Shown: one piece after another, positions 1 to 64,000 of the stretch
Position numbering within the stretch: position 1 is the stretch's first letter
Layout: each line of letters opens with the position of its first letter
NCBI GenBank assembly: GCA_026770025.1
Contig: JAMXDE010000028.1
Coordinates: 728,748 to 792,747, forward strand
Length of the DNA: 64,000 nt
Origin: Craspedostauros australis
Taxonomy: Eukaryota > Bacillariophyta > Bacillariophyceae > Mastogloiales > Achnanthaceae
Direction of reading: 5' to 3'
Position numbers and translations under genes: made by a program
The notes under the pieces: model-generated
Told to the model about the DNA's origin: nothing
What the model saw: the letters and a program-made list of their open reading frames with translations, nothing else
Databases searched by the model: none

Positions 1-565
1 GTGTAGATGCCCGAAGAGTTGAGGATGCGCGACGTGTCGATGTCACGTGCTTTGGGTGTTGAGTGATAGTGCCAGTTGGTTGGCTTTGGGTGGTGAGGTG
101 TGGTAGTGTTGGTAGGGCTGTCGGTAGTGTGGGTGACAGTCGTGGTGTAGGTTTGTTGTGGTGGTGTGCGTGGTGTTCGTGTGTTTGGGTTGGCGGCCCT
201 TGGTGTGTCGGAATTCGTGGTTGGCGAGGCGAGGTTGGTTCCTGCGTCGTGCGTAGTTGTCTGATTTGTAGAGTCAGCTGGGTATGGTGCGTGTGTGTGT
301 CGTCTGTCGCCGTAAGCGTGGGCGTTGTCTTGGTCGTTGGCGTTGTCGTCGTCGCCGCGCTATTCGTATGGTCGTCTTCAGGACCTTACTCGTTGGCGCT
401 ATCGGCGTTGCGGATGTTGTTGTCGTGGTTGGTCTGCGTGTGTTTCGTGTGTCTCGTTGTTGTTTTTTTTACTGTGATTTTCTCGTGTATTACATACGTT
501 GGTCGATTCTGGACCAGGTGGGGTGAAGAGGTTTCCGATTCCTCCGGTGTCTACCGATCGTTCTC
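1..565. other. G+T-rich spacer, no gene seen
   Basis: No convincing gene. From about 60 to 500 the plus strand is strongly G+T-rich, so the minus strand is C+A-rich. Long open frames here (a Val/Cys/Trp-rich one on plus) are products of that skew. The minus strand reads like the C+A-rich leader seen before the ATPase gene at 5533, so this may be the leader or trailer of a gene beyond the left edge, but no ATG is visible on that strand in the first 60 bases. Confidence 0.4.
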
Positions 566-1522
566 CTACTCCGAAGAATCCATGGCGTCTTTGCTGCCTG
601 TGTTCGTTCCTTCTGGAAGTGGGGATAGGACCGTTGATGGAAACACGATCGTGCCGTCTTCGGCTGTCGCCGGCATCTCGACGTCATGCAGCGCTGTTGG
701 GTCGTTTGCGAACTGATCTGGGCGTGCTACTTTGGCGCGTGTTGTCTTGGACATTGCATGCCCTGCAAACTCGACCTGCTGGTGCAGAGAGATATCCGCG
801 AATGTGGCGAGGGTGTTGGATCCCACTGTGTGGTTGTCGCCCGTCTGGTTTTTCGGGATATTGTCCAGATCGATCTCAATTTTCAAGAGCGGGATGCGTT
901 TGGCACGACCTTCGTCGTCTACGGCCCCTTTCCAGCCCATGTCTTCTGCGAGGACTGAGCTCATCGCCTCGATGTCGGAGTGCAGGACACTCTGCGCGAT
1001 CTCTGTGTATTCGTCCACTTCATCTTCATCAATGCCTGTGACAAAGCCGGTGACCCAGTCTTCCGTGAAGTTATCCGTGTCTGCCCAACCTGACGGGGTG
1101 AACCAGTGATGGAAGTTTCCGCCAAGAAGCTTGAGGCACAAGAATGGGAGTTTAGAGATCACCTCCTGTGCTTCAACCTGTCGTTCCTCGTGGTAGACGA
1201 AGTTGGTGCGGAACGGGTCGACTCTGTCGGTGTCAACTGATACAAAGAGGGCGTATTCCGGATTCGCAAACGACCGGAAATTCATGATCACCTCTCGAAG
1301 GGAGACGAGGTACACTGACATGGGTACGTCGAGCTCTTGTACCGATTCCACCCCTTGGGTGAGCATTTTTGCTTCGAAGCGGTGCTGTGCTTTTGCCATG
1401 TACTCTAATCCGAGCAGCTTCTTTGGGGAGGGCACGAATCGTGGATCGAGGGTGTCCGGCATGAATCGTAGTTGCTTGCCCAAGACCAGGTTGGCGCCTT
1501 TCGCATTGAAGATGCGTTTCAT
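566..1522 (-). CDS. Hypothetical protein, C-terminal part of a TGA-split reading frame
   Basis: 318 codons from an ATG at 1522 to a TAG at 566-568. I do not recognise the family. The protein is mixed hydrophilic with an acidic stretch (IDEDEVDEYTE), no signal peptide and no membrane segment. It lies in exactly the same frame as the 436-codon frame upstream (1529-2839). Only one TGA (1529-1531) and two sense codons separate them, so it is probably the C-terminal 40% of one ~757-codon protein and not a separate gene. Composition is uniform across the stop and both halves are otherwise open, which is unlikely by chance. Whether it is translated by readthrough, by internal initiation at Met 1522, or is a single-mutation pseudogene cannot be told from sequence. 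Confidence 0.55.
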   Translation of the reverse strand: MKRIFNAKGANLVLGKQLRFMPDTLDPRFVPSPKKLLGLEYMAKAQHRFEAKMLTQGVESVQELDVPMSVYLVSLREVIMNFRSFANPEYALFVSVDTDRVDPFRTNFVYHEERQVEAQEVISKLPFLCLKLLGGNFHHWFTPSGWADTDNFTEDWVTGFVTGIDEDEVDEYTEIAQSVLHSDIEAMSSVLAEDMGWKGAVDDEGRAKRIPLLKIEIDLDNIPKNQTGDNHTVGSNTLATFADISLHQQVEFAGHAMSKTTRAKVARPDQFANDPTALHDVEMPATAEDGTIVFPSTVLSPLPEGTNTGSKDAMDSSE

Positions 1523-1528
1523 CGCGGC

Positions 1529-2839
1529 TCAGCATTCTTTGGCTTTGGAATGTCCACACATAATGTGTGCCGCACGCTGGCGGTCTTTGAATTCTTTCCG
1601 CTTGACTTGTCGGCCTGACTTGAGGCGTATCTCCTTCAATCGTATCTCGATCTCCATCACTCCTTTGACTTTGCTGTGTCCTCCAAGAACCTCCGCCAAA
1701 TCCTTATTGTTGGTTGTGCTATGGCTCCCGAAGAGCCAACCAGCGGAAACGATGGTTTTCTCCTGGATTGCTGAGCGCTTCATGTTGATGCCTTCGTCGA
1801 CAAGGGTGCCGTCATCTTTGAATGATTCGAAGTCCTTCTTGTGTGCCAGTAGGATGCGGGTGAAGATGGTGTTACCTGTTCTTGCGTAGAGGTTCTCCAC
1901 GAACAGCTTGACTGTTTCCCGAGACTCCCATTTCCCGTCTCGCTTCGACCAGGGCCTGGTGGTGCCGTGGTGCCAGGACATGAATTTGGCGTTGGCGTCG
2001 TTTTGAAACACGAAGTCCACAATGACGTTAAGGCTGTCAATTGCTTGCGCTGGCGCTGTCTTGGCTCCGTCGCAAGGGGCCGGGAGTCTGAGGTCCACGA
2101 AGGTCCGGTGAAAGTCGGACAGTACGTTGTTGACCGAATTCCTGGTTTTTTCCGTCGCCTCTCTGCGCAGGTAGAGTGTCTCCTTCGTTTTTTGCTTCTT
2201 CTTTTGCGCCGGGTTGGGTGAGATCGTCTTTTCTCCGTCAAGGTTGTCGATGTCGATCTGCTTGTCCTTCATGAATACCAGACGAGCCGCAACCCATCCA
2301 GCCGATTCGTGAGTCTCCTGCAGCTGCCCGCTCTTCCACATGGACGTGAACAGGTTGTCCGTCTTGATGAGGCGCAGGTAGAGGTCGATGGTGCGCGTGT
2401 TGTACTCCGGCTCCAACTTATGTAAGATCGCTTTCTCGAAGATGTCGACCCATTGATCGGCTTTGACGAGGGGCGGGTTGCCTGCCAGTCCTTTGATGTA
2501 TCTTGCAGCATCGTGGACGGTGTCTCCTTCTCCGAAGAGGGTTACAAAGGGTTGTACCAGGCGCGTAGCGAAGTTGCGTTCCTTGAGCATTTTTCGCCAT
2601 TGCTGCTCCAGCGCGTGACTCCACAGCCAGCCTTCTTTATTGGTTGTGCTGGAGTTTGTCGCGGTGGGTGTGGTTACGCCGGTCATTCCCTCGTCCTCAG
2701 CGACCTGCGGGTCGTTCGGACCTGGGATTTGGACAGGTGGGAGAGGGTACCTCGCCGTAGGCTTGCGCGGTGGCGGTGGGGGAATCGAGGCCATGGTGTC
2801 GGCTTTGTGGCTACGGTCACTTCGTTTTGTTTTCGTCAT
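1529..2839 (-). CDS. Hypothetical protein, N-terminal part of a TGA-split reading frame
   Basis: 436 codons ending at TGA 1529-1531. The first ATG is at 2839. A second ATG at 2794 sits in a much better context (ACCATGG) and begins MASIPPPPPRKPT, so it is the likelier start. Visible features are a Pro-rich N-terminus, a Thr/Ser-rich linker, a Lys-rich patch (QKKKQKTKE) near the middle, and a basic C-terminal region ending in an MCGHSKAKEC stretch whose Cys/His are too few for a recognisable zinc finger. No known domain was recognised. The frame continues after the TGA into the 318-codon frame. A repeated or retroelement-derived gag-like origin is possible but unsupported. Confidence 0.55.
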   Translation of the reverse strand: MTKTKRSDRSHKADTMASIPPPPPRKPTARYPLPPVQIPGPNDPQVAEDEGMTGVTTPTATNSSTTNKEGWLWSHALEQQWRKMLKERNFATRLVQPFVTLFGEGDTVHDAARYIKGLAGNPPLVKADQWVDIFEKAILHKLEPEYNTRTIDLYLRLIKTDNLFTSMWKSGQLQETHESAGWVAARLVFMKDKQIDIDNLDGEKTISPNPAQKKKQKTKETLYLRREATEKTRNSVNNVLSDFHRTFVDLRLPAPCDGAKTAPAQAIDSLNVIVDFVFQNDANAKFMSWHHGTTRPWSKRDGKWESRETVKLFVENLYARTGNTIFTRILLAHKKDFESFKDDGTLVDEGINMKRSAIQEKTIVSAGWLFGSHSTTNNKDLAEVLGGHSKVKGVMEIEIRLKEIRLKSGRQVKRKEFKDRQRAAHIMCGHSKAKEC

Positions 2840-2989
2840 TGTCGACTTTTCGCTCCCAGTACTGGTTTAACGTGCTCTACACAAGATTTTTGTACCAGAT
2901 CTACGTACGTCTTCAACAGGGGAAGGGTCACGAGACTGTCTTGCCAACACGAGTATCGCATCCGTTTTGGTGGGTTGGGCTTCGGTTCC

Positions 2990-3496
2990 TTCCCTGAGGC
3001 ATGTGCTTGGCTTGACAATGAGTGCCCCATTTTTGACAGTGATTTCTTTGTCGATGTTCACATCCTCTTCCAGAACATCTTGGGCCGCATGACAGGCAGC
3101 AGCAACCTCAAGATGCTCACCATCCTCAAGAAGACAGGGATATCATCCTGGAATGTTGGTATAGCGATCGAGCCGTTCGACCATTCCATCCCTTTGTTCT
3201 TCTTATCTCCTGGGGTGAGCTGTCCCGTCAACGCATCCCAACCCTTCTTCGACAAGATCCTGAACTTTGCTGACTGGTCAGTTGCAAACACTGGCTACAA
3301 AGACAAGCTGGAGTTGCATTTGCATGCAATCAGCAATGATTTTGAGCATGCTATCAGAGACCAATACCACTTCACTTCTCAGCACTATGGTCTCATGAAC
3401 TCCGCACTTGGTAGATCCACCAAATGGATTCATTCCTTCATTTGGTTCATCGACGATTACTATTGGTGTTTAATGATGTCGTATCAAGCTTCATGA
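2990..3496 (+). pseudogene. Possible coding remnant of unknown family
   Basis: A plus-strand frame reads through without stops to 3496 and looks protein-like after about 2990: mixed amphipathic sequence with Phe, Trp, Asp and His, including FFDKILNFADWSVANTGYKD. The part of the same frame before 2870 is antisense to the hypothetical gene and should be ignored. There is no start codon I can defend and no family recognised. It could be a fragment of an old gene or retroelement gag, or chance. Confidence 0.25.
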
Positions 3497-3646
3497 CGTC
3501 GATGACGGATTAGGCAAGCACAGGACAGAATGGATGTAAATGCGTACTCACCGCTTCCCCCACAACTCTACAACTAGTGCTATCGTGGATGGACTGTTGG
3601 ATCGTTTCATCGGAACACCTCAAAAAAGACAAAACAATTCGAAATA

Positions 3647-4247
3647 GAGAGGTTTCGCATTGTTGAAATTTCCATCGAGAGAGTCCCGCGAGGGAGTCAT
3701 AACCTGATAGAGACATTTTTCTGGGGGTGGCGAGAAAATCACCCCCTCGCTCGATGGAAGTGATTTCCATTCGTGCTGCACGAATGGAAATCATGTCCAT
3801 CGAGAGAGTGGATTTCCATCGGGAGAGTCCCGGAAAAATGTATCACTTCCACGCGGAGATATACATTCATCCAATCAGAGAACTGATATTGATGTCTACA
3901 AACGCAGTTTTCTCTAGTCACTTTCTTGCTTCGAAAACAATCTAGTACTAGTATTGTCGTAGCTCACAACAGATTTGACAACCATATCCATGCTATCATC
4001 AAATTAGAGGATAACATCAACCATTACAATATTACAGTGTCAAAATCTCTATTTATTGTCCTCCAAAGACTTCCAGGAATAAAATGTCTAGATGCTAATC
4101 AGAGTGGAATCTGAAGCGTGACTAGATGGACTACTTTCAGTCCTTCCAAGAACCAGAAATTCTTGAGAACTCTTGTTGGCACCATGTCGCATGTGACATG
4201 GCGCCTGGGGGCCTCTCGATGGAAATCGCAACAATGCGAAACCTCTC
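3647..4247. mobile_element. Candidate MITE, 601 bp, TIRs with TA target duplication
   Basis: The ends are inverted repeats: gagaggtttcgcattgttg at 3647 onward and its complement ending at 4247. The match runs about 34 bases with two mismatches. A TA dinucleotide flanks both ends (3645-3646 and 4248-4249), the target duplication expected for Tc1/mariner-like elements. There is no transposase. The motif tttccatcgagag or its complement recurs at about 3668, 3750, 3795, 3812 and 4213, partly as an internal hairpin. This is a structural inference; no second copy is present in the window. Confidence 0.55.
3750..3804. repeat. Internal hairpin in the candidate MITE
   Basis: Two 26-base arms (3750-3775 and 3779-3804) are inverted copies with two mismatches around a 3-base loop (ctg). 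The arms contain the same ccatcgag core as the terminal repeats. Confidence 0.7.
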
Positions 4248-4249
4248 TA

Positions 4250-5239
4250 ATGGGAACAAACTCGCTGAAATAGAGAACAGCAATACATTAAGTTGGATCG
4301 ATGTAGTCGGAAGCAAAAGGCTGAAACCCGAAAGAGATCCAAAAGTATGCACATCCATCGGTCCATAAAACTTAAAATCGGACCGAACTAAAGAGATGTA
4401 TTGGCTATTTATTTGTTTTAGACCTACGAGGATTACGAATATTTGCTTGGGTTGGAAATCCCAGGAAAAAAGAAAGGAGGCTCATTTCAAAGTCCGGGTC
4501 GACTTGTCCGTTGTCATAGTACAACGGACAAGAACAACTGTCGGCATGCGAACATGATGCCCAGTGGCACATTTGTCTCTGATGCGTCATCGGGACGCAA
4601 AAAGAGCATTTGTTGCGGCGTGGAGACCGCGTTTGCGAAAATAGTTGACCAATCCCGCTTTTGGTGCCGCTGTTCCATCGAAGTAATCGTACCTCCGGGT
4701 TCAATACCGGCATCATATCACAACTTGAAGGGAGCAAAGTTCTCCCACACGCTCAAGAAGCAGCTTGTGCAGTCGTCGTGACCAATGTGCGCGTCAATGG
4801 AACAACTCGCCAAAGAGGTACAATTGCGTGATGGACAATTACCCTGCCTTGCGGCTTCATTCATGAAAAAGGACCCAACAAAGACAGTAGCAAGAAGGAG
4901 AAGCGAATCAAACCAGACACGCAACGAGCCACCTCGTCTTGCACTGGTTCGTTGACAGCTTCATTGGTCGTGATTGTTGTGTATTGCGACCTTTTGGTCC
5001 TTGTCGTTGCGAGGAAGCAACTCTGTCATGACATTGATGGTTGTTGATGGCTTATCGGCTTCGACATTTCTTCCTTCTGACGTGTGCCGAAGTTGCGTCG
5101 CCACAAACCAGCACACAGGTCATGCATCAAACGCGAGTCCCCCCCTGGGTTTGGTGGAGGTCGCGCCTACGACAGTGGACGCGGGTGGCAACACACAGCC
5201 CCACCCGTCGCCATGTGGCCTTCCTCCCATTTGGGGTGA
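4250..5239. other. Spacer, no gene seen
   Basis: About 1 kb with no frame that looks coding on either strand. The only structure noted is a perfect 12-bp hairpin at 4503-4532. It probably contains the upstream region of the ATPase gene at 5533, but I see no TATA-like element that I would mark. Confidence 0.4.
4503..4532. repeat. Perfect 12-bp inverted repeat
   Basis: Arms cttgtccgttgt (4503-4514) and acaacggacaag (4521-4532) are exact complements around a 6-base loop. It is about 1 kb upstream of the ATPase start, with no known role. Confidence 0.6.
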
Positions 5240-5532
5240 ATGTCGCCCACGCCAACACTGCAACGAAGCGAAGACTTTGAACATGACTTGCACAGAACCA
5301 ACCCCGACCATCGCACATCAGTACCACCAACAACACCAACCAACAACACCCAACACGGAGATCTACTCGAGTCTCCACTTGTACCACACATCGGGTCCTC
5401 ACATTCCACTTTCCAAACCAAAACGGCAGCAGCATAGGTATCAACAGCGGAACCAACACATTTATCTCCATCAGCTCCATCAGCATCGCTGGCGCCTTTG
5501 ACCATACTCCAGGAGTACCAACCAACAGCACC
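5240..5532 (+). promoter_or_regulatory. C+A-rich probable 5' leader of the ATPase gene
   Basis: The 290 bases before the ATG at 5533 are markedly C+A-rich on the sense strand, with repeated accaac/caacacc runs right up to the start codon (context agcaccATGac). Low-G, unstructured sequence fits an untranslated leader. The transcription start is not visible. Confidence 0.35.
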
Positions 5533-8500
5533 ATGACGGACGTCCTTCAACAGAACGACCCATCGAAGATGCATGGACATGAGAACAAACAGCACTGCAA
5601 TCGCCATCGTCAGCATCATCACAAACCGAACTTCTCGTCAGGCCGCGAGTTCTACGATGATGGGTACACGGAGGAGGAGCAGAACGCTGCAGAGCTGCCA
5701 ACCACCATGATTGCGGGATCGGTTCCTGGCCTTTCTACTCACGTGGGAAGGCTTGGCGGTTGCACGGAGGATACCATGGGTGGTGGTCACGTTGATGGCC
5801 AGCACGGTACTGCCAGCGGCGATGACGACGATGAGAGCCCGTCTCCAGCGGCAGGAGTGCCTTCGTCTTCGCCAAATATCTTCTTTGGCATGCAAAAAGA
5901 GCTCAAGAAGCTCCATCAAATCCGAGATTGCATCATCCATGGAACAACCTTCCACAGAAGACAACAGCCCAATGATGACGATGACAATGATGACGATGAG
6001 AACAAGACGACGCCCTTCTCCGGCTCTAACCAGAGTCGTGGCACGAGCACGAAGGAAATGGATACTGCGACGATACCTTCGACAACAGCATCATCGCTGG
6101 GAACGGACCTCGAGAGAGACAAGCTGCTACCGGCAGTGCTGGTCTGGGGAGTCAGTGGAACAGGAAAGTCGCGGCTTGTCGACCAATTCTTGCAAGAGTC
6201 TTGCACTTGCATCCACCATGCGGGAGTTCAAGAAGGCAGCGGGGATGAGACGGGTGAGGCAGGGCGGCCTCCAAGACATGACCTCACATGCTGCTCGTGC
6301 TGCTACGTCCTGCGGGGAAAGTACGATGAGTGCACCGGCGGCAGCGATCCGTTCTCCGCAATTGTGCAAGCACTCAACGACTTCTCCAGACAGCTCCACA
6401 ACGGATCCAAGGAGGAGTTGGAGCGCATGCGTGTCTGTGTGAGGCAGGCATTTGCGTCCGATGAGAAGCTTCAGCAACGACCAAGCACCAACACCAATCC
6501 TTCGAATGTGACGATGAACAAGGCCTCATCGAACATGTCTTGTGACAATAGCACCAGCCATAGACAGCAGCAGCAACAACAACAACATGAAGGCGGCGAT
6601 GAGACTTCCCGAGTATCATCCTCTCTCAGGGCACTGATCTCGGTGATCCCATCCTTGTCCATACTCTTACCTCCAACGGATATGGGGATGAGTATGAGCA
6701 TGAGTATGAGCATGGATAAACAAGGCAGCCACAACACACACGGGAACTCATCCAACGAACTCACCCACGACCGCGGGTCACAAATGGATGATGGCAACGA
6801 CGGTGTGAGCGTATCCGTCGCATCCGCAGTACGCCAACGTCAGACAGCCCAAAGTGCTCCAGGCAAGTCCTTCGACAGTGCATGGAAACAACTGCAGTTC
6901 ATCTTCCAGAAGTTCGTCAAGGCGATCTGCACGCCTCAAAAGCCGGTGTACTTCTTCATCGACGACTTGCAGTGGTCATCGACCGTCAGCTTCGACCTCC
7001 TTGCTGGTCTCATCGCTGATCCAGAGATGCGGAACTTCATGTTCCTCGGTATCATCCGCCAGGAGACCGACCCACACAGCAACGAAGCCATGGAGCTGAC
7101 TGAAGACGCACCACTTCGCACATGCTTCTTGGACGTCCTGTCGGCCAGGAAGCTCGAACAGATCACCATCCACAACCTGTCCCCCAGGAACCTGACGAAG
7201 TTAGTGTCGGAACTGCTGGATCGACCAGCGGAGGATGTGGCCGTCCTCTCCAAGAAGCTGTATGCCAAAACCCAGGGCAACGTGTACTTCACGCTGCAGG
7301 CTTTGGAGGAGCTGGAGCGCAAGAACATCCTCATCTACAGCCGCATCTTCTTCCAGTGGGAATGGAACCTTGGCGACGATGAAGAGCTCCCCGTGAGCGA
7401 CAACATCGTCAGCGCGATCGAATCCAAGCTCAAGGAGCTGCCGGAGCAACTCCAGCTGGTGCTGTCCGTCGCCGCCTACATCCGTGCCAGCTTCGACCTC
7501 CAGACGCTCTGGCTGGTGCTGCAAAACGAGGCCGAGCATGCCGCGGGTGTCTTCTCCACCATGCCGGGACCCAGCAGCAAGGAAGGCGCCCCTGTTTCTC
7601 GAAAGTCATTCCAGGAGCACGCCGTTGCCAAACTGATGGATGCCAACGAAGTCTCTCACCTTCTGGAACAGGCCGTGCTGGAGCGACTCATCCTCAACCC
7701 CATCGGTGGATCGAACTATCGATTCGCTCATGATCGGATCCAGCAGGCCGCCTACGGTATGATCCCGTACGGCGAACAGCGAGAAATGCTGCGGGTGCGC
7801 ATCGGTCACTGCCTACTCGATCACTATCGCGCACTCACGGATGCGAATCAGTCAATATTGGACTCATCTCCGCCGCCAACAAACAACGATACTGACCAGG
7901 CCAACGATGCTGACGGCCTCTTGTTCGTTGCGGCGGACCATCTGAACAGCGTCCAGTGCAAGGACCACATGTTCTCAGTCGTGATGAACTTGGAAGTCGG
8001 CGAGAAGGCCCTGCAAATGGCCGCCCTTGCACCAGCTGCTGGGTACTTGCAAAAGGCCACCAATGCCCTGCGGCGGGTTCAAAATCCTTGGGATGAGCAC
8101 TACTCCGTATGCTTTCGACTGTATTCAGCCAGATCGGCCGTCGAGCTGTCTCTCGGTCACTTCGATGTGGGCTACAAGCTCGGTTACGAAGCCATCGACA
8201 AGGCTCGCAGTCTGGACGAGAAGCTTCCCATCTACCTCTCCATCATGCACAGCCTGGGTCGCGAAAATCGCCACCTTGAAGCATTCAAGATCGGCATCAG
8301 CACAATGCGCCAAATCAAAGAGTTCCCCAAACGCTTCCTTGCCATGCACGCAGTGGCGGGGCTGAGCAAAGTTAAGGCTTACTTCAAAGCCTACACCGAC
8401 GAAGATATCCTGAATCTCCCGCTGATTCAAGACCCGAGGAAGGCCATCACGGTGAAGTTTTGCAATGAAGTCGGCATCCGGGCGCACTTGTGCAAGAGCA

Positions 8501-9888
8501 TGCTCAAATTGGTTGTCAACCACTTTATCTCCATACAGATCACATTTGAATATGGGCTCTCTGTGGAATCAGCCATGGCCATTACGGCATCCGGAATGAT
8601 GGGTCTGGCAACGGGTGATTTCGAGTTCGCCATCCGCTGTGGAGATTTAGCGCACCGTGTCGTTCGCAAGACGAATGGCACGGCAGTAGCTGGCTGGGTC
8701 ACAATGGTCACGTCACTGTATATTGACCCCTACACCGTGCCATTAACCGATATCATCCAGCGTCTCCGCACGGGATACATGATCTCGATGGAGGCAGGCG
8801 AATTTGAAGTCGGTTTCATGAACTGGCAGATCAGCAATGTCTTTGCGTTCTTCGCAGGCTACGAACTCAGGCCCCTGCTCAAAGCAGCAGAAATCACCCA
8901 CGAGCAATACCGGATGTACCGTGTCGAATCCATGATTGGTACGTCCCAAGCGTTCCTCACGTTGTTCCGAGTGCTCTCCGGAGCCGAACCTCCTGACTGG
9001 GACAAGCTGGAAGAACAATCACGAAGAAACCTGAAGAAGGAGAAGCTCGATGGATCTGAGACCTACGAGCTCATTCCGTACTTCCAGACCACACTCATCC
9101 TTGCAGTGTACATGCGACGCCACCACATTGCACAAGGCCTGCTCAAATGCTTCAACTTGGTTTCGAGCGAAGACACTTCTTTACTTACGATTGCGCCGCG
9201 CGAATTCTTCGGTGGTCTGGTCTACGCTAATCTTTACCGCGAGACCGGCAAGAAGAAGCACCTGCGCAAAATGCAGAAGCTCCACAAGCAACTGCGGACC
9301 GTCACAACCGCAAAAGGACCCAACTGCCTTCATTACCCCTTGATTCTAGATGCCGAAGAGCTCGCCATCCGCAAGGGTGGAAGGAAGGTGCGGAGCGTGA
9401 AGAACGCTTACGACAAGGCCATCGCAGTTGCCGCCAGGTCATCTTACATCCAAGACGCTGGTCTCGCTTGCGAGATGGCTGGTGAGTACTTCGTGCTGCA
9501 TGGGCAGAAGGAGCTGGCCACAGAGTACCTTTCTAAGTCGGTGCAGTACTTCAGGGCATGGGATTGCGTCCTGAAGGTCGATGATATCAAGCAGCGGAGG
9601 TCAGAGTACATCAGAGACCTTTCAATGGAGGGTGGTGGCCTCCCAGGCATCCGTTCTCATGGCATCCTTTCTGGTACTGACGGCGACATGATGAAGCACA
9701 CATCGGAGAGAACGAAGATCGATCTGGTGTCAACGTACACCCCCACAAAGTCCCATGTTGCGCACAGTATGAAGAGTGTCAGCCAATCGGCATCAGAAGA
9801 AGCAGACCAAAGCAATAGCCACAGAGTCGAGACAGAGCAGCAGGACATCGATATCGACCACGTTTCTGTGCTGACAGATGCAAGTTAA
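5533..9888 (+). CDS. STAND/AAA-type ATPase with helical-repeat C-terminus
   Basis: An intact single-exon 1451-aa protein. Residues 1-190 are low-complexity (His/Gln/Asp/Ser-rich). A Walker A P-loop GVSGTGKS lies at 206-213 and a Walker B strand VYFFIDDLQW around 471-481, with D477/D478. The two are separated by an unusually long disordered insert holding a poly-Gln run (about 345) and an MSMSMSM repeat (about 385). After Walker B come the conserved GNVYF (about 582) and a winged-helix-like RFAHDRIQQAAY (about 728), as in the AAA_16 ATPase module of bacterial PknK-type kinases and large sensor kinases. Residues about 760-1390 are all-helical and TPR-like, ending in a Ser/acidic tail. Family members usually carry a kinase, GAF/histidine-kinase or cyclase domain; none is seen here, so the protein is probably a nucleotide-switched signalling scaffold. 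No membrane segment or signal peptide is visible, so cytosolic or nuclear. Confidence 0.85.
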   Translation: MTDVLQQNDPSKMHGHENKQHCNRHRQHHHKPNFSSGREFYDDGYTEEEQNAAELPTTMIAGSVPGLSTHVGRLGGCTEDTMGGGHVDGQHGTASGDDDDESPSPAAGVPSSSPNIFFGMQKELKKLHQIRDCIIHGTTFHRRQQPNDDDDNDDDENKTTPFSGSNQSRGTSTKEMDTATIPSTTASSLGTDLERDKLLPAVLVWGVSGTGKSRLVDQFLQESCTCIHHAGVQEGSGDETGEAGRPPRHDLTCCSCCYVLRGKYDECTGGSDPFSAIVQALNDFSRQLHNGSKEELERMRVCVRQAFASDEKLQQRPSTNTNPSNVTMNKASSNMSCDNSTSHRQQQQQQQHEGGDETSRVSSSLRALISVIPSLSILLPPTDMGMSMSMSMSMDKQGSHNTHGNSSNELTHDRGSQMDDGNDGVSVSVASAVRQRQTAQSAPGKSFDSAWKQLQFIFQKFVKAICTPQKPVYFFIDDLQWSSTVSFDLLAGLIADPEMRNFMFLGIIRQETDPHSNEAMELTEDAPLRTCFLDVLSARKLEQITIHNLSPRNLTKLVSELLDRPAEDVAVLSKKLYAKTQGNVYFTLQALEELERKNILIYSRIFFQWEWNLGDDEELPVSDNIVSAIESKLKELPEQLQLVLSVAAYIRASFDLQTLWLVLQNEAEHAAGVFSTMPGPSSKEGAPVSRKSFQEHAVAKLMDANEVSHLLEQAVLERLILNPIGGSNYRFAHDRIQQAAYGMIPYGEQREMLRVRIGHCLLDHYRALTDANQSILDSSPPPTNNDTDQANDADGLLFVAADHLNSVQCKDHMFSVVMNLEVGEKALQMAALAPAAGYLQKATNALRRVQNPWDEHYSVCFRLYSARSAVELSLGHFDVGYKLGYEAIDKARSLDEKLPIYLSIMHSLGRENRHLEAFKIGISTMRQIKEFPKRFLAMHAVAGLSKVKAYFKAYTDEDILNLPLIQDPRKAITVKFCNEVGIRAHLCKSMLKLVVNHFISIQITFEYGLSVESAMAITASGMMGLATGDFEFAIRCGDLAHRVVRKTNGTAVAGWVTMVTSLYIDPYTVPLTDIIQRLRTGYMISMEAGEFEVGFMNWQISNVFAFFAGYELRPLLKAAEITHEQYRMYRVESMIGTSQAFLTLFRVLSGAEPPDWDKLEEQSRRNLKKEKLDGSETYELIPYFQTTLILAVYMRRHHIAQGLLKCFNLVSSEDTSLLTIAPREFFGGLVYANLYRETGKKKHLRKMQKLHKQLRTVTTAKGPNCLHYPLILDAEELAIRKGGRKVRSVKNAYDKAIAVAARSSYIQDAGLACEMAGEYFVLHGQKELATEYLSKSVQYFRAWDCVLKVDDIKQRRSEYIRDLSMEGGGLPGIRSHGILSGTDGDMMKHTSERTKIDLVSTYTPTKSHVAHSMKSVSQSASEEADQSNSHRVETEQQDIDIDHVSVLTDAS

Positions 9889-9893
9889 TATAA

Positions 9894-9899
9894 AATAAA
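9894..9899 (+). terminator. Probable poly(A) signal of the ATPase gene
   Basis: A canonical AATAAA begins 6 bases after the stop codon, in an A+T-rich stretch. Diatom signals are variable and this one is very close to the stop, so its use is an inference. Confidence 0.4.
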
Positions 9900-11699
9900 T
9901 TGAGCAGAGTAAGTATGTAAGCTCTTGTACCTCCAAATACACACGTGATGCTACCAGGCCCAGGTTACCATACGTAGACACCATAGGACTCGATACCGTC
10001 TGGTAGTTTATCGCTTTCCCCATCCCATCATGCACAGCATGTCAAGATAATGAATAAGCAACTAGCGAGAGTGCTCTCTAACATGCACGACCTCCAGCTT
10101 GCAGTGTGGTACTGTAGACTTCATCACTGAGCAACAACGCTTTCCCGCAAGTCCTACTGGTTTGGGCATGGGCTGGTATTGTAACAGCAGACTCGTGAAT
10201 CAATCTAACCACCTGCCTGCTCGGCACAGTTCGCAGCATTCGCATGTCTTCCGATGAGTCTCCAGGTATCGGTGGAGAGAAAGAGCAAAGTTCTTTGGAC
10301 TTGCTTTGTTGGCCTTGTATCATCTGTCAGTCTACGACCTAGCCGCACAGCAACTCAAATACCAGAACATTCAAGATAACGAACAGACTCTGTTCTGCAA
10401 AACAATGAAGCCACCGAAACGGTATCAATATTGACTAAGTGGATCGAAATAGTTGCCGTAAGCGTGTCCCTTGTTGTATTGTATAAGAGCCCATTCAGTC
10501 ACAAACCAACGAGTCGCGGGGGGAGCAGTCTACATGCGTTTTCAGGTTATTGCAGAATAATATGCAACGTGTTGTGAAGTATATATAAAAAAATATCCGA
10601 GGTGGATCATCATTATATTAGATAAGTTATGGGCTGCTGTGGGTTTCAGGTAGACTCCTTGTAGGCACGCACGAAGTGAAGACGAACGGATGGTGTCAGA
10701 ACACGATTTCGTTGATGGGGCTTCGGATCGACGAGAAATACAGCATCACAGTGGCCAGCTGGTGGTTTCTGGTGGATTCCAAAGAGAGACGCTAGCGCTA
10801 AGTAGCGAGAAGCCTTGAAACCTTTTTGTTGGTCTTCGAAGATGTCAAACAAGACAAGATTGATCTTTTTGGGGCAACGAGATAATATCAACGTTAAACA
10901 TGAATCATCCTTTGTATGTGCTTTTTTCGTGCGTTCTCTGTTTGACTCGTGCTGGAAAATATTCGAATTATTTCGATCCAATCGTTGTGTTTCCTACTGA
11001 TCGACAGTTTGGGGGTCATGCGTACAGACGGATGTTTTGTCATGTACATAGCACCAGAATGAATTGACGATCTTGTGGTTCCGTTTCTGTTCCCGTTCCT
11101 GTCTCACCAAAAGACGCGCCGAATTGGTTGCATCTGGCAGGCGTGCTTCATGACCGTCGCAACGAAACGTCAGGGGAGCGAGACGAAATGATTGGACTGA
11201 GAATTAAATGATGACGTTTGATAGTGTCAACAACGAAATCAAGTGAACAATCATCTCATTTTGAATGTGAACCTGCATCATACACGTATCACGCATGTAG
11301 ACATTATGTAGACAAGTCCTTTTGAGGACGAACTCTATTGTAGGACGTGACGCAAGCCAATATGTAAACTGAACACCCTTGCTCCAAAGTGATGATGAGC
11401 GGGAGGGTTCCACCATTTCCCTCCCCCAGCTTCCTCACTACCACCCAGAAGACTACAGTTACTTCAATGCTTCATCAATGCTCTACTTCTGAGGTTCGAA
11501 ATGATGGTGTCATATATATACCTCACTGATTATAACTGTTAAGTTATGCGCTGGGGGGTGCTTTGATTCTGCCTTGTTTATTCTCCATGTCTGCACGCAG
11601 TGGGAACGGATGTGTCAGTATTATGATCGTGTTGGGAGAGAGGGCTGTGTCCATTGGGCAGGTCTGTTTGCTGGCGATGTTGTGGTGGCAGGGGAATCG
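9900..11699. other. Spacer, no supported gene
   Basis: About 1.8 kb of intergenic sequence, locally A+T-rich (around 10,560-10,620 and 11,500-11,540). Short open frames exist, for example a 111-codon minus-strand frame ending at 10,646, but it begins at a TTG and has no recognisable domain. I see no repeat or RNA gene. Confidence 0.4.
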
Positions 11700-11701
11700 T
11701 C

Positions 11702-12634
11702 TCAGGGTGCGATCCGCCTATAGTTCCATTTCCAATTCACAAGCACTGCCGTGGCTGGTGGCACATTGCCTCCAAGGCCTTGGTGCATGGCTTGGACCCA
11801 CGGAATGAGCTGGGCGGTCTGCTCAGTGTGCGGATGATGCTCCCAAAGTGGGTGCAGGACTGCAGGGATGGTAGTTGGCGGGCATATTCGCAGCATCTGA
11901 AAATATTGGAGCAGCACGGGCGTCGTGTCATTGGAAGTCTGGGACGCTTTGACCTTGGTCTGGTCCTGCCATTGCATCAGTGTCATGTGCCACATGAGGT
12001 TGGTGACACTGTCCTGCCAATTGTGAAGTAGTCGAGGGCGCGCCTGTGATGGTGAGGTGCCATGGGAGGTGCTTGTGCACTCCACTGCATTGCCCATCCG
12101 CCCTAAATCATGGCCATCCAGCCTACTTTTCTTTGCTGCAGCTGTATGGATTTGGTGGGGGAGTCGCGAACGCCAGAGAGATGATGGTGTCAACATGGCT
12201 TGGATCCAACACCTGATGTCGAACAGTGTGGACAAGACTATCCACAAATGTCTAACACAACCATCAACCATGTTGTTGATCACAGCATCACTCTCCATCA
12301 TCATCTCAGTCTGAGGATGCATTGAACTGGAACGCCTGTCAAGTATGTCCATGACACAGTTACTTCTACAGAAGGTCAAAACCTCAGAATCCTGGATGGA
12401 ACCCATCACTCTCCAATCTTCACGACAGTGGAAAGCTGGAATGCAACTGCTGGCCGATGAAGTGCCAATAAAGTACACAAACAAAGCATCACTGCAAATA
12501 CACAAAAAACATATGTAAAATGTGCATGGGTGCTCCTCCAACCAAAGCAAGCTCATGTGTGGTACAAAGTAGCTATTCTGCATCAATTGTGATGAGAGCA
12601 TGGTGTGAGAGCCTGTACAAAGCAGAGAACACAA
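11702..12634 (-). pseudogene. Unrecognised minus-strand frame next to decayed copia pol
   Basis: A 310-codon stop-free frame with no ATG near its upstream end (it opens at a TTG). The last third (HNWQDSVTNLMWHMTLMQW onward) looks protein-like, while the first part is Cys/Ser-rich and looks spurious. It lies directly downstream of the RNase H end of the minus-strand F3 copia remnant, so it may be LTR, 3' flank or another decayed element. No function assigned. Confidence 0.2.
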
Positions 12635-12784
12635 GAATTATGGTTTTGGTGTGAGGTGGAGTAAAAGCGTGAAGTCTCTGTCCACACAGATGGACAATAT
12701 CCAGACTGTGACACCTGCTACAATTGATGGACTGGGATGACCAAACGATCCAAAAGTATGTAACTACTCTAATCAGTTTCAGCC

Positions 12785-14962
12785 GCTGCTTGCTTCATGT
12801 TGCTGGCCACACAGGGACATCACTCAGGAGATGTGGTCCCAGTGCCTCGTGAAGAGGGGCGGAGAGGTCTGCTTGGTAGACATGTCGGCAGCAATCAAAG
12901 CAGACAAGTTTCTGCGAACGCAATGTGGTCGTTTTCCACCCAGTGTTGAACAGCAAAATGTCGAATGGCGCCGTGGCGTGTGCGACGCGAGGGCTGCTGT
13001 GCGTTGGCCATCATGAGCGCAATTCAGTTGTTCTCGTACAGCACCGTACCACATCGCTGAAGTACACCAAGCTTGCCAAGGATGCAACGAATGCATAATG
13101 TCATGCGACCAGCATCGGAAGCACAGAGAAGTTCAGCCTCTGTGCTGGACATGGCGACCGTGATCTGCACTCTCGGTTTCCATGCGATGGCAGCAGCAGC
13201 AAGATGGAAAACGATGGACGACACTAACTGTTGTTGCTGAGTGTCCATGGCCCAATCACTGTCAGCATACCTTTAGAGGAAATTGGGTTGTTCTGCTGGA
13301 TGGCCAAATACATCATCATGTGCTGGCATTTGCTTGGCTGGAACAGGCATGGGCGGTAGTGCAGGGACAGCGTCAGTGCAATGTAGCGCGATGCCTTGAG
13401 CGGGAGTGCGGAAGAGATATCAAGAAACCTGCTTGGCGACAGCGAAATGATCTATGGCCAGCCTTGCCAAGAATTGCAAAAGTTTCACGATGGGAAAAGC
13501 GATGGCTGGCCTACAGGTGATCATGGGACAGATGAGTTTGCCAACAGCCTCACAATAGCATTCAATGTCTGCCTGTGCCTGCTTGAGACCAAATGTATCC
13601 AAGGCTTCAGAATCGTCCAGCTTGCGTATGTGCGTATTGCCATAGTTGAGATTCAATAAGGGACAGACTATTACCGGACACGGTATCAACCCAATTGGAG
13701 AAATTCTTGTTTTGGCGCGAAATCTTCCGACTTGATTGACCACCAAATCTTTTCTCCTCCTTTCTCTCCTCCATTCACGAATCCATCATGACTCAAGCAT
13801 TACCAACCTGACTCACACCCTACCTTGGGAACTATTTGCTCCTCAGATCCTCTTACTACAACACACCTCGATTCCCTCCATGCTGATGACCACTACACTA
13901 CCGCCGTGGCTCTGACGTGTGTATCCAACTTGCTTCAACCCAAGCAATGGAATCCGAGGGTCAGCTCCAGCCACAGCCACTGCTTCATGACCACCTCAAT
14001 CAGCTGTCATGATCTACACTGCAGTATGTCTATGTGTACGGAGAGCAAGGCACTGTAATGATCGCCTACCCTGTTGCACTGAACCAAGTACATCAGTGCA
14101 GGGTCTCGCCAAGTTGTGTGGCATCGTTTCTTCACCCTACTAAAACTACAAGCTAACTCATATAACAAAGACAAGGATTAGCTACAAAGCACCCTACTAC
14201 TCATCGTTACAGTTAACTCTTCAATCAGTGCACCTCTCTTGAACTGCATCACACGACTATCCCGAAGTCGGCAGATCCAAGAGACATTCTCCACCGATTC
14301 GCGCCGACTACGCCCGAATCCTAACTGCCATCATCCATTGGAGTGAGCACACCATTCATCTTCTTCTGCTCATTCCATTTGAAAACTTTGTTGAGATGTG
14401 TACTATATTTTGGATGGAGACATGTGTGGCGGTTTGGATCAGATCTGCACCAATGAAGTGTTGGAGAACGCTGAATCATTTCATGGGAATGAACAGGAAC
14501 GAATCCAAGCTCATCGCAGATCATGGAGCAAGCCACTACATTGCTGCATGCAATGGCAAAGTCATCAACCTGACATAGAAAGAGCATGTTGTGTTCTTTG
14601 TAAGCGCCGTGGCATAGGCATAGAGCATGCGTGGTGGGCCTGAAACCCATGCGCTACAGCTGTGCATCGATGTGCACCGCCCACTGCCATAGTGCTCAGG
14701 AATGACCCTGAAGATTCTTGCTGATGAGAGTCATGCAGCCACACGGAATGGGTACGCGTCCTTACGACTGCCACCAGTCAGCAAAGGGGCTGTCAACATG
14801 CATGAAGTACTTCTGTGCACCACAAGAAGCCTCAGCAAATGCATTGTAAATGTCAGCGCCATAGATGGTCTTGTTCTCCATGGTTGTGACAGCAATGAAC
14901 AGCCAGAAATCCGTAGCAGCCAGAGTAGCCGTGAACGTGTGCCCTGTGATTGCTGCCTTGCC
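12785..14962 (-). pseudogene. Decayed Ty1/copia pol (F3): RT and RNase H
   Basis: Minus-strand fragments in pol order. RT: TTMENKTIYGADIYNAFAEA at about 14,880-14,790, then LFLCQVDDFAIAC with the catalytic VDD at about 14,575. Connection: a GKLICPMITCRPAIAFPIVK region at about 13,540. RNase H: AIAWKPRVQITVAMSSTEAE at about 13,190, with the active-site Glu in STEAE. The C-terminus has the ADMSTKQTSPP signature at about 12,870, the usual NIADxxTKP end of copia pol. Frames change repeatedly and about 570 bp of non-coding sequence sits between RT and the connection. It is clearly dead. The QVDD box differs from the YVDD of F1 and F2, so this is a third family. Confidence 0.75.
13748..14325. other. 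Interruption within the F3 pol remnant
   Basis: The RT frame stops after LTPMDDGS (14,321) and copia homology resumes near 13,740. The sequence between has no coding character on either strand and is probably an insertion or a badly eroded segment. I could not define terminal repeats or a target duplication. Confidence 0.3.
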
Positions 14963-15812
14963 TGTTGGAATGTACATATGTGTATGTGCATCGCTCACCC
15001 ATTGTTCTCTTATGCTCTACGCACAAGCGGCGCAAACATTTGTGTTGTGAGTGATCTGTGATTGACCTGTGAGTGATCTGTGATTGATCTGTGATTGATC
15101 TGTGATTGATCTGTGATTGATCTGTGGTTGATCGAAATCACATCACAAAATCAGGCACACACGAAAAATCAGAATTTTGGAAGGGCATTTGTGAACACTC
15201 ATTTCTGAGAGCATCAGGAATGCAGTCTGTCCATCAACTGACAGAAATGCATGACATCGAGCAAGGATTGATGTATTTCACAACTAAACCTCAAATGACA
15301 ATATCCTTGCCATACCACTGCATCATTGATGGAATATGGAATCTGAAGGATCATGGAAGACGACAGCTGACATCAACAGGATGTCATCATGTCACCACAT
15401 CAACATCTGTCTCCACATCAGATCAAGAAGGTGAAGATTCAATGACCAAGTGACATCAAGATCGTGGATATGCAAGGAGGAGTTCAGATGAGACATTGGC
15501 GAATACTCACAGAGTAGTGCACCAGTAGAGGACAAAATGATGGAATATGTATCAAATACAGAGTATGTATCTATCACTGATTATCGCACAGTACCAACAC
15601 ACAAGAGAGAGAGAAAGAGCAAGAGAATACAAGAAATAGCAAGAGAGCATCTCACATGCCAACTCATAGTTGGACGATAGTTGAGAGACAACAAGAGTAT
15701 TGGGAGACTCCAAGAGGCATTGGAACAATGCAATGAAACAGCAAGAAAAAGAGTAACAACCACCACCACCGTCAACAGTCGCAAGAGTATCCGTGAGCAG
15801 AACTTGCCAATA
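14963..15812 (+). repeat. Old, diverged F2-type LTR (possible solo LTR)
   Basis: Alignable by eye along its whole length to the F2 LTRs at 18,623 and 56,138: start tgttggaatgtac against tgtcgagatgtac, the block aactaaacctcaaatgacaa, catcatgtcaccacatc, the CT/GA-rich stretch, and end gaacttgccaata against gaacttgccaaca. Heavily substituted, so much older. The decayed F3 pol lies on its left; sequence on its right may be the rest of that pol, which would make this a solo LTR inserted in F3. I found no clean 5-bp duplication. Confidence 0.6.
15050..15133 (+). repeat. 11-bp tandem repeat inside the old LTR
   Basis: About seven imperfect copies of a ctgtgattgat unit in tandem. The F2 LTRs at 18,623 and 56,138 have only a single ctgtgattcg at this place, so this is a local expansion. 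Confidence 0.75.
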
Positions 15813-16284
15813 TGCCACATTGCCCAGGATCCACACCTCATGTTTGCTGCTATCCATGAGATATGAATGCTGCAGTCTGGATCGCCACTACGGAATGCGA
15901 CAAGAACGATGTCCAGGGGCGATGTCGAAGACATGTAGCTGCTCTTGGTTGTTCATGCTGTTCCAGGTGATGTCAGCAGGTGGATGGTTGCCAGATGACA
16001 ACATGTCGATGTCAAACGCCGTATTGTTGGGATGGCTTGATATTTTGAGCATCATGACATGCCATGTGGACACACTGACGGCGACCCACTGCAGCCAATG
16101 CCGCAGGGTGCATGCTGGCACTCTCGTGCAGCGTCAGCGGAAGCATAATGACATCATTCATGTGGCCGATTGGCTTCTTGAGGTCCAACGGTGGCTGTGG
16201 ATCAGGTGTTATCACAGTATCTGCCGCAAGCCTGCCTGCAGCAAATACATTACAAATGCATTGGACAAGTTGGAACGACAACAT
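15813..16284 (-). pseudogene. Possible upstream part of the F3 element
   Basis: Two overlapping minus-strand frames look protein-like (DLKKPIGHMNDVIMLPLTLHE, then HVFDIAPGHRS) and are joined by a frameshift near 16,040. Their position upstream of the F3 RT on the same strand suggests gag/pol sequence separated from it by the old LTR. No domain is recognisable. Confidence 0.25.
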
Positions 16285-16384
16285 GGATCAATACACAACC
16301 AACATGGTCCCATGCAGAACAAGAATCATCTGGAAACGGATGACTCCAAACTACTAACACCTGACTAACAACACCAGTTCCAGC

Positions 16385-17135
16385 AGCTCATCGGGATGAT
16401 GAACCGAGTTGTTCAACTTGGACGTTTTGATTTTGCATTTGCAACTTCTTCACTTTCACGTTTCGCTGCATCATCTCGCAAAGGACGCCTTGAGAGAGCC
16501 ATCAAAGTATGGGGATATCTAGAGCACAAGTCCACATTGCAAACACAGATTGGCTCTTGCCCGATGATATTTGACAACTTCAATGCAACACCATCCAATC
16601 CAGCAATGGCCTCACAGATGAAGGAGGAATACCTGGAAGCATCAGAGGAAATCGACAACAGATCGCCAAAGCTGATCTACCTACAACTGCCAATGTATGC
16701 ATTCGTCAATGGCGATCATGCACACGATTGAGTCACATGAAGATCCAATGCTGGCATCATTCTATGCCTTGGAAGAACACCAGTATACTTCTCAAGCAAG
16801 AGGCAATCATCAGCCACAACTTCAACATACGGCACCAAATTCAATGTCATGGGATCCGTGGCAGAAGAGATCATTGTGCTACAATGTGCACTCCAATTGC
16901 TGAGGGTGCAAGTCAAGTTGCCAGTAATCGCATCATGTGACAACAATGCTGCAATCTCGAACACGACGATCACAGAGAGCCTGCTACAAAAGAAGCATGC
17001 AGCGATATCATTTTGCAAAGTCCGCGAATCTGTGTGAGCTGGTATGCAAGTGCCGGTATATGTTCCGCCAGCACAAAACTTTGCAGATATGCTCACAAAA
17101 GCACTGGCGAGACCAGCACTCGCCACTTTCGTCAC
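16385..17135 (+). pseudogene. Ty1/copia RT-end and RNase H remnant, F1-like
   Basis: Plus-strand frames read VVQLGRFDFAFATSSLSRFA and RAIKVWGYLEHK (16,400-16,530), directly comparable to TLGRFDIAAAVMTLSRFRAQ and RVYGYLRKR of F1. RNase H parts follow: SVAEEIIVLQCALQLLRVQV, a DNNAAISN box with the catalytic Asp, LLQKKHAAISFCKVRE, and a frame-shifted NFADMLTKALARP end (about 17,080). Several stops and shifts; dead. The 5' two thirds of the element is not found here. Confidence 0.7.
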
Positions 17136-18287
17136 TGCTCTGTTCGACGGGAGTCATCCTCAAGATGAAGGGGCGTGCCAGCTTTCACTGTAAACTATAC
17201 CACTTACAAATCAAATTGGTGTGCGCTTCGGCACTTTGTTTGGCTGGTTTTCTGCGTTGGCGACTTTGCTTGTTGTGCAAAACTCCTCTGTCGGCCACCA
17301 TGATCACCCGACTGAAAAAAACACCCGAAGCAAAAACGACTCTTTTGCACCAACAACAGTAAAAAGCGCAAAATATATGTCTGTCCGTCAACACGGCCAC
17401 CAGCAATCGCGAAGGTTCAGGCAGCGACGGCTCGGATGTGTGATAAAAACATCCAGTACTAAATCTACGGGCGATGGTGATGGTTCTCGCCAAAACGAGC
17501 ATGCCCGCTTGCACAACACAACTCCGCGACGTGCCGGACGAGAACAACAAAAACATGGCCCAAATTGGGCGGAAATGTTGGGTGCACCCTCAACACGAAG
17601 TCTTGCTGCAACCCGTTTTTGTTGAACCGGCATTGACGGAAGATTGACGGTTCTCGTCAAAAAGTCGGACCGACGGAGCATTGCTACAACACGGCGCACT
17701 GCGAGAGCCTCGGAAGGACGGACCAACTGGCCAAAAAATGTCTCCCCCCGCGACTCGTTGGTTTGTGACTGAATGGGCTCATAACCCAAGAACGACACAC
17801 ACAGGAAACAGACACGGTGACAACGTGACCAGCGTAACAGCAGGAACCCAGCAACAGTTGGGACTCAGAGGCAAGCTCATTGATGGCTTCCAGCCTTGGA
17901 ATGCTGGAAAGTCCGACTGCCGTAGGTCCGTTGCTGCATAGTGATGATGCTCACAGTGACCACAACAACAGCAGAGCATGGAACAGGATCACAAATACGG
18001 ACATCTTGTGCAGCAACAACAGCACAAGTTGGTGCAGGAGATTGTTTGGATCCTCTCTTTTCTTTTTCTTTGTCATGCCATCTTCTTCCAGCCTTGCCAA
18101 GGCCGCGACTAGTCTTGGTTTCGATGGTTCTTGCTCCTTATTGCTTGGCGGCGGGTGCAGTTTGGGTGGTGAGTGTCGCGGTGCGATGCTGGTTGATCTG
18201 GTGGGTTCGCCCGAGCTGAAGCTCGTCTCTCTCTCTCTCTCTTCGAAGTGAGGATGCCTGTTGGAGTGGATTTCTGTGGTCGTCTCA
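17136..18287. other. Spacer, no gene seen
   Basis: Possibly begins with the LTR of the preceding copia remnant (a purine-rich run at about 17,160), but no second LTR is available for comparison. A short TC microsatellite lies at 18,226-18,242. The open frames here begin at non-ATG codons and match nothing I recognise. Confidence 0.35.
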
Positions 18288-18622
18288 TGTCGTGATGTCC
18301 ATGTGTGTATATGCATTGTTCACCTGCTATTCTCTTATACTCATGTACAGATGGTACAACTACATTGGTATCAATAGTGAACTGTGATTGTCAAAATCAT
18401 ATCACAAAATCGAACACAAGAAAATGAGCAGGATTTTTGGAGGAAATTTGCAAACAATGATTTCTGAAAGCATCAGGAATCTCGTCCATCCATCAACCAA
18501 TGGAAACATATGGCATCAAGCGAAGCTCAATGTATTTCCCAACTAAACCTCAAATGATAATACCCTTGCCAGACCACTGCATCATCAATGGAATGTGAAA
18601 TCAGAAGGACCATGGAAGCTGA
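18288..18622 (+). repeat. Partial, diverged F2-type LTR
   Basis: Matches roughly the first 330 bases of the F2 LTR (tgtcgtgatg start; aaatgagcagga; cccaactaaacctcaaatga) with moderate divergence. It breaks off in mid-LTR exactly where the complete LTR at 18,623 begins, so it was interrupted by that younger element. The remainder of this LTR is not visible to the right of the F2a complex. Confidence 0.65.
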
Positions 18623-19424
18623 TGTCGAGATGTACATGTGAGTATATGTCAAGATGTACATGTATATGTGCATCGTTCACCCGTTATTCTCTCATACGCA
18701 CTTGGACGGTATAACTACATTCGTGTCGATAGTATGCTGTGATTCGTCAGAATTACAGTGGAAATGGAACACAAGAAAATGAGCAGAATTTCTGGAGGAA
18801 ATTTGCAATCGACGATTTCTGAGAGAATTAGAAATATCGTCCGTCCATCCATCAATGGTACCAAGAGAATCTTGAGGTACTTCCCAACTAAACCTCAGAT
18901 GACGATATCATCTGACAGACTACTGCATCACCAATGGAACGTGACATCTGGAGAGCAGAAGGACGCCTACTGACGTCGACAGGATGTCATCATGTCACCA
19001 CGTCGACATCTGTCTCCAAGTCAGAGCAGGAGGCGAAGATCCGATGACCGAAGGGCATCAAGATCATGGATACAGGAGATGAACTTCAAATGGTAAGTAC
19101 TCATGGAGTAGGAACCAGTACTGAATGAATGGAGTGTCGAATGTGGAGTACACATCGAACACGGAGTATCGTGTAGTACGAAGTACACAATGCTGAGACA
19201 GAGAGAGAGAGAATACAGAGAGGAGCGAGAGAGCATCTCGCGTACCGACTCATAGATCGGAGACTGAATCTACGAAACAGATTGAAGCACCTAGAGCATC
19301 AGGCAAGAGAACGGGTGTACACCGAGAGGATCGGAGTAGCCAAGTAATGAAATATCAAACGAACGACTATCAACCAACACCATCTTCCACGATCGTAGGT
19401 TACCAATCACGGAACTTGCCAACA
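18623..19424 (+). repeat. F2a left LTR, plus orientation (802 bp)
   Basis: Complete LTR running from tgtcgagatgtacatg to ggaacttgccaaca (TG...CA). Its orientation is opposite to that of the F2a coding region, which reads on minus, and opposite to the right LTR at 23,507. Its CA end is joined directly to integrase-downstream coding sequence at 19,425, where RT should follow. Confidence 0.8.
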
Positions 19425-21741
19425 GACGCATCGCCGTCCTTGGCATTGCTCCCTTCCGTCCGATGGTTGTGAAGCTGTCTGCGTCCGTTGTTCCTGCTTC
19501 GATGAATATGTTCGGTGCTGGTGCCCAGCCACGGAACTGTCCGTATGATTGGTTGAGCCACTTGATATCGCGAGAACAGACCAGTGATTTGGTCGATGGT
19601 CTGTACATGTTGTATACTCCTGATGCATGTTGGTGTGCATATCTGATGAACACCATCTCTTCTCCTCTATTCTTGAGTTTGGCGGTGATCCCGCCGTAGG
19701 TAGTCGTCACAACACCCACCTCTCCGAATGTGCGGAGTGCATCCGCATATGGTGCATCGTTTCCAAAGAATTGGCGATGTGGTGACTCCTTCTGATTCTT
19801 TGCTACGGTGATGTTGGCAATGGCGGTGGCAGTACTCGCAGCTGCTGCCCACAGGCCATGCCTATACTCTTCGTTGAGCTGTGCTCCGTTGAGCATGGAG
19901 CGGATCTTGGTGTAGAGGTACGCGAACTTGCGTTCCACTCTACCGTTCTGTTGCGGCGTGTTTGATTCCGTGAATTCGAATTTCACGTTGAGTCCTGCAT
20001 CGATGAGAATATCCTGCGTGGATTTGTTCTCTCCGCTGTTGTCTCCTCGGAAGATGATTTGTTGATCACCAGTCTGTGACTTGATCGTCTGGATGAATCG
20101 TTTGATGTATCCTGGTTGATCACTTTTGTTCTTGAGAAAGAAACTCCAGCAGTGATCCGTGCAGTCGTCCACGATCAGGGTCCAGTAGCGTTTATCTCCA
20201 AAGCTTATGTGTTTAGTGTAACTAATGTCAATGAAGAGACGTTTGCTGCGGCGAGTTGCTCTTGGAATTGTTGCCTTCAGAATGTTCTTCACTCTTGCGT
20301 TCGCGACCGCGCAGTCGCGACATACCGGCATCTCGCCGATGATCTTCCATCCGTATTGGGCGGCTGTCCGCTTCATGGTCTCGTGTGGCGCGTGGCCGAG
20401 CATTCGATGCAAGTTCACCGCGCTGATCTCCTTGGATGGATTCTTGATGATGGCTGTGCAAGCCTTGTCGTCGTCCGTTGGCATGATGGGATGCATCTGC
20501 ACTCCCGTGATGAATCCGTTGGATGTGGGGAAGACCCGATCGAACACGATCTTCGTTCCGGATCCGTTGATGATGTCCATCAGAATGCCGTTGTTACCAA
20601 GCTGGTAACTGTTGTACAGAGCCTTGTTCGTTGAGAAAAGGTTCACCACCATTTTGGGTGTGTACTTCACATCATCGAGCCAGATGATGTGGCCAGTGTT
20701 GTCTCGTTGCTTGACCTTCAAGCGAATGGATCCCATTTTGGGAGAGTCCAGCTTTGTGCTGTCTCCCACTTGGACGAAGGACTTGATGTGCTGCACGTTG
20801 AAGAGAGCAGCGTCCGAATTGACGATACGACACAAAGCTCCGCCGTCGGCGAGCCAGGTGTCCTTGTTGACCTTGTCCTTGTATCTGGTGCTCAGCTCGT
20901 GGAGCTGCTCCATGGCAGCTGCAGCTATCTCGTCGTCAAAGCTGCCGTCGTCTTTGTCTTCATGAACTCCATCTTCGTTGTATGGATTATGGTGATCCTC
21001 ATCATCCATGTCATTGGGTAGTTGCGCGTAGTCCGATGGAACCGTACTGTTTTGATGTGATCCTGTGGCTGGATCATAAGGGTTGACGCGTGGTCGTTCG
21101 CGTAAGAGCATGCACATGCATCCTCCAAGGATGTAATGCAGATCCGTCTCTGGGATCGTCTCTGTGTTATCCGCCTCCAACAGTCGGTTGATGATGACCG
21201 AGTTGGCAAGAATCTCTTCGATTGATCTGAAGTTCTTGGATAGGATGGATCCCATCATGTTCACCCATATTGGTCTGAGCACTCCTTGTGCGACTCCTGG
21301 GAACATCTTCACTCCTGCTTCCATTACGGCATCGAAGATGAGTTGCTTCTGGATTATCAATGCTGTTGCCGTTGCGTAGGGAATCGTATCATGTCGGTGG
21401 ACGTGATTCGAGTTGTTGGGACTCTCGATCGGTGGGAATTCGATGTTCGTTGGATAGATGACACGCTCGTTTGGGTTGAAGCTGTCGTCTGGATGGTTTT
21501 CTGTTTCGTCGCTGTTGTCTTCATCGAAGATGCCCGATCTGTTGTTCCCCGCCACTGGAGGAGGCGGTGCTGCGCCGCCGTTCGTCTCGTCTCGATCTCT
21601 GTTGTTCTCGTTGGTCTCATCGTCATCCTCTTCGCTCATGGCCTCTTCGATATCGCTATCGATGGCCTCGTTGCCCATCTCGGCTCCGTCGCCGTATGGA
21701 CCGATCAGGTCGTTTGCGTTGAAGCAGCACTCGTAGCTCAC
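19291..21741 (-). pseudogene. F2a pol fragment: protease and integrase, RT lost
   Basis: An 816-codon open frame. An acidic linker is followed by a retropepsin-like site at about 20,850 in which the usual DSGASC reads DGGALC (F2b has DSGASC), so the protease is probably altered. Then the GAG_pre-integrase zinc region (HRMLGH, CRDCA) and the integrase core: D of FIDISYT, D of FRGDNSGEN and E of TPQQNGRVERKF. The frame continues to just beyond the integrase, then crosses at 19,424 into the inverted LTR, which supplies the last 44 codons before the stop. RT and RNase H are absent. The element cannot transpose on its own. Confidence 0.8.
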
Positions 21742-21757
21742 ATCACGTCTTGGATCC

Positions 21758-21831
21758 TGTCAAATGCATAAATAACCACTATGCTACTATGTGTACACAT
21801 AGTAGCATAGTGGTTATTTATGCATTTGATA
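21758..21831. mobile_element. 74-bp near-perfect palindromic insertion with GATCC duplication
   Basis: Relative to F2b, which reads ggatccacctcg without interruption at 61,617, F2a carries 74 extra bases between two copies of gatcc (21,753-21,757 and 21,832-21,836). The core 21,760-21,829 is a perfect palindrome of two 35-base arms without spacer, centred on gtgt|acac. The outermost 2 bases on each side are tg and ta. A 5-bp duplication around a foldback indicates insertion as a discrete unit, like a minimal MITE/foldback element. There is no coding capacity and no other copy in this window. Confidence 0.8.
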
Positions 21832-23424
21832 GATCCACCTCGTGGATGATGGGCTCTTCGCTGAGCCACTCGGGGACGATCTCATCGTCCTGCACTTCGT
21901 TGTCGCTCCCGACGTACTCGAAGTTATCGAAGAAGGAGTCTTCGATGTAATCATCGGACACCAACATGCAGAGCGGCATGTCTTTCGCTGAGAGTACCAT
22001 CTCGTGCCCGCTCTTGTCGTGTCCTTGTGTTGCTGTGTTGGCCTGCTTGTCAGCCTTCTTCTTCTTGTTGAACTTCTTCTTTCGGCACTCCGCCTCGCGA
22101 TGTCCAAAGATGCCGCAGTAGTTGCATTTGCCATTGAAGCCGCTTCCCTTGTTGCAGTTGTTGTTACGCTTTCCGTTCATTTTGTTGTTGTTTTTCTTGT
22201 TGTTCGATTTCTTATGTTCTGGGCAATCGGCGGATCTGTGACCATACACACCACAGTTGTGGCAGGTCCCCTTGAAGTTACCGGTGCTAGTGAAGCCAGT
22301 GTCGTTGCTCTTCGTGTTGCTGTCTTGGAAATCGTCGATGTACGCCTTTCCTCCTTGATGAGTAGCGTGTGCTGTGCGGAGCACTCCTCTGATCGCATTG
22401 ATGGTGACTACGTCTGGATTGAACGTGAGTTGATGTTGGAAGTTCATGATGTGAGTTTGTATTCGCTACTCACCGTGCTGAGGATCTGCATGATCATCTC
22501 CTCGTCTGTGATCTCGTACTTGACATCGTGGAGACGCGAGTGTAGACCCTCGAGTCGCGTGATGTAGATATCGGGGTCCGTGTCTTTCTTCATCCTCTCG
22601 TTGTTGAATTGGCGCTTGAGTTTGATCTTTGTCGCCACATCGGATGGACGGAACTTCTCCGCAAGAACGTTCCATGCTGCGTGTGGATCTCCTTTGGGAT
22701 AATTGTCGGAGACGCATTGGTTGATGTATTGGATGGCCTGTTTGCCTTTCCCTTTCTCTGCATCCATCATGAGGATCAGATTGCTGAAGCAGTCGCATGC
22801 CAGCTCGTAGGTTTCTTCCAATGCTTCCTTGTCTTCTCCGGTGGCTGTTTTGATCTCACTCACTGTTGGGACCTTGGTCTTGCCCAACATCACGTCTCTC
22901 GTCTTCTGTGCACGAGCGTACGCCTTCGCTTGGGACTCCCATGTGCTGTAGTCTTCTTGTTCCCCGCTGAACATTGACGCCTTGATGCGCCGCTTGTTGT
23001 TGTTGACTGATGTCGCCATGTTGATTTGTTGTTTCATTGTTGGTGCGCTCGTGCCCTTGATTTCCATTTGTTTCTGTGTTGTCGTTTCTTCGATTTGCGC
23101 TTGTTGTTTCGCGAGGGTTGTTTTCCTCACAAATTCTCCTCCTGGTGGTGTTTCACTTTTCCCACCCTGTTTGGCTGTGCGAATGCTCTCCGTCACACCA
23201 GTCTCCTCTTGCTTGACCGCCTTGAGAATCCTCTTCTCCTCGCGGTGTAGTCTTGCAGACCGTTCTTCTTCGGTCTTGTCGATCGCGCTTGCCTCTGTGC
23301 TTGATAGGACAGTAGCCGCGGCTTCTTCCTTCTCTTGTCGTGGTCAAGTCTCACTCGCACCTTCTTGTCTCTTGATAGTCGGGTTGGACAGAGGGATGTC
23401 TCTCAATTCCTCTTCCTCGCTCAT
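21818..23424 (-). pseudogene. F2a gag with two CCHC zinc knuckles, broken
   Basis: Gag starts at ATG 23,424 (MSEEEELRDIPLSNP). By comparison with F2b a CCA codon is TGA at about 23,345-23,347, giving a stop after about 26 codons. The frame is then open to 22,444, with the capsid-like FSGEQEDYSTWESQAKAYAR and an EKFRPSD region. One missing base near 22,455 shifts the frame; the next frame carries two zinc knuckles, CHNCGVYGHRSADC and CNYCGIFGHREAEC, and runs into the palindromic insertion at 21,831. Family role: RNA-binding structural protein of the virus-like particle. Confidence 0.75.
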
Positions 23425-23506
23425 TCAGCTTGCTGCTCTTGAATGATGTTCGTCTTCCTCGCACGATCCGATCCGCGGGCTTGCCCTGATCTATCGTTTA
23501 TAAACG

Positions 23507-24296
23507 TGTTGGCAAGTTCCGTGATTGGTAACCTATGATCGTGGAAGATGGTGTTGGTTGATAGTCGTTCGTTTGCTATTTCATTACTTGGCTACTCCGA
23601 TCCTCTCGGTGTACACCAGTTCTCTTGCCCAATGCTCTAGGTGCTTCAATCTGTTTCGTAGATTCGATCTCCGACTATGAGTCGGTACGCGAGATGCTCT
23701 CTCGCTCCTCTTCGTATTCTCTCTCTCTCTCTCTCTCTCTGTCTTAGTATCGTGTACTTCGTGCTACACAATACTCCATGTTCGATGCGTACTCTGCATT
23801 CAACACTCCATTCATTCAGTACTGGTTCCTACTCCATGAGTACTTACCACTTGAACTTCACCTCTTGTATCCATGATCTTGATGCCCTTCGGTCATCGGA
23901 TCTTCGCCTCCTGCTCTGACTTGGAGACAGATGTCGACGTGGTGACATGATGACATCCTGTCGACGTCAGTAGGCGTCCTTCTGCTCTCCAGATGTCATG
24001 TTCCATTGGTGATGCAGTAGTCTGTCAGATGATATCGTCATCTGAGGTTTAGTTGGGAAGTACCTCAAGATTCTCTTGGTACCATTGATGGATGAACGGA
24101 CGATATTTCTAATTCTCTCAGAAATCGTCGATTGCAAATTTCCTCCAGAAATTCTGCTCATTTTCTTTTGTTCCATTTCCACTGTAATTCTGACGAATCA
24201 CAGAATACTATCGACGCGAGTGTAGTTATACCGTCCAAGTGCGTATGAGAGAATAACGGGTGAACGATGCACATATACACGTACATCTCGACATAT
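23507..24296 (-). repeat. F2a right LTR, minus orientation
   Basis: Reads tgttggcaagttcc at 23,507 (the complement of the CA end) to catctcgacata at 24,296. It lacks about 23 outermost bases present in the LTRs at 18,623 and 56,138. Followed on the coding strand by the leader cgtttataaacg and gag, so it is the 5' LTR of F2a. Only scattered differences from the left LTR. A CT microsatellite lies at about 23,709-23,740. Confidence 0.75.
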
Positions 24297-24872
24297 CCCT
24301 TCATGACCTAGGGGATTACTTTGATCCAATATAAATTTCATTCTCACCCCATTCCGTTTTTGACCGCAACTTTTACATGTACCCCTCCACTTTTCTTGTA
24401 CCAACGGAATCCTTGGGAGTTGGCGCTTCTTCTGATCTTCCTGAATCAGGGGTCTTCTTACTGCGGTTGGGTCGCCATCGTCCTCCGAAGTACTCGTGAA
24501 TCGTTTTTTTCGGCGACGAGACTGATGGGAAAACTCATCAGCGAGGCCATCATCGCTGATTTTCGTGACACATCAATGATTTCTCGGTGCTCACATCTCT
24601 CAACTCGATCGCCGTTTTCGCATGCATCACTTGGCATGCGTGTTCATACAGCTCCATGGATGCCTCCCAGCACATTGCTTTGCTGATGATCTCTGTGGCC
24701 CATTGCTCATGGATCATTCTTCGGTGTGAGCAATCTCTTTGATTGTTTCTTCTCACCGTCGAAGAGATCATCGCGATTGGTGATCACAAAATTGCAATCG
24801 CAATTCCAACCATTCCACATCATCGATCGCCCATCACAACACAAGCACAGCCGATCTCATGCACCCGCGGCC
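24297..24872. other. Upstream flank of the PiggyBac-type gene
   Basis: Non-coding sequence between the F2a LTR and the transposase start. It would hold the promoter and, if complete, the left terminal repeat of the PiggyBac element. I found no TTAA-flanked terminal repeat that I can defend, because the right end is missing. Confidence 0.35.
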
Positions 24873-25983
24873 ATGCCTGCATCATCTCCGGCTTCTCCCA
24901 CATCCAAGCGTGCCAAAGCATCCAAGCCTTCTTCCAATGGCGCGGCAAGCTACAATTGCGCCAAACCCTTCGTGGTATTCCTCAACAGCAATCGGAGAAA
25001 ATCCCTTCATGCTACCAATGGAGTGACGGGAGACCGTTACGCAGGAGCACCAATCGCAAGCAGCAAGAGAGTATGCAATGGCAACAGTGCCTGCATCAGT
25101 GTGGCTGGTACCACCACTGCAAGCATAATCGAAAGCAACAGGCGCAGCAGTCGCATTATCGAGCGCCTCAAACGCAAACTTGCGTTGAGGTGCGGAAGAA
25201 AAAACGAGAGGAGTGGCCCAATTGCAACCAACAACAGCAACGATGGCACGGCCAGCAACAATGGCACAGCCAGCAGCAATGGCACGGCCAGCAACAATGG
25301 CACAGCCAGCAGCAAGGGCACGGCCAGCAGCAATGGCACGGCCAGCAGCAAGGGCACGGCCAGCAACAATGGAGCAACTGCTGTGGATGGCACAGCCATT
25401 CCTGTGCATGGAGCCGACAACAATGTTGCCTATGAACCACTCCCCATCAGTTCCCACAAGCCACTCTTCCGGTCAGTTGGAGGTTTCAACCCATCAGTTA
25501 ATACCATCCTGGAGGTTTACTTCTCACGGCAACTCATCAAGTCCATGCAAGTCCACACCAACAACCATATCTTCAACAGTGGATCCACGGCCAGCTTCGT
25601 TTCAGTGAAGGAGATCTACCTCTTCCTTGCAATCTACTACTACATGGGAGTCTTCAAGGCACCAGCCAAGCGGGATTATTGGCGCGCCCCGTCCATTGGT
25701 GTACCATCCCACCTGCTCACAAAGTACATGACACGAGCAAGATATAAAGTTGTGTGGAACCACATTCACTTCTCAGCTGTGAGGAATGCAGTTGCTTCTG
25801 ATACAACCAATGCCACTGACTCGGAAGATGAGGATATCAGTGACAGCAAAGACGATCTCATCCAGAGCCGATATGAATCTCTCATGAGTGTAACGGCCAG
25901 CAGCTGCTCTCCGTCAAGTCGGTCTGCAACTTTGAGCAGCTCCACATGCACAGGCAGCAACCAAACCCTGCACACACAGCCCC
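24873..25983 (+). pseudogene. PiggyBac-type transposase, 5' part only
   Basis: 370 codons from ATG 24,873 (context cggccATGcc; an upstream in-frame GTG at 24,726 is not a plausible eukaryotic start). A Ser/Ala/Lys-rich basic N-terminus is followed by seven Gly-Thr-Ala-Ser repeats, then the start of a DDE_Tnp_1_7-like domain: EIYLFLAIYYYMGVFKAP, RDYWR, and a YMTRARYKVVWNHIHFS block typical of PiggyBac relatives. An acidic SEDEDISDSKDD linker follows, then the frame enters the F1 LTR at 25,984 and ends within it. The catalytic Asp region is missing, so no active transposase. The rest of the gene may lie beyond the F1/F2b array, off the right edge. Confidence 0.7.
25245..25370 (+). repeat. 18-bp minisatellite coding (GTASNN/SK)x7
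   Basis: Seven exact-length units of ggcacggccagcaacaat with a few substitutions, encoding GTAS followed by two of Asn, Ser or Lys. It sits between the basic region and the transposase domain, probably a flexible linker. Confidence 0.85.
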
Positions 25984-26718
25984 TGATAATCAGCAATTAC
26001 ACACAGGAAAAGGGCACCAAACACTGCACTTACTACGCCGCCAGGGTGATCAATCCGTCAGGTGGAGTTGGAGATGTTTGGTGTTTGTTGTTGTTCTAAT
26101 AGGTTGTGTTCAATTGATGATTGAGTTTGGATTATGAGATGATGATCTCCTATTTCTAATGATGGTGCCTATTGCACGGTTTCTAACGTGCTGCTTGATT
26201 ACCTCATGTTGTATCTCGCAGTCTTTCCTAAAACATTGCCCAAGATGGTATGTTGATCTACACGATATCTCGTGTTATCTCCACCTTTGGTCTTTCTTCA
26301 TCTCTGCCTGATCTTGTCTGGTCTTGATCTCTGTTTGATCACATATGGATTGATCCGTCTACGTCGGTGGGGTGCATGCATCACCCCTGACGATGTTGTT
26401 CTGGATCCTAAATGTTGCTGCCACGTGCTCGATGATGCATTCGGCTAGGCTAGACAGGTCAGCATACCATGACTAAAATATAATCTCGATTCCGAGGATC
26501 ACAATGACCGATCCTCTGACGTCATACGATGATGTCAGTGCCTACGTCAGATTCGATGACAGTAGTGACTGAATCTCAATCGTGTATCAAGACTCACTCG
26601 ACTATACTCTCAAAATCGAGTCGAATCAAAAATAATGAATCACGTTTCAGTCATGAGAGATGAGTACCTAATTTCGCTCTAGATGTTGATACTCCCCTAT
26701 AGTCGGGAGTCTTGTTCA
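25984..26718 (-). repeat. F1 unit A 3' LTR, type I
   Basis: 735 bp. On the coding strand it starts tgaacaagactccc and ends gctgattatca. A purine-rich tract (ggaaaggagaga) lies just upstream inside the coding sequence. The first three bases, TGA, are also the stop codon of the polyprotein. Confidence 0.85.
26517..26549. promoter_or_regulatory. CRE-like TGACGTCA plus second ACGTCA in the F1 LTR
   Basis: A perfect palindromic TGACGTCA at 26,517-26,524 and a half site ACGTCA at 26,544-26,549. TGACGT-type sites are known CO2/cAMP-responsive elements in the diatom Phaeodactylum (carbonic anhydrase promoter). They recur in every F1 LTR here, including the diverged type II. An A+T-rich attatattttag just downstream on the coding strand could be the TATA region. 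Function here is inference. Confidence 0.4.
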
Positions 26719-29700
26719 TCCACCCAGAGTCTCTCCTTTCCAGAATAGAAGCGGCCTCACTAACGGCCAGTACTTCGCCCATGGAAGGAACTTGGTCATG
26801 ACGTCGGCTACGTTTTCCGTTCCGTCTATCTTGCAGAAATGCAGGATCTTCGCAGCTACTGCGGCACGCACGCGGTGGTACGCCAATGCGTTGTGTCGTT
26901 TGGACAACACACTGTTGGGAATGGTGGAGGAAGTGATCACACTCTGGTTGTCTCCGAACATCCAGGCGGGTCCGTCCAGGGGAATTCCCATTGCGCGAAG
27001 AGTAAGGCGCATAGCAATCACTTGCTCTGTTGCCTGTCTTGCCGCGACGAATTCCGATCCATAGGTTGCAGTCTCGACAGTGGTCTGGCGTTTGCTGAAC
27101 CATTCGATGGGTGTCTGGTTGAGCAGATGGAGAACACCAGTTGCAGATTTGCCTGTCACTTTGCAGTGCATGAGATTGGCATCTACAAACGTCGTCATTC
27201 GAACTGCCTTGCCTTTGGGTGTTGGATCGTCGTCTGCGGTCTCCTCTTCGGCGTCACCATACACAGAGTACATCCATTCATGATCAGGAACCTCGAAGAA
27301 GCGCTCGTGATCTGGAATTCCCGTTCTGAACCTGATGGCGGCATCAGAACGCTTTCGGAGGTATCCATACACACGTTTAGCACGGTCCATGTGACCAATC
27401 CTGGGTTGAGCTCTGAATCTAGACAAAGTCATCACAGCTGCAGCAATATCAAACCGTCCCAATGTGATGCACCATTGAAGGGCGCCGATGAGTGATTGAA
27501 ACTGTCTGGTCTCTACAGGGTTTAGTTCACGTGATGTGTCTAGCTCGGGGGCGTCGTTGTGTTCCATGGGACTGGTGTAGGTCCGTGGAAGCTCCCCATG
27601 CACCTGTTCGTAGTTCGCCAGCATCCGTTTGATGTAGGATTGCGGGCTCATAGTCAGGGTTCCGTCTTTGTCTCGGTCGAAGTCTGCGCCGAGGTGATAC
27701 TTGATTGGTCCTACACCCTTCAACTTGTACTTGTACTTGTTGATGAGCGTGTCGAAGAATGACTGTGGGTCTTCCATGACGGCCATCAGATCATCTACGT
27801 ACACACAGATGTATTCCCAGCATCTACCAGCATCCCTCATCCACACATCCGGGTCAGCTTTGCACTGAAAGAACTTCATGTCGCGGAGTGTGTCGGCCAG
27901 AGACTCGTGGAATCGAGCACCGGATGTGCGTAGTCCGTAGAGCGCTTTCACAATGATCATCATGTGACCAGCAAACTCTTGGAACTCAGGACCAGCTACG
28001 AAACAGATCTTTTCTTTTGTGTATGCTTCTAGATAGGCATTACCGATATCACCCACCATGGGCTTGAGGTTGTTGAGTTCTGCAGCAAGCAGTGCAATCC
28101 TGAATGATCTGAGATTGACTACTCCAGCATATGCCATATCCTTGCATGGATCCGTTAGGTGGCCTCCTGCTACGCATCTTGCCTTGTGTCGAAGGTCGTG
28201 TTTCACGTCGTACACCCAGAGGAGCTTGATCTGCTTGTATCCGTCTGGTTTCCGAGCGTTCTTTCCGAGATCCTTGAACGTGCCATACTCGTGGAGCTGA
28301 GCCATTTCTTTTCTCTCAGCGTCTACCCACTTGGAGTTGCCATTCTTTTCGTCAAGCTGGCGTGCTTCCTTTCCGTTCCGTGGAACCTGAACACCAAACT
28401 TGAAGATAGGACCTTGTGCACGTGTTTTGCGTTTCCCAGCATTGATAAGACGATTGAGTTTCTTCTTTCTCTTTGCTAGTTTACGGAATCTTTTCCAGCC
28501 AGGCAGACCGAGGAGGTTGTTGTCTGCGGCGTACTTCGCACAGGATACAGGGTCATCTTTGGCGATCACATCCAGTGGTTCCATGGTCACACTGCCATCC
28601 TCCCATTGTACCTTCACATTGTAGGAGGAGCCATTGTACTTGCTGTGACTGGAGTGGAATGGGCCTTCGTGTCCGGTGATGGCTTTGAATACGCACATCT
28701 CCCCATCGCCGATCTCCTGTTCGTGCTGCTGTTCGATGATGTCAGCTAGATCCGTGTACGCGATGAGCTCTTCGGTGTCATCATCGCCGTATGCGATCAG
28801 CATCTTGATGTTGTCATGGTTGGCTGCGTCTCCGTCCTTGATCTTGCGGATCACTCGAGCTCTCCATTTGAGTCCATCCTGTTGATGGAGGAAGGTCAAT
28901 CCGAGCAGCTCATCAGGACTGAACTTGGGGACTTTGGCTACACCTGGATCTGGTTCTCCATGTGATGTGGCTACCAGGTCAGACAGTGCATGCACAACGG
29001 GTTGTCTAGCTTTAGGTGTGCTGTCACTACCGAAATCATCTGGATTTACGGTTTCGCTAGCTTCGTCACCCACGTCACCATCCTCCCCAGAAGCAGGCAG
29101 GGGGTAGTCTGCCCGTAGGTTTCGCGCGTCATCAGACACACGTCGGATGCTCGAGCGTGGCAACAGCCGTTGCGTCGCGTCATCGAGTACCCAGAACGTC
29201 AGTTCATCACCCTTGTGTTCGCATGGTCCAGCCCAGCGTCCACGCCGTTCCTGCGTGGTACCTGGGAAGGCAGCGTCCCCGACCTTGTAGTACACTGGCT
29301 CCCACCAGTGGAAGCTGAGGTACTTGCTGACATCAGGGCGCTGGCCTGTGGCGGCTTGGATGGGCGTGATGTGGCCAGCCGTGGACTGCGACAGATGGTT
29401 GAGCAGTCCCACGACATACAGGGTGCAGATGAGCCAGAACCTGGCAGGAGTGCCAGTTCTGTCCATGATGCCGTTGGTGGTGCGCTTCACATCCTGGATG
29501 CGTCGCTCGACAGGATTCTGATGTTGGTGGTGTGGTTCGGACTGGTGGTCTGCAATGCAGTACTGTCGGAGGATGTCCTTCATCTTACCTCCGAGTTGCG
29601 CCGTGGCATTGTCGGACATCAACACGTCCATGGCACCATGCTCCCGAATGAAGTCTTGGACAACATGGGGAACATGGGATTCGCTTGCCAGAGGGTACGC

Positions 29701-32175
29701 CGCTGTGAGGCGCGTGTTGGATCCTACAAACACCTGTACCATGGTACATCCACCGTGTCCGGGGACTCCGTCATGGTGAGCAGGCGTGTCGGAGAACAAC
29801 GTGTCCATGGAAACAACATCATGTAGTCGGTTGACATTGGCTGCGGGGAATCTAGACTTATAGTGTTTACGCATGGGGTAACGCTCAGACATGCGATACC
29901 ACTGGGTAGTACATGCAAGAGTGTCACGCACGCGGTCTGCTGGAATCCACCCGAAGTACGGCCGTAGCGCATGGAAGTTGGGCGCTTTACCCACGATGTT
30001 GCGTGGCCCGGCCTTGGTCGCCTTCTCCCCATCCCCGAGCGTCGCAGCGGATTGAACGTACTGAACGCACTTGGAGATGGTGATGTCGATGTCGTCGTCT
30101 TCGCCGCGTTCGGTTGCGGGAATGTTGTCCAGATCAGCCTCCCCGTCCAGGACAGATGGGTCCCATTCTTGGTCGGAGGTGAAGAACACGTGTGGCAGAT
30201 CGTCTAGCTCCGCCTGAGTTGGCTTGTGCATATCCATGTATGCGAGGCCGTGACGCACGGTGAGCGGGATGATGAATCCGTCTGGCGTGACAATGGTTTG
30301 CCGACCGCCAGGGAGGTTCTTTGGTCGCTCATTGACATCCAATCCAAACGCCGCGAGCTGGTTGGCAGAATGGATGGTGCGCCCTTTCCCGTAGTTGGCG
30401 TACTGATGGAACCAACCGATCACCGGCCCTGAGGTGGTCTGGATGACAGCGGTGGCCGTGACCAGCGCTAGATCCTTGATCTCTGCGTCGCCGATTCCAG
30501 AGACATCAGCACGGTTGGACGTGGACTCCATCACCAGCATGTCATCGCCAACGAGACCGCCGTTCGCACCTCCATCCACCAATGCGCCTTGCACAGTCAC
30601 GTTCGCGTTGTTGAACTTGTACGATACGTTCGTGTGAGACAGGGTGTAGGTGCGACCGTCAATGACGAGGGTAGTCGGCGGGCTCCCGGACGCGCTAGAC
30701 ATGGCACTGGATAGCATACGGTTGATTGCTGTTCCAGCGGTAGAACTAGATTCGTTATTGTTACTACCTTTGTCGTTGGTCTGGGTGTCCTGTTGGTCGT
30801 TCTGGTTGGATGTGGATCCACTGCGGTTGGTGTTGTTGGCAGAACGCCTAGGCTTGTCCTTCTTACCACGTCCAGACTTGGCTCGCCGGGCTTGGAGGAA
30901 GTCGCTGCGTTGCTTGTCAGTCAGCTTTTGGAACTCCTCTCGCGGCAGCCGTTCTCGTGTCTCCTTGCTGTAGTCCTTGTTGGACTTCCAGAGATTGGGT
31001 CCGTCGTCCTTATCCTTCCCACGTTGCTTGCGCTGGTCGGTGTTGTTAACTTGCCGTGGCGTCTTTGGCTTGTTGGCGTCGTGGCCATCGAGTTGGACGG
31101 CGTACGACCGAACGAGCTCAACGAGGGTATCGAACTCCATGGTGGTTGCGGAGGTGCCGGGTGTGTAGGCCAGGATCGCGGTCTGCAGGTAGTCAGTCTG
31201 GAAGATAGACTGGTACAGAGCCTTGTCGGCCTCGATGGCGTTCGTCAACCACTCCTTCTTCGTCGCATCGTCGATCGGATCATCACGCAATGCCTCAAGT
31301 TCGTGCACCTTGTGTTGCCACAGGTCCAGGAACTGCTCACGAGTTTTGCGCCACTGCTTGTCCAGCTTGAACTTGATGATCTCGTCTCGGATGCGTCGGA
31401 TGGTGTTGACGGCGGTGGCACCGGTGGTGTACTCGCGGACCAGCATGCAGTAGACGGCTTGACCATCACAGATCGACTCATACGGAGTGACACACTTCCT
31501 ACTCTTCGTGGTCTGCAGGTTGGATACAAACACGTTGAACAGGAAGGTGGACTGCACTTTGAAGAGCTCGGCTTGTTCATCGGGTGGGGTGTAGTCAACA
31601 TCGAGAACATTTGAGATGCCATGAGCAGCAGCAGTGGCACGCAGACGACGATGGAATGTAGCGAAGTATTTATCATCAGACAACTTGGGATAGTCGCTAA
31701 TGTTACGCTTGATGCTACGGTTGAACTCTGCGGCGAGGTCGCGTCCGGTCTTCTCCGTTGGGTCGGTCTTTGTTGGTTCGAAGGGGAATGCGCTGGTGGC
31801 TGTGTCAGGCATGGCGGTTGAGGATGCGGGCGATGGTGTGAACGTCCGGGCGACATACTCCATGTATGAAGCTGGGTTGAGTTCCCGCCATGTCTCTACA
31901 GTGGGACTAGGTTGAACACTGAACCAGCCAATGGCATTGGAGAATTTCCGGATTGCTACCTTAGACAGTTGGGCTACGTAGTCGGGTTCCGGATCAGATC
32001 GCGCGATGGTGGCGTTCATGTCAAGCATGTCTTCGCGATGAAGCGAAGCGAAATCCATGATGGTTCGGATCTCTTCGGTATGCAAGATAAGCCATTCGGT
32101 AGACGAGTCGTCATATCCGAGAACGCTGAGGACGTGCGCCAGGATGGTGTCGTTGATTGGGATTGCGTTGGACAT
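26716..32175 (-). CDS. F1 unit A Gag-Pol polyprotein (1819 aa, intact)
   Basis: One continuous frame from ATG 32,175 to a TGA formed by the LTR edge. Order: Gag-like region (1-500) without a CCHC knuckle but with a Lys/Arg-rich patch (ARRAKSGRGKKDKPRR) in that place; protease with LVDGGANGG at about 532-540 (D534; D-G-G, not the usual D-S/T-G); integrase without the HHCC finger, catalytic D791, D855, E890; reverse transcriptase with YVDD at 1459-1462; RNase H with D1665, then GSEF and GDNQSV, ending VADVMTKFL. Acts in cytoplasmic virus-like particles: reverse transcription, then nuclear integration. All catalytic residues are present, so it is potentially autonomous. Differs from unit B at two residues that I could see. 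Confidence 0.9.
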   Translation of the reverse strand: MSNAIPINDTILAHVLSVLGYDDSSTEWLILHTEEIRTIMDFASLHREDMLDMNATIARSDPEPDYVAQLSKVAIRKFSNAIGWFSVQPSPTVETWRELNPASYMEYVARTFTPSPASSTAMPDTATSAFPFEPTKTDPTEKTGRDLAAEFNRSIKRNISDYPKLSDDKYFATFHRRLRATAAAHGISNVLDVDYTPPDEQAELFKVQSTFLFNVFVSNLQTTKSRKCVTPYESICDGQAVYCMLVREYTTGATAVNTIRRIRDEIIKFKLDKQWRKTREQFLDLWQHKVHELEALRDDPIDDATKKEWLTNAIEADKALYQSIFQTDYLQTAILAYTPGTSATTMEFDTLVELVRSYAVQLDGHDANKPKTPRQVNNTDQRKQRGKDKDDGPNLWKSNKDYSKETRERLPREEFQKLTDKQRSDFLQARRAKSGRGKKDKPRRSANNTNRSGSTSNQNDQQDTQTNDKGSNNNESSSTAGTAINRMLSSAMSSASGSPPTTLVIDGRTYTLSHTNVSYKFNNANVTVQGALVDGGANGGLVGDDMLVMESTSNRADVSGIGDAEIKDLALVTATAVIQTTSGPVIGWFHQYANYGKGRTIHSANQLAAFGLDVNERPKNLPGGRQTIVTPDGFIIPLTVRHGLAYMDMHKPTQAELDDLPHVFFTSDQEWDPSVLDGEADLDNIPATERGEDDDIDITISKCVQYVQSAATLGDGEKATKAGPRNIVGKAPNFHALRPYFGWIPADRVRDTLACTTQWYRMSERYPMRKHYKSRFPAANVNRLHDVVSMDTLFSDTPAHHDGVPGHGGCTMVQVFVGSNTRLTAAYPLASESHVPHVVQDFIREHGAMDVLMSDNATAQLGGKMKDILRQYCIADHQSEPHHQHQNPVERRIQDVKRTTNGIMDRTGTPARFWLICTLYVVGLLNHLSQSTAGHITPIQAATGQRPDVSKYLSFHWWEPVYYKVGDAAFPGTTQERRGRWAGPCEHKGDELTFWVLDDATQRLLPRSSIRRVSDDARNLRADYPLPASGEDGDVGDEASETVNPDDFGSDSTPKARQPVVHALSDLVATSHGEPDPGVAKVPKFSPDELLGLTFLHQQDGLKWRARVIRKIKDGDAANHDNIKMLIAYGDDDTEELIAYTDLADIIEQQHEQEIGDGEMCVFKAITGHEGPFHSSHSKYNGSSYNVKVQWEDGSVTMEPLDVIAKDDPVSCAKYAADNNLLGLPGWKRFRKLAKRKKKLNRLINAGKRKTRAQGPIFKFGVQVPRNGKEARQLDEKNGNSKWVDAERKEMAQLHEYGTFKDLGKNARKPDGYKQIKLLWVYDVKHDLRHKARCVAGGHLTDPCKDMAYAGVVNLRSFRIALLAAELNNLKPMVGDIGNAYLEAYTKEKICFVAGPEFQEFAGHMMIIVKALYGLRTSGARFHESLADTLRDMKFFQCKADPDVWMRDAGRCWEYICVYVDDLMAVMEDPQSFFDTLINKYKYKLKGVGPIKYHLGADFDRDKDGTLTMSPQSYIKRMLANYEQVHGELPRTYTSPMEHNDAPELDTSRELNPVETRQFQSLIGALQWCITLGRFDIAAAVMTLSRFRAQPRIGHMDRAKRVYGYLRKRSDAAIRFRTGIPDHERFFEVPDHEWMYSVYGDAEEETADDDPTPKGKAVRMTTFVDANLMHCKVTGKSATGVLHLLNQTPIEWFSKRQTTVETATYGSEFVAARQATEQVIAMRLTLRAMGIPLDGPAWMFGDNQSVITSSTIPNSVLSKRHNALAYHRVRAAVAAKILHFCKIDGTENVADVMTKFLPWAKYWPLVRPLLFWKGETLGG

Positions 32176-33173
32176 CGTGTAGCTGGGTGTTGCGAGGACG
32201 TGGTCGTTGGTCCAATTTGTTATTATTATCGGACGAGTATTTTCCCGCAGCTCCCAGGAAAGTGGTCACACTTGGAAATGACTGCGCCGTCCGCTGTGAT
32301 GTCGAAGTGTTCGCCGGGATGTGACGGTGGATTTCTGCGCTTGTCGGAATTCGTCGGGAATGGAAGTGGTGCCGGATGGAAAGCGCCAGTGATGGCGAAG
32401 GTGTCAACGGTATCTCAAGTGGACTGTAGTCGGGTGATCTTGGATGACTGATTGATAAAAACACCCAACGGGACCAAGTGAATTTCCCGATTGACCAAAT
32501 GCGAAGACGGTGAGAAATGTCAGTCAGGACCGTATGAATTTCCTGGTTGGGTTATTTGTTGGCGCGCGACCCGAAGTCCGATGGATGACTGGGATGGCGA
32601 AGGAGTTGTGAACCGATGTGACGCGCCAGTGATGGTACGAACCGAAGGAATTCGTAGCCAATCAGAAGGTGGACTGAGCGCGAATGGCTGTTGTTGATGG
32701 AACGATTGTTGTTTTGTTGGTCTTGAAACGATGAAACGTCGCGGATGGATTGCGCGTTGGATGGCCCTGCCCGTTCGGATTTCGTCTCTCCGAGCGCCGT
32801 ATTCTTGCGCTTGTTCAGCTGTGCTTCACCAAGATGTGATGCACCTTTGGTTTTACCCAGTTGGACCTTCGATCCAATCCGTGCCTCCTTTGAGTGCCAC
32901 GGACCAGCTTGCTATACGTGTTTTAGATCTGGCAGCAGCTTGCCCGATGTACCTGATGCTAACAGGATTTTGCACGCTAATGAGCGCGGTGCCCCCCAGG
33001 TGCCAGCAACTGCTTTGATTCACCTGGTTCCACCACTCGCGTTTTCATCCAGCTTAAACCAGCCTTTCGGTGTCGTTAGACTTATTCGCGTGATATTGCT
33101 ATCAACACAATGCTAGCTTTACGGGTTGCTTCCGCGGTATCTCTACCGATCGCGTTTCTTCCCCAGTCAAGGG

Positions 33174-33187
33174 CGGACGCTAGTCCG
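33174..33187 (-). ncRNA. Leader hairpin with a covarying base pair
   Basis: In type I the plus strand reads cggac-gcta-gtccg (33,174-33,187). In the type II leader (35,686-35,699, sense strand) it is cagac-tagc-gtctg. The second pair changes from G-C to A-T on both sides, keeping the 5-bp stem. One compensated pair is weak but direct evidence of RNA structure. Confidence 0.4.
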
Positions 33188-33320
33188 GTTAGCAGTTATC
33201 TCTGCGTCCCTTTTGGACGTTAACCGATCTCAAGTACGGCTTAGACTTAGTGTTAACGACTGACCAGGTCGCGACAACTCACGGGGAGATTGCCGATAGG
33301 TTTCAGAGGGCCTTTCCGCT

Positions 33321-33425
33321 CCAAGTTTTTACGTGTATCTTGCTTCACGGGCTTTCACCTTTGTCGATGCTGACCAGGCCAAGTGTTTACGTGTGTCTTG
33401 CTTCACGGGCTTTTACACCTTTGTC
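33321..33425 (-). repeat. Tandem imperfect repeats in the F1 leader
   Basis: Two copies of a ~45-base unit containing cttgcttcacgggctt and acgtgt, separated by 13 bases with the tgaccag motif, which recurs at 33,431. Also present in the other leaders (35,450-35,556 in B, 49,551-49,655 in C). Confidence 0.75.
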
Positions 33426-33716
33426 TTTTAGCTGACCAGCTATCGTAAGTAATGCAGTGATGCGATACTTGGTTGTTGGGATGAATTACTCCGCCTGCGA
33501 TATTCGCAACAGCGGGTGAGCCTTTCTGCACTTTGGCAGGGCAAAGCGGGTGTGGCGGCACGTAGCAATCTGCACACACGAGCGATTGGGTTCGTCGTCA
33601 CGAACGCGTTGGGTTCTTCGGCCGGAATCAAAGGAAGGGACAGCGTGATGTCACCAAGGCAGCACAGCGCTTCAGGATTCGTTCATGTACTCCGATAGAG
33701 ACTGCGACTGTTAATC

Positions 33717-34451
33717 TGATAATCAGCAATTACACACAGGAAAAGGGCACCAAACACTGCACTTACTACGCCGCCAGGGTGATCAATCCGTCAGGTGGAG
33801 TTGGAGATGTTTGGTGTTTGTTGTTGTTCTAATAGGTTGTGTTCAATTGATGATTGAGTTTGGATTATGAGATGATGATCTCCTATTTCTAATGATGGTG
33901 CCTATTGCACGGTTTCTAACGTGCTGCTTGATTACCTCATGTTGTATCTCGCAGTCTTTCCTAAAACATTGCCCAAGATGGTATGTTGATCTACACGATA
34001 TCTCGTGTTATCTCCACCTTTGGTCTTTCTTCATCTCTGCCTGATCTTGTCTGGTCTTGATCTCTGTTTGATCACATATGGATTGATCCGTCTACGTCGG
34101 TGGGGTGCATGCATCACCCCTGACGATGTTGTTCTGGATCCTAAATGTTGCTGCCACGTGCTCGATGATGCATTCGGCTAGGCTAGACAGGTCAGCATAC
34201 CATGACTAAAATATAATCTCGATTCCGAGGATCACAATGACCGATCCTCTGACGTCATACGATGATGTCAGTGCCTACGTCAGATTCGATGACAGTAGTG
34301 ACTGAATCTCAATCGTGTATCAAGACTCACTCGACTATACTCTCAAAATCGAGTCGAATCAAAAATAATGAATCACGTTTCAGTCATGAGAGATGAGTAC
34401 CTAATTTCGCTCTAGATGTTGATACTCCCCTATAGTCGGGAGTCTTGTTCA
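33717..34451 (-). repeat. F1 unit A 5' LTR, type I
   Basis: 735 bp, reads identical to 25,984-26,718 and 49,947-50,681. Its outer end abuts the truncated type-II LTR of unit B in head-to-head orientation; the junction contains ttcat (34,448-34,452). Confidence 0.85.
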
Positions 34452-34452
34452 T

Positions 34453-35158
34453 TATCAACATCTAGATCGAAATTAGGTACCCATCTCCCATGACTGAAAC
34501 GTGATTCACTATTTTGATTCGACTCGATTTTGAGAGTATAGTCGAGTGAGTCTTGATACACGATTGCGATCCAGTCACTACTGTCATCGAACATGACGTA
34601 GGCACTGACATCATCGTATGACGTCAGAGGATCGGTCATTGTGATCCTCGGAATCGAGATTATATTTTAGTCATGGTATGCTGACCTGTCTAGCCTAGCC
34701 GAGTGCATCATCGAGCACGTGGCAACAACATTTAGAGTAGAGATCGTCGTCGTCAGAGGTGATGCATGCACCTCGTCGACGTAGACGGATCAATCCATAT
34801 ATGATCAAACAGAGATCAAGATTAGGCAAGACCAGGAGAGATGAAGAAAGACCCAAAGGCGAGAATAACACGGAATATCGTGTAAATCAACATGCCATCT
34901 TGGGCAATGTTTTAGGAAAGACTGCGAGAGAAACCACGAGGTAACCGAGCAGCACGTTAGCAACCGTGCAATAGGCACCATCATTAGAAATAGGAGATCA
35001 TCATCTCATAATCCAAACCTCAATCATCAATTGAATACAACCATAACTTAGCAACAACTATCACCAAACACACCGGCTTCACCTGACGGATTGATCACCC
35101 TGGCGGAGGAGTAAGTGCAGTGTTTGGTGCCTGTCCTGTATTGAATTGCTGATTATCA
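34453..35158 (+). repeat. F1 unit B 5' LTR, type II, 27 bases missing
   Basis: 706 bp in plus orientation, beginning tatcaacatctag. The full type-II LTR at 42,216-42,948 has 27 more bases at this end (tgaacaagactccc...). Otherwise I found one difference between the two copies. Preceded by ttcat, the proposed target duplication. Confidence 0.8.
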
Positions 35159-36754
35159 GATTAACAGTCGCAGTCTCTATCGGAGTGCATGAACGAATCC
35201 TGAAGCGCTGTGCTGCCTGGTGACATCACGCTGTCCCCTTCCCTTTGAATCCGGAGATAACCAAAGCGTCCGTGACGACGGACCAGATTGCTCGTGTGTG
35301 CAGATTGCTACGTGCCGCCACACCCGCTTTGCCCTGCTAAAGTGCAGAAAGGCTCACCCGCTGTTGCGAATATCGCAGGCGGAGTAATTCATTCCAACAA
35401 CCAAGTTCCGCATCACTGCGTTACTTACGATAGCTGGTCAGCTAAAAGACAAAGGTATAAAAGCCCGTGAAGCAAGACACACGTAAACACTTGGCCTGGT
35501 CAGCATCGACAAAGGTGAAAGCCCGTGAAGCAAGATACACGTAAAAACTTGGAGCGGAAAGGCCCTCTGAAACCTATCGGCAATCTCCCCGTGAGTTGTC
35601 GCGACCTGGTCAGTCGTTAACACTAAGTCTAAGCCGTACTTGAGATCGGTTAACGTCCAAAAGGGACGCAGAGATAACTGCTAACCAGACTAGCGTCTGC
35701 CCTTGACTGGGGAAGAAACGTGATCGGTAGAGATACCGCGGAAGCAACCCGTAAAGCTAGCATTGTGTTGATAGCAATATCACACAAGTGAGTCTAACGA
35801 CACCGGAAGGCAGGTATACGCTGGACGAAAACGCGAGTGGTGGAACCAGGTGAATCAAAGCAGTTGCTGGCACCTGGGGGGCACCGCGCTCATTAGCGTG
35901 CAAAATCCTGTTAGTATCAGGTACATCGGGCAAGCTGCTGCCAGATCTAAAACACGTATAGCAAGCTGATCCGTGGCACTCAAAGGAGGCACGGATTGGA
36001 TCGAAGGTCCAACTGGGTGAAACCAAAGGTGCACCACATCCTGGTGGAGCACAGCTGAACAAGCGCAAGAATACAGCGTTCGGAGAGACGAAATCCGAAC
36101 GGGCAGGGCCATCCAACGCGCAATCCATCCGCGACGTTTCATCGTTTTTCAAGACTAACAAACCGACAACAATTCCATCAACAACGCCCATTTGCGCTCA
36201 GTCCACCTTCTGATTGGCTACGAATTCCTTCAGTTCGTACAATCACTGGCGCGTCATCACCGGCTCACAACTCCTTCGCCATTCCAGTCATTCATCCGAC
36301 TTCGGGTCGCGCGCCAACACATCGTCCAAACGGGAAATTCACACGGTCCTGACTGACGTTTTTCCATCGGTCATCCTTCGCCTCGGGTTAAGCACGGTCA
36401 TCTTCGCATTCATCGATCGGGAAATTCACACGGTCCCGTCTGGCCTTCCATCCGTCGGTCAGTCACAATTCGAGACATCGCGCACGGATCAACGGCAGTC
36501 CACTCGTGACATCACGTTCCCGCTGACGCCTTCGCCATCACTGGCGCTTTCCATCCGGCACCACTTCCATTCCCGACGAATTCCGACAAGCGCAGAAATC
36601 CACCGTCACATCCCGGCGAACACTTCGACATCACAGCGGACGGCGCAGTCATTTCCAAGTGTGACCACTTTCCTGGGAGCTGCGGGAAAATACTCGTCCG
36701 ATAATAATAACAAATTGGACCAACGACCACGTCCTCGCAACACCCAGCTACACG
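35159..36754 (+). promoter_or_regulatory. F1 unit B leader: type II, switching to type I at ~36,527
   Basis: Same plan as the unit A leader (repeats at 35,450-35,556, hairpin at 35,686-35,699). 35,159 to about 36,180 differs from type I by roughly two dozen bases over the ~700 nt compared; 36,180-36,527 is much more diverged. From about 36,528 onward it is identical to type I. The switch marks one side of the proposed inversion crossover. Confidence 0.7.
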
Positions 36755-39700
36755 ATGTCCAACGCAATCCCAATCAACGACACCATCCTGGCGCACGTCC
36801 TCAGCGTTCTCGGATATGACGACTCGTCTACCGAATGGCTTATCTTGCATACCGAAGAGATCCGAACCATCATGGATTTCGCTTCGCTTCATCGCGAAGA
36901 CATGCTTGACATGAACGCCACCATCGCGCGATCTGATCCGGAACCCGACTACGTAGCCCAACTGTCTAAGGTAGCAATCCGGAAATTCTCCAATGCCATT
37001 GGCTGGTTCAGTGTTCAACCTAGTCCCACTGTAGAGACATGGCGGGAACTCAACCCAGCTTCATACATGGAGTATGTCGCCCGGACGTTCACACCATCGC
37101 CCGCATCCTCAACCGCCATGCCTGACACAGCCACCAGCGCATTCCCCTTCGAACCAACGAAGACCGACCCAACGGAGAAGACCGGACGCGACCTCGCCGC
37201 AGAGTTCAACCGTAGCATCAAGCGTAACATTAGCGACTATCCCAAGTTGTCTGATGATAAATACTTCGCTACATTCCATCGTCGTCTGCGTGCCACTGCT
37301 GCTGCTCATGGCATCTCAAATGTTCTCGATGTTGACTACACCCCACCCGATGAACAAGCCGAGCTCTTCAAAGTGCAGTCCACCTTCCTGTTCAACGTGT
37401 TTGTATCCAACCTGCAGACCACGAAGAGTAGGAAGTGTGTCACTCCGTATGAGTCGATCTGTGATGGTCAAGCCGTCTACTGCATGCTGGTCCGCGAGTA
37501 CACCACCGGTGCCACCGCCGTCAACACCATCCGACGCATCCGAGACGAGATCATCAAGTTCAAGCTGGACAAGCAGTGGCGCAAAACTCGTGAGCAGTTC
37601 CTGGACCTGTGGCAACACAAGGTGCACGAACTTGAGGCATTGCGTGATGATCCGATCGACGATGCGACGAAGAAGGAGTGGTTGACGAACGCCATCGAGG
37701 CCGACAAGGCTCTGTACCAGTCTATCTTCCAGACTGACTACCTGCAGACCGCGATCCTGGCCTACACACCCGGCACCTCCGCAACCACCATGGAGTTCGA
37801 TACCCTCGTTGAGCTCGTTCGGTCGTACGCCGTCCAACTCGATGGCCACGACGCCAACAAGCCAAAGACGCCACGGCAAGTTAACAACACCGACCAGCGC
37901 AAGCAACGTGGGAAGGATAAGGACGACGGACCCAATCTCTGGAAGTCCAACAAGGACTACAGCAAGGAGACACGAGAACGGCTGCCGCGAGAGGAGTTCC
38001 AAAAGCTGACTGACAAGCAACGCAGCGACTTCCTCCAAGCCCGGCGAGCCAAGTCTGGACGTGGTAAGAAGGACAAGCCTAGGCGTTCTGCCAACAACAC
38101 CAACCGCAGTGGATCCACATCCAACCAGAACGACCAACAGGACACCCAGACCAACGACAAAGGTAGTAACAATAACGAATCTAGTTCTACCGCTGGAACA
38201 GCAATCAACCGTATGCTATCCAGTGCCATGTCTAGCGCGTCCGGGAGCCCGCCGACTACCCTCGTCATTGACGGTCGCACCTACACCCTGTCTCACACGA
38301 ACGTATCGTACAAGTTCAACAACGCGAACGTGACTGTGCAAGGCGCATTGGTGGATGGAGGTGCGAACGGCGGTCTCGTTGGCGATGACATGCTGGTGAT
38401 GGAGTCCACGTCCAACCGTGCTGATGTCTCTGGAATCGGCGACGCAGAGATCAAGGATCTAGCGCTGGTCACGGCCACCGCTGTCATCCAGACCACCTCA
38501 GGGCCGGTGATCGGTTGGTTCCATCAGTACGCCAACTACGGGAAAGGGCGCACCATCCATTCTGCCAACCAGCTCGCGGCGTTTGGATTGGATGTCAATG
38601 AGCGACCAAAGAACCTCCCTGGCGGTCGGCAAACCATTGTCACGCCAGACGGATTCATCATCCCGCTCACCGTGCGTCACGGCCTCGCATACATGGATAT
38701 GCACAAGCCAACTCAGGCGGAGCTAGACGATCTGCCACACGTGTTCTTCACCTCCGACCAAGAATGGGACCCATCTGTCCTGGACGGGGAGGCTGATCTG
38801 GACAACATTCCCGCAACCGAACGCGGCGAAGACAACGACATCGACATCACCATCTCCAAGTGCGTTCAGTACGTTCAATCCGCTGCGACGCTCGGGGATG
38901 GGGAGAAGGCGACCAAGGCCGGGCCACGCAACATCGTGGGTAAAGCGCCCAACTTCCATGCGCTACGGCCGTACTTCGGGTGGATTCCAGCAGACCGCGT
39001 GCGTGACACTCTTGCATGTACTACCCAGTGGTATCGCATGTCTGAGCGTTACCCCATGCGTAAACACTATAAGTCTAGATTCCCCGCAGCCAATGTCAAC
39101 CGACTACATGATGTTGTTTCCATGGACACGTTGTTCTCCGACACGCCTGCTCACCATGACGGAGTCCCCGGACACGGTGGATGTACCATGGTACAGGTGT
39201 TTGTAGGATCCAACACGCGCCTCACAGCGGCGTACCCTCTGGCAAGCGAATCCCATGTTCCCCATGTTGTCCAAGACTTCATTCGGGAGCATGGTGCCAT
39301 GGACGTGTTGATGTCCGACAATGCCACGGCGCAACTCGGAGGTAAGATGAAGGACATCCTCCGACAGTACTGCATTGCAGACCACCAGTCCGAACCACAC
39401 CACCAACATCAGAATCCTGTCGAGCGACGCATCCAGGATGTGAAGCGCACCACCAACGGCATCATGGACAGAACTGGCACTCCTGCCAGGTTCTGGCTCA
39501 TCTGCACCCTGTATGTCGTGGGACTGCTCAACCATCTGTCGCAGTCCACGGCTGGCCACATCACGCCCATCCAAGCCGCCACAGGCCAGCGCCCTGATGT
39601 CAGCAAGTACCTCAGCTTCCACTGGTGGGAGCCAGTGTACTACAAGGTCGGGGACGCTGCCTTCCCAGGTACCACGCAGGAACGGCGTGGACGCTGGGCT

Positions 39701-42214
39701 GGACCATGCGAACACAAGGGTGATGAACTGACGTTCTGGGTACTCGATGACGCGACGCAACGGCTGTTGCCACGCTCGAGCATCCGACGTGTGTCTGATG
39801 ACGCGCGAAACCTACGGGCAGACTACCCCCTGCCTGCTTCTGGGGAGGATGGTGACGTGGGTGACGAAGCTAGCGAAACCGTAAATCCAGATGATTTCGG
39901 TAGTGACAGCACACCTAAAGCTAGACAACCCGTTGTGCATGCACTGTCTGACCTGGTAGCCACATCACATGGAGAACCAGATCCAGGTGTAGTCAAAGTC
40001 CCCAAGTTCAGTCCTGATGAGCTGCTCGGATTGACCTTCCTCCATCAACAGGATGGACTCAAATGGAGAGCTCGAGTGATCCGCAAGATCAAGGACGGAG
40101 ACGCAGCCAACCATGACAACATCAAGATGCTGATCGCATACGGCGATGATGACACCGAAGAGCTCATCGCGTACACGGATCTAGCTGACATCATCGAACA
40201 GCAGCACGAACAGGAGATCGGCGATGGGGAGATGTGCGTATTCAAAGCCATCACCGGACACGAAGGCCCATTCCACTCCAGTCACAGCAAGTACAATGGC
40301 TCCTCCTACAATGTGAAGGTACAATGGGAGGATGGCAGTGTGACCATGGAACCACTGGATGTGATCGCCAAAGATGACCCTGTATCCTGTGCGAAGTACG
40401 CCGCAGACAACAACCTCCTCGGTCTGCCTGGCTGGAAAAGATTCCGTAAACTAGCAAAGAGAAAGAAGAAACTCAATCGTCTTATCAATGCTGGGAAACG
40501 CAAAACACGTGCACAAGGTCCTATCTTCAAGTTTGGTGTTCAGGTTCCACGGAACGGAAAGGAAGCACGCCAGCTTGACGAAAAGAATGGCAACTCCAAG
40601 TGGGTAGACGCTGAGAGAAAAGAAATGGCTCAGCTCCACGAGTATGGCACGTTCAAGGATCTCGGAAAGAACGCTCGGAAACCAGACGGATACAAGCAGA
40701 TCAAGCTCCTCTGGGTGTACGACGTGAAACACGACCTTCGACACAAGGCAAGATGCGTAGCAGGAGGCCACCTAACGGATCCATGCAAGGATATGGCATA
40801 TGCTGGAGTAGTCAATCTCAGATCATTCAGGATTGCACTGCTTGCTGCAGAACTCAACAACCTCAAGCCCATGGTGGGTGATATCGGTAATGCCTATCTA
40901 GAAGCATACACAAAAGAAAAGATCTGTTTCGTAGCTGGTCCTGAGTTCCAAGAGTTTGCTGGTCACATGATGATCATTGTGAAAGCGCTCTACGGACTAC
41001 GCACATCCGGTGCTCGATTCCACGAGTCTCTGGCCGACACACTCCGCGACATGAAGTTCTTTCAGTGCAAAGCTGACCCGGATGTGTGGATGAGGGATGC
41101 TGGTAGATGCTGGGAATACATCTGTGTGTACGTAGATGATCTGATGGCCGTCATGGAAGACCCACAGTCATTCTTCGACACGCTCATCAACAAGTACAAG
41201 TACAAGTTGAAGGGTGTAGGACCAATCAAGTATCACCTCGGCGCAGACTTCGACCGAGACAAAGACGGAACCCTGACTATGAGCCCGCAATCCTACATCA
41301 AACGGATGCTGGCGAACTACGAACAGGTGCATGGGGAGCTTCCACGGACCTACACCAGTCCCATGGAACACAACGACGCCCCCGAGCTAGACACATCACG
41401 TGAACTAAACCCTGTAGAGACCAGACAGTTTCAATCACTCATCGGCGCCCTTCAATGGTGCATCACATTGGGACGGTTTGATATTGCTGCAGCTGTGATG
41501 ACTTTGTCTAGATTCAGAGCTCAACCCAGGATTGGTCACATGGACCGTGCTAAACGTGTGTATGGATACCTCCGAAAGCGTTCTGATGCCGCCATCAGGT
41601 TCAGAACGGGAATTCCAGATCACGAGCGCTTCTTCGAGGTTCCTGATCATGAATGGATGTACTCTGTGTATGGTGACGCCGAAGAGGAGACCGCAGACGA
41701 CGATCCAACACCCAAAGGCAAGGCAGTTCGAATGACGACGTTTGTAGATGCCAATCTCATGCACTGCAAAGTGACAGGCAAATCTGCAACTGGTGTTCTC
41801 CATCTGCTCAACCAGACACCCATCGAATGGTTCAGCAAACGCCAGACCACTGTCGAGACTGCAACCTATGGATCGGAATTCGTCGCGGCAAGACAGGCAA
41901 CAGAGCAAGTGATTGCTATGCGCCTTACTCTTCGCGCAATGGGAATTCCCCTGGACGGACCCGCCTGGATGTTCGGAGACAACCAGAGTGTGATCACTTC
42001 CTCCACCATTCCCAACAGTGTGTTGTCCAAACGACACAACGCATTGGCGTACCACCGCGTGCGTGCCGCAGTAGCTGCGAAGATCCTGCATTTCTGCAAG
42101 ATAGACGGAACGGAAAACGTAGCCGACGTCATGACCAAGTTCCTTCCATGGGCGAAGTACTGGCCGTTAGTGAGGCCGCTTCTATTCTGGAAAGGAGAGA
42201 CTCTGGGTGGATGA
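36755..42214 (+). CDS. F1 unit B Gag-Pol polyprotein (1819 aa, intact frame)
   Basis: Same length and architecture as unit A, in opposite orientation. Two residue differences noticed: EDN for EDD near residue 693, and GVVKV for GVAKV in the IN-RT linker; unit D shares both B states, so A is the derived copy. Protease D534, integrase D791/D855/E890, RT YVDD 1459-1462 and RNase H D1665 are all present. The coding part is type I while its 5' LTR and leader are type II. After the stop there is no 3' LTR in the correct orientation: the sequence goes tgaa then directly into the minus-oriented type-II LTR at 42,216. As it stands the unit can be transcribed from its LTR but lacks a proper 3' end for strand transfer. 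Confidence 0.88.
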   Translation: MSNAIPINDTILAHVLSVLGYDDSSTEWLILHTEEIRTIMDFASLHREDMLDMNATIARSDPEPDYVAQLSKVAIRKFSNAIGWFSVQPSPTVETWRELNPASYMEYVARTFTPSPASSTAMPDTATSAFPFEPTKTDPTEKTGRDLAAEFNRSIKRNISDYPKLSDDKYFATFHRRLRATAAAHGISNVLDVDYTPPDEQAELFKVQSTFLFNVFVSNLQTTKSRKCVTPYESICDGQAVYCMLVREYTTGATAVNTIRRIRDEIIKFKLDKQWRKTREQFLDLWQHKVHELEALRDDPIDDATKKEWLTNAIEADKALYQSIFQTDYLQTAILAYTPGTSATTMEFDTLVELVRSYAVQLDGHDANKPKTPRQVNNTDQRKQRGKDKDDGPNLWKSNKDYSKETRERLPREEFQKLTDKQRSDFLQARRAKSGRGKKDKPRRSANNTNRSGSTSNQNDQQDTQTNDKGSNNNESSSTAGTAINRMLSSAMSSASGSPPTTLVIDGRTYTLSHTNVSYKFNNANVTVQGALVDGGANGGLVGDDMLVMESTSNRADVSGIGDAEIKDLALVTATAVIQTTSGPVIGWFHQYANYGKGRTIHSANQLAAFGLDVNERPKNLPGGRQTIVTPDGFIIPLTVRHGLAYMDMHKPTQAELDDLPHVFFTSDQEWDPSVLDGEADLDNIPATERGEDNDIDITISKCVQYVQSAATLGDGEKATKAGPRNIVGKAPNFHALRPYFGWIPADRVRDTLACTTQWYRMSERYPMRKHYKSRFPAANVNRLHDVVSMDTLFSDTPAHHDGVPGHGGCTMVQVFVGSNTRLTAAYPLASESHVPHVVQDFIREHGAMDVLMSDNATAQLGGKMKDILRQYCIADHQSEPHHQHQNPVERRIQDVKRTTNGIMDRTGTPARFWLICTLYVVGLLNHLSQSTAGHITPIQAATGQRPDVSKYLSFHWWEPVYYKVGDAAFPGTTQERRGRWAGPCEHKGDELTFWVLDDATQRLLPRSSIRRVSDDARNLRADYPLPASGEDGDVGDEASETVNPDDFGSDSTPKARQPVVHALSDLVATSHGEPDPGVVKVPKFSPDELLGLTFLHQQDGLKWRARVIRKIKDGDAANHDNIKMLIAYGDDDTEELIAYTDLADIIEQQHEQEIGDGEMCVFKAITGHEGPFHSSHSKYNGSSYNVKVQWEDGSVTMEPLDVIAKDDPVSCAKYAADNNLLGLPGWKRFRKLAKRKKKLNRLINAGKRKTRAQGPIFKFGVQVPRNGKEARQLDEKNGNSKWVDAERKEMAQLHEYGTFKDLGKNARKPDGYKQIKLLWVYDVKHDLRHKARCVAGGHLTDPCKDMAYAGVVNLRSFRIALLAAELNNLKPMVGDIGNAYLEAYTKEKICFVAGPEFQEFAGHMMIIVKALYGLRTSGARFHESLADTLRDMKFFQCKADPDVWMRDAGRCWEYICVYVDDLMAVMEDPQSFFDTLINKYKYKLKGVGPIKYHLGADFDRDKDGTLTMSPQSYIKRMLANYEQVHGELPRTYTSPMEHNDAPELDTSRELNPVETRQFQSLIGALQWCITLGRFDIAAAVMTLSRFRAQPRIGHMDRAKRVYGYLRKRSDAAIRFRTGIPDHERFFEVPDHEWMYSVYGDAEEETADDDPTPKGKAVRMTTFVDANLMHCKVTGKSATGVLHLLNQTPIEWFSKRQTTVETATYGSEFVAARQATEQVIAMRLTLRAMGIPLDGPAWMFGDNQSVITSSTIPNSVLSKRHNALAYHRVRAAVAAKILHFCKIDGTENVADVMTKFLPWAKYWPLVRPLLFWKGETLGG

Positions 42215-42215
42215 A

Positions 42216-42948
42216 TGATAATCAGCAATTCAATACAGGACAGGCACCAAACACTGCACTTACTCCTCCGCCAGGGTGATCAATCCGTCAGGTGAAGCCG
42301 GTGTGTTTGGTGATAGTTGTTGCTAAGTTATGGTTGTATTCAATTGATGATTGAGGTTTGGATTATGAGATGATGATCTCCTATTTCTAATGATGGTGCC
42401 TATTGCACGGTTGCTAACGTGCTGCTCGGTTACCTCGTGGTTTCTCTCGCAGTCTTTCCTAAAACATTGCCCAAGATGGCATGTTGATTTACACGATATT
42501 CCGTGTTATTCTCGCCTTTGGGTCTTTCTTCATCTCTCCTGGTCTTGCCTAATCTTGATCTCTGTTTGATCATATATGGATTGATCCGTCTACGTCGACG
42601 AGGTGCATGCATCACCTCTGACGACGACGATCTCTACTCTAAATGTTGTTGCCACGTGCTCGATGATGCACTCGGCTAGGCTAGACAGGTCAGCATACCA
42701 TGACTAAAATATAATCTTGATTCCGAGGATCACAATGACCGATCCTCTGACGTCATACGATGATGTCAGTGCCTACGTCATGTTCGATGACAGTAGTGAC
42801 TGGATCGCAATCGTGTATCAAGACTCACTCGACTATACTCTCAAAATCGAGTCGAATCAAAATAGTGAATCACGTTTCAGTCATGGGAGATGGGTACCTA
42901 ATTTCGATCTAGATGTTGATACTCCCCTATGGTCGGGAGTCTTGTTCA
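42216..42948 (-). repeat. F1 unit C 3' LTR, type II (733 bp, complete)
   Basis: Complete type-II LTR on minus, from tgataatcagcaattcaa at 42,216 to gtcttgttca at 42,948. On the right it joins the unit C coding end normally. On the left it joins the coding end of unit B (tggatgaa), which is explained by inversion and not by a normal insertion. Confidence 0.85.
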
Positions 42949-45393
42949 TCCACCCAGAGTCTCTCCTTTCCAGAATAGAAGCGGCCTCACTAACGGCCAG
43001 TACTTCGCCCATGGAAGGAACTTGGTCATGACGTCGGCTACGTTTTCCGTTCCGTCTATCTTGCAGAAATGCAGGATCTTCGCAGCTACTGCGGCACGCA
43101 CGCGGTGGTACGCTAGTGCGTTGTGTCGTTTAGACAACACACTGTTTGGGATGGTGGAGGATGTGATCACGCTCTGGTTGTCTCCGAACATCCAGGCGGG
43201 TCCGTCCAGCGGAATTCCCATTGCACGAAGAGTGAGGCGCATCGCAATCACTTGCTCTGTTGCTTGCCTTGCCGCGACGAATTCCGATCCATAGGTTGCA
43301 GTCTCGACTGTAGTCTGGCGTTTGCTGAACCATTCGATGGGTGTCTGGTTGAGCAGATGGAGAACACCAGTTGCAGATTTACCAGTCACTTTGCAGTGCA
43401 TGAGATTGGCATCCACAAACGTCGTCATTCGAACTGCCTTGCCCTTGGGTGTTGGATCGTCGTCCGCGGTCTCCTCTTCGGCGTCACCATACACAGAGTA
43501 CATCCATTCATGATCAGGAACCTTGAAGAAACGCTCGTGATCTGGAATTCCCGTTCTGAACCTGATGGCGGCATCAGAACGCTTTCGGAGGTATCCATAC
43601 ACGCGTTTAGCGCGGTCCATGTGACCAATCCTGGGTTGGGCTCTGAATCTAGACAAAGTCATCACAGCTGCAGCAATATCAAACCGTCCCAATGTGATGC
43701 ACCATTGAAGGGCGCCGATGAGTGATTGGAACTGTCTGGTTTCTACAGGGTTTAGTTCGCGTGATGTGTCTAGCTCTGGGGCATCGTTGTGTTCCATGGG
43801 ACTGGTGTAGGTCCGTGGAAGCTCCCCATGCACCTGTTCGTAATTCGCCAGCATCCGTTTGATGTAGGATTGCGGGCTCATAGTCAGGGTTCCGTCTTTG
43901 TCTCGGTCGAAGTCTGCGCCGAGGTGATACTTGATTGGTCCTACACCTTTCAACTTGTACTTGTACTTGTTGATGAGCGTGTCGAAGAATGACTGTGGGT
44001 CTTCCATGACGGCCATCAGATCATCTACGTACACACAGATGTATTCCCAGCATCTACCAGCATCCCTCATCCACACATCCGGGTCAGCTTTGCACTGAAA
44101 GAACTTCATGTCGCGGAGTGTGTCGGCCAGAGACTCGTGGAATCGAGCACCGGATGTGCGTAGTCCGTAGAGCGCTTTCACAATGATCATCATGTGACCA
44201 GCAAACTCTTGGAACTCAGGACCAGCTACGAAACAGATCTTCTCCTTTGTGTAGGCTTCTAGATAGGCATTACCAATATCACCCACCATGGGTTTGAGGT
44301 TGTTGAGTTCTGCTGCAAGCAGTGCAATCCTGAATGATCTGAGATTGACTACTCCAGCATATGCCATATCCTTGCATGGATCCGTCAAGTGGCCTCCTGC
44401 TACGCATCTTGCCTTGTGCCGAAGATCGTGCTTCACGTCATACACCCAGAGGAGCTTGATCTGCTTGTATCCATCTGGTTTCCGAGCGTTCTTTCCGAGA
44501 TCCTTGAACGTGCCATATTCGTGGAGCTGATCCATTTCTTTTCTCTCAGCGTCTACCCACTTGGAGTTGCCATTCTTTTCGTCAAGCTGGCGTGCTTCCT
44601 TTCCGTTGCGTGGAACTTGAACACCAAACTTGAAGATAGGACCTTGTGCACGAGCTTTGCGTTTCCCAGCATTGATGAGACGATTGAGTTTCTTCTTTCT
44701 CTTTGCTAGTTTACGGAATCTTTTCCAGCCAGGCAGACCGAGGAGGTTGTTGTCTGCGGCGTACTTCGCACAGGATACAGGGTCATCTTTGGCGATCACA
44801 TCCAGTGGTTCCATGGTCACACTGCCATCCTCCCATTGTACCTTCACATTGTAGGAGGAGCCATTGTACTTGCTGTGACTGGAGTGGAATGGGCCTTCGT
44901 GTCCGGTGATAGCTTTGAAAACGCACATCTCCCCATCGCCGATCTCCTGTTCGTGCTGCTGTTCGATGATGTCAGCTAGATCCGTGTACGCGATGAGCTC
45001 TTCGGTGTCGTCGTCGCCGTATGCGATGAGCATCTTGATGTTGTCATGGTTGGCTGCGTCTCCGTCCTTGATCTTGCGGATTACGCGAGCTCTCCATTTG
45101 AGTCCATCCTGTTGGTGGAGGAAGGTCAATCCGAGCAGCTCATCAGGACTGAATTTGGGGACTTTGACTACGCCAGGATCTGATTCTCCATGTGATGTGG
45201 CTACCAGGTCAGATAGTGCATGCACAACGGGTTGTCTAGCTTTAGGTGTGCTTTCAATGTCGAAGTCGTTTGGATTTCCGGTCTCGCTAGCTTCGTCACC
45301 CACGTCACCCTCCTCCCCAGAATCAGGCAGGGGGTAGTCAGCCCGAAGGTTTCGCGCGTCATCAGACACACGTCGGATGCTCGAGCGTGGCAA
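42946..45393 (-). CDS. F1 unit C Pol, RT and RNase H half (after TAG)
   Basis: 815 codons continuing in the same frame as 45,400-48,405. It holds the IN-RT linker, reverse transcriptase with YVDD, and RNase H. Type-II substitutions relative to A include LPDSGEEGD, ETGNPNDFDIEST, GESDPG, KRKARAQ, EMDQLHE and FFKVPDHE. There is no start codon of its own; it would be made only by readthrough of the TAG. Confidence 0.8.
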   Translation of the reverse strand: MPRSSIRRVSDDARNLRADYPLPDSGEEGDVGDEASETGNPNDFDIESTPKARQPVVHALSDLVATSHGESDPGVVKVPKFSPDELLGLTFLHQQDGLKWRARVIRKIKDGDAANHDNIKMLIAYGDDDTEELIAYTDLADIIEQQHEQEIGDGEMCVFKAITGHEGPFHSSHSKYNGSSYNVKVQWEDGSVTMEPLDVIAKDDPVSCAKYAADNNLLGLPGWKRFRKLAKRKKKLNRLINAGKRKARAQGPIFKFGVQVPRNGKEARQLDEKNGNSKWVDAERKEMDQLHEYGTFKDLGKNARKPDGYKQIKLLWVYDVKHDLRHKARCVAGGHLTDPCKDMAYAGVVNLRSFRIALLAAELNNLKPMVGDIGNAYLEAYTKEKICFVAGPEFQEFAGHMMIIVKALYGLRTSGARFHESLADTLRDMKFFQCKADPDVWMRDAGRCWEYICVYVDDLMAVMEDPQSFFDTLINKYKYKLKGVGPIKYHLGADFDRDKDGTLTMSPQSYIKRMLANYEQVHGELPRTYTSPMEHNDAPELDTSRELNPVETRQFQSLIGALQWCITLGRFDIAAAVMTLSRFRAQPRIGHMDRAKRVYGYLRKRSDAAIRFRTGIPDHERFFKVPDHEWMYSVYGDAEEETADDDPTPKGKAVRMTTFVDANLMHCKVTGKSATGVLHLLNQTPIEWFSKRQTTVETATYGSEFVAARQATEQVIAMRLTLRAMGIPLDGPAWMFGDNQSVITSSTIPNSVLSKRHNALAYHRVRAAVAAKILHFCKIDGTENVADVMTKFLPWAKYWPLVRPLLFWKGETLGG

Positions 45394-45399
45394 CAGCCG

Positions 45400-48300
45400 C
45401 TACGTTGCATCATCCAGTACCCAGAACGTCAGTTCGTCACCCTTGTGCTCGCACGGTCCAGCCCAGCGTCCACGCCGTTCCTGCGTGGTGCCCGGGAAGG
45501 CAGCATTCCCAACCTTGTAGTACACCGGCTCCCACCAGTGGAAGTTGAGGTACTTGCTCACGTCGGGACGTTGGCCAGTGGCGGCTTGGATGGGTGTGAT
45601 GTGACCGGCCGTGGACTGTGACAGATGGTTGAGCAGTCCCACGACGTACAAGGTGCAGATGAGCCAGAACCTGGCAGGGGTGCCAGTTCGGTCCATGATG
45701 CCGTTGGTGGTGCGCTTGATATCCTGGATGCGTCTCTCGACAGGATTCTGATGCTGGTGGTGTGGTTCGGACTGGTGGTCTGCGATGCAGTACTGCCGGA
45801 GGATGTCCTTCATCTTACCTCCGAGTTGCGCCGTGGCGTTGTCGGACATCAACACGTCCATGGCACCATGCTCCCGAATGAAGTCTTGGACAACATGGGG
45901 AACATGGGATTCGCTTGCCAGAGGGTACGCCGCTGTGAGGCGCGTGTTGGATCCTACAAACACCTGTACCATGGTACATCCACCGTGTCCGGGAACTCCA
46001 TCATGATGAGCAGGCGTGTCAGAGAACAACGTGTCCATGGAAACAACATCATGTAGTCGGCTGACATTGGCTGCGGGGAATCTAGACTTATAGTGCTTTC
46101 GCATGGGGTAACGCTCAGACATGCGGTACCATTGGGTAGTACATGCAAGAGTGTCACGCACGCGGTCTGCTGGAATCCACCCGAAGTACGGCCGTAGCGC
46201 ATGGAAGTTGGGCGCTTTACCCACGATGTTGCGTGGCCCGGCCTTGGTCGCCTTCTCCCCATCCCCGAGCGTCGCAGCGGATTGAACGTACTGAACGCAC
46301 TTGGAGATGGTGATGTCGATGTCGTCGTCGTCGCCGCGTTCGGTTGCGGGAATGTTGTCCAGATCAGCCTCCCCGTCCAGGACAGATGGGTCCCATTCTT
46401 GGTCGGAGGTGAAGAACACGTGTGGCAGATCGTCTAGCTCCGCCTGAGTCGGCTTGTGCATATCCATGTATGCGAGGCCTTGACGCACGGTGAGCGGGAT
46501 GATGAATCCGTCTGGCGTGACGATGGTTTGCCGACCGCCAGGGAGGTTCTTTGGTCGCTCATTGACATCCAATCCAAACGCCGCGAGCTGGTTGGCAGAA
46601 TGGATGGTGCGCCCTTTCCCGTAGTTGGCGTACTGATGGAACCAACCGATCACCGGCCCTGAGGTGGTCTGGATGACAGCGGTGGCCGTGACCAGCGCCA
46701 GATCCTTGATCTCTGCGTCGCCGATTCCAGAGACATCAGCACGGTTGGACGTGGACTCCATCACCAGCATGTCATCGCCAACGAGACCGCCGTTCGCACC
46801 TCCATCCACCAATGCGCCTTTCACAGTCACGTTCGCGTTGTTGAACTTGTACGATACGTTCGTGTGAGACAGGGTGTAGGTGCGACCGTCAATGACGAGG
46901 GTAGCCGGCGGGCTCCCGGACGCGCTAGACATGGCACTGGATAGCATACGGTTGATTGCTGTTCCAGCGGTAGAACTAGATTCGTTATTGTTACTACCTT
47001 TGTCGTTGGTCTGGGTGTCCTGTTGGTCGTTCTGGTTGGATGTGGATCCACTGCGGTTGGTGTTGTTGGCGGAACGCCGGGGCTTGTCCTTCTTACCACG
47101 TCCAGACTTGGCTCGCCGGGCTTGGAGGAAGTCGCTGCGTTGCTTGTCAGTCAGCTTTTGGAACTCCTCTCGCGGCAGCCGTTCTCGTGTCTCCTTGCTG
47201 TAGTCCTTGTTGGACTTCCAGAGATTGGGTCCGTCGTCCTTATCCTTCCCGCGTTGCTTGCGCTGGTCGGTGTTGTTAACTTGCCGTGGCGTCTTTGGCT
47301 TGTTGGCGTCGTGGCCATCGAGTTGGACGGCGTACGACCGAACGAGCTCCACGAGAGTGTCGAACTCCATGGTGGTCGCGGTCTTGCCGGGTGAGTAGGC
47401 CAGGATAGCGGTCTGCAGGTAGTCAGTCTGGAAGATAGACTGGTACAGAGCCTTGTCGGCCTCGATGGCGTTGGTCAACCACTCCTTCTTCGTCGCGTCG
47501 TCGATCGGATCATCACGCAAAGCCTCAAGTTCGTGCACCTTGTGTTGCCACAGGTCCAGGAACTGCTCACGAGTTTTGCGCCACTGCTTATCCAGCTTGA
47601 ACTTGATGATCTCGTCTCGGATGCGTCGGATGGTGTTGACGGCGGTGGCACCGGTGGTGTACTCGCGGACCAGCATGCAGTAGACGGCTTGACCATCACA
47701 GATCGACTCATACGGAGTGACACACTTCCTACTCTTCGTGGTCTGCAGGTTGGATACAAACACGTTGAACAGGAAGGTGGACTGCACTTTGAAGAGCTCG
47801 GCTTGTTCATCGGGTGGGGTGTAGTCAACATCGAGAACATTTGAGATGCCATGAGCAGCAGCAGTGGCACGCAGACGACGATGGAATGTAGCGAAGTATT
47901 TATCATCAGACAACTTGGGATAGTCGCTAATGTTACGCTTGATGCTACGGTTGAACTCTGCGGCGAGGTCGCGTCCGGTCTTCTCCGTTGGGTCGGTCTT
48001 CGTTGGTTCGAAGGGGAATGCGCTGGTGGCTGTGTCAGGCATGGCGGTTGAGGATGCGGGCGATGGTGTGAACGTCCGGGCGACATACTCCATGTATGAA
48101 GCTGGGTTGAGTTCCCGCCATGTCTCTACAGTGGGACTAGGTTGAACACTGAACCAGCCAATGGCATTGGAGAATTTCCGGATTGCTACCTTAGACAGTT
48201 GGGCTACGTAGTCGGGTTCCGGATCAGATCGCGCGATGGTGGCGTTCATGTCAAGCATGTCTTCGCGATGAAGCGAAGCGAAATCCATGATGGTTCGGAT

Positions 48301-48405
48301 CTCTTCGGTATGCAAGATAAGCCATTCAGTTGACGAGTCGTCATATCCGAGAACGCTGAGGACGTGCGCCAGGATGGTGTCGTTGATTGGAATTGCGTTG
48401 GACAT
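45400..48405 (-). CDS. F1 unit C Gag-protease-integrase, ends at in-frame TAG
   Basis: 1001 codons from ATG 48,405 to TAG at 45,400-45,402. In A and B this codon is CAA (Gln) in DATQRLLPRSS. Gag, the DGGAN protease and the whole integrase core are intact. Protein differences from A (SPGKTATT, TVKGALVD, VRQGLAY, AANVSRLH, QDIKRTT, KYLNFHW, VGNAAF) show the type-II coding sequence. Base differences begin within the first codons (48,391; 48,328-48,331), whereas the leader to the right is pure type I. The position of the stop, exactly between integrase and RT, would separate Gag-PR-IN from RT-RH. Confidence 0.85.
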   Translation of the reverse strand: MSNAIPINDTILAHVLSVLGYDDSSTEWLILHTEEIRTIMDFASLHREDMLDMNATIARSDPEPDYVAQLSKVAIRKFSNAIGWFSVQPSPTVETWRELNPASYMEYVARTFTPSPASSTAMPDTATSAFPFEPTKTDPTEKTGRDLAAEFNRSIKRNISDYPKLSDDKYFATFHRRLRATAAAHGISNVLDVDYTPPDEQAELFKVQSTFLFNVFVSNLQTTKSRKCVTPYESICDGQAVYCMLVREYTTGATAVNTIRRIRDEIIKFKLDKQWRKTREQFLDLWQHKVHELEALRDDPIDDATKKEWLTNAIEADKALYQSIFQTDYLQTAILAYSPGKTATTMEFDTLVELVRSYAVQLDGHDANKPKTPRQVNNTDQRKQRGKDKDDGPNLWKSNKDYSKETRERLPREEFQKLTDKQRSDFLQARRAKSGRGKKDKPRRSANNTNRSGSTSNQNDQQDTQTNDKGSNNNESSSTAGTAINRMLSSAMSSASGSPPATLVIDGRTYTLSHTNVSYKFNNANVTVKGALVDGGANGGLVGDDMLVMESTSNRADVSGIGDAEIKDLALVTATAVIQTTSGPVIGWFHQYANYGKGRTIHSANQLAAFGLDVNERPKNLPGGRQTIVTPDGFIIPLTVRQGLAYMDMHKPTQAELDDLPHVFFTSDQEWDPSVLDGEADLDNIPATERGDDDDIDITISKCVQYVQSAATLGDGEKATKAGPRNIVGKAPNFHALRPYFGWIPADRVRDTLACTTQWYRMSERYPMRKHYKSRFPAANVSRLHDVVSMDTLFSDTPAHHDGVPGHGGCTMVQVFVGSNTRLTAAYPLASESHVPHVVQDFIREHGAMDVLMSDNATAQLGGKMKDILRQYCIADHQSEPHHQHQNPVERRIQDIKRTTNGIMDRTGTPARFWLICTLYVVGLLNHLSQSTAGHITPIQAATGQRPDVSKYLNFHWWEPVYYKVGNAAFPGTTQERRGRWAGPCEHKGDELTFWVLDDAT

Positions 48406-49946
48406 CGTGTAGCTGGGTGTTGCGAGGACGTGGTCGTTGGTCCAATTTGTTATTATTATCGGACGAGTATTTTCCCGCAGCTCCCAGGAAAGTGGTCACA
48501 CTTGGAAATGACTGCGCCGTCCGCTGTGATGTCGAAGTGTTCGCCGGGATGTGACGGTGGATTTCTGCGCTTGTCGGAATTCGTCGGGAATGGAAGTGGT
48601 GCCGGATGGAAAGCGCCAGTGATGGCGAAGGTGTCAACGGTATCTCAAGTGGACTGTAGTCGGGTGATCTTGGATGACTGATTGATAAAAACACCCAACG
48701 GGACCAAGTGAATTTCCCGATTGACCAAATGCGAAGACGGTGAGAAATGTCAGTCAGGACCGTATGAATTTCCTGGTTGGGTTATTTGTTGGCGCGCGAC
48801 CCGAAGTCCGATGGATGACTGGGATGGCGAAGGAGTTGTGAACCGATGTGACGCGCCAGTGATGGTACGAACCGAAGGAATTCGTAGCCAATCAGAAGGT
48901 GGACTGAGCGCGAATGGCTGTTGTTGATGGAACGATTGTTGTTTTGTTGGTCTTGAAACGATGAAACGTCGCGGATGGATTGCGCGTTGGATGGCCCTGC
49001 CCGTTCGGATTTCGTCTCTCCGAGCGCCGTATTCTTGCGCTTGTTCAGCTGTGCTTCACCAAGATGTGATGCACCTTTGGTTTTACCCAGTTGGACCTTC
49101 GATCCAATCCGTGCCTCCTTTGAGTGCCACGGACCAGCTTGCTATACGTGTTTTAGATCTGGCAGCAGCTTGCCCGATGTACCTGATGCTAACAGGATTT
49201 TGCACGCTAATGAGCGCGGTGCCCCCCAGGTGCCAGCAACTGCTTTGATTCACCTGGTTCCACCACTCGCGTTTTCATCCAGCTTAAACCAGCCTTTCGG
49301 TGTCGTTAGACTTATTCGCGTGATATTGCTATCAACACAATGCTAGCTTTACGGGTTGCTTCCGCGGTATCTCTACCGATCGCGTTTCTTCCCCAGTCAA
49401 GGGCGGACGCTAGTCCGGTTAGCAGTTATCTCTGCGTCCCTTTTGGACGTTAACCGATCTCAAGTACGGCTTAGACTTAGTGTTAACGACTGACCAGGTC
49501 GCGACAACTCACGGGGAGATTGCCGATAGGTTTCAGAGGGCCTTTCCGCTCCAAGTTTTTACGTGTATCTTGCTTCACGGGCTTTCACCTTTGTCGATGC
49601 TGACCAGGCCAAGTGTTTACGTGTGTCTTGCTTCACGGGCTTTTACACCTTTGTCTTTTAGCTGACCAGCTATCGTAAGTAATGCAGTGATGCGATACTT
49701 GGTTGTTGGGATGAATTACTCCGCCTGCGATATTCGCAACAGCGGGTGAGCCTTTCTGCACTTTGGCAGGGCAAAGCGGGTGTGGCGGCACGTAGCAATC
49801 TGCACACACGAGCGATTGGGTTCGTCGTCACGAACGCGTTGGGTTCTTCGGCCGGAATCAAAGGAAGGGACAGCGTGATGTCACCAAGGCAGCACAGCGC
49901 TTCAGGATTCGTTCATGTACTCCGATAGAGACTGCGACTGTTAATC
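48406..49946 (-). promoter_or_regulatory. F1 unit C leader, type I
   Basis: Reads identical to the unit A leader throughout, including the direct repeats (49,551-49,655) and hairpin. It is joined to a type-II coding region: the reverse of unit B. Confidence 0.7.
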
Positions 49947-50681
49947 TGATAATCAGCAATTACACACAGGAAAAGGGCACCAAACACTGCACTTACTACG
50001 CCGCCAGGGTGATCAATCCGTCAGGTGGAGTTGGAGATGTTTGGTGTTTGTTGTTGTTCTAATAGGTTGTGTTCAATTGATGATTGAGTTTGGATTATGA
50101 GATGATGATCTCCTATTTCTAATGATGGTGCCTATTGCACGGTTTCTAACGTGCTGCTTGATTACCTCATGTTGTATCTCGCAGTCTTTCCTAAAACATT
50201 GCCCAAGATGGTATGTTGATCTACACGATATCTCGTGTTATCTCCACCTTTGGTCTTTCTTCATCTCTGCCTGATCTTGTCTGGTCTTGATCTCTGTTTG
50301 ATCACATATGGATTGATCCGTCTACGTCGGTGGGGTGCATGCATCACCCCTGACGATGTTGTTCTGGATCCTAAATGTTGCTGCCACGTGCTCGATGATG
50401 CATTCGGCTAGGCTAGACAGGTCAGCATACCATGACTAAAATATAATCTCGATTCCGAGGATCACAATGACCGATCCTCTGACGTCATACGATGATGTCA
50501 GTGCCTACGTCAGATTCGATGACAGTAGTGACTGAATCTCAATCGTGTATCAAGACTCACTCGACTATACTCTCAAAATCGAGTCGAATCAAAAATAATG
50601 AATCACGTTTCAGTCATGAGAGATGAGTACCTAATTTCGCTCTAGATGTTGATACTCCCCTATAGTCGGGAGTCTTGTTCA
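49947..50681 (-). repeat. Shared F1 LTR, type I, between units C and D
   Basis: A single 735-bp LTR that acts at once as 5' LTR of unit C (followed by its leader) and 3' LTR of unit D (its TGA stop at 50,679-50,681 lies in it). No flanking duplication or second LTR lies between the two units. Confidence 0.85.
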
Positions 50682-53600
50682 TCCACCCAGAGTCTCTCCT
50701 TTCCAGAATAGAAGCGGCCTCACTAACGGCCAGTACTTCGCCCATGGAAGGAACTTGGTCATGACGTCGGCTACGTTTTCCGTTCCGTCTATCTTGCAGA
50801 AATGCAGGATCTTCGCAGCTACTGCGGCACGCACGCGGTGGTACGCCAATGCGTTGTGTCGTTTGGACAACACACTGTTGGGAATGGTGGAGGAAGTGAT
50901 CACACTCTGGTTGTCTCCGAACATCCAGGCGGGTCCGTCCAGGGGAATTCCCATTGCGCGAAGAGTAAGGCGCATAGCAATCACTTGCTCTGTTGCCTGT
51001 CTTGCCGCGACGAATTCCGATCCATAGGTTGCAGTCTCGACAGTGGTCTGGCGTTTGCTGAACCATTCGATGGGTGTCTGGTTGAGCAGATGGAGAACAC
51101 CAGTTGCAGATTTGCCTGTCACTTTGCAGTGCATGAGATTGGCATCTACAAACGTCGTCATTCGAACTGCCTTGCCTTTGGGTGTTGGATCGTCGTCTGC
51201 GGTCTCCTCTTCGGCGTCACCATACACAGAGTACATCCATTCATGATCAGGAACCTCGAAGAAGCGCTCGTGATCTGGAATTCCCGTTCTGAACCTGATG
51301 GCGGCATCAGAACGCTTTCGGAGGTATCCATACACACGTTTAGCACGGTCCATGTGACCAATCCTGGGTTGAGCTCTGAATCTAGACAAAGTCATCACAG
51401 CTGCAGCAATATCAAACCGTCCCAATGTGATGCACCATTGAAGGGCGCCGATGAGTGATTGAAACTGTCTGGTCTCTACAGGGTTTAGTTCACGTGATGT
51501 GTCTAGCTCGGGGGCGTCGTTGTGTTCCATGGGACTGGTGTAGGTCCGTGGAAGCTCCCCATGCACCTGTTCGTAGTTCGCCAGCATCCGTTTGATGTAG
51601 GATTGCGGGCTCATAGTCAGGGTTCCGTCTTTGTCTCGGTCGAAGTCTGCGCCGAGGTGATACTTGATTGGTCCTACACCCTTCAACTTGTACTTGTACT
51701 TGTTGATGAGCGTGTCGAAGAATGACTGTGGGTCTTCCATGACGGCCATCAGATCATCTACGTACACACAGATGTATTCCCAGCATCTACCAGCATCCCT
51801 CATCCACACATCCGGGTCAGCTTTGCACTGAAAGAACTTCATGTCGCGGAGTGTGTCGGCCAGAGACTCGTGGAATCGAGCACCGGATGTGCGTAGTCCG
51901 TAGAGCGCTTTCACAATGATCATCATGTGACCAGCAAACTCTTGGAACTCAGGACCAGCTACGAAACAGATCTTTTCTTTTGTGTATGCTTCTAGATAGG
52001 CATTACCGATATCACCCACCATGGGCTTGAGGTTGTTGAGTTCTGCAGCAAGCAGTGCAATCCTGAATGATCTGAGATTGACTACTCCAGCATATGCCAT
52101 ATCCTTGCATGGATCCGTTAGGTGGCCTCCTGCTACGCATCTTGCCTTGTGTCGAAGGTCGTGTTTCACGTCGTACACCCAGAGGAGCTTGATCTGCTTG
52201 TATCCGTCTGGTTTCCGAGCGTTCTTTCCGAGATCCTTGAACGTGCCATACTCGTGGAGCTGAGCCATTTCTTTTCTCTCAGCGTCTACCCACTTGGAGT
52301 TGCCATTCTTTTCGTCAAGCTGGCGTGCTTCCTTTCCGTTCCGTGGAACCTGAACACCAAACTTGAAGATAGGACCTTGTGCACGTGTTTTGCGTTTCCC
52401 AGCATTGATAAGACGATTGAGTTTCTTCTTTCTCTTTGCTAGTTTACGGAATCTTTTCCAGCCAGGCAGACCGAGGAGGTTGTTGTCTGCGGCGTACTTC
52501 GCACAGGATACAGGGTCATCTTTGGCGATCACATCCAGTGGTTCCATGGTCACACTGCCATCCTCCCATTGTACCTTCACATTGTAGGAGGAGCCATTGT
52601 ACTTGCTGTGACTGGAGTGGAATGGGCCTTCGTGTCCGGTGATGGCTTTGAATACGCACATCTCCCCATCGCCGATCTCCTGTTCGTGCTGCTGTTCGAT
52701 GATGTCAGCTAGATCCGTGTACGCGATGAGCTCTTCGGTGTCATCATCGCCGTATGCGATCAGCATCTTGATGTTGTCATGGTTGGCTGCGTCTCCGTCC
52801 TTGATCTTGCGGATCACTCGAGCTCTCCATTTGAGTCCATCCTGTTGATGGAGGAAGGTCAATCCGAGCAGCTCATCAGGACTGAACTTGGGGACTTTGA
52901 CTACACCTGGATCTGGTTCTCCATGTGATGTGGCTACCAGGTCAGACAGTGCATGCACAACGGGTTGTCTAGCTTTAGGTGTGCTGTCACTACCGAAATC
53001 ATCTGGATTTACGGTTTCGCTAGCTTCGTCACCCACGTCACCATCCTCCCCAGAAGCAGGCAGGGGGTAGTCTGCCCGTAGGTTTCGCGCGTCATCAGAC
53101 ACACGTCGGATGCTCGAGCGTGGCAACAGCCGTTGCGTCGCGTCATCGAGTACCCAGAACGTCAGTTCATCACCCTTGTGTTCGCATGGTCCAGCCCAGC
53201 GTCCACGCCGTTCCTGCGTGGTACCTGGGAAGGCAGCGTCCCCGACCTTGTAGTACACTGGCTCCCACCAGTGGAAGCTGAGGTACTTGCTGACATCAGG
53301 GCGCTGGCCTGTGGCGGCTTGGATGGGCGTGATGTGGCCAGCCGTGGACTGCGACAGATGGTTGAGCAGTCCCACGACATACAGGGTGCAGATGAGCCAG
53401 AACCTGGCAGGAGTGCCAGTTCTGTCCATGATGCCGTTGGTGGTGCGCTTCACATCCTGGATGCGTCACTCGACAGGATTCTGATGTTGGTGGTGTGGTT
53501 CGGACTGGTGGTCTGCAATGCAGTACTGTCGGAGGATGTCCTTCATCTTACCTCCGAGTTGCGCTGTGGCATTGTCGGACATCAACACGTCCATGGCACC

Positions 53601-56137
53601 ATGCTCCCGAATGAAGTCTTGGACAACATGGGGAACATGGGATTCGCTTGCCAGAGGGTACGCCGCTGTGAGGCGCGTGTTGGATCCTACAAACACCTGT
53701 ACCATGGTACATCCACCGTGTCCGGGGACTCCGTCATGGTGAGCAGGCGTGTCGGAGAACAACGTGTCCATGGAAACAACATCATGTAGTCGGTTGACAT
53801 TGGCTGCGGGGAATCTAGACTTATAGTGTTTACGCATGGGGTAACGCTCAGACATGCGATACCACTGGGTAGTACATGCAAGAGTGTCACGCACGCGGTC
53901 TGCTGGAATCCACCCGAAGTACGGCCGTAGCGCATGGAAGTTGGGCGCTTTACCCACGATGTTGCGTGGCCCGGCCTTGGTCGCCTTCTCCCCATCCCCG
54001 AGCGTCGCAGCGGATTGAACGTACTGAACGCACTTGGAGATGGTGATGTCGATGTCGTTGTCTTCGCCGCGTTCGGTTGCGGGAATGTTGTCCAGATCAG
54101 CCTCCCCGTCCAGGACAGATGGGTCCCATTCTTGGTCGGAGGTGAAGAACACGTGTGGCAGATCGTCTAGCTCCGCCTGAGTTGGCTTGTGCATATCCAT
54201 GTATGCGAGGCCGTGACGCACGGTGAGCGGGATGATGAATCCGTCTGGCGTGACAATGGTTTGCCGACCGCCAGGGAGGTTCTTTGGTCGCTCATTGACA
54301 TCCAATCCAAACGCCGCGAGCTGGTTGGCAGAATGGATGGTGCGCCCTTTCCCGTAGTTGGCGTACTGATGGAACCAACCGATCACCGGCCCTGAGGTGG
54401 TCTGGATGACAGCGGTGGCCGTGACCAGCGCTAGATCCTTGATCTCTGCGTCGCCGATTCCAGAGACATCAGCACGGTTGGACGTGGACTCCATCACCAG
54501 CATGTCATCGCCAACGAGACCGCCGTTCGCACCTCCATCCACCAATGCGCCTTGCACAGTCACGTTCGCGTTGTTGAACTTGTACGATACGTTCGTGTGA
54601 GACAGGGTGTAGGTGCGACCGTCAATGACGAGGGTAGTCGGCGGGCTCCCGGACGCGCTAGACATGGCACTGGATAGCATACGGTTGATTGCTGTTCCAG
54701 CGGTAGAACTAGATTCGTTATTGTTACTACCTTTGTCGTTGGTCTGGGTGTCCTGTTGGTCGTTCTGGTTGGATGTGGATCCACTGCGGTTGGTGTTGTT
54801 GGCAGAACGCCTAGGCTTGTCCTTCTTACCACGTCCAGACTTGGCTCGCCGGGCTTGGAGGAAGTCGCTGCGTTGCTTGTCAGTCAGCTTTTGGAACTCC
54901 TCTCGCGGCAGCCGTTCTCGTGTCTCCTTGCTGTAGTCCTTGTTGGACTTCCAGAGATTGGGTCCGTCGTCCTTATCCTTCCCACGTTGCTTGCGCTGGT
55001 CGGTGTTGTTAACTTGCCGTGGCGTCCTTTGGCTTGTTGGCGTCGTGGCCATCGAGTTGGACGGCGTACGACCGAACGAGCTCAACGAGGGTATCGAACT
55101 CCATGGTGGTTGCGGAGGTGCCGGGTGTGTAGGCCAGGATCGCGGTCTGCAGGTAGTCAGTCTGGAAGATAGACTGGTACAGAGCCTTGTCGGCCTCGAT
55201 GGCGTTCGTCAACCACTCCTTCTTCGTCGCATCGTCGATCGGATCATCACGCAATGCCTCAAGTTCGTGCACCTTGTGTTGCCACAGGTCCAGGAACTGC
55301 TCACGAGTTTTGCGCCACTGCTTGTCCAGCTTGAACTTGATGATCTCGTCTCGGATGCGTCGGATGGTGTTGACGGCGGTGGCACCGGTGGTGTACTCGC
55401 GGACCAGCATGCAGTAGACGGCTTGACCATCACAGATCGACTCATACGGAGTGACACACTTCCTACTCTTCGTGGTCTGCAGGTTGGATACAAACACGTT
55501 GAACAGGAAGGTGGACTGCACTTTGAAGAGCTCGGCTTGTTCATCGGGTGGGGTGTAGTCAACATCGAGAACATTTGAGATGCCATGAGCAGCAGCAGTG
55601 GCACGCAGACGACGATGGAATGTAGCGAAGTATTTATCATCAGACAACTTGGGATAGTCGCTAATGTTACGCTTGATGCTACGGTTGAACTCTGCGGCGA
55701 GGTCGCGTCCGGTCTTCTCCGTTGGGTCGGTCTTCGTTGGTTCGAAGGGGAATGCGCTGGTGGCTGTGTCAGGCATGGCGGTTGAGGATGCGGGCGATGG
55801 TGTGAACGTCCGGGCGACATACTCCATGTATGAAGCTGGGTTGAGTTCCCGCCATGTCTCTACAGTGGGACTAGGTTGAACACTGAACCAGCCAATGGCA
55901 TTGGAGAATTTCCGGATTGCTACCTTAGACAGTTGGGCTACGTAGTCGGGTTCCGGATCAGATCGCGCGATGGTGGCGTTCATGTCAAGCATGTCTTCGC
56001 GATGAAGCGAAGCGAAATCCATGATGGTTCGGATCTCTTCGGTATGCAAGATAAGCCATTCGGTAGACGAGTCGTCATATCCGAGAACGCTGAGGACGTG
56101 CGCCAGGATGGTGTCGTTGATTGGGATTGCGTTGGAC
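50679..56137 (-). pseudogene. F1 unit D Gag-Pol, type I, frameshift plus TGA, 5' end cut
   Basis: Near-identical to A and B at base level but broken three times. (1) The start codon and leader are cut off at 56,137 by the F2b insertion; the frame resumes with SNAIPINDTIL. (2) One extra C at about 55,026 (gtccttt for gtcttt) shifts the frame after about residue 375. (3) A CGA codon reads TGA at 53,466-53,468, one codon after the catalytic Glu of integrase; a C-to-T change in a CpG context. Three open pieces result: 55,009-56,157, 53,466-55,085 and 50,679-53,453, the last with intact RT (YVDD) and RNase H. Not functional. Confidence 0.88.
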
Positions 56138-56931
56138 TGTTGGCAAGTTCCGCGCACGGTAACCTACGATCGTGGAAGATGGTGTTGGTTGATAGTCGTT
56201 CGTTTGCTATTTCATTACTTGGCTACTCCGATGCTCTCGGTGTACGCCCGTTCTCTTGCCCGATGCTCTCGGCGCTTCAATCTGTTTCGTAGATTCGGTC
56301 TCCGACTATGAGTCGGTACGCGAGATGCTCTCTCGCTCCTCTTTGTATTCTCTCTCTCTCAACATCGTGTACTCGTCGCACACGATACTCCGTGTTCGAT
56401 ACGTACTCCGTATTCGACACTCCGTTCATTCAGTACTGGCTCCTACTCCATGAGTACTCGCCATTTGAAGTTCACCTTTCGTATCCATGATGCTGATGCC
56501 CTTCGGTCATCGGATCTTCACCTTCTGCTCTGACTTGGAGACAGATGTCGACCGTGGTGACATGATGACATCCTGTCGACGTCAGTAGGCGTCCTTCTGC
56601 TCTCCAGATGTCACGTTTCATTGGTGATGCAGCAGCCTGTCAGATGATATCGTCATCTGAGGTTTAGTTGGGAAGTACCTCGAGATTCTCTTGGTACCAT
56701 TGATGGATGGACGGACGATCTTCCAATTCTCTCAGAAATCGTCATTTGCAAATTTCCTCCAGAAATCTTGCCCCTTTTCGTGTGTTCCATTTCCCCTGTA
56801 ATTCTGACGAATCACAGTATACTATCGACACGAATGTAGTTATACCGTCCAAGTGCGTATGAGAGAATAGCGGGTGAACGATGCACATATACTCGTACAT
56901 CTCGACATATACTCACATGTACATCTCGACA
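56138..56931 (-). repeat. F2b 3' LTR (794 bp)
   Basis: From tgttggcaagttcc at 56,138 to acatctcgaca at 56,931 (coding-strand TG...CA). Compared with the visible 700 bases of the 5' LTR I found two differences: an extra c at about 56,551 and g for t at about 56,669. Confidence 0.85.
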
Positions 56932-56951
56932 CCCTTCCTATGTGCATTCGG

Positions 56952-57428
56952 TCATTCGAATGTTCTCGATGTGTCAAGGTACGACTTCTCGTGTTCACGT
57001 TGTAAGTCGGCCTTGATGTTCTTGGTGAATCCGTCGCTTGTGTTTTGCTCGGATTTGACAAAAATGATCTCGATGGTTTTGTTGATTACCATGTTCCTCA
57101 CGTAGTGATGGCGCACGTCGATGTGCCGCGATCGTTGGGATGTTGATGGGTTCTTGGCGATGAAGATCGCTCCGATGTTGTCCACACGGACCTTGATCGG
57201 TGTCTTCACTGGAACGCCCACACTTTCGAGTAGCTGCACGACGAAGAAGATTTCCTTTGCCGCTTCGGAAAGGGCAACGTATTCTGCTTCGGATGAGCTG
57301 AGTGTGACGGCCTTCTGTGCCTTGGATCGCCAAAGGATTGGCACCTTGCACAGGTATAGGATGAATCCCCCTACGCTGATTCTCGTGTTCTTGTCTCCTG
57401 CATATTCGCTATCGCAGAAGAGCTCCAT
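56952..57428 (-). pseudogene. F2b RNase H domain
   Basis: Open for 158 codons: ELFCDSEYAGD (catalytic Asp), ILWRSKAQKAVTLSSSEAEY (catalytic Glu), RVDNIGAIFIAKNP (catalytic Asp), RHIDVRHHYVR, and the C-terminal NTSDGFTKNI signature. This is the C-terminus of Pol; it is out of frame with RT upstream, so not expressed as part of an intact polyprotein. Confidence 0.85.
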
Positions 57429-59415
57429 GTCCCAGCCGTCGTCGTCTGGAACGCGCTGGATGGATCTTCAATCCATAGTCCTTTGTATCAATCACGTACT
57501 TGATGATCCGATACATCTCCTTCATTGCGGCCTTGGTGGGCCCGATCAATACCTTGGAGAGTTCCCTCACAGGGTTCGCGATATCTGGTCGCGAGTGCTT
57601 GATAAGGAAGAGTAGCATGCCGGACGCCTCGGCGGTACTCGACATGTTCTTCCGCTCCGACCTTCTGCAGTCCGTTGTCTTCGGATGGTCGTACGATGAT
57701 TTGACCCGGGGTTCCCGGTGTCCCATAGCGTTGCATCTTCTCAACCTTGGTTCCGAACTCTTCGATGAGGTGTCGGATGAGGTGTGGTTGACGCAATGTC
57801 GCTCTAGTCTTGTCATGGTTCAGTTCGATGTTGCAGCTGAGGTAGTCTCCGAGTCCACGTTCGATTGTCACCTTGAACTTGCTGCCTTGGATGTCCTTCA
57901 GGAATGTCTCCAGTGCCTTGGAGTCTCCGCAACAGAAGCAATCGTCCACGTAGATGGCCACGATCATGCTTCCTTCATTCGTCTTCCTGTAGAACAGGCA
58001 CGGGTCTGCCGCGCTCTGTTCGAAGTTGATATTCTTGAGGGTCGATACCAACATCTTGAACCATTGCCTGGCGCTCTGCACAAGTCCGTAGATTGGCTTG
58101 TGTAGGGTCAGGGCTTCGTCTGGTTGATGATCCATCCCGTTGGGACAGTTCATGTAGATCTCCTCGTCGAGGTCTCCGTGTAGGAATGCCGTTACGACAT
58201 CGACGAGTGCGCAGTCCATTTTCTTGATTAGCATGATCACCATCATGACCCGATAGGTCACGTCATGAATGACGGGTGAGTAATGCTCTTGGAAGTCCAC
58301 TCCTGCGACTTGTGAATAGCCACATGCAACGAGCCGCGCTCGATGTGTGCCGTCACGCTTCAGCTTGAAGACCCATTTACACTTGCAGCATCTGCGGCCG
58401 CGTGGAATGGCGTCTCGTTTGATCTTGCTGTACACTTTGCGTGTGTCCATGGAGTCGAACTCTTTCTTGATGGCTGCTCGATATCCCTTTCGATGGATAG
58501 GGTCTGGATGATTGAAGGCTCCATCGAATGTTGTAGGTTCGATGTGCTTCTCTGGTTCTTTCTTCTCGTCCTGCATCGACAATCGATGTCGATCGATGGT
58601 GATTCGGTAATGATTGCATTCATTCCGTACAGTCCTGTTGTGCTATAGTGAGTGATTTCGATCTCTTCTTCGTCTGCAATCTCTTCGTCATCTGTAGTTT
58701 CGTTGTTGGAATGGTCGGTCTCCTCGTCGCTGAGTTTATCGCTGTCTTCGGTTGGATGATGGATCGCTTTCATATCCTTCTTCCTTTCGACCTCGTTCGT
58801 TGTAGTCTGCGAGCTCACGCAGAGCTCTGGGAATGCTCTTTCCCTGTAGTAGATTTGGGATTAACTTCTCCCTTCCTGCCTCGTGCTTCGTGACGTCGGA
58901 TCCTCTCCTTTCTGTCTATGTCACGTTTGCTTGGTTTGCTCGGTGGAGGTCCTGGATGGTGTGTCATGTGTAGACCTCGCTGGTGTGTTCGGAGGGGTGA
59001 CGCCTGTGTCATCGTTGGCTTCGTCGCCAGATGGTGTGATCTCGTCATCTTCATGATTGGATTCGCTCCGATCTTCCTCGTCGTTATGAATTAGTTGAGT
59101 TACTGCTCCATCGTCCTCATTATCCTCATCGTCGCTGTCCGATAGGATATAGTATCTGTTGTTGTCAGCGAAAGATACTCTCTTCGCTTCCGATGCTTGA
59201 CGCGTTTGCCGTCCTTGGCGTTGCTCCCTTCCGTCCGATGGTTGTGAAGCCGTCTGCGTCCGTTGTTTCTGTTTTGTTGGATACGTTCGGTGCTGGTGCC
59301 CAGCCACGGAACTGTCCGTATGATTGATTGAGCCACTTGATGTCGCGTGAGCAGATGAGTGACTTGGTCGATGGTCTGTACATGTTGTAGACCCCTGATG
59401 CGTGTTGGTGTGCAT
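57409..59415 (-). pseudogene. F2b linker, reverse transcriptase and connection, frameshifted
   Basis: An acidic linker (SDSDDEDNEDDGA; 58,921-59,415) is followed through shifts near 58,950, 58,815 and 58,575 by a long RT frame (57,488-58,582). The RT has KCKWVFKLKRDG, VDVVTAFLHGDLDEEIYM and the YVDD box (IVAIYVDDCF) at about 57,945. A further shift near 57,700 leads to the connection region HSRPDIANPVRELSK (to 57,409), again out of frame with RNase H. Catalytic motifs are preserved, so the breaks are few-base indels in an otherwise recent copy. Confidence 0.82.
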
Positions 59416-62032
59416 ATCCGATGAACACCATCTCTTCTCCTCTATTCTTGAGTTTAGCGGTGATCCCGCCGTAGGTAGTCTTCACAACACCCACCTCTCC
59501 GAAAGTGCGGAGTGCATCCGCATATGGTGGATCGTTGCCGAAGAATTGTCGATGTGGTGACTCCTTTTGATTCTTCGCTACGGTGATGTTGGCGATGGCG
59601 GTGGCAGTGCTAGCAGCTGCTGCCCACAGGCCATGCCTATACTCTTCGTCGAGCTGTGCTCCGTTGAGCATGGAGCGGATCTTGGTGTAGAGGTACGCGA
59701 ACTTGCGTTCTACTCTACCGTTCTGTTGCGGTGTGTTCGATGCCGTGAATTCGAATTTCACGTTGAGTCCTGCATCGATGAGAATATCCTGCGTGGATTT
59801 GTTCTCTCCGCTGTTGTCACCTCGGAAGATGATCTGTTGGTCACCAGTCTGTGACTTGATCGTCTGGACGAATCGTTTGATGTATCCTGGTTGATCACTT
59901 TTGTTCTTGAGAAAGAAACTCCAGCAGTGATCCGTGCAGTCGTCCACGATCAGGGTCCAGTAGCGTTTATCTCCAAAGCTTATGTGTTTAGTGTAACTAA
60001 TGTCAATGAAGAGCCGTTCGCCGCGGCGAGTCGCTCTCGGAATGGTTGCCTTCGGAATGTTCTTCACTCTTGCGTTCGCGACCGCGCAGTCGCGACATAC
60101 CGGCATCTCGCCGATAATCTTCCATCCGTATTGAGCTGCCGTTCGCTTCATGGCCTCGAGTGGCGCGTGGCCGAGCATTCGATGCAAGCTCACCGCGCTG
60201 ATCTTCTTGGATGGGTTCTTGACGAGGGCTGTGCAAGCCTTGTCGTCGTTCGTTGGCATGATGGGATGCATCTGCACTCCCGTGATGAATCCGTTGGCCG
60301 TGGGGAAGACTCGGTCGAATACGATCTTCGTTCCGGATCCGTTGATGATGTCCATCAGAATGCCGTTGCTACCAAGCTGGTAACCGTTGTACAGAGCCTT
60401 GTTCGTGGAGAAAAGGTTCACCGCCATTTTCGGTGTGTACTTCACATCATCAAGCCGGATGACGTGGCCAGTGTTGTCTCGTTGCTTGACCTTCAAGCGA
60501 ATGGATCCCATTTTGGGAGAGTCCAGCTTTGTGCTGTCTCCCACTTGGACGAATGACTTGATGTGCCGCACGTTGAAGAGAGCGGCGTCTGAATTGACGA
60601 TGTGACACGAAGCTCCACTGTCGGCGAGCCAGGTGTCCTTGTTGACCTTGTCCTTGTGCTTGGTGCTCAGCTTGTGGAGTTGCTCCACGGCTGCCGCAGC
60701 TGTATCGGTCATGACGTTGTCTTCGTCCTCTTCGTCGATGTGGACTCCATATTCATTCCATGGATTCTCGTGATGTTCGTCGTTGGTCTCATCGGATAGC
60801 TGCGCGTAGTCCGATGGAGTCGTGTTGCTTCGGTGTGATCCTGTGACTGGATCGTATGGGTGGACGCGTGATCGCTCTCGCAAGAGTACACGCATACATC
60901 CTCCAAGGATGTAGTGCAGATCCGTTTCTGGGATCGTTTCCGAGTCGTTCGCTTCCAGTATGTGGTTGACGACGATCGCATTGGCAAGGATCTCTTCGAT
61001 TGATTCGAAGTGCTCGGATAGGATGGATCCCATCATGTTCACCCATATCGGCATGAGTACCCCTCGTGTGGTTTCCGGGAACAGTCGCATCCCCGCTTCC
61101 ATTACAGCGTCAAAGATGAGCTGCTTTTGGATCGTCAATGCCGTTGCCGTTGCGTCTGGTGTGACAGTGTGACGGAGTAGATAGTCGACACTGTTGGGAT
61201 CCTCAATATCCGGGAAGTCGATATTCGCTGGATAGATGACACGCTCGTTTGGATTGAAGCTGTCGTCTGGATGATTGCCGTCCTCGGATTCGTCGCTGTC
61301 ATCCTCGTCGAAGATGCCCGATCTGTTGTTCCCCGCCGCTGGAGGAGGTGGCGCCGCTGCGCGGTTCGTTTCGCCTTGGCCTTGGTTGATGAAGGTTCCC
61401 GTTCTCTCGTATCTCCCAACTTGGGGAGGAGGCATTTCGTCGCGATTCGCCTCGTCGTCTTCATCTGCGCCGTTCTCGTCGGCGTCGTCGTCGTCATCAC
61501 TCATGGCCTCTTCGATGTCGCTATCGTTGGCCTCGTCGTCCATCTCAGCTTCGTCGCCGTATGAACCGATCAGGTCGTGCGCGTTGAAGCAGCATTCGTA
61601 GCTCACCTCGCGTCTTGGATCCACCTCGTGGATGATTGGCTCCTCGCTGAGCCACTCCGGGACGATTTCATCGTCCTGTACTTCGTCGTCACTTCCGACG
61701 CACTCGAAGTTATCGAAGAAGGAGTCTTCGATGTAGTCGTCGGACACCAACATGCAGAGCGGCATGTCCTTCGCAGAGAGTACCATCTCGTGCCCGCTCT
61801 TGTCGTGTCCTTCCGTAGCCGCGTTGGCTTGTTCGTTGTTCTTTTTGCTTTCGTTGAATTTCTTCTTTCGGCACTCCGCCTCGCGATGTCCGAAGATGCC
61901 GCAGTAGTTGCACTTGCCCTTGAAGCCGCTTCCCTTGTTACGCTTTCCGTTCATTTTGTTGTTGTTGTTGTTGTTTTTCTTGTTGTTCGATTTCTTGCGT
62001 TCTGGACAATCGGCGGATCTATGGCCATACAC
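59165..62032 (-). pseudogene. F2b zinc-knuckle, protease and integrase region
   Basis: 955 open codons, not starting at an ATG because of a shift upstream. Includes the knuckle CNYCGIFGHREAEC, a poly-acidic linker, protease DSGASC at about 60,610, the GAG_pre-integrase region (HRMLGH, CRDCA), integrase core with D of FIDISYT, D of FRGDNSGEN and E of QQNGRVERKF, and the C-terminal FIGYAHQHASGVYNMYRP block. Highly similar to F2a but without its palindrome and with the canonical protease motif. Confidence 0.85.
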
Positions 62033-63218
62033 GCCACAGTTGTGACAAGTACCCTTGAAGTTACCGGTGCTTGTGAAGCACGGTGTCGTTGTTCTTCGTA
62101 TTACTGTCTTGGAAGTCGTCGACGTATGCCTTGCCTCCTCTGTGAGTGGCGTATGCAGTACGGAGTACTCCTCTGATCGTGTTGATGGTAACCAGTTCTG
62201 GATTGAACGTGAGTTGATGTTGGAAGTTCACGATGTGGGTTCTGTACTCGTTGCTCACCGTGCTGAGGATTTGCATGATCATTTCCTCGTCCGTGATCTC
62301 GTACTTGACATCGTGGAGACGCGATCGTAGACTCTCGAGTTGCGTGATGTAGATGTCGGGGGTCCGTGTCTCTCTTCATCTTTTCGTTGTTGAATTGGCG
62401 CTTGAGTTTGATCTTCGTCACCGCGTCGGATTGGTCGGAACTTCTCCGCGAGAACGTTCCACGCTGCGTGTGCGTCTCCTTCGGGGTAGTCGTCGGAGAT
62501 GCACTGGTTGATGTTACTGGATTGCTCTTGCTTGCCTTTTTCCTTTCCTCTGCATCCATCATGAGGATCAGATCGCTGAAGCAGTCGCATCCCAGCTCGT
62601 AGATCTCTTCCATCGCTTCCTTGGCTTCATCGGCGGCTTGCCGCGATCTCGCTCACTGTTGGCACCTTGTCTTGCCCAACATCACGTCTCTCGTCTTCTG
62701 TGCACGAGCGTATGCCTTCGCTTGGGGACTCCCATGCGCTGTAGTCTTCCTGTTCACCGCTGAACATCGGCGCCTTGATGCGTCGCTTGTTCACGTTGGC
62801 TGATGTCGCCATGTTGATTCGTTGTTTCGTTGTTGGTTGCGCTCGCGCCCTTGATTTCCGTCTGTTTCTGTGTTGTCACTTTTTCGATTTTCGCCTGTTG
62901 TTGCGCGGAGATTGTTTTCGTCACAAATTCTCCTCCTGGTGGTGTCTCACTTTTACCACTTCGTTTGGCTGTGCGAATGCTCTTCGTCACACCAGTCTCC
63001 TCTTGCTTGATCGCCTTGAGGATCCTCTCCTTCTCGCGGTGTAGCCTTGCAGACCGTTCCTCTTCGGTCTCGTCGATCACGCTTGCGTCTGCGCCTGATA
63101 GGACAGTAGCCGCGGCTACTTCCTTCTCTTCTCGTGGTGGAGTCTCACTCGCACCTTCTTCTCTCTTGATAGTCGGGTTGGACAGAGGGATGTCTCTCAA
63201 TTCCTCTTCCTCGCTCAT
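62033..63218 (-). pseudogene. F2b gag, multiply frameshifted
   Basis: Starts at ATG 63,218 (MSEEEELRDIPLSNP). Compared base by base with F2a I count at least seven single-base gains or losses between 62,830 and 62,070, mostly in short homopolymers (gttggttgc for gttggtgc, cttggggac for cttgggac, cgggggtcc for cggggtcc). Motifs survive in pieces: FSGEQEDYSAWES, AAWNVLAEKF, FQHQLTFNPELV. Confidence 0.8.
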
Positions 63219-63300
63219 TCAGCTTGCTGCTCTTGAATGATGTTCGTCTTCCTCGCACGATACGATTCGCGGGCTCGCCCTGATCTATCGTTTATAAACG

Positions 63301-64000
63301 TGTTGGCAAGTTCCGCGCACGGTAACCTACGATCGTGGAAGATGGTGTTGGTTGATAGTCGTTCGTTTGCTATTTCATTACTTGGCTACTCCGATGCTCT
63401 CGGTGTACGCCCGTTCTCTTGCCCGATGCTCTCGGCGCTTCAATCTGTTTCGTAGATTCGGTCTCCGACTATGAGTCGGTACGCGAGATGCTCTCTCGCT
63501 CCTCTTTGTATTCTCTCTCTCTCAACATCGTGTACTCGTCGCACACGATACTCCGTGTTCGATACGTACTCCGTATTCGACACTCCGTTCATTCAGTACT
63601 GGCTCCTACTCCATGAGTACTCGCCATTTGAAGTTCACCTTTCGTATCCATGATGCTGATGCCCTTCGGTCATCGGATCTTCACCTTCTGCTCTGACTTG
63701 GAGACAGATGTCGACGTGGTGACATGATGACATCCTGTCGACGTCAGTAGGCGTCCTTCTGCTCTCCAGATGTCACGTTTCATTGGTGATGCAGCAGCCT
63801 GTCAGATGATATCGTCATCTGAGGTTTAGTTTGGAAGTACCTCGAGATTCTCTTGGTACCATTGATGGATGGACGGACGATCTTCCAATTCTCTCAGAAA
63901 TCGTCATTTGCAAATTTCCTCCAGAAATCTTGCCCCTTTTCGTGTGTTCCATTTCCCCTGTAATTCTGACGAATCACAGTATACTATCGACACGAATGTA
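63301..64000 (-). repeat. F2b 5' LTR, truncated by the window edge
   Basis: Begins tgttggcaagttcc exactly at 63,301, after the leader cgtttataaacg (a 12-bp palindrome next to the LTR, in the primer-site position; no TGG). About 94 bases of the LTR should lie beyond 64,000. Confidence 0.85.

Follow-up and report, generated by a model that had tools for sequence, protein, structure and literature searches.

The DNA analyzed here (the window, 64,000 nucleotides) is the right end of contig C26 of a 74.8-Mb Craspedostauros australis assembly (positions 728,748-792,747 of 792,747), and thus runs to the contig end. When the window is compared with itself, a row of retrotransposon units appears in the order A (minus strand), B (plus), a backward long terminal repeat (LTR), C (minus), D (minus) and a copia element, E; part of the same array recurs on a second contig, C37 (Table 1). 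The units show the traits of Ty1/copia elements, namely paired LTRs, 5-bp target-site duplications (TSDs) and a copia-type reverse transcriptase, identified by a Pfam search of the type-I and type-II open reading frames (RVT_2, E 7.7e-24 and 1.2e-23). Pfam gave no match in the first two thirds of the type-I ORF, and none at E 0.001, integrase and gag included, in the three other type-I/II ORF pieces searched. Type I and type II are labels for sequences at this locus, not family-wide clades. The LTRs of the family have the ends 5'-TA...CA-3' rather than TG...CA, with boundaries backed by TSDs (34453-34462 and 35149-35158 for unit B), and the TSD is 5 bp long in all four of the other family insertions with both ends read (C50, C15, and the outer and inner insertions on C56).

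Table 1 Features of the nested retrotransposon locus, in window coordinates unless a contig is named
Feature	Position	Strand	Remarks
GGGGC (minus-strand reading), 3' target-site copy for the whole array	25979-25983	minus	Matches C37:625075-625079
Unit A, complete type-I element	25984-34424	minus	LTRs 25984-26691 and 33717-34424
28-bp 3' tail of the internal region of interrupted unit X	34425-34452	minus	Extends to the insertion point
TTCAT, left copy of type-II TSD	34448-34452		Directly ahead of B LTR
5' LTR of type-II element (LTR_II)	34453-35158	plus	68 differences from type-I LTRs in 711 columns
Type-II leader, B side, to last type-II site	35159-36528	plus	Type-II sites include 36523 and 36528
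240-bp tract, proposed left exchange interval	36529-36768		No A/B/C difference within
Type-I coding region, probably unit X's originally	36769-42215	plus	150 of 152 sites type I, other 2 changed in A alone
TTCAT reverse-complemented, right copy of type-II TSD	42211-42215		Directly ahead of backward LTR
Backward LTR_II, read as type-II 3' LTR turned by inversion	42216-42921	minus	
Type-II coding region and 3' tail	42922-48391	minus	ORF with one in-frame stop
Proposed right exchange interval, same tract as left	48392-48631		On contig C37 without difference
Type-I leader of interrupted unit X	48632-49946	minus	0 differences from A leader in 1,367 aligned columns
Type-I LTR common to X and D	49947-50654	minus	Identical to both A LTRs
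Unit D, type I	50655-56137	minus	Cut at 56137 by copia element E
Copia element E	56138-64000		Within D at leader/ORF border; 5-6 bp duplication (GTCCAA, read on C37)

The type-I units are very similar to one another. The two LTRs of unit A are identical over 711 aligned columns, and its ORF (26716-32175) encodes 1,819 aa. The coding frames of A and B are open; that of D is broken, in part by an additional base at 55,027 not found on C37. The remainder of D and its 5' LTR are found on C37 (625080-627336), where GGGGC stands directly ahead of the LTR, and on C26 the 3' LTR of A is followed by GGGGC. The 28-bp tail that adjoins A, which we assign to an interrupted unit X, is identical to the corresponding positions of A (26692-26719) and D (50655-50682). 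The two outer flanks of the array form the halves of a single repeat that contains a DDE_Tnp_1_7 (piggyBac-like) ORF. At paralogous sites (matches of at least 82% identity that hold both flank ends, weaker matches being left out) the left and right flanks adjoin in 16 of 16 cases with a 4-bp overlap, the right-flank query being one base short of the 5-bp TSD. Together with the GGGGC at both array ends, these adjoining flanks point to a single insertion site, from which the array would have expanded by LTR-sharing. The target site of X is this same GGGGC, outside the interval that we consider inverted.

Units B and C are reciprocal type-I/type-II chimeras. In the leader, A and B differ at 163 of 1,367 aligned columns, of which 95 are gap-free substitutions and 68 hold gaps; at all 95 gap-free columns C reads as A and not as B, and A and C do not differ at all. 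The pattern is reversed in the coding region, where A and C differ at 152 of 5,696 gapless positions. Here B agrees with A at 150 of the 152 sites and with C at two (37,159 and 39,993), and since D also agrees with B and C at these two, the change was in A alone. The original prediction had B pass from a type-II LTR and leader to type-I coding sequence at about 36,527, and C from a type-I LTR and leader, ending at about 48,630, to type-II coding sequence from about 48,391. These positions are borne out: the last type-II site in B is 36,528 and the first type-I site 36,769, and the coordinates for C (switch between 48,632 and 48,391) were right within about two bases. The extent given for the LTR of C required correction, as the LTR ends at 50,654, and 50,655-50,682 is the 28-bp 3' tail of D.

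Both switches fall in one homologous tract of 240 bp, as had been proposed, and A, B and C do not differ within it. A base-by-base check of the diagnostic sites for many alternating blocks, as gene conversion might leave, found one switch per unit and no alternation in either leader or coding region. The tract is not marked out among possible exchange sites: two other identical tracts of the coding region, of 737 and 293 bp, exceed it in length, and it holds 8.9% of eligible positions (with a 100-bp minimum). Around the switches, B and C form a large inverted repeat with arms at 36520-42215 and 42945-48640, each of 5,696 nt, with 97% identity and 729 nt apart. The B-side ORF (36755-42214) is uninterrupted and its end falls within the TSD, and the type-II coding ORF has a single in-frame stop at codon 1,002 (45,400-45,402).

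Given that types I and II are not family-wide clades, chimerism alone is no proof of an inversion, and the LTRs and target sites have to be considered. Unit B is without a 3' LTR of its own and is followed by a backward type-II LTR, an arrangement for which the original prediction had offered an inversion as the reason. The pairing of the LTRs agrees with this. The B LTR (34,453-35,158) and the backward LTR (42,216-42,921), in opposite orientation, differ at 1 of 711 aligned columns, whereas the LTRs that bound C have 69 differences in 711 columns. The LTRs of C thus come from different elements, and their 69 differences are no clock.

The strongest evidence for an inversion is a split TSD, which is new to this analysis. 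A 28-bp piece from the 3' end of a type-I internal region, with TTCAT as its final bases, stands ahead of the B LTR, and outside the backward LTR is TTCAT in reverse complement, followed by the remainder of the type-I internal region. In A and D the two half-sites adjoin exactly. Two random 5-mers from the window agree by chance with a frequency of 0.0014, and no intact TSD pair is present around B alone or around C alone. Based on the placement of TTCAT and the continuity of the half-sites in A and D, we take the pair as the 5-bp duplication of one type-II insertion with its right half turned round; the two copies would flank a normal type-II insertion only with the interval flipped back. Flipping the interval back also restores all parts of the complete type-II element that had been predicted, while its reading frame is not complete, given the stop at codon 1,002.

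These features bear on whether B and C could be independent recombinants, produced by template switching between co-packaged RNAs, or gene-converted elements. Mosaic copies are common in this genome (those on C50, C15 and C56), which fits such an origin. Neither process reverses an LTR or places the two TTCAT copies, however, so that gene conversion alone is ruled out, as are independent recombinant elements by the TSD and LTR evidence. B would be left without a directly oriented 3' LTR and C with two LTRs that differ at 69 of 711 columns, while the TTCAT copies fit one type-II insertion that spans both units; moreover, two independent events are unlikely to have both ended in one tract. We consider this origin extremely unlikely.

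Based on the backward LTR, the location of both switches in one homologous tract, the split TTCAT and the exact continuity of the interrupted type-I sequence, we conclude that a nested type-II insertion in a D-X-A array, followed by one inversion through exchange between inverted arms, is very probably the history of this locus. The order of events that we infer would begin with the insertion of a type-I Ty1/copia-like element (TSD GGGGC), and LTR-sharing would have expanded it, before or after the type-II insertion, to three near-identical type-I units on the minus strand, D-X-A. A related type-II element would have inserted head-on into the middle unit X, at the stop codon and 28 bp from the LTR, duplicating TTCAT. 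Nested in opposite orientation, the two elements would have had their homologous internal regions facing each other as the arms of a large inverted repeat. Within the identical 240-bp tract near the ORF start, a reciprocal exchange between the arms would then have flipped the segment that separates the exchange points, 11.6-12.1 kb long and centered on the type-II 3' LTR, and left B and C as its two reciprocal products. The insertion of element E into D may have come early or late in this order. No uninverted allele or copy was found in the assembly among the matches listed, so the ancestral order is deduced rather than seen; among the 40 scored candidates listed, exact matches to the type-II coding start are on C26 and C37 only.

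The same product could arise if the flip took place by template switching between the inverted arms during replication, as in a quasi-palindrome, and not by crossover. The arms are close, at 729 nt, and the fragility of quasi-palindromes and template switching are discussed for yeast in the accessible part of one paper (PMC3855049). This route is a possibility to which we give some weight, and the sequence cannot separate it from crossover. There is no microhomology joint and no tract loss, and the switch is in homologous register, and on this basis we prefer homologous crossover.

The array continues on C37, which approaches it from the opposite end: in reverse, window positions 64,000-41,716 are collinear with C37:627,430-649,706. 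Of the 22,298 columns of the overlap, 5 are mismatches and 34 hold gaps; these are concentrated toward the two contig ends, and there are 0 differences between 45,795 and 55,026. The right-hand (C) switch lies in this identical stretch and is therefore found on both contigs; the left-hand switch is found on C26 only. C37 ends about 500 bp beyond the backward LTR, within the inverted repeat. The two contigs appear as two sides of one locus, with a 22.3-kb overlap left unmerged, and could be joined in a new assembly.

In an assembly chimera, the chromosome would still be uninverted and the assembler would have jumped from one inverted arm to the other in the 240-bp tract. In favor of such an error, the inverted repeat is large with 97% identical arms, the window reaches a contig end, and C37 ends within the repeat, its last 2 kb having many indels relative to C26. 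The unmerged overlap and the end of C37 inside the inverted repeat indicate that the assembly was strained here, and the two contigs may share reads, so that the support of C37 for the right-hand switch may rest partly on the same reads as C26. Nevertheless, the right-hand switch is on two contigs with 0 differences over 9.2 kb, and a 240-bp tract is far below long-read length. The arms differ at more than 150 sites, unlike a missed-adapter palindrome, which rules out a sequencing-palindrome artifact. Thus, we regard an assembly chimera as quite unlikely and an inversion in the chromosome as the better reading.

Other copies of the family were surveyed in four genomic regions, a small sample. 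With the C37 copy of the locus excepted, the best other leader matches are at 97% and the best other LTR_II matches at 95%, among the matches listed, and no independent type-II reference that links a type-II leader to a type-II coding region was found elsewhere in the assembly among these matches. The copy on C50 is mosaic, its LTR being closest to type I and its leader to type II, each at 97%, and in the C15, C50 and C56 copies the nearest type changes from segment to segment, often by less than 1.5%. It is thus the joints and the orientation, rather than clades, that carry the case for an inversion. A head-on nest of family members at C56:134,443-151,446 has all its coding segments in order and both TSDs intact (CAATG and CATGG). 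Head-on nests thus exist without a flip, and this one provides a natural comparison for the inverted B/C locus. LTR-sharing tandem arrays recur in this genome; one at C34:632,379-656,470 has three units of a related element whose LTRs resemble type I at about 81%.

The proposed mechanism is established ectopic recombination, and the process itself is well known. According to the portion of the source available (PMC2775673), inverted copies of Galileo recombined ectopically to give inversion 2z3 of Drosophila buzzatii, leaving chimeric elements and redistributed TSDs. As described there, two homologous elements in opposite orientation are both chimeric and their TSDs are redistributed as ectopic recombination predicts, as here. 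Galileo is a DNA transposon and 2z3 a chromosomal inversion between distant sites, whereas our locus consists of nested LTR retrotransposons and its inverted 12 kb is made up entirely of transposon sequence. A diatom case, the CoDi elements PtC25 and PtC75 of Phaeodactylum tricornutum, is described in the available text of PMC2806351, where a TSD, ACAAG, divided over two loci led to the inference of ectopic recombination. Both cases involve diatom copia elements and a recombination read from a split TSD, but the exchange there was between two chromosomes, and the word inversion is absent from that text as available. An inverted Ty1 pair in yeast is a fragile site, as cited in the accessible part of PMC3855049; like B and C, it consists of two head-to-head copia-type elements separated by a short spacer, which measures about 280 bp in yeast and 729 bp at our locus. 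That pair was studied as a breakage site, while here a completed flip is recorded in natural sequence. Our locus is particular in being nested, in the completeness of its record and in the predicted loss of a sense terminator between the arms. Among the papers listed by our searches for inversions, for tandem arrays of LTR elements and for copia elements of diatoms there is no earlier such diatom case, which is weak evidence of absence, and a search on internal inversions found no paper.

Loss of the terminator would alter the predicted transcript. Before the inversion, a transcript from the type-II 5' LTR would reach the sense 3' LTR, with its likely polyadenylation signal, ahead of the opposite arm. 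With the 3' LTR now backward, a putative read-through transcript from 34,453 could cross the type-I arm, the antisense LTR and then antisense C. By analogy with Mu killer of maize, for which hairpin silencing has been proposed in the part of the source available (PMC3440606), the inversion might have made the nested insertion into a natural hairpin-RNA locus, an idea that we consider unlikely. If it were true, a hairpin with 5.7-kb arms could feed small RNAs against the whole family. Candidate silencing proteins in the host genome include two matches to the Piwi domain and three to RNase III (PF00636); PF14622 has no match in this genome.

The locus preserves a clear natural record of DNA remodeling by nested retrotransposons, whose TSDs and single-base markers allow insertion, unequal expansion, head-on nesting and inversion to be placed in sequence. 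An apparent recombinant element can be the scar of an inversion, which matters for annotation and for LTR-based dating. The locus also allows direct tests of recurrent flipping, heterozygosity and hairpin-RNA silencing.

Several observations concern the surroundings of the array and the genome at large. The frames of element E differ between C26 and C37 by single-base indels. A relative of E, copia element F (18623-24296), has its LTRs (18623-19424 and 23507-24296) in opposite orientation, is without the part that matches E 56932-59207 and has no clear TSD around its backward LTR; these features may be the trace of another inversion or deletion, independent of the one at B and C. At 10487-10525 and 17742-17780, about 7 kb apart, the window has a perfect 39-bp inverted repeat. 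In the host genome there are 61 matches to light-harvesting proteins, and the nearest relatives of a sample protein are fucoxanthin- and other light-harvesting proteins of algae. Silicon transporters (PF03842) have 88 matches genome-wide; 32 of these, some with in-frame stops, cover 480 or more of the profile's 513 positions, and this family looks strongly expanded.
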